35,040 nucleotides of DNA from assembly GCA_019038645.1 (NCBI GenBank), contig JAHOYT010000037.1, positions 1 to 35,040 on the forward strand, given 5' to 3'. Positions 1-35,040 of the stretch are shown here, piece after piece. Source of the stretch: Bacteroidales bacterium (GTDB lineage: Bacteria > Bacteroidota > Bacteroidia > Bacteroidales > UBA12077). The translations under genes and the position numbers were made by a program. Under the pieces are notes generated by a model. The model had not been told where the DNA came from. It made no database searches and worked only from the letters and a program-made list of their open reading frames with translations. The first letter of the stretch is position 1. Each line of letters starts with the position of its first letter.

Positions 1-2
1 AA

Positions 3-1646
3 AGAGGCTTACCCCCGGAATTAATCACTGAAATTTCCTTTGAAGATGAAAATAAGAATAAAATCTTTGAAGCAAATGAATATGCAATTATAAAAATAAA
101 GCTCGAGAATAAAGGGCTGGGAGTGGCACAGGGGGTGTATTTTGATATAAAAGATAAAACTGGTAAAGGAATTGAAATTACGAATTCTAAAACTTCTTTT
201 TTTGTTTATCCAAATCAAATAAAAGAATTTGAAATTCCTGTAATCGCGAGCATTGATTTAAAAACGGAGAAACATTATATCGAAATTGAAATTAAGGAGT
301 ATTTTGGATATGATGCTAACCCGGTTCAATTATATGTTCAAACCTTAGAATACCAATCTCCAAATTTAGTTTTTTCAGGGTTTGAAGTATTAGACTATGG
401 AGAAGGAGTAATGTCTGTTGTGGAAGATGGTAAGGTTCAGCCAGGCGAACTGGTAAAAGTAAAGTTGTATGTTCAAAATATAGGTTTGAATGTAGCCAGA
501 CAATCAGAATTTGAGGTTTATACAAATGACGTAAATATATATTTGGCAAATCAGGATGGAGCATTAGGAAATTTTGAGATAGGAGAAGTGAAAGAAATAG
601 AGTTTAAAATGAGTCCTAATAAAAGAATAAATTTGAATGAACCATTGGACTTATATTTAAATTTAACCGAAAATTCAGGCAATGGTAGTTTAGCTGATTT
701 TAAATTGCCAATTGAGATAAATAAACAGCCTAAAATGGCTGAGATTATTGATGTGGCAGCTAATATTGATGAGCTAAAAACCCAGGTCAAAAAGTTTGAA
801 TTATATAATAAAAGCTTTAAAACGAATTATGGCGAGTTAGTTGATATATTTAATGTACAAAAACGCGAAGTAAACAGAGAAAATTCAATTGGAGTTATTA
901 TTGGGGTGGAAGAATATCTTAATTTACCTCCGGCTCCATATGCTGTAAATGATGCAATGATTATTGAAAAATATTTTAAAGATTTATTAGGGATTAATGA
1001 AATAGTCTTTCTTACAAATAAGGATGTAACAGGGTTAGCATTTGATGATATTTTTAATCCGGAATATGGTGAATTGCAGAAATCAATAATTAGAAATGAA
1101 ACAGAATTATTTGTTTTTTATTCAGGGCATGGAATTCCAAATAAATCAGGAACTGATGTATACCTTTTTCCTCAGGATGGAAAAATTGAAAGAGTTGAAT
1201 TGCAAGGATATTCATTAGGTAAATTTTACAATAGTCTAAACAGCATGGGAGCTAAAAGAGTAATAGTTTTTCTGGATGCTTGTTTTAGTGGTGTATCTAA
1301 AACAAGTGAAACCGTAAAAACGAATAATTTAGTTTCTATGAAGGGTGTAAGATTGGTACCTCAAATTCCAAAGCCGTGGGAAAAAAATGACAATTTTGTT
1401 GTATTTAACTCTTCTTCATTTAATGAAACTTCTTTAGCATTTGATGAAACTCAAACCGGATTATTTACTTATTACTTATGCGCCGGACTTTCAGGTAAAG
1501 CCGATACAAATATTGACAACCAGATTTCCCTGGGTGAATTAAAAAAGTATGTAATAGAAAATGTTATGCAAACTTCTAAAAAAATATTTGGTTTGCAAAC
1601 ACCGGAATTTCACGGAGATGAGGATTATATTATTTCAGATTATTAA
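3..1646 (+). CDS. Caspase-family (C14) protease with N-terminal beta-rich repeats, 5'-truncated by window edge
   Basis: The reading frame is open to the first base of the window, so the real start lies upstream. The first in-frame internal start-like codon (GTG at 123) is not convincing. The N-terminal half looks like CARDB-type beta-sandwich modules: two blocks pair an acidic turn with a 'xENKGLG.A' or 'VQNIGLNVA' strand. The C-terminal half, after about base 880, is a caspase-fold peptidase: 'IGVIIGVEEY', then the His motif 'FYSGHG', then the Cys motif 'FLDACFSG'. Both catalytic dyad residues are present. It is probably a secreted or periplasmic peptidase whose substrate is unknown. The next gene starts 12 bp downstream on the same strand, suggesting an operon with the surface proteins that follow. 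Caspase fold is certain; the role is not. Confidence 0.85.
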   Translation, partial: RGLPPELITEISFEDENKNKIFEANEYAIIKIKLENKGLGVAQGVYFDIKDKTGKGIEITNSKTSFFVYPNQIKEFEIPVIASIDLKTEKHYIEIEIKEYFGYDANPVQLYVQTLEYQSPNLVFSGFEVLDYGEGVMSVVEDGKVQPGELVKVKLYVQNIGLNVARQSEFEVYTNDVNIYLANQDGALGNFEIGEVKEIEFKMSPNKRINLNEPLDLYLNLTENSGNGSLADFKLPIEINKQPKMAEIIDVAANIDELKTQVKKFELYNKSFKTNYGELVDIFNVQKREVNRENSIGVIIGVEEYLNLPPAPYAVNDAMIIEKYFKDLLGINEIVFLTNKDVTGLAFDDIFNPEYGELQKSIIRNETELFVFYSGHGIPNKSGTDVYLFPQDGKIERVELQGYSLGKFYNSLNSMGAKRVIVFLDACFSGVSKTSETVKTNNLVSMKGVRLVPQIPKPWEKNDNFVVFNSSSFNETSLAFDETQTGLFTYYLCAGLSGKADTNIDNQISLGELKKYVIENVMQTSKKIFGLQTPEFHGDEDYIISDY

Positions 1647-1658
1647 ATTTACAGCTTA

Positions 1659-2495
1659 ATGAAGAAGTATATATTTTTCCTGGGAATTTTTATATTATTA
1701 TTTCAATCCAGCTTTTCACAAACGATCGAAAATATTCGCTATCAGCGTGAAGAAAATAAAATGAAAATTTCCTATTCAATTAAAGATGCTAAATTTTATC
1801 AGATTTTTAATATCAGCATTTATGTTAGTATGGATAATGGAGAAAACTTTATAGGTCCACTGTCTTTTGTAAGTGGTGATGTTGGAGAAAATATTACTGC
1901 TGGTAAAAATAAGAGTATTTATTGGGACGTATTTAAAGAATTAGATGTACTGAAAGGAGAGGTTATATTTGATATTAGAGCAAAGGTTAAAAAAGATATA
2001 GCTAAAAAATATTTCGTTATATATCAAGGGAATAACATTACTCCTTATGGATTAAAAGTAGGTCATGTTAGTATAGTTGGTTGGTACGTTTCTGCGTTTG
2101 CCAATACAAATTTTAACTTATATGATTATGAATTTGAAAAAAACATGATTAAGGAATATCCCGTGGATCAATATTATATTGTAACCGATGATAAAAAGTA
2201 TTCCCGATATTCGATTACTGTAGGTATGAATTATCAGTTTTTAAAGAATTTATACCTTAATTTGGGAGCTGGTTATGGATATAAGGAACTAAATCAAATA
2301 ATTAATGAATATTTATATGACAATAATACTTATTTGAAGCAGAGTTATGCAAAAAATGTTTCAGAATCATATAGTGGTCTGGAATTAGAACTGGGAATAA
2401 TGTATAGTTGGAGATATATTGTTCTTTCAGGCGGCGTAAATTCACTTAACTTTAAAAGGTTAGATTGGAATATAGGGGTTGGTTATTGTTTTTAA
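1659..2495 (+). CDS. Secreted/outer-membrane beta-barrel-like protein, function unknown
   Basis: 278 residues. It has a clear Sec signal peptide (MKKY then a hydrophobic run, cleavage near 'SSFSQ', residue 21). Residues about 22-110 form a beta-rich domain with a 'YSIKDA...VSMDNGENF...GP' pattern, seen in Bacteroidota secreted proteins that read like an Ig-type module. The C-terminal half alternates aromatic and small residues and ends in Phe ('NIGVGYCF'), as outer-membrane beta-barrels often do. It lies 12 bp after the caspase-like gene and 8 bp before the next lipoprotein gene, so it is probably co-transcribed with both. No enzyme motif is visible. The barrel assignment is inferred from composition and the C-terminal signature only. 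Confidence 0.65.
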   Translation: MKKYIFFLGIFILLFQSSFSQTIENIRYQREENKMKISYSIKDAKFYQIFNISIYVSMDNGENFIGPLSFVSGDVGENITAGKNKSIYWDVFKELDVLKGEVIFDIRAKVKKDIAKKYFVIYQGNNITPYGLKVGHVSIVGWYVSAFANTNFNLYDYEFEKNMIKEYPVDQYYIVTDDKKYSRYSITVGMNYQFLKNLYLNLGAGYGYKELNQIINEYLYDNNTYLKQSYAKNVSESYSGLELELGIMYSWRYIVLSGGVNSLNFKRLDWNIGVGYCF

Positions 2496-2503
2496 TTTTT
2501 TTT

Positions 2504-3778
2504 ATGAAAAAAGCTCTTTTATATTTCGGAATTTTTATCTTCTTATTTAATGGTTGCGAAAAGGAAGCAGATTTAACTAATACTACGAATAAAATAAGGT
2601 TTAGTGACTTTATTGTAACAGATACTAATTATAGGTCGGTTAAAGTAAGTACAGTCATTTCAAATTATAATAATATTGATATTACGCAGCATGGGCATTG
2701 CTGGAGTATCAATCAGACTCCAACCTTGTCTCATAATAAAACGGAATTAGGAGCATTAAATTCAGAAGTATTTTATAGCAATCCTGATAGCTTAGAACAC
2801 AATACTGAATACTCTATAAGAGCATATATTGTATTTGATGATATTTATTATTTAAGTGATTCAGTTTTTTTCTTTAAAACAAATGAAATTAAGGTTCCGT
2901 CTTTAACTGATATTGAATTTAATGAAGTTACAGAAACAGGTGCTGTGGTTAGCTGCAGAATCGAAGAACATAATGGTGGTGAAATTACTATGATGGGTAT
3001 TTGCTGGAATATGACGGGAAATCCAACGATATCTGACATTATTACGATAGTAGAAACGGTTGAAGGAAACTATTTAAGTGAGATGTTTGATCTTGAATAT
3101 GGTAAAACATATTTTGTAAAAGCTTATGCTAAAAATGAAATTGGCATAGGGTATAGTAATCAAAGAAGTTTAAAAATAGAAGGGGACATAATCCAGGTTC
3201 AGGATTATGATGGAAACTGGTATAACACACTTAAAATTGGTAATCAAATATGGTTGAAAGAAAACCTTAAAACTACACATTATTCAAATGGTGATCCGAT
3301 TGAAAATGGTGATGGTATTGATATAAATAGTGAATTTTCTCCTGCATATTACTTTAACTATGATAATAATGAAGCAAATGCAGAAATATATGGTAGATTA
3401 TATACATGGTATGCAGCCCTTAATGCTTGTCCGGATGGATGGCATATGGCTACTGAAAATGAATGGCAAACTTTAATAAATTATATTGGTAATGAAAATG
3501 AAGGTAGGTTAAAATCAACAGGAATCCTTGAAGATGGAAGCGGGCTCTGGAAATCTCCTAATGCAGGAGCAACTGATTTACATGGGTTTAGTATGTTGCC
3601 AGCTGGTTTTTACAGTGCACAGTTTTATAATTATTTTGGCATAGGTGAGAGGTCTATGTTTGTTTACGCTGATAATGGTAACGGTGGAGGGGCATTTAAA
3701 TATGATGACGATTATCTGACGGGCTTAGGAACAGGACTTAATTTTGGCCATTCAGTTAGATGTATTAAAGATGAATAA
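2504..3778 (+). CDS. FISUMP-domain lipoprotein with two beta-sandwich modules
   Basis: The ATG at 2504 is preferred over an in-frame ATG at 2465, because it places a lipoprotein signal peptide at the N-terminus with the lipobox 'LFNGC'. Cys would be lipidated, making this a cell-envelope lipoprotein. Two roughly 90-residue beta modules follow, each marked by a 'GxCW....P' turn ('HGHCWSINQTP' and 'MGICWNMTGNP'). The C-terminal ~190 residues are a Fibrobacter succinogenes major paralogous domain (FISUMP): 'DYDGNWY', 'IGNQIWLKENLKTTHY', 'YTWYAALNACPDGWH'. The domain's role is not established; surface binding or adhesion is a common guess. Its 3' end is almost identical to that of the next gene, which suggests tandem duplication or gene conversion. 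Confidence 0.85.
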   Translation: MKKALLYFGIFIFLFNGCEKEADLTNTTNKIRFSDFIVTDTNYRSVKVSTVISNYNNIDITQHGHCWSINQTPTLSHNKTELGALNSEVFYSNPDSLEHNTEYSIRAYIVFDDIYYLSDSVFFFKTNEIKVPSLTDIEFNEVTETGAVVSCRIEEHNGGEITMMGICWNMTGNPTISDIITIVETVEGNYLSEMFDLEYGKTYFVKAYAKNEIGIGYSNQRSLKIEGDIIQVQDYDGNWYNTLKIGNQIWLKENLKTTHYSNGDPIENGDGIDINSEFSPAYYFNYDNNEANAEIYGRLYTWYAALNACPDGWHMATENEWQTLINYIGNENEGRLKSTGILEDGSGLWKSPNAGATDLHGFSMLPAGFYSAQFYNYFGIGERSMFVYADNGNGGGAFKYDDDYLTGLGTGLNFGHSVRCIKDE

Positions 3779-3843
3779 AATGATAATTTTGAAAAAGATA
3801 AATATTTTCGGGATTAATAAAATACGTTTTGGTTTATATTTTT
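3194..3843 (+). repeat. Long direct repeat, copy A (FISUMP 3' end plus start of next gene)
   Basis: About 650 bp recur at 5751-6400 with a constant offset of 2557 bp and only scattered mismatches. The copy covers the FISUMP domain, the stop codon and the first ~70 bp of the following gene. Confidence 0.9.
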
Positions 3844-6335
3844 TGTTATTTTTATTAGTACCTTTTTCTTTTGAATCATGTGAAAAAGAAGATGATGAAA
3901 TTGGTTCATCTAACAAAGTATTATTTCCTGAGTTAATAGTATCAGCAAGCTATAAAACTGCTCAAATAACTACAACGGAACCTAATTTTTATGGAATAAC
4001 TATTGATAAATATGGTATATGCTGGGACCTGGAATCAAACCCTGACATTGATGATAGTATTTTTGAGTTTAAGGAAGATTCGTCCAAAGTTTTTTTGAGC
4101 AATCTTGAAGAGCTAATACATAATACAACTTACTATGTAAGAGCTTATTATAAATATGAAGATTTTGTTAGATATAGTGACGAAATTTCATTTAAGACTT
4201 TAGAAATAAAAGTGCCACAGCTTAACACAAAGCCTATAACTAACCTAACCGCAAAATCTGTTGAATCCGGCGGTGAAATTATTACTGAATCTGGAGGAGA
4301 AATTACTGCATTTGGTATTTGTTGGAATAAAGCAGAAAATCCAACCTTATTGGATAGTGTCATACTTGATAGTTTAGTATCAGGAACTATTAACAGTAAA
4401 ATTGAAAATTTAGAAGTCAATACAACATATTCTATTAGAGCATATGCCACAAATGAAGCAGGAACAGGATATGGCAATAATATTAGTTTTACAACAAAAG
4501 ATGGAATTCCTGATACTGAAATTATTCAAATATTTGATATTACAGCATCTTCAACAAATGTTGGAATAAATATAAATCATGATGGAGGGTTGGAAATACT
4601 TGAACATGGTTTGTGTTGGAATATGAGCGGTGAGCCATCTATTGATGATAGTATTTCTATGAATTTTGTGGATCAAACTATTTTATATGCGGGAGTTGAG
4701 AATTTTACATATAGTATTAATAATTTAGAAATCAATTCAATCTATTATATTCGGACTTTTACTACTAATGAATTAGGAGTTTCTTATGGAGATGAGTATA
4801 GTTTTAGTACAAAAGATGGAATTCCTGATACTGAAATTATTCAAATATTTGATATTACAGCATCTTCAACAAATGTTGGAATAAATATAAATCATGATGG
4901 AGGGTTGGAAATACTTGAACATGGTTTGTGTTGGAATATGAGCGGTGAGCCATCTATTGACGATAGTTTTACTTCGAATTTTGTGGATCAAACTATTTTA
5001 GATACGGGAGTTGAGAATTTTACATATAGTATTAATAATTTAGAAATCAATTCAATATATTATATTCGGACTTTTACTATTAATGAATTAGGAGTTAATT
5101 ATGGAGGTGAGTATAGTTTTACAACAAAAGATGGAATTCCTGATGCTGAAATTATTCAAATATTTGATATTACAGCATATACTATAAATATTGGAATAAA
5201 TATAAATCATGATGGAGGGTTGGAAATACTTGAACATGGTTTGTGTTGGAATATGAGCGGTGAGCCATCTATTGACGATAGTTTTACTACGAATTTTGTG
5301 GATCAAACTATTTTAGATACGGGAGTTGAGAATTTTATATATAGTATTAATAATTTAGAAATTAATTCAACCTATTATATTCGGACTTTTATTACTAATG
5401 AACTAGGAATTACTTATGGAATTGAGTTTAGTTTTACAACAGGAGATGGTAGCCCGGTGATAAAAACAGTTGAGTTTAGTGAAATTAGATCTAATTCTCT
5501 TAAAAGCGGTGGTAACGTTATATCTGATGAAGGCTTTACAATTATTGAAAAAGGGGTTTGTTGGAATACTTCAGGAAATCCTGATATAAATGATTTTAAA
5601 ATTAATGCTGGAAGTGGTTCAGAAAGTTTTGAATGTCATCTTGAAAATCTTCAGGAAGGCGAGGATTATTATGTAAAAGCTTATGCAACTAATTCTAAGG
5701 GTACAGCGTATGGAGAAGAATTACAGGTAAGTCTTATTTATGGTGTAATTCAGGTTCAGGATTATGATGGAAACTGGTATAACCTACTTAAAATTGGTAA
5801 TCAGATATGGTTGAAAGAAAGCCTTAAAACAACACATTATTCAAATGGTGATCCGATTGAAAATGGTGATGGTATTGATATAAATAGTGAATTTTCTCCT
5901 GCATATTACTTTAACTATGATAATAATGAAGCAAATGCAGAAATATATGGTAGATTATATACATGGTATGCAGCCCTTAATGCTTGTCCGGATGGATGGC
6001 ATATGGCTACTGAAAATGAATGGCAAACTTTAATAAATTATATTGGTAATGAAAATGAAGGTAGGTTAAAATCAACAGGAATCCTTGAAGATGGAAGCGG
6101 GCTCTGGAAATCTCCTAATGCAGGAGCAACTGATTTACATGGGTTTAGTATGTTGCCAGCTGGTTTTTACAGTGCACAGTTTTATAGTTATTACGGCATA
6201 GGTGAGAGGTCTATGTTTGTTTACGCTGATAATGGTAAAGGTGGAGGGTCATTCAAATATGATGACGATTATATGACGGGCTTAGGAACAGGACTTAATT
6301 TTGGCCATTCAGTTAGATGTATAAAAGATGAATAA
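3771..6335 (+). CDS. FISUMP-domain surface lipoprotein with six repeated beta-sandwich modules
   Basis: ATG at 3771 (or 3780) overlaps the stop of the previous gene. An in-frame ATG at 3744 lies inside that gene and is less likely. The protein starts with a basic/hydrophobic signal and a lipobox-like Cys ('SFESC'), then acidic residues typical of exported Bacteroidota lipoproteins. Six beta modules of about 90-105 residues follow, each with a 'G(I/L/V)CW...(P).xxD' motif. Modules 3-5 are nearly identical at DNA level (315-bp period). The C-terminus is a FISUMP domain nearly identical to that of the upstream gene. It is probably an extended surface protein with the FISUMP domain held away from the membrane. 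No catalytic motif is seen. Confidence 0.85.
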   Translation: MNKMIILKKINIFGINKIRFGLYFLLFLLVPFSFESCEKEDDEIGSSNKVLFPELIVSASYKTAQITTTEPNFYGITIDKYGICWDLESNPDIDDSIFEFKEDSSKVFLSNLEELIHNTTYYVRAYYKYEDFVRYSDEISFKTLEIKVPQLNTKPITNLTAKSVESGGEIITESGGEITAFGICWNKAENPTLLDSVILDSLVSGTINSKIENLEVNTTYSIRAYATNEAGTGYGNNISFTTKDGIPDTEIIQIFDITASSTNVGININHDGGLEILEHGLCWNMSGEPSIDDSISMNFVDQTILYAGVENFTYSINNLEINSIYYIRTFTTNELGVSYGDEYSFSTKDGIPDTEIIQIFDITASSTNVGININHDGGLEILEHGLCWNMSGEPSIDDSFTSNFVDQTILDTGVENFTYSINNLEINSIYYIRTFTINELGVNYGGEYSFTTKDGIPDAEIIQIFDITAYTINIGININHDGGLEILEHGLCWNMSGEPSIDDSFTTNFVDQTILDTGVENFIYSINNLEINSTYYIRTFITNELGITYGIEFSFTTGDGSPVIKTVEFSEIRSNSLKSGGNVISDEGFTIIEKGVCWNTSGNPDINDFKINAGSGSESFECHLENLQEGEDYYVKAYATNSKGTAYGEELQVSLIYGVIQVQDYDGNWYNLLKIGNQIWLKESLKTTHYSNGDPIENGDGIDINSEFSPAYYFNYDNNEANAEIYGRLYTWYAALNACPDGWHMATENEWQTLINYIGNENEGRLKSTGILEDGSGLWKSPNAGATDLHGFSMLPAGFYSAQFYSYYGIGERSMFVYADNGKGGGSFKYDDDYMTGLGTGLNFGHSVRCIKDE
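4496..5440 (+). repeat. Three tandem 315-bp (105-codon) coding repeats
   Basis: Units begin at 4496, 4811 and 5126, each opening with 'aaaagatggaattcctgat'. They are near-identical, in frame, and each encodes one 'EHGLCWNMSGEPSIDDS' beta module. Such repeats expand and contract by recombination. Confidence 0.92.
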
Positions 6336-6400
6336 AATGATAATTTTGAAAAAGATGAATATTTTCGGAATTAATAAAATACGTTTTGGTTTATATTTTT
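5751..6400 (+). repeat. Long direct repeat, copy B, ending in a decapitated gene start
   Basis: This is the second copy of the 3194-3843 repeat. After the stop at 6335 it continues through the sequence that in copy A encodes the start and signal peptide of the downstream lipoprotein. Similarity ends at about 6400 ('ttatattttt' then 'gggacgaata'). It is therefore a leftover gene start with no body. Confidence 0.88.
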
Positions 6401-6432
6401 GGGACGAATAATATTTTGTGAAAAGAAATTCT

Positions 6433-7596
6433 CTATTTAAACAAATGTATTACTTCTTTTCTTACTATGGAAAGGTACTTGAAAAATCCATCCAGCGGAC
6501 ATAAATAACGGCACCACGGTTTTTTAATAAATAAGGATGAAATAATAATAATTATTAGTAAACCAAAACCTGCTGCTGTTGCCGTTAACTTGAATAAACC
6601 ACCATATATTTCATATTCTGTAAGACCAGGATCATACATAAATAATGCGATTACAATTGCAAAAAACGTGACACTCCACTGAATTCTTTTCAAAAGTTTG
6701 AAATTTTTAGGTTTCCGGATTTTTGGCTTCCCCAGTTTTCCTATTAATTCCTGTGAAGCTCCAAAGGGACAGATTGAATGACAATAGTGGTTTTTTCCGG
6801 TAAAAACAATACTTGAAATAGACGCGATTATAAGGATATAAACAAACAATTCAGTATAAACTGAAGGCCAAAATCCTAATAAAAGCGAATTAATGCGGGC
6901 TATTGTAATAGCTTGATTATAAGTAAATCCGAGAAAAATAACTGAAAGGAATAAGGATAACCACCAAACCATTCTTACATATTGTTTCTTTCTGAGTCTG
7001 GTATTAATTAATGCCAGTGCAAAAAGAATAAGTATTAAGATCTCTAAAAAACCGAATTGAATTTTTTTATTTTCAGAAAACTCAATATTTTCACCTGCCA
7101 GGTATGCTAAATTTATGCCGGTAATAATTCCAATACTTGATTTTGTTGCACCACTTACACCATCAATATTATTAACAGAACTTAATTTTATCCCGGTTAG
7201 TTTACCTAAGAAATTGGTTTTGAATATTTGCTGAAAGTATGAATGAGTTTCTGTTTGAGCTAAAATTTTAACTGATTTTATTACATGGTTGGTATCCGAC
7301 AATACCAGAACTTTAACAGGACCATTGTATCCTTTTCCTTCACCTATAAATATATAGTTCTCTTTCAGGCCTGTAATCGGATTAACAACAAGCCATTTGT
7401 TAGAATTAATGAATTGTGTTTCAACGTCTAAATTCTTTATTGAATTAGAAATTAAATCTTTATTTTTTACCTTACTTCTTTTGTTGCCAAGAGAAATTGC
7501 GACAATAACAACGAGGATGACTCCAATAATTATGAACCAGTTTTTAAAATGCACGGAATAATTTCTCATATTTATTATTTTCTCATCAGCTTCCAT
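6433..7596 (-). CDS. rdhC: RdhC/NosR-like membrane flavoprotein with FMN-binding domain and Fe-S motifs
   Basis: 387 residues. There is an N-terminal membrane helix (about residues 20-37), then an extracytoplasmic FMN-binding domain with the flavinylation motif 'SGATKS' (Thr about 151 would carry covalent FMN). About five more membrane helices follow, and two 'CxxxCP' ferredoxin-type motifs ('CHSICPFGASQE', 'CRYLCPLDGFFKY'). This is the NosR/RdhC architecture; RdhC-type proteins are proposed to carry electrons from menaquinol to the exported dehalogenase. The start at 7596 overlaps the end of rdhB by 22 bp; ATG at 7569, 5 bp past the rdhB stop, is an alternative that fits equally well. Its position after rdhA and rdhB makes RdhC more likely than NosR, and no nitrous oxide reductase gene is nearby. 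Confidence 0.85.
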   Translation of the reverse strand: MEADEKIINMRNYSVHFKNWFIIIGVILVVIVAISLGNKRSKVKNKDLISNSIKNLDVETQFINSNKWLVVNPITGLKENYIFIGEGKGYNGPVKVLVLSDTNHVIKSVKILAQTETHSYFQQIFKTNFLGKLTGIKLSSVNNIDGVSGATKSSIGIITGINLAYLAGENIEFSENKKIQFGFLEILILILFALALINTRLRKKQYVRMVWWLSLFLSVIFLGFTYNQAITIARINSLLLGFWPSVYTELFVYILIIASISSIVFTGKNHYCHSICPFGASQELIGKLGKPKIRKPKNFKLLKRIQWSVTFFAIVIALFMYDPGLTEYEIYGGLFKLTATAAGFGLLIIIIISSLFIKKPWCRYLCPLDGFFKYLSIVRKEVIHLFK

Positions 7597-7865
7597 AAAC
7601 CTGCACCTAAAAGAATAATTGAAGTGCCAAATACTCCAAGAAAATATAAGCCGGCTCTTGTTTCGTTTTCACCAATAAGAGTAAATCCACCTGCAATTAT
7701 TATGTTTAGTACAATAAACCATATAGAGAATAATGTCCATTTCCACCAGTTTAATTTAAATTTTAGATCTTCAGCCCAATATTTAATACTGATTATAAAT
7801 ATGGTATATAAAAACCCCATGATTATCCAAAACAGAGGTTCGAGCATTGTTGAATATGGAAACAT
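7575..7865 (-). CDS. rdhB: RdhB-like reductive dehalogenase membrane anchor
   Basis: 96 residues, almost entirely three hydrophobic segments (about 7-27, 42-62 and 70-90), ending in a basic tail 'KLMRK'. Size, topology and position directly after rdhA match RdhB/PceB anchors, which hold the exported dehalogenase at the outer face of the cytoplasmic membrane. Sequence conservation in this family is low, so the call depends mainly on context. It begins 11 bp after the rdhA stop and overlaps or abuts rdhC, so the three genes should share one transcript. Confidence 0.75.
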   Translation of the reverse strand: MFPYSTMLEPLFWIIMGFLYTIFIISIKYWAEDLKFKLNWWKWTLFSIWFIVLNIIIAGGFTLIGENETRAGLYFLGVFGTSIILLGAGLWKLMRK

Positions 7866-7876
7866 AATTTATAATT

Positions 7877-8737
7877 TTAATAATTAAACCATTCTTCAGA
7901 TCTTAACCAATCAGGAGCTTCATTAAATGTTTTATTATTTCCGTCAGGAGGTGGAAGGTATTCCTGCCCGCCATGGTATTTAAAGAATTTCTTTTGCACA
8001 GCTAGTATTCCCGAAGAGAAAATTCCGGTGGGATCGCGTGGATCAACTTCACGAACTATGTTATGAATCCAGTTATTTTTTCTTGAATAAGGGCATACTG
8101 CCAGACATACTCTACAGCCTCTAGAATGGCTTGTTGCAACAGAGTTCCATACTGTATAGCATTTGTCATGATTAATCTTCCATCGTTTGTATCCCCGAAT
8201 AACTTCTTCGGGTTCATCCGTAAAACTAATTGCCCCGCTTGGGCATTCTTCTGCACAAATTTTACATTTATTGCAAAATTCCTTTATTCCTATGTCTATT
8301 GGTTTGTCAGGTTCTAAAGGCATGTCAGTTGATACTGCTGCCAGTCTTGTATTTGCTCCCAATTCAGGTGTAACTAATATACCATTTCTGCCTTGTTCAC
8401 CTAATCCGGCATCAATAGCTAAAGGAGGCATAACGAGATCATAATTTACAGGTGGCACGTGTGCACGTGCAGAATAACCTATTTCTTTTAAAAATACTTC
8501 GAGTTTACCCGAAATATATCTTAACATAGAATAAGCATCATAAGAAGTTCCATAAGTTGGATTTGCATACATTGAATCCCATTCGTGGGGAACTGCGATT
8601 ACTATTGCATTTTTCCAATGTTTCGGGACATCAAAATTTGTTTTTCCTGTTCCACGTACATATCCCTGATATACCCACTCTTCTTTTATTTTTGTAACTC
8701 CTACAAGAGTAGCACCAAAACTATGTGCAATTTTTTT
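7877..8737 (-). CDS. rdhA: Reductive dehalogenase catalytic subunit RdhA, C-terminal part (frameshifted from N-terminal part)
   Basis: This frame continues the RdhA protein after the A7 run at 8731-8737, starting 'KKIAHSFGATLVGVTKIKEE'. There is no start codon at the junction; the first in-frame ATG is at 8572. The corrinoid-binding core is followed by two ferredoxin motifs typical of RdhA: 'CNKCKICAEECPSGAISF' (CxxCxxCxxxCP) and 'GCRVCLAVCPYSRK', preceded by 'WNSVATSHSR'. Joined with the upstream half, the protein is about 491 residues, a normal RdhA length. RdhA reductively removes halogen from organohalides using a cobamide cofactor and two [4Fe-4S] clusters. Epoxyqueuosine reductase shares the fold but lacks the TAT signal and the RdhB/C neighbours. 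The substrate cannot be deduced. Confidence 0.88.
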   Translation of the reverse strand, partial: KKIAHSFGATLVGVTKIKEEWVYQGYVRGTGKTNFDVPKHWKNAIVIAVPHEWDSMYANPTYGTSYDAYSMLRYISGKLEVFLKEIGYSARAHVPPVNYDLVMPPLAIDAGLGEQGRNGILVTPELGANTRLAAVSTDMPLEPDKPIDIGIKEFCNKCKICAEECPSGAISFTDEPEEVIRGYKRWKINHDKCYTVWNSVATSHSRGCRVCLAVCPYSRKNNWIHNIVREVDPRDPTGIFSSGILAVQKKFFKYHGGQEYLPPPDGNNKTFNEAPDWLRSEEWFNY

Positions 8738-9354
8738 ATTAATTCGGAGCCATGCTTAGGCGATTTCAACTCCATCTGGTTGTCCCGGATACCTTCGAAA
8801 TCAGAAACTTCAGGAGAATCTTTAGGTTCGGGCGGGAAAGAAGACCGGCCTCTCATTGTACTTGAATGGGACGTTGACCAAGCATCTGCTAATATGTACT
8901 GATCTTTATATTTGGGCCAGTTTTCATGTTGTTCCTTCGATTTTTTTATGGCTTTTTTAAATTCTACGAGTGCTCCGGGATCTTTAGTGTAATATGTTTT
9001 TAACGGTTCCGGAAGATTTTTATGACCCTGGTCCAATGACCATTTTGGTGTTGAATTATCACGAGGATACATCAACCTGTACATTTCACCATTTCTTTTA
9101 AAAATGTTTTCAATATATTGAATCCTCTTAGGTTTTCTAACTTTTACATAAGTAGGTTCAGACACAAGGAATGGGTTTCGGTTAAAGAACTGATCTTTTC
9201 CATAAAACTTTCGGCCATATCCCGTGTAGCTGTCTTTATCTTTACCGGCTGCTAATCCTGCTCCTGCAACTCCGGCAAGACTTAAAACCCCTCCGGCAAG
9301 TCCGGCAGTTTTAAAAAAGTTTCGACGATTTAGTCTGGATTTAATATTTGCCAT
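8701..9354 (-). CDS. rdhA: Reductive dehalogenase catalytic subunit RdhA, N-terminal part with TAT signal
   Basis: The ATG at 9354 is chosen over 9393 because it puts the twin-arginine motif 'NRRNFFK' at residues 9-15, followed by a Gly/Ala-rich hydrophobic region ('TAGLAGGVLSLAGVAGAG'). The protein is therefore predicted to be exported folded with its cofactors. The mature part contains RdhA-like segments ('SEPTYVKVRKPKRIQYIENI', 'YILADAWSTSHSSTMRG'). The frame reads into a premature stop at 8701 after 'SELIKK', giving a meaningless tail 'LHIVLVLLL'. The -1 frame from the A7 run instead continues as good RdhA. No other damage is seen in either half, so this is one gene with one lesion, a site of recoding, or a base-call error. 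Confidence 0.88.
   Translation of the reverse strand: MANIKSRLNRRNFFKTAGLAGGVLSLAGVAGAGLAAGKDKDSYTGYGRKFYGKDQFFNRNPFLVSEPTYVKVRKPKRIQYIENIFKRNGEMYRLMYPRDNSTPKWSLDQGHKNLPEPLKTYYTKDPGALVEFKKAIKKSKEQHENWPKYKDQYILADAWSTSHSSTMRGRSSFPPEPKDSPEVSDFEGIRDNQMELKSPKHGSELIKKLHIVLVLLL
8731..8737 (-). other. Frameshift site in rdhA: A7 slippery heptamer
   Basis: On the coding strand the zero frame reads at-A AAA AAA ttg, the X XXY YYZ layout of a classic -1 slippery site. A -1 shift here, or one extra A in the transcript, exactly restores the RdhA frame (next codon 'att' for Ile of 'KKIAHSF'). Confidence 0.85.
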
Positions 9355-9377
9355 AACGGAACTCTTTGTGTGGGTTT

Positions 9378-9408
9378 CAAATATAGTTAACAATAGTTAC
9401 AATTGAAA
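9378..9408 (-). promoter_or_regulatory. Predicted rdhA promoter (Bacteroidota type)
   Basis: On the minus strand a -7 element TATATTTG (9385-9378) matches TAnnTTTG. A -33 element TTTC (9408-9405) lies 19 bp upstream, one mismatch from TTTG. It sits 24 bp before the rdhA ATG. Confidence 0.6.
9384..9400. promoter_or_regulatory. Candidate MarR operator within rdhA promoter
   Basis: TAGTTAACAATAGTTAC holds two TAGTTA boxes exactly 10 bp apart between the -33 and -7 elements. More copies of the box occur in the same divergent intergenic region: CAGTTAA near 9437, and an inverted pair AGTTAA/TTAACT at 9457-9462 and 9473-9478. Placement suits repression by the divergent MarR protein, but binding is inferred. 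Confidence 0.4.
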
Positions 9409-9500
9409 CTAATATTTTGAGAAGATTTTGAAATACAGTTAATTTAAAATCATTTTAGTTAACAAAAAGATATTAACTTTAAAGCATTAAATTTAAAATT

Positions 9501-9944
9501 ATGAATTACGATTTCGATAAATCCATTGGTAAGTTAACACAACAGGTTTCAAAAAAAATAGGTAAAAATTTAGAGAAGAGGTTCGAGGAGAATGGTATTT
9601 CTTTAAAAGCAGCTGATTGGAGTATTATATCAATGCTATATAAACATGGAAAGCGGAACCAGCGTGATATATCCGATTTTATGGCATTCGACAAAGTAAG
9701 AATCAAGCGGATAATTGATCGGTTAGAGAACAATAAACTTGTGATTAGAGAGGAATCAGAAACTGATAAGCGGTTTAATAATATAAAATTAACTGCTCAG
9801 GGAAAGAAGATGTATAAGCAGTTGGTTAAGTTTGCCGAAGAGGTTATTTCTACAGCTACAAACAGTATTCCTGATACAGACATTAATAAATGTTTGGATG
9901 TGTTGGAGTTGATTAAAGAAAATTTGATTTTAGAAGATAAATGA
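9501..9944 (+). CDS. MarR-family transcriptional regulator, probable regulator of the rdh operon
   Basis: 147 residues with the MarR dimerisation helices at both ends and a central winged helix-turn-helix (about 55-110): 'GKRNQRDISDFMAFDKVRIKRII' recognition region, then the wing 'EESETDKRFNNIKLTAQG' with the conserved Asp-Lys-Arg. MarR proteins usually repress a divergent operon until a small, often aromatic, ligand binds. Here the divergent operon is rdhABC, and MarR-type RdhR regulators are known to control rdh operons in organohalide-respiring bacteria. The 146-bp shared intergenic region carries repeated TAGTTAA boxes. Halogenated aromatic sensing is an attractive inference but not shown by the sequence. 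Confidence 0.85.
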   Translation: MNYDFDKSIGKLTQQVSKKIGKNLEKRFEENGISLKAADWSIISMLYKHGKRNQRDISDFMAFDKVRIKRIIDRLENNKLVIREESETDKRFNNIKLTAQGKKMYKQLVKFAEEVISTATNSIPDTDINKCLDVLELIKENLILEDK

Positions 9945-9965
9945 TTCCCGGTCTCTTTACATAAA

Positions 9966-10090
9966 TTATTCGATGAGTTTTTAGAGTTAGAAACGAACAC
10001 ATTAAACATTTTGCAGGTAGTAGATTAGACGCTAATATTGTAAAAAGATTTGTAGAACTTTATAATGGTGAAATTAAAATTGATAGCTAA
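9966..10090 (+). pseudogene. Remnant of a sensor histidine kinase C-terminus
   Basis: In one frame 'KLFDEF' (9963-9980) is the F box of a HATPase_c domain. At the T5 run (9978-9982) the similarity jumps frame to 'FRVRNEHIKHFAGSRLDANI' followed by 'VKRFVELYNGEIKIDS' and a TAA at 10088. This matches the end of kinases that read GTGLGL(N/S)IVKRFVELxxGEI. The G2 box Gly residues are mutated (GSRLDA) and there is a frameshift, so the fragment cannot be functional. The rest of the kinase is absent. It is a decayed gene end stranded between the MarR gene and rex. Confidence 0.75.
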
Positions 10091-10091
10091 G

Positions 10092-10121
10092 TTTGTGAGG
10101 AGCTATTTTACTGTAATCTTG
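10092..10121 (+). promoter_or_regulatory. Possible rex promoter
   Basis: TTTG (10092-10095), 18-bp spacer, TAATCTTG (10114-10121). The -7 has one mismatch to TAnnTTTG and the spacer is slightly short. It lies about 50 bp before the rex ATG. Confidence 0.35.
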
Positions 10122-10172
10122 CTTTTGTAATTTTTTTTGTAAATTGACGAATTATTTCAAATACATAGACTT

Positions 10173-10799
10173 ATGAACACACTTCCCGGAAAAACGATTG
10201 GACGATTAAGTGAATACAGAAGAACGTTGCTGAATTGTCTGGCACAGGGTAAAACACATATTTATTCGCACGAATTAGCTAATTTACAAAACATTACTGC
10301 AGTTCAGGTGCGTCGCGATATAATGTTAATCGGATACTCAACTACCTTAAAAAAAGGTTATGACGTGAAGGATCTTATTAAAGTTATAGGTGAAATAATT
10401 GATACAGATGATGGATTAAATGCGGCAATTATAGGTATTGGTAATTTGGGGCGTGCTATTGCTACATACTTTAAAGGGAAACGAACTAAATTGAAAATTG
10501 TGGCTACTTTTGATACTGATTCGGGAAAAATAAACCGGGTTATTTCGGGGGTTAAATGTTATCCAATGTCTGATTTAAGTGCCATTATTAAAGATCAGAA
10601 TATTTCAATTGCTATTCTGACAGTTCCTCCTGAATATGCATCTCCAGTGGCAGAAACACTGGTAATGGCTGGAATAAAGGGAATTCTTAATTACACATCA
10701 ACTGCATTAAATGTGTCGTCAAACGTTTATCTCGAAGAGTACGATATGATTACCTCGCTTGAAAAAGTTGCGTATTTTGTGAAGGAGAAAAATGCATAA
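10173..10799 (+). CDS. rex: Redox-sensing transcriptional repressor Rex
   Basis: 208 residues, normal for Rex. The N-terminal winged-helix domain (about 1-75) includes the recognition segment 'ITAVQVRRDI'. A Rossmann NAD(H)-binding domain follows, with 'IIGIGNLGRAIATY' (GxGxxG about 88-93) and the acidic end of strand 2 'TFDTD'. A C-terminal swap helix 'YDMITSLEKVAYFVKE' completes it. Rex represses anaerobic and fermentative genes at low NADH/NAD+ and releases DNA when NADH rises. Neighbouring hydrogenase maturation, apr-qmo and glycyl-radical genes are plausible targets. Two isolated Rex half-sites lie ahead of aprB, but no complete Rex palindrome was found in the window by eye. Confidence 0.93.
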   Translation: MNTLPGKTIGRLSEYRRTLLNCLAQGKTHIYSHELANLQNITAVQVRRDIMLIGYSTTLKKGYDVKDLIKVIGEIIDTDDGLNAAIIGIGNLGRAIATYFKGKRTKLKIVATFDTDSGKINRVISGVKCYPMSDLSAIIKDQNISIAILTVPPEYASPVAETLVMAGIKGILNYTSTALNVSSNVYLEEYDMITSLEKVAYFVKEKNA

Positions 10800-10835
10800 T
10801 TAATATTAAATCATAACTCAAAACTCTTAACTTCT

Positions 10836-10985
10836 TTATTCTATTAATTCGCGGATTTCAGTTTTCAGTTCAATAATTTCAGGACTATCCAGTGTTATGT
10901 CTTTGTTTTTAATTGTACGTAAATTAAGAATATATTTTGGTTTATTTCCGGATAGTTTTAGATTACAAACAGGAGATGCGTACAA
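10836..10985 (-). CDS. Possible small protein or 3' extension directly after response-regulator stop
   Basis: Immediately after the TAA of the receiver gene (10988-10986), in the same frame, 49 sense codons follow to a TAA at 10836. The product is protein-like: 'LYASPVCNLKLSGNKPKYIL' then 'NLRTIKNKDITLDSPEII' and 'ELKTEIRELIE'. There is no ATG; TTG at 10985 is the only plausible start. It may be a TTG-initiated small protein, stop-codon readthrough, or a remnant of a fused domain or broken gene. I do not recognise the family. Confidence that it is translated is low. Confidence 0.35.
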   Translation of the reverse strand: MYASPVCNLKLSGNKPKYILNLRTIKNKDITLDSPEIIELKTEIRELIE

Positions 10986-11378
10986 TTATTTATTCAGATG
11001 TTCATTTATTTTTTTTAGAAGGAATTCAGGTCTTACCGGTTTGGAAATGTAATCGTCGCAGCCAAACTCAAGTGCAATGGCTTCATCATCAGAAAGGGCA
11101 TAAGCTGTAAATGCAATAATAGGAATATCACGATTTACGCTTCGAATATATTTGGTAGCTTCCAGTCCGCCCATTTCCGGCATTCTTATATCCATAAGAA
11201 TGAGATCAATATCCGGATTCTTATTAAAAAGAATAACTGCCTGCTCACCATTTTCAGCATGAAAAATCTTGATATTTGTTTTTTCCAGCGATTTTTCAAT
11301 TATGATATAATTTGTTAATTCATCATCAGCAACTAAAATACTTTTATTGCTCCAGTCATAATTTTCCGATAATTTCAT
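10986..11378 (-). CDS. Single-domain response regulator (CheY-like receiver)
   Basis: 130 residues forming one receiver domain with no output domain. It has the acidic pair 'ADDE' (Asp18-Asp19), the phosphoacceptor in 'DLILMDIRMPEMGG' (Asp63), the switch Thr in 'IAFTAYAL', and the conserved Lys in 'DDYISKPVRPE'. The sequence resembles receiver domains of hybrid kinases, which act in phosphorelays. No partner kinase is intact nearby; the kinase remnant at 9966-10090 lies on the other strand beyond rex. It converges on rex and has a 49-codon in-frame reading stretch right after its stop. Confidence 0.88.
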   Translation of the reverse strand: MKLSENYDWSNKSILVADDELTNYIIIEKSLEKTNIKIFHAENGEQAVILFNKNPDIDLILMDIRMPEMGGLEATKYIRSVNRDIPIIAFTAYALSDDEAIALEFGCDDYISKPVRPEFLLKKINEHLNK

Positions 11379-11707
11379 TTGCGAATAGTTTATAATCTTT
11401 TTAGTTTACGATAATCAAAATGAAATGCTAAAATATGAATAAATTTAAGAAATAATTCTGATTCTTTTTTAATTCAGGTAAAAATTATCATCCGGAATTT
11501 TTCAATCAACATTATCTGGATTTGGTTTACAAAAACATTTCAGGAATCAATCGCATTGTTAATTAACTATGTTTAAAAGTATATCGGGAGCCATTTCTTT
11601 TACAGTAGATATTTTTTAAGCGATTAGTTTCAACAAAACTACGAAAATTGAACACAATGTATTAAGAGTTTATTTGCATATTTTTTTATTAAACCTGATA
11701 AAAATCA

Positions 11708-11739
11708 TTTGTCGTATATGCAATTACAGCATATCTTTG
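11708..11739 (+). promoter_or_regulatory. Promoter of the hydG cluster (Bacteroidota sigma-A type)
   Basis: TTTG (11708-11711), 20-bp spacer, TATCTTTG (11732-11739): both elements match the phylum consensus exactly. Transcription would start near 11745, giving a leader of about 90 nt. Confidence 0.75.
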
Positions 11740-11777
11740 TTAGCGAAATAATAGTAAAAACTATTTACTCTTTCTGA

Positions 11778-11799
11778 GAATCGGATACGTTTCTGATTC
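11778..11799 (+). promoter_or_regulatory. Leader hairpin upstream of the hydG cluster
   Basis: GAATCGGA and TCTGATTC form an 8-bp stem (one G-U) around a 6-nt loop in the predicted 5' UTR. No U-tract follows, so it is not a terminator as such. An SD-like GGAGG (11824-11828), unusually strong for this phylum, lies 7 nt before the ATG. Confidence 0.5.
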
Positions 11800-11835
11800 A
11801 AGGTTAAAGACTAAATCTAATCCGGAGGAAATCTG

Positions 11836-12087
11836 ATGGAAAAGAGAATTGGAACCGCACTTATATTAATTGAAAGCACTGATGTTGTTCTGCAAATGAA
11901 CGAAATTGCTTTTAAACATTCCAACATTATTATTGGTCGACAAGGTTTACCCCGAAGCAATGGCCAAAATATTATTTCTCTTGTTCTTGAAGGTACAACC
12001 GATGAGATTGGTTCTTTAACCGGTCAGCTTGGGCGCTTAATTGGTATCCAGGTTAAGTCAGTATTGTTGAAGAATAAAAATTTATAA
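11836..12087 (+). CDS. TM1266-family [FeFe]-hydrogenase-associated putative regulator
   Basis: 83 residues. Sequence 'RIGTALILIE', 'IIIGRQGLPR', 'IISLVLEGTTDEIGSLTGQL' and 'GRLIGIQVKSVLL' matches the small ferredoxin-like (ACT-like) TM1266 family, named for its linkage to iron-only hydrogenase maturation genes. Molecular function is unproven; the fold suggests ligand binding or regulation. It is the first gene of a cluster with hydG, 97 bp downstream. Start ATG 11836 has a strong GGAGG at 7-nt spacing. It lacks the conserved 'DVCS' Cys motif found in the two paralogs after hydG, so it is the more canonical member. Confidence 0.82.
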   Translation: MEKRIGTALILIESTDVVLQMNEIAFKHSNIIIGRQGLPRSNGQNIISLVLEGTTDEIGSLTGQLGRLIGIQVKSVLLKNKNL

Positions 12088-12184
12088 GAGTAATTGAAAT
12101 CAATATTTAGGTAAAAAAGCGAATAATTTTTTAAAATTATTGAGAAAACTTTTTTTAAAAAGGAAATTGTTAAAACCCAGTCAC

Positions 12185-13612
12185 ATGAAATTTTACCCGG
12201 AACAATACAAAATTAAAGACCAGAGAATGAAACCGTTCATTGATCCTAAAGAAATTTGGGATTACATTAATAATACCGGATCTACAAAAGAACGAGTACG
12301 TGAAGTAATTGCAAAATCGCTAAATAAGGAGCGTTTGAATTTGGAAGAAACGGCTGTATTAATTAATGCAACAGACCCGGAATTAGTAGAAGAAATTAAA
12401 CAAGGGGCCAAAGATTTAAAAACGAAAGTTTACGGAAACAGGATTGTTCTTTTTGCACCTCTATATGTTGGGAATAAGTGTACAAATAATTGTAAATATT
12501 GTGGTTTCAGAGTAACAAATAAAGATGCTGTTCGCCAAACTCTGTCTGATAAGGAATTAATTGCCGAAGTTGAGGCACTTGAAGATAATGGACAAAAAAG
12601 ATTAATATTGGTTTATGGAGAACATAAGCATTATTCTCCTGAGTTTATTGCCGAAAATGTAAAAACTGTGTATGGAGTTAAAAAAGGAAACGGAGAAATA
12701 AGAAGAGTAAATATTAATGCTGCACCATTAGAAATTGATGGATTCAGAACTGTAAAAGATGCAGGTATTGGTACATATCAGGTTTTCCAGGAAACATATC
12801 ATCCTGATGAATATGCAAAATATCATTTAGGTGGTAAAAAAAGAGATTTTGACTATCGTTTAACTTCTTTGGACCGTGCTCAGGAAGCAGGACTGGATGA
12901 TGTTGGAATCGGAGCTTTGTTTGGATTATACGATTGGAGATACGAAGTATTGGCCATGGTTCGCCATACAAATCATTTCGAAGCGTGTTATAATGTTGGG
13001 CCGCATACATTATCATTTCCCAGAATTCAGGATGCATCTACTATAGACGTTGATCCAAAATACATAGTAAATGATGATGATTTTGTTAAATTAATTGCAA
13101 TACTAAGACTGGCAGTTCCTTATACAGGAATGATTTTAACTGCACGTGAATCAGAACAAGTGCGTCGTGAAGTAATGGCTTTTGGCGTTTCTCAAATTGA
13201 TGGAGGAACAAAATTGGAGTTGGGTTCTTATCACGAAAGTCAGAATGAAGAACAAAACTTAAATCGTGAGCAATTTGCTATTAATGATAACAGATCATTA
13301 AGCGAGATTATAGATGAGTTAATAGAAAATGAATATTTACCTTCGTTTTGTACAGCATGCTATCGATTAGGAAGAACAGGAGAACACTTTATGGAGTTCT
13401 CGGTTCCGGGATTTATTAAACGCTTTTGTACACCAAATGCTATTTTAACCTTAGCTGAATATATTGAAGATTATGCAACACCTGAGGTGGCAAAAAAAGC
13501 CTGGAAAATTATCGATAAAGAAATTAAGGGTTTGGAAAGTGAAAAAGTAATTGGTCAGCTGAACGAAAGAATTGAGAAAATTAGAAATGGCGAAAGAGAT
13601 ATGTATTTTTAA
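12185..13612 (+). CDS. hydG: [FeFe]-hydrogenase maturase HydG (tyrosine lyase)
   Basis: 475 residues, normal for HydG. ATG at 12185 gives the typical beginning 'MKFYPEQYKIKDQRMKPFID'; an upstream in-frame TTG (12140) would add an atypical basic leader. The radical SAM cluster motif is 'CTNNCKYC' (Cys99, 103, 106). The C-terminal auxiliary-cluster region 'CTACYRLGRTGEHFM...FC' supplies the Cys ligands of the second [4Fe-4S] cluster. HydG cleaves tyrosine to p-cresol, CO and cyanide and builds the Fe(CO)2CN synthon for the H-cluster. The 'YGVKKGNGEIRRVNINAAPL' and 'HTLSFPRIQDAS' segments are typical of HydG and separate it from ThiH. hydE lies 18 kb away at 31514-32611; hydF and the hydrogenase itself are not in the window. 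Confidence 0.96.
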   Translation: MKFYPEQYKIKDQRMKPFIDPKEIWDYINNTGSTKERVREVIAKSLNKERLNLEETAVLINATDPELVEEIKQGAKDLKTKVYGNRIVLFAPLYVGNKCTNNCKYCGFRVTNKDAVRQTLSDKELIAEVEALEDNGQKRLILVYGEHKHYSPEFIAENVKTVYGVKKGNGEIRRVNINAAPLEIDGFRTVKDAGIGTYQVFQETYHPDEYAKYHLGGKKRDFDYRLTSLDRAQEAGLDDVGIGALFGLYDWRYEVLAMVRHTNHFEACYNVGPHTLSFPRIQDASTIDVDPKYIVNDDDFVKLIAILRLAVPYTGMILTARESEQVRREVMAFGVSQIDGGTKLELGSYHESQNEEQNLNREQFAINDNRSLSEIIDELIENEYLPSFCTACYRLGRTGEHFMEFSVPGFIKRFCTPNAILTLAEYIEDYATPEVAKKAWKIIDKEIKGLESEKVIGQLNERIEKIRNGERDMYF

Positions 13613-13657
13613 TTAAGCATTTAAGGATTTGAAAGTGAATAATTAAAAAATGAAATA

Positions 13658-13921
13658 ATGCCTGAAAAAAGAATTCTTGGAATAAATGTTCTAGATCGAA
13701 TAAAAGAAGCAGGAAGAACGCAAATGATATTAAGTAAATACGCAACATCAATTAAAACCCGTTTAGGATTTCATGAATTAAGTGAAGATGTTTGTAGTAG
13801 AAATGGTTTTGTAATTTTGGAATTAACAGGAAAAAAAACAGATTGGGATATGCTTGAAAATGAGTTAAATGACATTGGAGGGATAAATATTCAGAAAATG
13901 TCTTTTGACTTAAATAAATAA
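13658..13921 (+). CDS. TM1266-like small protein, paralog 2 (with DVCS motif)
   Basis: 87 residues, 46 bp after hydG. It shares the beta-alpha-beta pattern of the TM1266 family: 'ILGINVLDRIKEAGRTQMIL', 'SIKTRLGFHELSEDVCS', 'FVILELTGKKTDWDMLENEL'. It closely resembles the next gene, which shares 'SIKTRLG.HE', 'D(D)VCS' and 'LENEL', and is more distant from the copy ahead of hydG. The single Cys in a conserved position could bind metal or form a disulfide, but this is speculative. Likely co-transcribed with hydG. Function is unknown; the linkage suggests a role in hydrogenase maturation or its regulation. Confidence 0.75.
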   Translation: MPEKRILGINVLDRIKEAGRTQMILSKYATSIKTRLGFHELSEDVCSRNGFVILELTGKKTDWDMLENELNDIGGINIQKMSFDLNK

Positions 13922-13950
13922 TTTTGTAACTTGTTAAACTGAAATTTAAT

Positions 13951-14211
13951 ATGTCTAAAGAGACAAGAATTGTAGGTGTACTTATAACCGATAGACAAAA
14001 GGAAGCAGGTAAAGTACAGAATGTACTTACTAAATATGGTTGCTCAATTAAAACCCGTTTGGGTTTGCACGAAGTAACAGATGATGTTTGTAGTACAAGC
14101 GGATTACTGTTACTGGAACTATCAGGAAATTTATCCGAAATGGATAAACTGGAAAATGAGCTGGTTGCCGTTGAGGGCACTCAAACTCAGAAGATGATTT
14201 TTGTGGATTAA
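13951..14211 (+). CDS. TM1266-like small protein, paralog 3 (with DVCS motif)
   Basis: 86 residues, 29 bp after paralog 2 and clearly duplicated from the same ancestor: 'IVGVLITDRQKEAGKVQNVL', 'CSIKTRLGLHEVTDDVCS', 'LLLLELSGNLSEMDKLENEL'. It has a second Cys ('GCSIKTR') that paralog 2 lacks. It ends the hydG cluster and is followed by a rho-independent terminator 20 bp downstream. Predicted small alpha/beta ferredoxin-like fold, cytoplasmic, possibly forming homo- or hetero-oligomers with the other two copies. No function can be assigned beyond hydrogenase association. Confidence 0.75.
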   Translation: MSKETRIVGVLITDRQKEAGKVQNVLTKYGCSIKTRLGLHEVTDDVCSTSGLLLLELSGNLSEMDKLENELVAVEGTQTQKMIFVD

Positions 14212-14231
14212 ATTTTAGGGTATTGAAAAAG

Positions 14232-14265
14232 AAAAGCGCGGATAGATTTTATTCGCGCTTTTTTT
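14232..14265 (+). terminator. Rho-independent terminator of the hydG cluster
   Basis: GCGCGGAT and ATTCGCGC form an 8-bp stem with a 7-nt loop, flanked by AAAA and a T7 run. It starts 20 bp after the last TM1266-like gene. Confidence 0.88.
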
Positions 14266-14499
14266 GTAATTATTTTTATATTCCGTTGAGATTTTTATAC
14301 ATATTCAGAAATACTATATATTTTCTGTCCTGGCAAAGATTTTTTTTGTCAAAAACTACTAAAAGATATTTGTTTATCAGGTAATTATATTTAACTTGTA
14401 GTTAGTAAAAGAAATAAAATGTTTTTTTAACTAAACTTTAATTAATTTAATTCGTTTAAAATATAGTGGTTAAACTGGATTTAGAAAAACTTCAGATTA

Positions 14500-14877
14500 A
14501 TGGAAGATTTATTAATACAAAGTACGGAATCGACTCCTCAAATTGATTTTAAGAAATCAGGTCAATTGAGTATTAAAGGAAAATCATTACCTGAAGATCC
14601 TAAGAGATTTTATACTTCACTTTTTAAATGGGCTGAGGAGTTATCAGCAGAAGAAGTTCAACTCGATGTTAAACTGGAGTATGTTAATACTTCTTCATCG
14701 AAAAATATAATAGAGCTGATAAAAGTTGTTGATAGAAGCCAAAAAATCAGACATTTAAATTTGAATTGGTATTATGAGATTGATGATACGGATATGTTAG
14801 AATTTGGAGAAATGATTGAACGAAGTTTGAAAAGGACAAAAGCCAGCTACATTGAATGTGAAGATATTGATGATTAA
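14500..14877 (+). CDS. SiaC-family (DUF1987) regulatory phosphoprotein
   Basis: 125 residues. The sequence matches the DUF1987/SiaC family: 'TPQIDFKKSGQLSIKGKSLP', the 'KLEYVNTSSSKNIIELI' segment, and 'LNWYYEIDDTDMLEFGE'. In Pseudomonas, SiaC switches a diguanylate cyclase depending on phosphorylation of a Thr in the equivalent 'NTSS.K' loop, set by the SiaA phosphatase and SiaB kinase. Here the candidate residues are Thr64-Ser67. No siaA, siaB or cyclase lies in the window, so the partner is unknown and the output may be different. It stands alone between the hydG-cluster terminator and a convergent qmoC, with a palindromic repeat after its stop. Confidence 0.85.
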   Translation: MEDLLIQSTESTPQIDFKKSGQLSIKGKSLPEDPKRFYTSLFKWAEELSAEEVQLDVKLEYVNTSSSKNIIELIKVVDRSQKIRHLNLNWYYEIDDTDMLEFGEMIERSLKRTKASYIECEDIDD

Positions 14878-14919
14878 ATTATATAATTTGAAATAGAGGG
14901 CGATCTAAAAAAAGTAATT

Positions 14920-14978
14920 GTCATTCTGAGCGAAGTCGAAGAATCTATTCCGTTAAACATGGGATAGGCTCAATGACT
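14920..14978. repeat. REP-like palindromic intergenic element (copy 1)
   Basis: GTCATTCTGAGC at the left pairs with GGCTCAATGAC at the right, with an inner CTATTCC/GGGATAG stem. It lies between two convergent genes, so it may serve as a bidirectional terminator. The 'cattctgagcgaagtcgaag' core is a motif I recognise as recurrent between genes in Bacteroidota genomes. Confidence 0.7.
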
Positions 14979-15004
14979 TTCTTTTTTTTATGAACTATAT
15001 CGTT

Positions 15005-16105
15005 CTATTTTAATTTTCTATTAATCGATGCTGCATATACCATTGCCACAACTCTAAATAATAAATGGCCAAATTTTGTGTAAGGCAAATAAATAATGAC
15101 AAACCAAACACAAACCAAATGAAAAAAATACAAGTGGTAAGCCAATCCCCAATTTATAAATCTTGCAGCTTCTACTATTACTCCCGAAACTGTTAATAAA
15201 AAGAGAGAAACTAAAAATAACCAATCGTTATAAGTGCTGTTCCCAAAATCTTTTTTATTGAAAATTCGGTTTGCAATCATAATTCCAAGTCCCACAAATA
15301 ACATTATTGCGGCTATATTTCCAATTATCTTAAAAGGATTCTTAAATTCTAATGGATAATTGTGTGTTACTGCTGCATAAATGGCAAAAGTTGTAACAAA
15401 AAGCAATAAAATAAATCCGTAGAAAACTAAAAAGTGTGCAATTTTTCTTGTTTTTTGGGCTGTACATGTACTGAAATTGGAGTGAAGAATAATTTCTTTT
15501 CTTATGGAGAATAGATTCTTAATAAAACTTCCCGTTGGTTTTAAATCCGGATCTTGCTTTTTCATATCGTTCCGGAAGTTTCTTAATCCTAAAATTCCAA
15601 GTCCTATTGTTAAAAACCATAAAAAAGAGAAAGAGCTGTTAAGCCAGGCATGTGGAAAAAATTTGGAGTAATTAACAGGACCTTCAGGAATTTGAAATGT
15701 TCCTGCCATAATTAATATTGCCGAAATAATTATTACAGGTATTAATATTGCCACAGGAAACCATTTAGGATCATTCAAGATTTTACCTAAAAATTTAGGT
15801 TTAGCGTAATGCTGGTAACTAATTTCGCGAACAGCAGAAAGAACATCAGCAGGTTTTACACCACGCGGGCAATAAGTGCTACAATCTCCACATTGATGAC
15901 AAAGCCAAATATCCGGGTTTCCGATTAATTTATCTTTCATTCCCCAGCCAGCCCAAATCATTTCTTTTCTCGGAAATGGCCTCTCATCAGGAGCAAGAGA
16001 ACAAACCACAGAGCATGTTCCGCACTGCATACATTCATTCAAAGAAGAATTACTTATCCTTTTTAGTTGCTTTTTAAATTTTATATCAGGACTAACTTCA
16101 ATCAT
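15005..16105 (-). CDS. qmoC: Quinone-interacting membrane-bound oxidoreductase subunit QmoC
   Basis: 366 residues. The N-terminus is an HdrC-like ferredoxin domain with two cluster motifs, 'CMQCGTCSVVC' (Cys25-35) and 'CHQCGDCSTYCP' (Cys69-79). About six hydrophobic membrane segments follow, resembling the cytochrome b-type NarI/HdrE subunit, with histidines suitable for heme b. QmoC anchors the Qmo complex and exchanges electrons with menaquinone, passing them through QmoA/QmoB to AprBA. It is last in the aprBA-qmoABC order, 81 bp after qmoB. The neighbour on the other side (SiaC gene) is convergent and unrelated. Length is close to that of characterised QmoC proteins (about 380). Confidence 0.93.
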   Translation of the reverse strand: MIEVSPDIKFKKQLKRISNSSLNECMQCGTCSVVCSLAPDERPFPRKEMIWAGWGMKDKLIGNPDIWLCHQCGDCSTYCPRGVKPADVLSAVREISYQHYAKPKFLGKILNDPKWFPVAILIPVIIISAILIMAGTFQIPEGPVNYSKFFPHAWLNSSFSFLWFLTIGLGILGLRNFRNDMKKQDPDLKPTGSFIKNLFSIRKEIILHSNFSTCTAQKTRKIAHFLVFYGFILLLFVTTFAIYAAVTHNYPLEFKNPFKIIGNIAAIMLFVGLGIMIANRIFNKKDFGNSTYNDWLFLVSLFLLTVSGVIVEAARFINWGLAYHLYFFHLVCVWFVIIYLPYTKFGHLLFRVVAMVYAASINRKLK

Positions 16106-16186
16106 TGTTTCAAATTTCAGGTTTTTGGTTCTGTGTTATAGTCATATAAACTTTAAACTCGGAACTTTGAACTCGTAACTAATTGT

Positions 16187-18301
16187 TTACATATCTTTAA
16201 ACGGATTTGGACCGATTAATTCAATCTCTTCCACGTAATCATTAATTATATCAGGAATTTTATGATAATCTGTGATTTCAACAAATTCAGTTCTTATTCT
16301 TTCCGGTTCAAGCATCATTGTTTCTAAAGTTTCCTGAAGGTTTTCGCCACGGGTTTCGGTCAGTTCACTACCATGAATGAAGTGACACTGATAATCATCG
16401 CCTGGCTTACATCCAATTTGCAATATCCCGTCAAATCCCTGCGACAGAGCATCCGAGATCCATACTTTATTAACTGACCCTATACATCTTACAGGAATAA
16501 CTCTTATGTAAGGACTATATTTTAACCCTTTTTGTCCGGCCATATCAAAAGCAGGATAAGCGTCATTTTCACACACAAATACCAAAATTCTTGGTTTTTC
16601 TTCAAACTCATCAGGTATTTCAACCGACTTAATCATAGCCGAAACACTGTTAATTGAATAATCGGCAAAGCTAATAACTCGCTCCGGACACGAACCTACA
16701 CATATTCCACAACGTCGACAACGATTAGGATTCTGAATTGGAGTTCCTTTTTCGTTTTCATCATATGCTCCAAATGGACATTCTTCTGTACAGCGTTTAC
16801 AATCGGTACAACGATCCAGATATAGTTCAGGATAAGATTTATCGCCTGATCGTGGGTGAACAGCCTCTCCGCGTTTGGTTGCTTCAATTGTCTGAATAGC
16901 TTTTAACATGGCTCCGGTGGCATCTTCTTTGCTTGAAGCAATATCCATTGGTGCTCGCAAACTTCCGGCAGCATAAATTCCTGTTCGTCGTGTTTCGTAA
17001 GGGAAACAGATGAAGTGTGAATCAGAGAAATTGTATTTTAATTCTGGTAAGCCTTTCCCTAAACGGTAATTTAGATTTAAATCTTCGGTTCCGTTCGGAA
17101 CCATTCCTGTTGCCAAAACAATCATATCAACAGAAAGAGAAATGTTTTCTCCTAACAAGGTATCTTTTACATTGACTTTTATATCGTTATCGTTTTCAGT
17201 TATTTCTTCAATTTCGCCTTTTGTAAAAAAGATTTGATCATCCTTTTGTACTTCTTTGTAAAACTCTTCATATAATCCTAAGGTGCGAATATCTTTATAA
17301 ACAACAAAAACGTTCGATTCAGGACTCAAATCACGAATATATTTGGCTTGTTTTAAGCTTGTGCCGCAACAGAATGATGAACAATAGGGGAGATGATCTT
17401 TATCCCGCGAACCTGCACATTGAATGAATAATATGTTTTTTGGTAATTCTTTATCAGGATTATTTTTTACTAAATCTTCAAATTCAACATTTGTTAAAAC
17501 GTTCGGAATTCCATACCCTAGATGAGATAGTTTGCTTGCATCATAAGGTTTCCAACCTGTTGATGTAACAATTGAACCAACCGTAATTTTTTCTTCTTTT
17601 CCGTTATTCAGAAACACTTCAAATTGGCCGGGCTGACCGTCAATTTTATTTATTGTGGTTGAAATATGAATTTTAATATTCTCAAATTGTTCTAATTCCT
17701 TGATTTTTTCCTCTATTTCAGGATCTATCAAAGTATTGTAAGGAACAGTATATGGAATTTGTTTATGCAGCTTGTTTAACCATCCACCTAATCTCTCTTC
17801 TTTTTCAACTATATGAACTGTGTATCCTGCTTTTGCTCCTTCAATAGCTGATGTAATTCCTGTAATTCCACCACCAACAACCAAAATTTCAGAACTAATA
17901 CTTTCGGCTATAAATGGTTTTGGAACATCAATATTATTCACTTTCGTTACGGCCATTCGAAGATAATCTTCTGCAGCCATTTGCGTATCTTCATTTTCAG
18001 GTTCGTAACACCATGCTACTTGTTCTCTTAAATTTGCTCTTTCAAGAATAACATCTTCAGGGAAATCAAATACTTCAGTTTTTGCCCGGGGTGAGCATGC
18101 AGCAATAATCACTCTGTTAAGATTTTCACTGGCTATATCATTGTTAATTAAATCAACTCCTTCAACAGAACATAGCGAAGAATGATTTTTACAAATGCTA
18201 ATATTTTGTTCCGAAGAAGCTACCTGATTAAGTTTTTCAATATCTATGCTTTTGCCAATTTCGCAACCTGAACAAATATATACGCCAACTTTTTTATCCA
18301 T
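16187..18301 (-). CDS. qmoB: Quinone-interacting oxidoreductase subunit QmoB (HdrA-like flavoprotein with MvhD-like tail)
   Basis: 704 residues. There is an N-terminal HdrA-like segment with Cys residues ('YICSGCEIG', 'IIAACSPR'), then an FAD-binding fold 'EILVVGGGITGITSAIEGAK' (about 140-160). The HdrA-type segment 'FIQCAGSRDKDHLPYCSSFC' follows, then two ferredoxin motifs 'CTDCKRCTEECPFGAYDE' and 'CRRCGICVGSCP'. The C-terminal ~130 residues are an MvhD-like domain ('VRCIGSVNKVWI', 'IGCKPGDDYQCHFIHG'). This HdrA+MvhD fusion is the QmoB signature. QmoB is thought to be the soluble subunit that contacts AprBA. Gene order and the 3-bp gap from qmoA indicate translational coupling. Confidence 0.95.
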   Translation of the reverse strand: MDKKVGVYICSGCEIGKSIDIEKLNQVASSEQNISICKNHSSLCSVEGVDLINNDIASENLNRVIIAACSPRAKTEVFDFPEDVILERANLREQVAWCYEPENEDTQMAAEDYLRMAVTKVNNIDVPKPFIAESISSEILVVGGGITGITSAIEGAKAGYTVHIVEKEERLGGWLNKLHKQIPYTVPYNTLIDPEIEEKIKELEQFENIKIHISTTINKIDGQPGQFEVFLNNGKEEKITVGSIVTSTGWKPYDASKLSHLGYGIPNVLTNVEFEDLVKNNPDKELPKNILFIQCAGSRDKDHLPYCSSFCCGTSLKQAKYIRDLSPESNVFVVYKDIRTLGLYEEFYKEVQKDDQIFFTKGEIEEITENDNDIKVNVKDTLLGENISLSVDMIVLATGMVPNGTEDLNLNYRLGKGLPELKYNFSDSHFICFPYETRRTGIYAAGSLRAPMDIASSKEDATGAMLKAIQTIEATKRGEAVHPRSGDKSYPELYLDRCTDCKRCTEECPFGAYDENEKGTPIQNPNRCRRCGICVGSCPERVISFADYSINSVSAMIKSVEIPDEFEEKPRILVFVCENDAYPAFDMAGQKGLKYSPYIRVIPVRCIGSVNKVWISDALSQGFDGILQIGCKPGDDYQCHFIHGSELTETRGENLQETLETMMLEPERIRTEFVEITDYHKIPDIINDYVEEIELIGPNPFKDM

Positions 18302-18304
18302 TTG

Positions 18305-19525
18305 TTATTTGATTTGTATTGCTTTTAATGCAGCAGCTGTCGCATCTTTTACCGATGATGAAACATCCATTGGTTTTCTGCTACACGCTACGGGATAAAT
18401 ACCGTCGGTTTGTAAATCGGTTATAAAATTATTCTGATCTTTGTTTAAGTTTATACTTATATCTGACGGAACAATGCCTGTTGCCAGAACAACCATTTCA
18501 GCTTTGTAATTCATCTTTTTACCTGAAAGAATATCTTCGGCTTCAAGAATTAGATTATTGGATTCTGTTTCAGTGATTTTGCCAACCTTTCCTTTAACTA
18601 ATCCGATGTTTTTATTGTCTTGTACTTTAATTAAAAAATCCTCATTACGACCGGTAACACGCATATCGATATAAAAAATTTTGATTTCGCTTTTTGGATA
18701 CAATTCCTGAATAGTTAAGGCATGTTTTAAAGATGCCGAACAACAAACAGCTGAACAATAAGGTAAATGATTTTCGTCACGGGAACCTGCACACTGAACA
18801 AAAGCTAATTTTTTAGGCTCCGAATTATCTGACGGTCGCAGTAATTTGTTTTCACCAACACCATTTGACGTAATGAATCTTTCAAACTCAACATTGGTAA
18901 TTATATTTTTTGATGTTGAATAATTCAGATTATCAATTTTAGAAGCATCATAGTTTTTCCATCCTGTGGCAACAACAACAGAGCTAACTTCTATATCAAT
19001 AATTTCTTCCTTTGCTGATAAGTTAATAGCGTCGTATTCACACACTTCAACACATTTATTACATGATTCTTTTTTACAATATTCATCATCAATATTGAAT
19101 TTGTATGGAAAAGCCATTTCATGTGGTAAATAAATTGCTTTTGTTTTTGTGAATCCATAATTGAATTTATCTGGTCTTTCTTCGGGACAAACATCAAGAC
19201 ATTTTCCACAAGCTGTACAATTATTTTTTACATATTGAGGAGCTGTTTTGAGCTTAACTTTAAAATTTCCTTTTTCACCTGAAATCTCCTGTATTTCAGT
19301 TGAAGTATAATATTTGATTCGTGAATTTTGTTTTATCCTTCGAAAGTTAATCTCCAGTCCACAAGTTGGAGGGCAAAGTTTAGGAAAGTAGTTATTAAAT
19401 TTAACCACATTACCACCCAAATAAGGATTTTTTTCGATAAGAATAACATCTTTCCCAACTTCGGCAATTTCAACGGTAGTAGTAACACCGCTCATTCCTC
19501 CGCCAATAACCAATACAGGCTTCAT
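18305..19525 (-). CDS. qmoA: Quinone-interacting oxidoreductase subunit QmoA (HdrA-like flavoprotein)
   Basis: 406 residues, normal for QmoA. The FAD-binding motif sits at the N-terminus: 'VLVIGGGMSGVTTTVEIAEV'. It is followed by 'NYFPKLCPPTCGLEINFRRI', a ferredoxin motif 'CTACGKCLDVCP', a second Cys group 'CNKCVEVCEYDAI', and the HdrA-type 'FVQCAGSRDENHLPYCSAVC'. It lacks the MvhD tail that marks QmoB. QmoA is a flavin/Fe-S subunit of the complex linking menaquinone to APS reductase. It lies between aprA and qmoB in the canonical order. HdrA of methanogens is excluded by size and by the apr neighbours. Confidence 0.94.
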   Translation of the reverse strand: MKPVLVIGGGMSGVTTTVEIAEVGKDVILIEKNPYLGGNVVKFNNYFPKLCPPTCGLEINFRRIKQNSRIKYYTSTEIQEISGEKGNFKVKLKTAPQYVKNNCTACGKCLDVCPEERPDKFNYGFTKTKAIYLPHEMAFPYKFNIDDEYCKKESCNKCVEVCEYDAINLSAKEEIIDIEVSSVVVATGWKNYDASKIDNLNYSTSKNIITNVEFERFITSNGVGENKLLRPSDNSEPKKLAFVQCAGSRDENHLPYCSAVCCSASLKHALTIQELYPKSEIKIFYIDMRVTGRNEDFLIKVQDNKNIGLVKGKVGKITETESNNLILEAEDILSGKKMNYKAEMVVLATGIVPSDISINLNKDQNNFITDLQTDGIYPVACSRKPMDVSSSVKDATAAALKAIQIK

Positions 19526-19639
19526 TCTAAATAATTAAAAATTAATAATTAAGAATTAAAAATGAGTTAATTATATCAATTAAACTTCTCTCCGAATAAT
19601 TATTCATTCTTAATTTTTCATTGTTAATTAAAGAATTGA

Positions 19640-21529
19640 CTAGGTCAATTCTTTAATGTCTCGTTTTATCATTTCCCATTCGCCGGTTTCAGGATTCCAT
19701 TTACAGTTTGCAAATGCTTTCCACTCTTCTTTCATTTTAGGATGATCGGTTCTGAAATAATATCCTGGCCAACGTGTTTCTTCACGGAATAACATAGTTC
19801 TGATGTGAGATTCGGCTTGCCACATTCGATGAACATTCTCCCAGCAACGCATTAATTCATTTGTATCTTTTGCGGCGAGTTTTTCGGAATCTTCTTTCAT
19901 TAATTCTAAAAACTCAAGGCCTTTTTCAAGTAATGCTTTTGATGTTTTAAAATTTACAGAAGCACCACCGGCATATTCATCCATAATTTTCTGTAAGCGG
20001 AACATAAACATTTTTGGCTTGATGAAATTAGGATTTACATCTTCATCATTAGCGTAATCTTTATGCTCTTCGAATGTTGTAAGTGGCTGAAGAATTTTTT
20101 CTTTTAATTTCTTAATTTTTTCTTCATCAAAGCTTACGGAATCAGGATTATCAACAATAAATGCTAATGCAGCTTTTGCAGCAATCCGACCTTCCGTAAA
20201 CGAACCGGATGAAAATTTATGAGATGAAGCTCCTGAAGCATCACCAGCTGCAAATAAACCTTTTATAGTTGTCATATTATCGTAACCCCAGTGATAATCA
20301 TCCGATGGTGATAAATCTTTTGGCCCGCTAACCCAGGCACCTGAAGCACCTGAATGTGAGCTAATAAAATAAGGTTCGCATGCAGAAATTTCCGATGGAC
20401 TTTCTTCAGGAGAAATATTATGTGAAGCCCAGTTTAAGGCCTGACTCACAGTCATATCTAAGAAATCTTCCCATGCTTCTGATTCCAACTCTTTCATTTT
20501 TCGTTTAGCTTCTTTTTCATCAGTGATATCAGCCATTAATTCTTTAATAGCTTCATCTGTTCTCATATAGATAGGGCCGTTACCTTCTTCTAACTCCTTA
20601 AACATTAAATAATTACGAAGATTAGTTGGAGTTGGTTTTTCGGTTCCGTAAGGTGCCCAGTTTTCTAATTCAGATGCACGGGTTTTCATATAATCTTCGC
20701 CTTTAGCATTAGTTGCTTTTGCTTTGAATAGCAAGAACCACGCACCAACAGGGCCATACGAATCTTTAAAACGTATTGGAACAAAACGAACTTCCTGACA
20801 GGTCATTTCGGCACCAGCTTTAAGTGTAAAATATGTACTTGCTCCGGAGTTAAATGGCGGATACCATGAACGTCCTAATCCTTCACCAACCGAACGTGGA
20901 CGGAAAATATGCACTGCACCACCCATAACATCAAGTACAGCATTAGCTTTAAATATGTAAAATTTATTTTCACGAACACTAAAACCAGCTGCACCAACAC
21001 AACGATCACCATCCATAATAGGTTCTGTGATGAATATTCTTTCGTAATATTCACCATTTTCGCCAAGTTCTTTTAGTGCATTTTTAGCAGCTTCAGAAAC
21101 AATGTTTTTATACGATTCACCATGAATCATTATTTGCCAGCGACCTTCATTTACATAATTTCCTTCTTCGTCTTTCCAAATTGGTAAACCCCATTTTTCG
21201 AACAGGTGAACTGATGAATCAACATGACGGGCAATGTTTGCAACCAAATCGTCGCGGGTAATACCCATTAAATCATTTTTTACATAATCGATATAATCTT
21301 CAATAGTATTTTTGCCATTTTTCAAACCTAAATACAGGTTTATTGCAGAAAGTCCCATCGCAACAGCACCACTACGTTCCATAGATGCTTTATCAACAAC
21401 AGTTACTTTTTTGTTATGTTGCTGTGCCCAGTGAGCAGCTTCAAAAGCGGCACCACAAGCAGCCATACCACCGCCAAGGATCAATAAATCAGTTTCTATA
21501 ATTACAGTTTCGAAATTCTCAGTTATCAT
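19640..21529 (-). CDS. aprA: Adenylylsulfate reductase alpha subunit AprA
   Basis: 629 residues, usual for AprA. It has an N-terminal FAD-binding fold 'LGGGMAACGAAFEAA' (about 18-32), then AprA-specific segments: 'ERSGAVAMGLSAINLYLG', 'GRSWYPPFNSGASTYF' (Trp222), 'RFVPIRFKDSYGPVGAWFL' (about 248-266), and the His-containing 'YFISSHSGASGAWVSGP'. It catalyses APS + 2e- to sulfite + AMP, or the reverse, in the cytoplasm with AprB. Fumarate reductase and aspartate oxidase share the FAD fold but lack these blocks. It is 89 bp after aprB and 114 bp before qmoA. Phylogeny would be needed to separate reductive from oxidative lineages; the qmoABC neighbours fit a reductive type but are not proof. Confidence 0.96.
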   Translation of the reverse strand: MITENFETVIIETDLLILGGGMAACGAAFEAAHWAQQHNKKVTVVDKASMERSGAVAMGLSAINLYLGLKNGKNTIEDYIDYVKNDLMGITRDDLVANIARHVDSSVHLFEKWGLPIWKDEEGNYVNEGRWQIMIHGESYKNIVSEAAKNALKELGENGEYYERIFITEPIMDGDRCVGAAGFSVRENKFYIFKANAVLDVMGGAVHIFRPRSVGEGLGRSWYPPFNSGASTYFTLKAGAEMTCQEVRFVPIRFKDSYGPVGAWFLLFKAKATNAKGEDYMKTRASELENWAPYGTEKPTPTNLRNYLMFKELEEGNGPIYMRTDEAIKELMADITDEKEAKRKMKELESEAWEDFLDMTVSQALNWASHNISPEESPSEISACEPYFISSHSGASGAWVSGPKDLSPSDDYHWGYDNMTTIKGLFAAGDASGASSHKFSSGSFTEGRIAAKAALAFIVDNPDSVSFDEEKIKKLKEKILQPLTTFEEHKDYANDEDVNPNFIKPKMFMFRLQKIMDEYAGGASVNFKTSKALLEKGLEFLELMKEDSEKLAAKDTNELMRCWENVHRMWQAESHIRTMLFREETRWPGYYFRTDHPKMKEEWKAFANCKWNPETGEWEMIKRDIKELT

Positions 21530-21618
21530 AATTCTATAAGTTTCCAGTTTAACGTTAAAAGTTTAAAATAAAGAGCGTTGTGTCTTAAGTCTTGATACTC
21601 AATACTTGATATTATGAT

Positions 21619-22053
21619 CTATTTCTCATATAAATCTGTTCCCAACGATTCCGGTTCTGTTCTGAGTAAAGGGCTTTTTAAATCATCGGTTCCTGTTTCC
21701 ATATCAGATTTTGGGTCTATGCTACCTTCGGGAGTTGTTCTTATGGGGAATTTGAATCTTTTTATTTTTTTGTTCCGGAATTTTACCGACCACATAATAG
21801 AGTCCGTACTTCTTAATGGTTGAACTACAGCGCCTAAAGGCATGAAGTCTGCGTATCCCCGAATTTCTATAGCCTGTGTTGGACATATTTTAACGCAACT
21901 GTAACATTCCCAGCACATATCAACAGCGCGGTTATATGCTTTATTTTTTTCTTTATCTAAAACCATTAAATCGTTCGGGCAAATATACTGGCAGGCAGTT
22001 TTATCCTGAGCTTTGCAACCATCACACTTTTCACTTATTACGAAGCTTGGCAT
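21619..22053 (-). CDS. aprB: Adenylylsulfate reductase beta subunit AprB
   Basis: 144 residues. It starts 'MPSFVISEKCDGCKAQDK', the near-invariant AprB opening. Two [4Fe-4S] cluster motifs are present: 'CDGCKAQDKTACQYICP' (Cys10, 13, 21, 25, with the insertion typical of AprB) and 'CWECYSCVKICP' (Cys47-57). The C-terminal tail ('PIRTTPEGSIDP' and beyond) is the extension that wraps AprA. It passes electrons from Qmo to the AprA flavin. It is first in the apr-qmo cluster, so the promoter should lie in the 280 bp upstream, where Rex-like half-sites are seen. Confidence 0.96.
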   Translation of the reverse strand: MPSFVISEKCDGCKAQDKTACQYICPNDLMVLDKEKNKAYNRAVDMCWECYSCVKICPTQAIEIRGYADFMPLGAVVQPLRSTDSIMWSVKFRNKKIKRFKFPIRTTPEGSIDPKSDMETGTDDLKSPLLRTEPESLGTDLYEK

Positions 22054-22077
22054 AATTTAGGTTATTTTTAGGGTTAA

Positions 22078-22169
22078 TTCACAAACATAATAAAATTATT
22101 CAACTATAATAAGGCTTTGAAGTATGATATAGTATGAAATAAATAATGTTGATATTAAAATGTTGTGAA
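22078..22169. promoter_or_regulatory. aprB upstream region with two Rex-like half-sites and a -7 element
   Basis: TTCACAA (22078-22084) and TTGTGAA (22163-22169) each equal one half of a Rex operator but are 78 bp apart. A minus-strand -7 element TATGTTTG (22089-22082) overlaps the first. No -33 match is seen. A Rex link is speculative. Confidence 0.25.
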
Positions 22170-22271
22170 TCTGTCAATTATTTAACCTAATGATCTGGTA
22201 GTGTTAATAATTAGCTCTTATTTAAAATCAGTATAAAGAAATGGAAGGATTTATATTTTGATATTTACAGC

Positions 22272-22321
22272 AAAGGCACTAAGGATTTAACATGGATTAC
22301 TCTTTGTGCCTTAGTGCTTTT
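22272..22321 (-). terminator. Hairpin downstream of the small repetitive membrane protein gene
   Basis: GCACTAAGG pairs perfectly with CCTTAGTGC (stem extended by AAAG/CTTT) around a ~25-nt loop. It lies 12 bp after the stop at 22334 and is probably a terminator or dispersed palindromic repeat. Confidence 0.6.
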
Positions 22322-22333
22322 GTAATTCAGATA

Positions 22334-22654
22334 TTATTCTTGATCTTCTTGTTCTTTAGAATTACCTTGCATTAACTTAGGTAGTTTTTTCTTATAAGCT
22401 ATTACAAAGATTCCTGTTGAATAAAGTGCTAAATTGAAAATACTTACTGAGAATATTCCTACTGAGAATATTCCAATAGAAAAAATTCCTGCAGAAAATT
22501 TGCCTGCTGCAAACACACCAATTGCAAAATCACCTGCCGCAAAGTAGTTAAAGGCAAAATCTCCTGCACTAAACATACCTGAATAAGTGTAATTTAAAAT
22601 TAAACCTGCAATTATTAAAACTGCTGCAACTAATAGATACCATACTTTTTTCAT
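22334..22654 (-). CDS. Small membrane-associated protein with five-residue periodicity
   Basis: 106 residues. An N-terminal hydrophobic helix (about 4-25) is followed by a run of about 60 residues with Phe every fifth position: 'FSAGDFAFNYFAAGDFAIGV' then 'FAAGKFSAGIFSIGIFSVGI'. The tail is polar and acidic ('GNSKEQEDQE'). The five-residue spacing with small residues between the aromatics recalls a pentapeptide-repeat beta-helix, but with Phe, Gly and Ala it may instead be a membrane-embedded glycine-zipper-like structure. I do not recognise a named function. It stands alone between apr-qmo and a LytTR regulator gene, both on the same strand. A short inverted repeat CAAACA-TG-TGTTTG (22675-22688) lies just upstream. 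Confidence 0.65.
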   Translation of the reverse strand: MKKVWYLLVAAVLIIAGLILNYTYSGMFSAGDFAFNYFAAGDFAIGVFAAGKFSAGIFSIGIFSVGIFSVSIFNLALYSTGIFVIAYKKKLPKLMQGNSKEQEDQE

Positions 22655-22674
22655 CTTTTTTTATTTTTTAAATC

Positions 22675-22688
22675 AAACATGTGTTTGT
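22675..22688. promoter_or_regulatory. Short inverted repeat upstream of the small membrane protein gene
   Basis: CAAACATGTGTTTG: 6-bp arms with a 2-nt centre, 21 bp before the start at 22654. Possible operator; no regulator can be named. Confidence 0.25.
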
Positions 22689-22826
22689 TTGACAGTGCAA
22701 TTGTAGGATGAAAATGTTACTCAGCAATAGAATTGGGATATATGGCAAGTTTTTGTGATGGATGGATAAGTAGTGTTACGAAATACTAGATTTGGTGATT
22801 AATTGCAAATCAAAACAAAAAGGATA

Positions 22827-23684
22827 TTAATTTATTTTTTCCCGAACTGCATTGACAAATCCTCTCGAAACAGGAACTTCTAATTCACAGTTTTCCAGAT
22901 TTAACCTTAATCCTTGTGAATTGCCTTTGGCGTTTATAATTTTATTTGTATTTACTATAAATGCCCTGTGGCATTGAATTATTTCAAGAGAATCGGTGAA
23001 GTATTCGAGAGACCTTTTTAATGTGCTTCGAAAAGTTTTACGAATAATGTTATCATTATCAAAAAAGAATAGTTCTATGTAATTCCCCGATGATTCAATA
23101 AAATAGAAATCCCTAATTTTAAATTCTATTGAGTCCTTTTCATTATCCGCAAAAAAACGAATTGTTTGATCTTCATTAATCCCAATTCTGGTTTTATCAA
23201 TATTTTTATTTAATTCGTTGGCAGAGTTTAAGTGTTTTGTTAGAAGGTATTTTTGTTTTGAAATAATTAGAACAGTAATTGGAATTACTGCAACTACAAA
23301 TGTGATAAATTGAAATATAATTAAACCTTGAATGCTAAATATTAGATTATCGAAAATGTAATAAGTGTATAATGCATTTCCCAGACCAATTGAAAAAATA
23401 ACCCAGATTAACCAAACGAAATCCTTCCAAATGGTCCAGTTTCTCTCATCAAAGAATTTTGGGAATATATTTTCAATAAGAATAAGGTTAATAAACAGAA
23501 CAATAAAAGTTACTAAACCATATCCGGAAAGGATTATTATTTTAATGTTACTTTCGAATAAATTTATTCCGAAAGGCTGAAAGACTATTAGGAATAATGC
23601 TACAAACAGACTAATTAGAATAATAACCCTCCATTTTGATTCAGTCTTCGGAAAAGGCTGTTTTATATAGCTTATAATATTCAT
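22827..23684 (-). CDS. Membrane-anchored LytTR-family transcriptional regulator
   Basis: 285 residues. Four hydrophobic segments occupy about residues 18-150 ('VIILISLFVALFLIVFQPFG' and others), followed by a linker. A C-terminal LytTR DNA-binding domain follows (about 185-285): 'DFYFIESSGNYIELFF', 'RSTLKRSLEYF', 'IIQCHRAFIVNTNKI', 'ELEVPVSRGFVNAVREKI'. There is no receiver domain, so this is a one-component membrane-bound regulator as often found in Bacteroidota. Target genes cannot be stated. It is separated from the upstream C69 peptidase gene by a terminator and probably has its own promoter. Confidence 0.88.
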   Translation of the reverse strand: MNIISYIKQPFPKTESKWRVIILISLFVALFLIVFQPFGINLFESNIKIIILSGYGLVTFIVLFINLILIENIFPKFFDERNWTIWKDFVWLIWVIFSIGLGNALYTYYIFDNLIFSIQGLIIFQFITFVVAVIPITVLIISKQKYLLTKHLNSANELNKNIDKTRIGINEDQTIRFFADNEKDSIEFKIRDFYFIESSGNYIELFFFDNDNIIRKTFRSTLKRSLEYFTDSLEIIQCHRAFIVNTNKIINAKGNSQGLRLNLENCELEVPVSRGFVNAVREKIN

Positions 23685-23740
23685 TTTTGATTTATTACTT
23701 CAGAATGTGAAGATAATAAAATGTAAGTTTCACTCAAATA

Positions 23741-23772
23741 AAAATCCATACTTAAAACAAAGCATGGATTTT
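23741..23772 (-). terminator. Terminator of the hydroxyproline/peptidase operon
   Basis: On the minus strand AAAATCCAT ... ATGGATTTT forms a 9-bp stem followed by a T-rich tail. It lies about 43 bp after the C69 peptidase stop. Confidence 0.75.
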
Positions 23773-23814
23773 ATTTTCTAATGGCAAATACTTAAAGGCA
23801 AATAGCAATTTAAT

Positions 23815-25452
23815 TTATTCGTGATTATTCGTATAATCCGTAATAATCTGATTTCTTAAATCAAGAAACATTTTCGTAACATCATTCATTAATCCGTTTG
23901 AATAATTTGTTAAATATTCCTGAGCAGCCTTTGGACTTTTCTTATATAATTTTTTTGCTTCATCCTCTATTGCTTTTTGATTTTCAAACATCTTAGCTTC
24001 AAAAGGAGTTCTAACTTTTCTTACATCTTCAGCAATTGGTTGAAATTTAAGATTGGCAAGATTATCAACAAAATCAATTGCCCATCGCGCTGATTTCTCA
24101 TCGTATTTATCCGGATCATAAATATTATAAGTTTCAGCAACAGATAAATTCCCGGCATAAATAGGTACATAAGGACTAAAGTATGGATTATCAAGATATA
24201 CCCAATAAACTCCGCCAATTTCGTCAGGTAACCAATCCCGAAGCTGAAGAACCATTCCGTAATGTCCGCGATGACGCGCGACCGGACGACGATAAGTAAT
24301 TTTTAATAGCTTTCGTAAATCACTGCTCGGGAATGGAGTTGCTAAAGGACTTTTTGCGTAACCACCTTTTCCGTCAGGTACGAGCCAGTTTGGATCATAA
24401 GTCATATCGTAGATTGTACCTTCATAGGTTGAACGCTGGAAAGCAATTACATCCTGAACTGATATTTTCTCTTCAGGTACAACTGAGAATGGATAAATTG
24501 AAACAGGTTCTACAATTTGGAAATATGGCTGAATTCCTTTATAAGGATTTTCGTTTGGAAAACGATCAGGCCATTCTTTTAAATTTGGAACAAAAGTTTG
24601 GTGAAATAGCCAGAATCTGCTTGTTGCATATTCAACAGGTAATGGAGTATAAGCATCCTGCCAAATAAAAGGTATTCCTGATGTTGGATCGTACCATCCT
24701 CTATCAATAGCTTCCTGCATGTAATTATCGGAAACCATGAAATTATCTTTGTCGTTGGCATCAATTTGTTTAATTATGCTCCAGTTTGGAATCATAGTAG
24801 CCTGATCTTCAGGTAATCGTTGCGCAGCCCATATTGCTCCGGGTTTACCACTTTCCGGGTTCCAGCCTTTGCCAGTTCCGAAAACTTCAAAAACCCAGAT
24901 TTCTTCTGTATCGGCTATAACAAGCGTTTCAGATCCATCACCACTTGATGGTAAAAAGCCGTATTTAATCATTAAGTCGCCGATAAACTGAACTGCTTCT
25001 CTGGCATTTTTATAGCGCTGTAAAGCAAAAATTTGTGCTTGCTCAATGGTCATTATTTGTTTTCCGTTTTCACGGGTACAAGTAAGTTCTTCTCTTTGAG
25101 CAGTTGTGCTTTCTCCAATACCAAGCTGAAATTCATTTACATGTGAATAGGCTGATTGGAAATACTTAAATGTTTTTTCAACCTGTGGAATATATCCTAA
25201 TATTATTCCATCGTCATTTAAATCACGGTCTGCATCCTGAATTCCCCAATAAACGGCAGTTTTTTCGCCTGGTTTAAAAGTTTGTGCCGGAACAACAAAT
25301 ATTCTTGAATCAGGTCCTGTATCGGTATGTGAAATAATATTTGAACCATCGGCTGATGCTTTTTTCCCAACAACAATTATGGTACATGCGATAGCACTGT
25401 ATTGATATCCAAGTGTAAAGATTATTAGAATTGATAAAATTTTTCGTAACAT
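23815..25452 (-). CDS. C69-family dipeptidase (PepD-like), exported
   Basis: 545 residues from ATG 25452. An in-frame upstream start at 25500 overlaps the previous gene and spoils the signal peptide. The signal sequence 'MLRKILSILIIFTLGYQ' leads directly to 'ACTIIVVGKKASADGS', in which Cys23 would become the N-terminal nucleophile of an Ntn-hydrolase after processing, as in family C69. Other family segments include 'SHTDTGPDSR', 'IGESTTAQREEL', 'GDGSETLVIADTEEIWVFEV' and 'RHRGHYGMVLQL'. It hydrolyses dipeptides, probably in the periplasm. Its place at the end of an operon with Xaa-Pro aminopeptidase and hydroxyproline dehydratases suggests it helps release hydroxyproline-containing dipeptides, which is inference. 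Confidence 0.88.
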   Translation of the reverse strand: MLRKILSILIIFTLGYQYSAIACTIIVVGKKASADGSNIISHTDTGPDSRIFVVPAQTFKPGEKTAVYWGIQDADRDLNDDGIILGYIPQVEKTFKYFQSAYSHVNEFQLGIGESTTAQREELTCTRENGKQIMTIEQAQIFALQRYKNAREAVQFIGDLMIKYGFLPSSGDGSETLVIADTEEIWVFEVFGTGKGWNPESGKPGAIWAAQRLPEDQATMIPNWSIIKQIDANDKDNFMVSDNYMQEAIDRGWYDPTSGIPFIWQDAYTPLPVEYATSRFWLFHQTFVPNLKEWPDRFPNENPYKGIQPYFQIVEPVSIYPFSVVPEEKISVQDVIAFQRSTYEGTIYDMTYDPNWLVPDGKGGYAKSPLATPFPSSDLRKLLKITYRRPVARHRGHYGMVLQLRDWLPDEIGGVYWVYLDNPYFSPYVPIYAGNLSVAETYNIYDPDKYDEKSARWAIDFVDNLANLKFQPIAEDVRKVRTPFEAKMFENQKAIEDEAKKLYKKSPKAAQEYLTNYSNGLMNDVTKMFLDLRNQIITDYTNNHE

Positions 25453-25480
25453 ATTATTTGTTTTTAATTGATTTCTAAAA

Positions 25481-26524
25481 TTATCTAAATATAAAACCAT
25501 TTTTTAAAGGATCGTTAGGATCGAAATAAAATTCATTTTGTCCGGTAATAAATGCTGTTCCTGTAACTTCAGGAATAACTGCTTTGTGTGGGCCGAATTC
25601 AGTTGTTTCGTGAACACTAACATCCATTGTGCTTCCCAGGATGCTTTCAATGGTTATTTTTTCACTGGGTTTTAATTCATTTTTAGCATGATACAAAGCT
25701 GCCCTTGCGCTTACTCCCGAGCCGGTAGCTGACCTGTCTAATTCTCCTTCAGCAAATATGCAAACATTTCGGCTGTGATTTCCTGGATTTTTTGCTTTTC
25801 CTGTAAAAATAGTTCCATACAAAAAACTTAAATCTTCCTCGTAAGGATGTTTTATTTCAAAATTATCCATTATTGCATATTTAATTTTTCTGCCATAATC
25901 GATAAGTCTGGAATAATCCGATTCATCCAATTTTAAACCTAATTCATCTGCATCACAAAATGCATAAAAAGCTCCACCATAAGCAATGTCAAATTTAGCT
26001 TTGCCAATTTCAGGAATATCAACTTCCTGATCTTTCAAATAAAGAAACGATGGTACGTTTTTAAAAGATACTTTTTGAACTATACCGTTTTCACGGAAAG
26101 CTTTCACGTAAATTTTTCCTGGCGGTGCATTTATAATTAATTCTGGTTCGTTTCCTTCTTTTTGGATCATTCCTGTGTCTAAAACCAGTTTGGTTAATGC
26201 AATAATGGCATGACCACACATGGTGCTGTAACCTTCGTTGTGTAAAAAGAAAGTTCCAAAATCTGCATCATCTGTTGTAGATTCTGTTATAATTGCACCA
26301 TACATGTCAGCATGGCCGCGTGGCTCCAATAGAGTTCCGGTTCTTATATAATCGTAGTTATCTCTGAAATATCTTCTCTTTTCAAGAATAGCAGAACCTT
26401 TTATTTCGGGCAAGCCATCTGTATAAACTCTTAATGGTTCACCTCCGGTATGCAAATCAATGGTTTTAATTTTCAACCAGTCTTTGGGTGGATTCCAGTT
26501 CCAATTTTTGAGAGTGCTGTTCAT
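25481..26524 (-). CDS. Proline racemase-superfamily enzyme, probable trans-3-hydroxy-L-proline dehydratase
   Basis: 347 residues. The fold is that of the proline racemase family, with the first active-site motif 'MCGHAIIAL' (Cys103). In the second motif, 'DRSATGSGVSARAALYH', Thr267 replaces the second Cys used by proline racemase and 4-hydroxyproline epimerase. Cys/Thr pairs are known in trans-3-hydroxy-L-proline dehydratases (EC 4.2.1.77), which remove water to give a pyrroline-2-carboxylate. The N-terminus 'IKTIDLHTGGEPLRV' and 'GHADMYGA' also fit that group. Its operon with a trans-4-hydroxyproline dehydratase and peptidases supports collagen-type hydroxyproline use. 4-hydroxyproline 2-epimerase activity is less likely because of the Thr. 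Confidence 0.85.
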   Translation of the reverse strand: MNSTLKNWNWNPPKDWLKIKTIDLHTGGEPLRVYTDGLPEIKGSAILEKRRYFRDNYDYIRTGTLLEPRGHADMYGAIITESTTDDADFGTFFLHNEGYSTMCGHAIIALTKLVLDTGMIQKEGNEPELIINAPPGKIYVKAFRENGIVQKVSFKNVPSFLYLKDQEVDIPEIGKAKFDIAYGGAFYAFCDADELGLKLDESDYSRLIDYGRKIKYAIMDNFEIKHPYEEDLSFLYGTIFTGKAKNPGNHSRNVCIFAEGELDRSATGSGVSARAALYHAKNELKPSEKITIESILGSTMDVSVHETTEFGPHKAVIPEVTGTAFITGQNEFYFDPNDPLKNGFIFR

Positions 26525-26548
26525 ATTCTTTTATTTTCATATTTATAA

Positions 26549-26602
26549 TGTCACTCTGAGCTTGTCAAGGAGTGCTGTCATACTTCGACAGGCTCAGTAT
26601 GA
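26549..26602. repeat. REP-like palindromic intergenic element (copy 2)
   Basis: GTCACTCTGAGCTTGTCAAG pairs with CTTCGACAGGCTCAGTATGAC across a short centre, forming a long imperfect hairpin. It interrupts the operon between the Xaa-Pro aminopeptidase gene and the racemase-family gene and could lower downstream expression. It shares the 'CTGAGC' core with the copy at 14920. Confidence 0.75.
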
Positions 26603-26611
26603 CTTATTTTT

Positions 26612-28003
26612 CTAGAATGCTTTAGCTCTTTCATTTTCCACATCCTCAATAGATTTTGCGAGAGGCTTACCAAGAATTTTATAGCCTGTTTCAGTGATTA
26701 AAATATCTTCTTCGTTTCGGGTACCACCAAAATCTTTATACTCTTCAATTTTGTTATAATTTATAAATTCACTGAATTTATGTTGTGATTTCCACAGATC
26801 AATTAATTCTGGTATAAAATATATTCCTGGTTCGATAGTAAGTACATATCCTGGCTGTAATTCACGACCTAATCTTAATGATTTTAATCCAAATAAAGTG
26901 CTTTTTGGCTGACCTGCATAACCCACATATTGTTCTCCAAGATTTTCCATATCATGAACATCCAGTCCCATTAAATGTCCTGTTCCACAAGGGAAAAATA
27001 AGGCATGTGCTCCTGCATGAATAGCTTCTTCTGTATTTCCCTTTGTAAAACCAAGATCTTTTAATCCGTTAAAAATAGTTCGGGCAGCTGTAAAATGAAT
27101 TTCTTTAAAATTAATTCCGGGTTTCAGAGCTTCTATGGCTGCATTATGTCCATTTAAAGCAATTTGATAAATTTCTTTTTGTTGTTCTGTAAATTTTTTT
27201 GATATCGGAAATGTACTTGACATATCACCTGCATAATGAAGCTTGTTTTCAGCTCCGGCATCAAGTAAAAACAAATCACCTTCTTTTGTGGTATTACCAT
27301 GATAATGATTATGTAGAGTTTGCCCGTTAATTGTTGCAATAATTGGGAATGAAATATCTCCACCGGCCGCCTGCGCAACTTCATGAACTTTAGCTGCTAC
27401 CTGAGCTTCACTCATACCTGGTTTTGCATAACGCATTGCTGCAAGGTGCATATCCGTAGTTACACTTACAACCTGTTCCAGTTGCTCAATTTCTTCGGCA
27501 GACTTAATATTTCGTTGTTCCCCAATTGCTACAATTAAATCTGCTGATGCAGACATATTGGTTTCATTTATTGGAATATTTAACCAATTATAAAGTTTAA
27601 TTTGATGTTCAGGTCTGTAAGTAGGTAAAAAATGAATTTTACGATTTTTATTTTTTGCAGATTTTATAAAATCCAGCAATTCTTTCATTTGACCTGTGTG
27701 TTGAATTCCGGCCTTTTCACTACGTTCTTTAATTGTTGGTTGAGAACCCATCCAAACAATATGATCAATTGTTAAATCATCTCCGAAAATAGAGTCTTTA
27801 TCTTCATCTAAATCAATTACACCCAATAATCCCGGATAATCTAATCCAAAATAATAAAGGAACGTACTATCTTGTCTAAAATGATATGTATTGTCAAGAT
27901 AGTTCATTGAGCTTTCTTCGTTTCCCGGGAAAAGTAAAATGCCTGAATCAAATTGACTTTTTAATTGTTTGCGCCTGTTAATATAAGTTTCTTTACTAAA
28001 CAT
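26612..28003 (-). CDS. pepP: Xaa-Pro aminopeptidase (M24B family)
   Basis: 463 residues. An N-terminal creatinase/AMP_N domain (about 1-150, 'INRRKQLKSQFDSGILLFPG') is followed by a pita-bread catalytic domain. The five metal ligands are visible: Asp in 'LLDAGAEN', Asp in 'YAGDMSSTFP', His in 'GTGHLMGLDVHD', Glu in 'LTIEPGIYF', and Glu in 'GGTRNEEDILIT'. It removes N-terminal residues preceding proline or hydroxyproline and needs two divalent metal ions, often Mn2+. No signal peptide, so cytoplasmic. It lies 17 bp after the hydroxyproline dehydratase gene, fitting a role in freeing hydroxyproline from imported peptides. Confidence 0.93.
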   Translation of the reverse strand: MFSKETYINRRKQLKSQFDSGILLFPGNEESSMNYLDNTYHFRQDSTFLYYFGLDYPGLLGVIDLDEDKDSIFGDDLTIDHIVWMGSQPTIKERSEKAGIQHTGQMKELLDFIKSAKNKNRKIHFLPTYRPEHQIKLYNWLNIPINETNMSASADLIVAIGEQRNIKSAEEIEQLEQVVSVTTDMHLAAMRYAKPGMSEAQVAAKVHEVAQAAGGDISFPIIATINGQTLHNHYHGNTTKEGDLFLLDAGAENKLHYAGDMSSTFPISKKFTEQQKEIYQIALNGHNAAIEALKPGINFKEIHFTAARTIFNGLKDLGFTKGNTEEAIHAGAHALFFPCGTGHLMGLDVHDMENLGEQYVGYAGQPKSTLFGLKSLRLGRELQPGYVLTIEPGIYFIPELIDLWKSQHKFSEFINYNKIEEYKDFGGTRNEEDILITETGYKILGKPLAKSIEDVENERAKAF

Positions 28004-28020
28004 GATATTGTATTTTTAAT

Positions 28021-30384
28021 TTAGATTTCTTCGTGTTCTGTTCTTCTGATAATTTCATTTTGTAAACTTTCGCCCAAATCGTTGAAATAATCACTGTATC
28101 CGGCAACTCTAACAATTAAATCTGTATGTTTTTCAGGATGTTTTTGTGCATTACGAAGTGTTTTTGCACTTACAACATTAAACTGAATATGATGTCCGTC
28201 CATTCTGAAATAACTTCTAACCAAATGCGAAAGCTTAGTTATGCTCTGATCATCTTTAAAGAACGATGGTGAAAATTTCTGATTCAATAAGGTACCACCG
28301 GTTTTAATATGATCGATCTTTGCTGCTGATTTTAAAACTGCAGTTGGACCTTTTTTATCTGCTCCCTGGAAAGGACTAATTCCTTCAGATAGTGGTTCGA
28401 AAGCTTTTCGTCCATCAGGTGTTGCTTTCATAACACTTCCGAAATATACATGGCTTGTTGTAGGTAACATATTAATTCTGAATTTCCCGCCTCGGTATGT
28501 TGGTTTGTTATTAATAGCATCATAAAAAATATTGAAAACTTCTACTGCCAAAGAATCAACATAATCATCGTCGTTTCCATACTTTGGAGTTTCATAAATC
28601 AGGTCATGACGTAATTGATTATATCCTTCGAAATTATATTCCATTGCTTTTAGAAGATCACTCAAGGTAAAATTCTTATGATCGAAAACATTGTATTTGA
28701 TTGATGCTAAATTATCGGTAATACTTCCCAGTCCGACACCCTGAACATAACTGGTATTGTAACGTGCTCCACCAGCATTGTAATCGATTCCATTTGAAAT
28801 ACAATCATCAATAATTAATGATAAAAATGGGACAGGAAGTTGCTCTGCATAAAGTTTTCCAATTATATTATTCCCCTTTAATTTAATATCAGCAAAGTAG
28901 TTAAGCTGCTTTTTATAGGCTTCGGTTAACTCATTAATACTTTTGAAATAACGGGGATCACCTGTTTTAATTCCTGTTTCTTTTTCAGTTCGGGGATCAA
29001 TTCCATTATGCAAAGTTATTTCAAGAATTTTATTCAGGTTAAAATAACCGGTGAGAATGTAGCTTTCAGTACCAAAAGCTCCGGTTTCAACACATCCGCT
29101 TGCTCCTCCATTTCTGGCATCGATTAAATTTTTTCCTTGATTTACCAATTCCTTAATAATAGCATCGGTATTAAAAAATGAGGGCTGTCCAAATCCTGTT
29201 TTGGAAATTTTTATTGCACGTTGAACAAAACTGTCAGGATTCTTTTTGCTAATTTGAACCATAGAACCTGGTTGAAGAATCCTCATTTCTTCAATTACAT
29301 CTAAAAGGATATAGGTTAATTCATTTACAGCATCTGTTCCATCTTCTTTAACTCCTCCTAAATTGATTAATGTAAAATCGGTGTATGTGTTACTTTCCAG
29401 GGCTGTAACTCCCATTTTTGGTGGTGACGGATGATTGTTAAATTTAACCCAGAAAGCCTGCAATAATTCAATAGCTTTTTCTTTAGTAAGAGTTCCGTTT
29501 TCAATTTCCTGCTTATAAAATGGATATAAGTGCTGATCCAGTCTTCCCGGATTAAATGAGTCCCATGGATTTACTTCTGTAATAACTCCTAAATGAATAA
29601 ACCAGTAATGTTGAAGCATTTCGTGAAATGTTTCGGGAGCATTTGCCGGAACCTTTTTGCAAATACTTGCTAATTCGGTTAATTCTTCTTTTTGTTTTTC
29701 GTCTCTTTCCAGTTCTGCTAAATTATTTAAAGCCAGTGAATGTCTGTGAGCAAATGCAATGATTGAATCAGCAGCAATTTCCATTGCTTTAAGCTCTTCT
29801 ATTTTATCTAAAGTTTTTGGATCATTAGAAGATTTATGTTTTGCTATGGATTCCTGAATTTCTTTTTTCAAATCCAGCATACCTTGTTGGAAAATCTTTT
29901 TACCGGCAACTGTGTGCCCAGGAGCCCGTTGTTCCTGAAATTCTGTAAAAACGCCAGCTTCATAGGCAGCTTTCCATTCATTTGGAAGTTGGGCAAAAAT
30001 TTTATCTCGTTGCGAGTTTTTATTCCAGAAAGGAATTATTTCCTTTTCATAAATTTCTTTGGTTTGGTCATCAACCCTAAACCAGACTTTTGGCCTTGTA
30101 TCCAGAATATCTAAATCCTGTAATGAATGTAAACTTACTTCAGGGTAGGTTGGAGTTTCTTTTGGTGAAGGACCACGTTCACCGACAATTAGTTCGTTAT
30201 CGTTTATGCAAATTTTCTTGTTTTCGAGAATATATTTAAAAGTCATTGCCCGTTTCACGGGAATTGAAACCTGGTTAGCAATATCACTTTTATAAAATTC
30301 GGTAACAAGAATAGCCCTTTCCGGTGATAATTTATTTACAGCAGTTAAGCTTTGATTTCGTAGTTTTTTTATTCGGGAGTTCAT
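28021..30384 (-). CDS. hypD: Glycyl-radical trans-4-hydroxy-L-proline dehydratase (HypD)
   Basis: 787 residues from ATG 30384 (an upstream in-frame TTG at 30396 is less likely), nearly the length of characterised HypD. It has the glycyl-radical motif 'VRVAGYSDYF' (Gly about 762), the thiyl-radical Cys in 'GASGCVETGAFG' (Cys431) with the general-base Glu433, and the 'NPWDSFNPGRLDQHLYP' segment that holds an active-site Asp. The C-terminal 'RTEHEE' also fits HypD. HypD dehydrates trans-4-hydroxyproline to 1-pyrroline-5-carboxylate without oxygen; the product is then reduced to proline or oxidised. The neighbouring activase, Xaa-Pro aminopeptidase and trans-3-hydroxyproline dehydratase strengthen the call over other glycyl-radical dehydratases (glycerol, propanediol). 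Confidence 0.9.
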   Translation of the reverse strand: MNSRIKKLRNQSLTAVNKLSPERAILVTEFYKSDIANQVSIPVKRAMTFKYILENKKICINDNELIVGERGPSPKETPTYPEVSLHSLQDLDILDTRPKVWFRVDDQTKEIYEKEIIPFWNKNSQRDKIFAQLPNEWKAAYEAGVFTEFQEQRAPGHTVAGKKIFQQGMLDLKKEIQESIAKHKSSNDPKTLDKIEELKAMEIAADSIIAFAHRHSLALNNLAELERDEKQKEELTELASICKKVPANAPETFHEMLQHYWFIHLGVITEVNPWDSFNPGRLDQHLYPFYKQEIENGTLTKEKAIELLQAFWVKFNNHPSPPKMGVTALESNTYTDFTLINLGGVKEDGTDAVNELTYILLDVIEEMRILQPGSMVQISKKNPDSFVQRAIKISKTGFGQPSFFNTDAIIKELVNQGKNLIDARNGGASGCVETGAFGTESYILTGYFNLNKILEITLHNGIDPRTEKETGIKTGDPRYFKSINELTEAYKKQLNYFADIKLKGNNIIGKLYAEQLPVPFLSLIIDDCISNGIDYNAGGARYNTSYVQGVGLGSITDNLASIKYNVFDHKNFTLSDLLKAMEYNFEGYNQLRHDLIYETPKYGNDDDYVDSLAVEVFNIFYDAINNKPTYRGGKFRINMLPTTSHVYFGSVMKATPDGRKAFEPLSEGISPFQGADKKGPTAVLKSAAKIDHIKTGGTLLNQKFSPSFFKDDQSITKLSHLVRSYFRMDGHHIQFNVVSAKTLRNAQKHPEKHTDLIVRVAGYSDYFNDLGESLQNEIIRRTEHEEI

Positions 30385-30469
30385 AATAAAGTTCAAAGTT
30401 TCGGGTTGAATGTTTAAAGTTCAGGAATCATAATTTTTCATTATTAATTCTTAATTTTTAATTCAAATG

Positions 30470-31264
30470 TTATCCACCAATACCAACAATTAATCCTAAT
30501 GACTCAAATTCTAATTTTAACTTATTCATATCATCATCAGATAAAGGTTTGGTATTTTCCATTTTATTCTTCTTCTTAAATCTGGCGTACTTACCATTTG
30601 ATATATTGTGATATGGCAGTAAATCAACCTGGTTGATATTATTTAATGATTTAATAAAAGATTTTATTTCAGAGATATTCTTTTCGGTATCAGTAATTCC
30701 GGGAATTACCGGAAATCGCAAAATGACATTTTTATTATTTTGATCAAGCCATTTTAAGTTTTTTAAAATTTCATCGACAGGAATTCCTGTATATTTTTGA
30801 TGCAATTTGTTCTCAATTAACTTAATATCGAAAAGAAAAAGGTCGGTAGCTTCAGCGATTTTTTTAATTGTTTTTTCAGATGCAAAACCTGTTGTATCAA
30901 CGCAAGTATGAATTCCGTTTTGTGTGCATGTTTTTATGATTTCAAATAGAAAATCAGATTGCGTTAAAGGTTCGCCACCAGAAAAAGTTACACCGCCACC
31001 AGATTCTTCAAAGAAAATCTGATCTCCTGAAATTGTTTTATAAAGCTCATCAACAGAAATTTGATATCCGACGGTAACTTCTTTTTTGAATTCTTGTCCA
31101 TCAAGTTTGTTAATTCTGACAATTTTTTCAGGATTTACATCCTGACTTTCAGGATTATGACACCACCAACAACTTAAAGGACATCCTTTAAAAAATACAG
31201 TTTGTCGGATTCCCGGACCATCGTGTACAGCGAAGTGCTTGATATCGAATATTGTTCCGTTCAT
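30470..31264 (-). CDS. Glycyl-radical enzyme activase (radical SAM), probable HypD activase
   Basis: 264 residues from ATG 31264; the longer start at 31270 is TTG. The radical SAM motif is 'GCPLSCWWCHNPES' (CxxxCxxC), preceded by 'HDGPGIRQTVFFKG', typical of PflA-type activases, and followed by 'GGGVTFSGGEPLTQ', the SAM-binding GGE-type motif. It generates the glycyl radical on HypD by hydrogen abstraction with 5'-deoxyadenosyl. Unlike many activases of dehydratase-type glycyl radical enzymes, it shows no inserted ferredoxin-like domain with extra CxxC clusters between the SAM cluster and the GGE motif. It is first in the operon and hypD begins 86 bp downstream. Confidence 0.92.
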   Translation of the reverse strand: MNGTIFDIKHFAVHDGPGIRQTVFFKGCPLSCWWCHNPESQDVNPEKIVRINKLDGQEFKKEVTVGYQISVDELYKTISGDQIFFEESGGGVTFSGGEPLTQSDFLFEIIKTCTQNGIHTCVDTTGFASEKTIKKIAEATDLFLFDIKLIENKLHQKYTGIPVDEILKNLKWLDQNNKNVILRFPVIPGITDTEKNISEIKSFIKSLNNINQVDLLPYHNISNGKYARFKKKNKMENTKPLSDDDMNKLKLEFESLGLIVGIGG

Positions 31265-31513
31265 AAACAATTAATAATGAAAAATAAATAATTATTACTT
31301 AGTTGTGTTTAAGAAGTTATAAGCGAAGAATCACCAAATCCAGCATTCGAAAAGGCCTTTGCCAAAATTGTGGTATAAATTATTTGAACAGAATGGATTC
31401 ATATCAAACTTAATTAATACAAATATAGCACATCGTAAGGGTAAATGCTAATTACATTAGCCGAAAGCTTTTAGCAATATACAAAAGTTAAACTTGTTTG
31501 CCGCCATGAAGGA
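31265..31513. other. Intergenic region between hydE and the HypD-activase gene
   Basis: Holds a minus-strand -7-like TATATTTG (31427-31420) with no good -33. It also holds a stop-to-stop 22-codon stretch on the plus strand (31313-31378) reading 'EVISEESPNPAFEKAFAKIVV', whose composition looks protein-like and may be a gene fragment. Otherwise AT-rich and unremarkable. Confidence 0.4.
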
Positions 31514-32611
31514 TTAAACTAAACCTTGTTGTATTCTCTTGATATGATGTATTGAATCGCCCCATTCACTATAACCAATTTCATCACCGGTTATTCCTAT
31601 TCGTATTTCCATGCAGTTGGTACAGTCTGAAGCTTCTTCATCGGTACAGGGTTTGTTTTCGTATAGTTTGTAACTGTCGCGATACATTCCCGGAGTAACA
31701 TTAGGCATGATTATATTTGCTCCGACCTTAATAGCTTTCTCCCGTCCAATAGGATCAATTGCCTGCAAAGCCGTTGCTGCTGCAATATTAATATCTTTCA
31801 TTAAAATTCTTAAAAGAGAAATCATTTTTAAGCTTAAAGTAAAACGATCTTCAATGGACATTAGCAAATTATTATACTTGTATAATGGTGTGTCTTTATG
31901 TTCAATATAGGGTCCCATACCACACATATCAAGGTCAAATTCTTTCATAAAGAAAAGATCATCTGCTAAATCAGAGTAAGTTTGGAACGGTAATCCAATC
32001 ATCACACCTGTTCCTGTTTGATATCCTATTTTTTGTAATGATTTTAAACAAGCTAAACGTATTTCGAAATCATGCTTTTTGTTTTTGGGATGTAGCTTAT
32101 AATACAAATCAGGATTGGATGATTCAATACGTAATAAGTATCTGTGAGCTCCGCTTTCGAACCATTCTTTATAAACTTCATCGGGCTGTTCGCCTAATGA
32201 AATTGTAATACCCAATTCATTATTCGAGATCTCTTTTATTTGCTTTAAAAGATTGGATATACGTTTTGTGAACTTAGGTGATGAAATTTCTCCGGCCTGC
32301 AAAACAATTGAACCATATTTACTTTCATGAGCAAATTTAACAGCGTCTAAAATTTCAGCATCGGATATATCGTAACGTTCAGCTTTTTTATTATCGAGTC
32401 TGATTCCACAATAGTAGCAATTTTTACTGCATATATTCGACATTTCAATAAGTCCGCGATAATAGACTTTTTTACCAACGTATTCTGTTTTTACTTTGGC
32501 TGCATGTGTAAAAATTTTATTCCTATCTTCTTTGTTAGTTTGTAAAAGAGCTAAGATGTCTTGTTTGGAGAAATCAGTTTGTTTTAATATTTCGTCAATT
32601 GTTTTGCTCAT
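31514..32611 (-). CDS. hydE: [FeFe]-hydrogenase maturase HydE
   Basis: 365 residues, normal for HydE. Radical SAM cluster 'CSKNCYYCGIR' (Cys61, 65, 68) follows 'YRGLIEMSNI'. Family segments include 'GIRLDNKKAERYDISDAEIL', 'TISLGEQPDEVYKEW', 'HRYLLRIESSNPDLYYKLHP' and 'TGTGVMIGLPFQT'. Three C-terminal cysteines 'PCTDEEASDCTNC' correspond to the optional second cluster seen in some HydE proteins. HydE processes the cysteine-bound iron synthon made by HydG during H-cluster assembly. Biotin synthase and PylB are relatives, but HydE-specific segments and hydG in the same window make HydE clear. It is upstream of the HypD operon on the same strand, separated by 249 bp. Confidence 0.94.
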   Translation of the reverse strand: MSKTIDEILKQTDFSKQDILALLQTNKEDRNKIFTHAAKVKTEYVGKKVYYRGLIEMSNICSKNCYYCGIRLDNKKAERYDISDAEILDAVKFAHESKYGSIVLQAGEISSPKFTKRISNLLKQIKEISNNELGITISLGEQPDEVYKEWFESGAHRYLLRIESSNPDLYYKLHPKNKKHDFEIRLACLKSLQKIGYQTGTGVMIGLPFQTYSDLADDLFFMKEFDLDMCGMGPYIEHKDTPLYKYNNLLMSIEDRFTLSLKMISLLRILMKDINIAAATALQAIDPIGREKAIKVGANIIMPNVTPGMYRDSYKLYENKPCTDEEASDCTNCMEIRIGITGDEIGYSEWGDSIHHIKRIQQGLV

Positions 32612-32707
32612 AGAAATATAATTGTTAATTCGTTCACAAATGTAATAACATCAATTGAATAAAAATGCTTAATAAAAGACTTTTTTGTCTTATATTTTGT
32701 ATAACAT

Positions 32708-32741
32708 AAAAAATCCTGCTCAATACAATGAACAGGATTTT
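32708..32741 (-). terminator. Terminator downstream of the propeller-protein gene
   Basis: On the minus strand AAATCCTGTTC pairs with GAGCAGGATTT (10 of 11 pairs), followed by a T-rich tail (TTTTTATG). It begins 17 bp after the stop at 32758. Confidence 0.82.
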
Positions 32742-32757
32742 AGAATTTATTTAAAGT

Positions 32758-33939
32758 TTACTTCAATAGAGTTCGAATAATTTTAATTTCAGATGTATTG
32801 GAATCGATAACTGTTACAAATGCATATAATCCATTGGGGTGTATTTCAAAAGATGCGAATCTGGAATTTATACTTAATTTAAAATCATCAGATATTAGCT
32901 TCGTTTTACAAATGAAGTTTCCTGTTTTATCATAAACATAAAAGGAATTTCCGGTATCTTCCGAATGATTAAAAACCAATATGTTTCCTTCAGGATCACT
33001 TTTTAAGGCATAAAACATTGGGAAATAGTCAGGATATATATTTGGATCATTTAATAATGCTTTATTTTCTTCATAAATGTTTTTTTCTATTAAATAATTC
33101 TTAACTCTTTCTATAAATTCAGTCTTCATTTTCTCACTAGTTTTAATAGGAGATTGGTTCAACTCAATGTCTTTGATTTTTTCTCCGTTTGGAGAATAAA
33201 CAGAGAGTTTTGATTCTGTATTATGTCCCACAATTAAATTGCCTTCAAATGTTCTTTCAATAATTGTTTTGTCTCTTATACTCGATGGAGAGAAGCTAAC
33301 CATTCCACCTTCTTTTAATTTAATTACAATTGGTTTTAAGTTTATTAAGCTGTTCATGTAACTATCAACAATTACCTCTTTCCCAGTCTCAATATCTTTA
33401 ATAGAAACAATATATTTCGTATTTCCACTGTATGGTACATGACCCCAAATTGCAATCTTATTATCTTTTAATGGTGTGATTTGTAATGGCATATAATCTA
33501 TTTTAACCATTTTATAAAATTCACCGTTTAAATTGTAAAATTGAATTCTTCCTTGATGATCACTAGCAAAAACATATTTATTACCGAGTATTCCATGTAG
33601 TGTTGGTCTGTATAGAAACTCACCTTTGTTAGAACCTTTTTTTCCAAATTCTTTTACATAATTCCCGTTTTTATCGAACTTGTAAATATTATATTTACTA
33701 TAATTGCCAATGAAAACTTCACCTGTTTTGGAAACGCTTATGCTTTTCATTACACCAACAGGATTGCCATTAACTGTATCTGTTCTATCATCAAAAAGTT
33801 TGTTCCAATCGGTGTTTTTAGCGTATTCAGTATCCTCTATCAGATTAATTGTACCTGTTTTATAAACATCCAATAGAGTTTGAGCTTGTGTTTTTGAAAC
33901 ACAACAAAGTATAAGAAATAGAAAAATAATTCTTTTCAT
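32758..33939 (-). CDS. Secreted 6-bladed beta-propeller (NHL-like) protein
   Basis: 393 residues. Sec signal peptide 'MKRIIFLFLILCCVSKTQAQ' is followed by repeated blades: 'GEVFIGNYSKYNIYKFDKNG', 'GRIQFYNLNGEFYKMV', 'ESKLSVYSPNGEKIKDIEL', 'SFYVYDKTGNFICKTKL'. This resembles the 6-bladed beta-propeller proteins common in Bacteroidota, often found beside ECF sigma/anti-sigma pairs. The function is unknown; a binding or signalling role at the cell envelope is plausible. It is last in a sigma-antisigma-propeller operon (21-bp gap from the anti-sigma gene) and followed by a terminator. Confidence 0.85.
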   Translation of the reverse strand: MKRIIFLFLILCCVSKTQAQTLLDVYKTGTINLIEDTEYAKNTDWNKLFDDRTDTVNGNPVGVMKSISVSKTGEVFIGNYSKYNIYKFDKNGNYVKEFGKKGSNKGEFLYRPTLHGILGNKYVFASDHQGRIQFYNLNGEFYKMVKIDYMPLQITPLKDNKIAIWGHVPYSGNTKYIVSIKDIETGKEVIVDSYMNSLINLKPIVIKLKEGGMVSFSPSSIRDKTIIERTFEGNLIVGHNTESKLSVYSPNGEKIKDIELNQSPIKTSEKMKTEFIERVKNYLIEKNIYEENKALLNDPNIYPDYFPMFYALKSDPEGNILVFNHSEDTGNSFYVYDKTGNFICKTKLISDDFKLSINSRFASFEIHPNGLYAFVTVIDSNTSEIKIIRTLLK

Positions 33940-33960
33940 AGTTTTAGTTTTAATTAATAA

Positions 33961-34422
33961 TTAATTCCTGATTATTTGATGATCAATTGGAGTCCCGTCT
34001 TCACTGTAATGAGTTACAGTAATTGATTGTTCTTTCCAGGCATCGTTCATGTCGGGAATGTAAACTAAAAGCTCATAATCATTTACCGGTTTCTGATTAC
34101 GAGTGAATTTTATTATTGATAATGTTGAAATTGATATTAGCAGGCAAATACTCGCAGCCCAACTAAGAATTTTACTATAGTTTATTTTATTTTTTTCTTT
34201 AATATTATTTGAAAGTATTTTGAATTCAGGAATTCCAATTGCATCAGTATTTATAAGTTTTAAGGAGTCTTTAACTAATGAAATATCTTTTGATAACAAA
34301 TCAAGCAGGTTTCTACAATCCTTGCATCCTTCAATATGCTTTTTAATTACTTGCATTTGATCTTTTCCCAACGAATTGTGGTAAAAATCAAATAATACTT
34401 CTTTCTCTACACAACTCTTCAT
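33961..34422 (-). CDS. Anti-sigma factor with zinc-finger motif, single-pass membrane protein
   Basis: 153 residues from ATG 34422; an in-frame start at 34458 would overlap the sigma gene further and adds an atypical leader. The N-terminal anti-sigma domain has the 'HIEGCKDC' (HxxxCxxC) zinc-binding motif. One transmembrane helix ('ILSWAASICLLISISTLSII', about residues 90-110) follows, and the C-terminal ~50 residues are outside. It overlaps the sigma-factor gene by 35 bp, implying translational coupling and a cognate pair. It probably sequesters the ECF sigma at the membrane until a signal arrives, perhaps through the periplasmic tail and the propeller protein. Confidence 0.85.
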   Translation of the reverse strand: MKSCVEKEVLFDFYHNSLGKDQMQVIKKHIEGCKDCRNLLDLLSKDISLVKDSLKLINTDAIGIPEFKILSNNIKEKNKINYSKILSWAASICLLISISTLSIIKFTRNQKPVNDYELLVYIPDMNDAWKEQSITVTHYSEDGTPIDHQIIRN

Positions 34423-34906
34423 GACTTGATATTTTAATTTGAACTGCAAGCTTATCAATTACTCTTGACAAGGTCTTTCCAACTGATGTAAATTTAATTT
34501 CAAGAATTTCGCTTATTTCTTTATATGAAAAATCATCATTATAGAGGTTTAATAATATTTGTTCTTTCTGCGATAATTTAGTTAATGCTTTTTTAATAAT
34601 TTTTTTCTTTTCATTTTGTACTATTTCTTGTTCAATCGTATTTGAAGTTACTTCTTCATATTGACTTACATTATCAGATAAATGAATAATTTTCTTACGT
34701 TTATTGATATTAATAAATTTATTTAAAGCACATTTATAGAGCCACGCTTTTGTATTATCAGGCTTTTTATTCTTATTTATTTCAATATACAAACTCAGAA
34801 ATACCTCTTGCGTAATATCTTCACTGTCGGGATGTGAAAATGAGAGTCTATAAACAAATTGGTAAATCCTTATATAGTATAAATTGTAAATATTAATAAA
34901 GGGCAT
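34388..34906 (-). CDS. ECF-type RNA polymerase sigma factor
   Basis: 172 residues with region 2 ('FVYRLSFSHPDSEDITQEVF' and 'NTKAWLYKCALNKFINI') and region 4 ('LTKLSQKEQILLNLYNDDFS' then 'YKEISEILEIKFTSVGKTLS'). This is the ECF sigma layout. It is the first gene of a three-gene unit with its anti-sigma factor and propeller protein. Region 2 starts close to the N-terminus ('MPFINIYNLYYIRIYQ'), so the start at 34906 makes a slightly short protein but is the only ATG that fits. Promoter targets are unknown; ECF units often regulate themselves. Confidence 0.9.
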   Translation of the reverse strand: MPFINIYNLYYIRIYQFVYRLSFSHPDSEDITQEVFLSLYIEINKNKKPDNTKAWLYKCALNKFININKRKKIIHLSDNVSQYEEVTSNTIEQEIVQNEKKKIIKKALTKLSQKEQILLNLYNDDFSYKEISEILEIKFTSVGKTLSRVIDKLAVQIKISSHEELCRERSII

Positions 34907-35040
34907 TGTTTAAGTTGTTTTATTCTAAGACAAACTTGCTAATAATTTGTGACATTATTTTAAATAAAAATTTAATTGATGGTTAAACATGTTGCAGAAT
35001 ATGTTTAATTATGTAAGTTGTCAAACACGTTAATATTCTT

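Follow-up and report, generated by a model that had tools for sequence, protein, structure and literature searches.

The window analysed here, a stretch of 35,040 nucleotides from a Bacteroidales genome (G000), contains a module of five intact genes in the order aprB-aprA-qmoA-qmoB-qmoC, which the ORF listing places on the minus strand from position 22053 to 15005 (Table 1). Both subunits of the dissimilatory APS reductase AprBA score above the cut-offs of their curated models, and the predicted AprA aligns over almost its full length with AprA of Archaeoglobus (1jnr; E 9.5e-233) and carries the active-site residues described below. The genes that follow have the composition of QmoABC, namely two HdrA-like subunits, one of them with an FlpD domain, and a QmoC combining HdrC-like and membrane domains, all located beside aprBA. 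Among these, a Qmo-specific curated model names qmoC only, while the hits of qmoA and qmoB to the HdrA2 model fall under its cut-off; the qmoA of the window also matches genes found beside aprBA in other lineages. A first-pass annotation of the DNA had proposed the identity and intactness of the five genes, which are borne out by the model scores, the 1jnr alignment and the conserved residues, as is the Bacteroidota setting that it described.

Table 1. The apr-qmo module and the genes on either side of it in the window.
Feature	Coordinates	Strand	Product	Evidence
SiaC-family gene	14500..14877	+	SiaC-family protein, convergent with qmoC	PF09345, 96.7 bits
qmoC	15005..16105	-	HdrC-like Fe-S domain and membrane domain, quinone side	NF038018, 391 bits (cut-off 300); tree
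qmoB	16187..18301	-	HdrA-like flavoprotein with C-terminal FlpD/MvhD domain	HdrA2, 434 bits (under cut-off 1100); PF02662, 137 bits; tree
qmoA	18305..19525	-	HdrA-like flavoprotein subunit	HdrA2, 364 bits (under cut-off 1100); adjoins aprA; tree
aprA	19640..21529	-	APS reductase alpha subunit, 629 aa, FAD	TIGR02061, 878 bits (cut-off 642)
aprB	21619..22053	-	APS reductase beta subunit, 144 aa, two 4Fe-4S clusters	TIGR02060, 203 bits (cut-off 136); PF12139 C-terminal domain
orf106	22334..22654	-	106-aa ORF, no family match, upstream of aprB	Kept in L131 and L015; fragments in L016

The module is under purifying selection. The AprA positions which we take to form the active site (N64, E128, W222, R253, F265, L266, R305 and H392, in the numbering of the window protein) are identical in all 37 Bacteroidales rows, a set that includes seven pairs representing one contig under two identifiers; N64 is identical in 36/37, the exception being a row that ends before that position. 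All 8 cysteines of AprB are identical in 33/33 Bacteroidales rows. The dN/dS of aprA is 0.045 against the related genome G673, with dS saturated, and is often undefined against relatives beyond G673.

The arrangement around the module recurs in three other assemblies. The order SiaC-qmoCBA-aprAB-orf106-LytTR-C69 is repeated in G673 on a contig of 1.28 Mb, and most of it is found in two further loci (L015 and L016); this match in independent assemblies rules out an assembly chimera. Compositional differences of the kind that a chimera or contamination could leave do exist, since the GC content of the module (34.9%) exceeds that of its flanks (31.5 and 31.9%) and the GC3 of aprB (0.34) is higher than in all five flanking genes tested. 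However, aprA and the qmo genes, with a GC3 of 0.22–0.25, are close to the flanking genes (0.17–0.24), and contamination of the source genome, which is 96.9% complete, is just 0.18%. We consider an artefact of either kind scarcely credible.

Within the order, aprA is present in 20/295 sampled genomes, distributed across 12 families. A sample of the phylum yields 13/395, comprising the source genome, 11 genomes of family f19 (probably the Chlorobiaceae) and G357, which fits the earlier remark that the module is not known as a standard trait of cultured Bacteroidota. The scan of the named collection took in the best 80 of 571 matches. In trees that were quick searches with support by SH-aLRT only, the Bacteroidales sequences of AprA, QmoA, QmoB and QmoC each form a single clade, and the AprA clade is sorted by host family; rows with 480 or fewer aligned residues, such as the split AprA of G468, were left out of the AprA tree. 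The recovery of one clade for each of the four proteins suggests a single ancient acquisition followed by inheritance and loss. Horizontal acquisition, judged likely in the first-pass annotation, is thus plausible only if it took place long ago in the history of the order. In the AprA tree the Bacteroidales clade sits far from Chlorobia, among sequences from lineages of sulfate reducers. The outsiders closest to it include the genus UBA2156, some of whose members have oxidative genes according to the portion of PMC10591310 covered here.

The usual partners of the module are missing from the search results. Sat and DsrA were each found in 0/20 aprA-positive genomes of the order, with both control genomes (G357 and G106) positive for each protein. 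Siroheme sulfite reductase (NIR_SIR, PF01077) was likewise found in 0/20, against 1/20 aprA-negative genomes, in a sulfite reductase search that covered DsrA and the siroheme types. The aprA-positive genomes are 80–100% complete and consist of about 10 to 520 contigs each. Such fragmentation, and the 96.9% completeness of the source genome, could in principle have left sat and dsr in assembly gaps, and the organism would then be a canonical sulfur oxidiser or sulfate reducer, but the same result across 20 genomes, together with the position of sat near apr at 48/66 non-Bacteroidales loci vs 0/39 Bacteroidales loci, makes this very improbable, and incompleteness was rejected as the explanation over the 20 genomes as a set. 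Since Sat, DsrA and siroheme sulfite reductase were not found, it is unlikely that these bacteria respire sulfate or carry out a Dsr-based disproportionation. The first-pass annotation saw neither sat nor dsr in the window and called the direction of the reaction open; direction is still unproven, but it is narrowed by a genome-wide search that found neither Sat nor DsrA in the source genome or in 19 related aprA-positive genomes.

The module is instead associated with cysH and cysDN, a link that the first-pass annotation did not foresee. CysH, the thioredoxin-type APS reductase, is present in 20/20 aprA-positive vs 165/275 aprA-negative genomes of the order sample (Fisher p 6.7e-5, kinship ignored). 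A match of CysD length, assigned on that length, occurs in 17/20 aprA-positive genomes; the three in which the search found none, G446, G476 and G545, are 85, 92 and 94% complete. The source genome contains CysD, CysN and CysH and hence an assimilatory-type APS route, with cysC, cysD and cysN on contig C65 and cysH on contig C24. In 11/20 aprA-positive genomes, representing 6/12 families, cysH is located no more than 10 kb from aprA. In G594, G496 and G567 it has the orientation of the module and lies immediately upstream, where the 230–430 bases separating it from aprB leave room for separate promoters; in others of these genomes it is as far as 9.7 kb away, or divergent. Counted by locus, cysH is near apr at 15/39 Bacteroidales loci (11/32 when repeated contigs are set aside) vs 0/66 non-Bacteroidales loci. 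Because CysH and Apr share APS and are co-located, they are expected to run in the same direction.

Around the module, 28 recurrent neighbour clusters were listed, of which 13 were annotated, and among these 13 no sulfur link was found besides cysH. The others are muropeptide-recycling, Rho, Mur-ligase-like, LolCE-like, chloride-channel, antiporter, regulator, glycosyl-hydrolase-like and unknown clusters. The SiaC-family gene is a kept neighbour in the closest relatives (L131 of G673, L015, L016 and L025) and has no known sulfur link.

These genomic patterns suggest that Bacteroidales known from genomes alone have turned APS reduction, the middle step of sulfate respiration, to a different use, probably to make or handle sulfite. 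We give a probability of roughly 45% to an APS reductase coupled to quinone that receives its APS from CysDN rather than Sat, with the sulfite destined for biosynthesis and not an intermediate of respiration. In such a route, AprBA-QmoABC would be a functional complex that links the menaquinone pool to the APS/sulfite couple by electron exchange, and CysDN, a GTP-dependent ATP sulfurylase, would make APS in place of Sat. Electrons would pass from menaquinol through Qmo to Apr, reducing APS to sulfite alongside the thioredoxin-dependent CysH. Sulfite would then be a biosynthetic end product, cysteate and sulfonates being the best candidates for its use. It is also possible, and we propose it tentatively, that an ancestor of the Bacteroidales took up AprBA-QmoABC once, lost Sat and Dsr, and rewired the module to CysDN beside CysH for a menaquinol-driven supply of sulfite for sulfonates.

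For cysteate as a possible sink, the cysteate synthase model TIGR03844 scores 471 bits in the source genome (cut-off 325). It exceeds the cut-off in 10/20 aprA-positive and 7/20 aprA-negative genomes, and has no match at E 1e-10 in 8/20 aprA-positive genomes. In G624, cysH-cysD-cysN is followed by a threonine/cysteate-synthase-like PLP gene. Several observations count against a biosynthetic route. TIGR03844 does not follow CysH across 40 genomes (13/31 CysH-positive and 4/9 CysH-negative), CysD was not found in 3/20, and in the source genome cysH is on a different contig from the module. CysH alone could do the same job. Apr would be dispensable for such a route, since the same-genus genomes G490 and G589 are without aprA yet retain cysCDN, cysH and TIGR03844.

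The potentials of the APS/sulfite couple and menaquinone are close together, so the enzyme is reversible, a further point against the biosynthetic reading. The main rival explanation, which we judge somewhat less likely, is sulfite disposal, in which sulfite, AMP and menaquinone would yield APS and menaquinol; APS would be removed by CysC, ADP sulfurylase, a HIT-type APS hydrolase or reversed CysDN, and fumarate or another acceptor would take the electrons. CysC is present in the source genome, and the searches turned up neither of the sulfite consumers, DsrA or siroheme sulfite reductase, in any of the 20 aprA-positive genomes. The cascade is oxidative in green sulfur bacteria, and sulfite detoxification by AprAB is proposed in the part of PMC10504309 covered. 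Sat, however, which usually provides the energy-yielding second step, was found in 0/20, and a sulfite-making cysH next door would mean a futile cycle. The AprA clade also lies far from Chlorobia and amid sulfate-reducer lineages, though UBA2156 is among its nearest outsiders. A possible source of sulfite from thiosulfate, a PhsA-like molybdoenzyme, is commoner in aprA-positive genomes (at least 12/20 vs at least 69/275, lower bounds with at most three candidates scored per genome; p 0.003, kinship ignored), but all its matches are under the family cut-off and none was found in G000 or G673. Thiosulfate reductase as an obligatory partner was rejected on this count of at least 12/20 and its absence from the G000 results. 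A glycyl radical enzyme at 28021–30396 was rejected as a sulfite releaser, being a hydroxyproline dehydratase (NF043068, 1248 bits, cut-off 1100) that scores 530 against the sulfopropanediol dehydratase model (cut-off 1000).

Complete sulfate reduction would require CysDN to substitute for Sat and an unrecognised non-siroheme sulfite reductase, for example a multiheme cytochrome, to act on the sulfite. The occurrence of CysD in 17/20 and the limiting of the reductase searches to DsrA and siroheme types are compatible with it, but CysDN spends extra GTP, which would make respiration costly. No such reductase was noticed in the 13/28 neighbour clusters annotated, and the flanks in G000 look fermentative (HydG, HydE, HypD). 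We regard this alternative as improbable.

The Bacteroidales module has the same five proteins and conserved residues as the Sat-AprBA-QmoABC cascade of sulfate reducers; it differs in that Sat, DsrA and siroheme reductase were not detected (0/20) and cysH replaces sat nearby. In Chlorobia, where Sat-AprBA-QmoABC is combined with reverse Dsr, AprBA likewise adjoins a QmoA relative (L003, L004, L012), whereas the one Chlorobia-side genome tested (G106) has Sat and DsrA. A Chlorobia origin was rejected, as the Bacteroidales AprA shares only 51% identity with the f19 proteins and branches far from them. The AprA-like PAPS reductase of Methanothermococcus (8a8o), presumably assimilatory, is a distant AprA relative (329 bits vs 777 for 1jnr). 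Kapabacteria (Ca. Thermonerobacter, UBA2268) are described in the covered parts of PMC6338057 and PMC10591310 as non-phototrophic Bacteroidota relatives with apr and qmo, but they own sat and dsr, and their AprA branch is separate from that of Bacteroidales. G357, positive for Sat and DsrA, is perhaps of this kind.

In the parts of PMC10504309 covered, 563 genomes without the Dsr pathway are reported to have Apr and/or Qmo, and assimilation or sulfite detoxification are raised as possible roles; unlike in the Bacteroidales module, AprAB is described there with Sat. The word ‘Bacteroid’ is absent from its main text, and a CysDN/cysH linkage is not in the parts covered, supplements being outside the scope. 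We did not meet apr or qmo in Bacteroidales in the literature searched, supplements and preprints being outside the scope and coverage partial (including PMC10591310, PMC11211663, PMC10494364, PMC13289395, PMC11843047, PMC8470020, PMC12345210, PMC6704655, PMC10504309, PMC6286981 and PMC6338057). Environmental surveys use aprA as an indicator of organisms that reduce sulfate or oxidise sulfur, and with Bacteroidales carrying aprA without detected Sat or Dsr, aprA and qmo reads may be mistaken for sulfate respiration. The occurrence of aprA-positive and aprA-negative members within one genus provides a natural case for asking whether Apr-Qmo acts in assimilation or in sulfite detoxification.

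The window makes up all of contig C37 (35,040 bases) in the draft genome G000 (3.39 Mb in 102 contigs, completeness 96.9%, contamination 0.18%) and harbors an intact and maintained apr-qmo module. The contiguous aprB-aprA-qmoA-qmoB-qmoC set described in the first-pass annotation is borne out as five uninterrupted genes, of which aprB, aprA and qmoC score above curated-model cut-offs. The qmoA and qmoB products are HdrA-like, with an FlpD domain at the end of QmoB. Archaeoglobus AprA aligns with the window AprA over nearly its full length, and the AprA active-site positions checked, like the eight AprB cysteines, are conserved over the Bacteroidales rows. Between G000 and G673, a genome of the same genus, dN/dS is 0.040–0.066 for the five genes, values that are approximate since dS exceeds 1. 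The proteins of the module are ordinary.

Features of the window, with coordinates and strands
Feature	Position	Strand	Remarks
aprB, aprA, qmoA, qmoB, qmoC, in that order	22053-15005	-	five uninterrupted genes
HydG, [FeFe]-hydrogenase maturase	12140-13612	+	HydG and HydE lie either side of the apr-qmo module
HydE, [FeFe]-hydrogenase maturase	31514-32611	-	
Hydroxyproline use cluster	23815-31270	-	HypD, radical-SAM protein, proline racemase-family enzyme, M24 peptidase, C69 dipeptidase
Reductive-dehalogenase-like, upstream ORF	7877-9393	-	weak Tat signal
Reductive-dehalogenase-like, downstream ORF	6433-7596	-	Fe-S motifs

The order SiaC, qmoC, qmoB, qmoA, aprA, aprB, orf106 (a 106-aa ORF), LytTR, C69 peptidase is found again on a 1.28 Mb contig of G673, where additional ORFs separate aprB from C69. 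Most of this order is also kept in the MAGs CSMAG_801 (L015) and PL23b_bin.85 (L016), and these recurrences rule out an assembly chimera. In G490 and G589, which belong to the same genus, aprA was not found in the order-sample search, and the module and SiaC are both missing from their HydG regions. The module has a GC content of 34.9%, its two flanks 31.5 and 31.9%. At third codon positions the values (GC3) are 0.22–0.25 for aprA and the qmo genes, 0.34 for aprB and 0.17–0.24 for five flanking genes. The module is not a recent arrival.

At a threshold of E 1e-50, aprA was found in 13 of 395 genomes sampled across the phylum: G000, G357 and 11 members of a single family (f19), probably the Chlorobiaceae. 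Within the order of the window it is present in 20 of 295 genomes (19 over the family cut-off), dispersed over 12 families and 13 of 183 genera. Among the best 80 of 571 AprA matches in the named collection, the top 19 (77–95% identity) are titled Bacteroidota MAGs, with the exception of one Chlorobiota; those that follow are at most 72% identical and mostly from other phyla. AprA and QmoB trees, which the first-pass annotation had proposed, each recover the Bacteroidales as one clade. In the AprA tree (102 rows) this clade comprises all 37 Bacteroidales rows (SH-aLRT 100) and is internally sorted by host family (f63, f70, f130, f157, f1); its nearest outsiders are a Planctomycetota MAG, a UBA2156 MAG and a Myxococcales MAG, and the f19 sequences sit far away. 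A single Bacteroidales split is likewise found for QmoB (29 rows versus 44, support 100), QmoC (21 versus 25, support 100) and QmoA (32 versus 49, support 98). The simplest history suggested by these sequences would be one acquisition of the whole module, followed by descent and frequent loss. A MAG titled Chlorobiota, CSMAG_1401 (L017), which may be mislabeled, has a Bacteroidales-type module and falls within the Bacteroidales AprA clade.

Of the signs that the module has a different working context in Bacteroidales, the clearest is a change of neighbor, from sat to cysH. Fetched loci, which differ in length, were searched by tblastn with one query per gene. Near apr, sat was found in 48 of 66 non-Bacteroidales loci (G357 being counted twice) versus 0 of 39 Bacteroidales loci, and dsrA in 15/66 versus 0/39. 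The reverse holds for cysH, found in 0/66 versus 15/39 (11/32 after removal of seven loci that duplicate a contig already counted). Counted by genome, 11 of the 20 aprA-positive members of the order, representing 6 of 12 families, have cysH no more than 10 kb from aprA. In G594, G496 and G567 cysH immediately precedes aprB in the same orientation, 230–430 bases away; in G476 it is likewise co-oriented and upstream, with an ORF in between. It is divergent from apr in G570, G468, G661 and G408, and 8–10 kb downstream in G517, G614 and G401. The two are on separate contigs in G000, G673, G523, G624 and G669, while G446, G491, G545 and G619 are uninformative because their apr contigs are shorter than 7 kb.

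All 20 aprA-positive genomes contain CysH (NF002537, E 1e-20), versus 165 of 275 aprA-negative genomes (Fisher p 6.7e-5, kinship not corrected). The G000 CysH scores 266 bits against TIGR02055 (thioredoxin-dependent APS reductase; cut-off 235) and carries CC and CxxC pairs, which we take to be the 4Fe-4S signature of APS-type enzymes. PF01507 matches assigned to CysD by their length occur in 17/20 aprA-positive genomes and were not found in G446, G476 and G545. In G000, cysC, cysD and cysN lie together on contig C65, and cysH on C24.

Other partners were sought in the 20 aprA-positive and the first-listed 20 aprA-negative genomes, with G357 and G106 from the phylum sample as positive controls for Sat and DsrA. 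Sat (TIGR00339) was found in 0/20 aprA-positive genomes, 1/20 aprA-negative genomes (G407, below cut-off) and 2/2 controls; DsrA (TIGR02064) in 0/20, 0/20 and 2/2; and siroheme sulfite/nitrite reductase (PF01077) in 0/20 and 1/20, with detection in 11/14 named control genomes. The aprA-positive genomes consequently offer no support for sulfate respiration, for sulfur oxidation by reverse Dsr or for disproportionation through Dsr. Of the earlier suggestion that the organism may reduce sulfate/APS, oxidise sulfite or disproportionate sulfur, sulfate respiration and Dsr disproportionation thus become unlikely, and sulfite oxidation is kept as an alternative. The Sat-like match of G407 (G407:C221; L116, L157) scores 267 bits in a 630-aa frame beside cysH. 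CysH occurs in 185/295 genomes of the order, yet siroheme sulfite reductase in 1 of the 40 tested (31/40 with CysH), and the fate of CysH-made sulfite is a general question for these bacteria.

Coupling of the menaquinone pool to APS/sulfite by AprBA-QmoABC is established for the family (PMC10504309). Here the reductive direction, APS to sulfite, is the better bet, because CysDN is the only APS source found and the sulfite-making CysH is nearby. CysDN would supply APS, menaquinol would give the electrons for its reduction by the module, and the resulting sulfite would be used as such, since no sulfite reductase was found. One candidate use is cysteate: cysteate synthase, described in PMC11211663 as the first step of sulfonolipid synthesis in Chryseobacterium, is over the curated cut-off in 10/20 aprA-positive genomes, including G000. 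A threonine/cysteate-synthase-like PLP gene follows cysH-cysD-cysN in G624 (L180:6486-10911), and another adjoins cysD and a cysC-like ORF (named by eye) in the aprA-negative G404 (L234:90-3593); for both, every model score is below cut-off and the Zn-ribbon was recognized by eye. Against this use, the occurrence of cysteate synthase does not co-vary with that of CysH (13/31 genomes with CysH, 4/9 without; 40 genomes), and in 8/20 aprA-positive genomes a search at E 1e-10 finds no match. A need for the module in a reductive route is also countered by G490 and G589, which manage without Apr. The main rival is the oxidative direction, in which the module would turn sulfite into APS. A PhsA-like enzyme, a possible source of sulfite, is more frequent among aprA-positive (at least 12/20) than aprA-negative (at least 69/275) genomes, although it is below the family cut-off in every genome and no copy was found in G000.

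PMC10504309 reports 563 genomes that have Apr and/or Qmo but lack Dsr, and discusses an assimilatory or detoxifying role as possible. In the accessible portions of the literature on Bacteroidota/Bacteroidales apr/qmo, Apr assimilation and sulfonolipids/CysH, we met no Bacteroidales clade of this kind, and neither a CysDN partnership nor a cysH linkage of the module.

The window flanks encode HydG, HydE and a Rex-like regulator, together with HypD and its radical-SAM partner, a proline racemase-family enzyme and two peptidases, one of family M24 and the other a C69 dipeptidase. HypD is the glycyl radical hydroxyproline dehydratase, and the neighboring radical-SAM protein is likely its activase. 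Judging from these genes, G000 is probably an anaerobe fermenting peptides and hydroxyproline. Two molybdoenzymes were detected in G000, with L196 over the formate dehydrogenase cut-off. Two ORFs in different frames apparently encode parts of one protein that resembles reductive dehalogenases (TIGR02486, 175 bits, cut-off 160), so that its gene looks frameshifted (a pseudogene or a sequence error). It is adjoined by an FMN_bind/Fer4_5 protein similar to NosR or RdhC.
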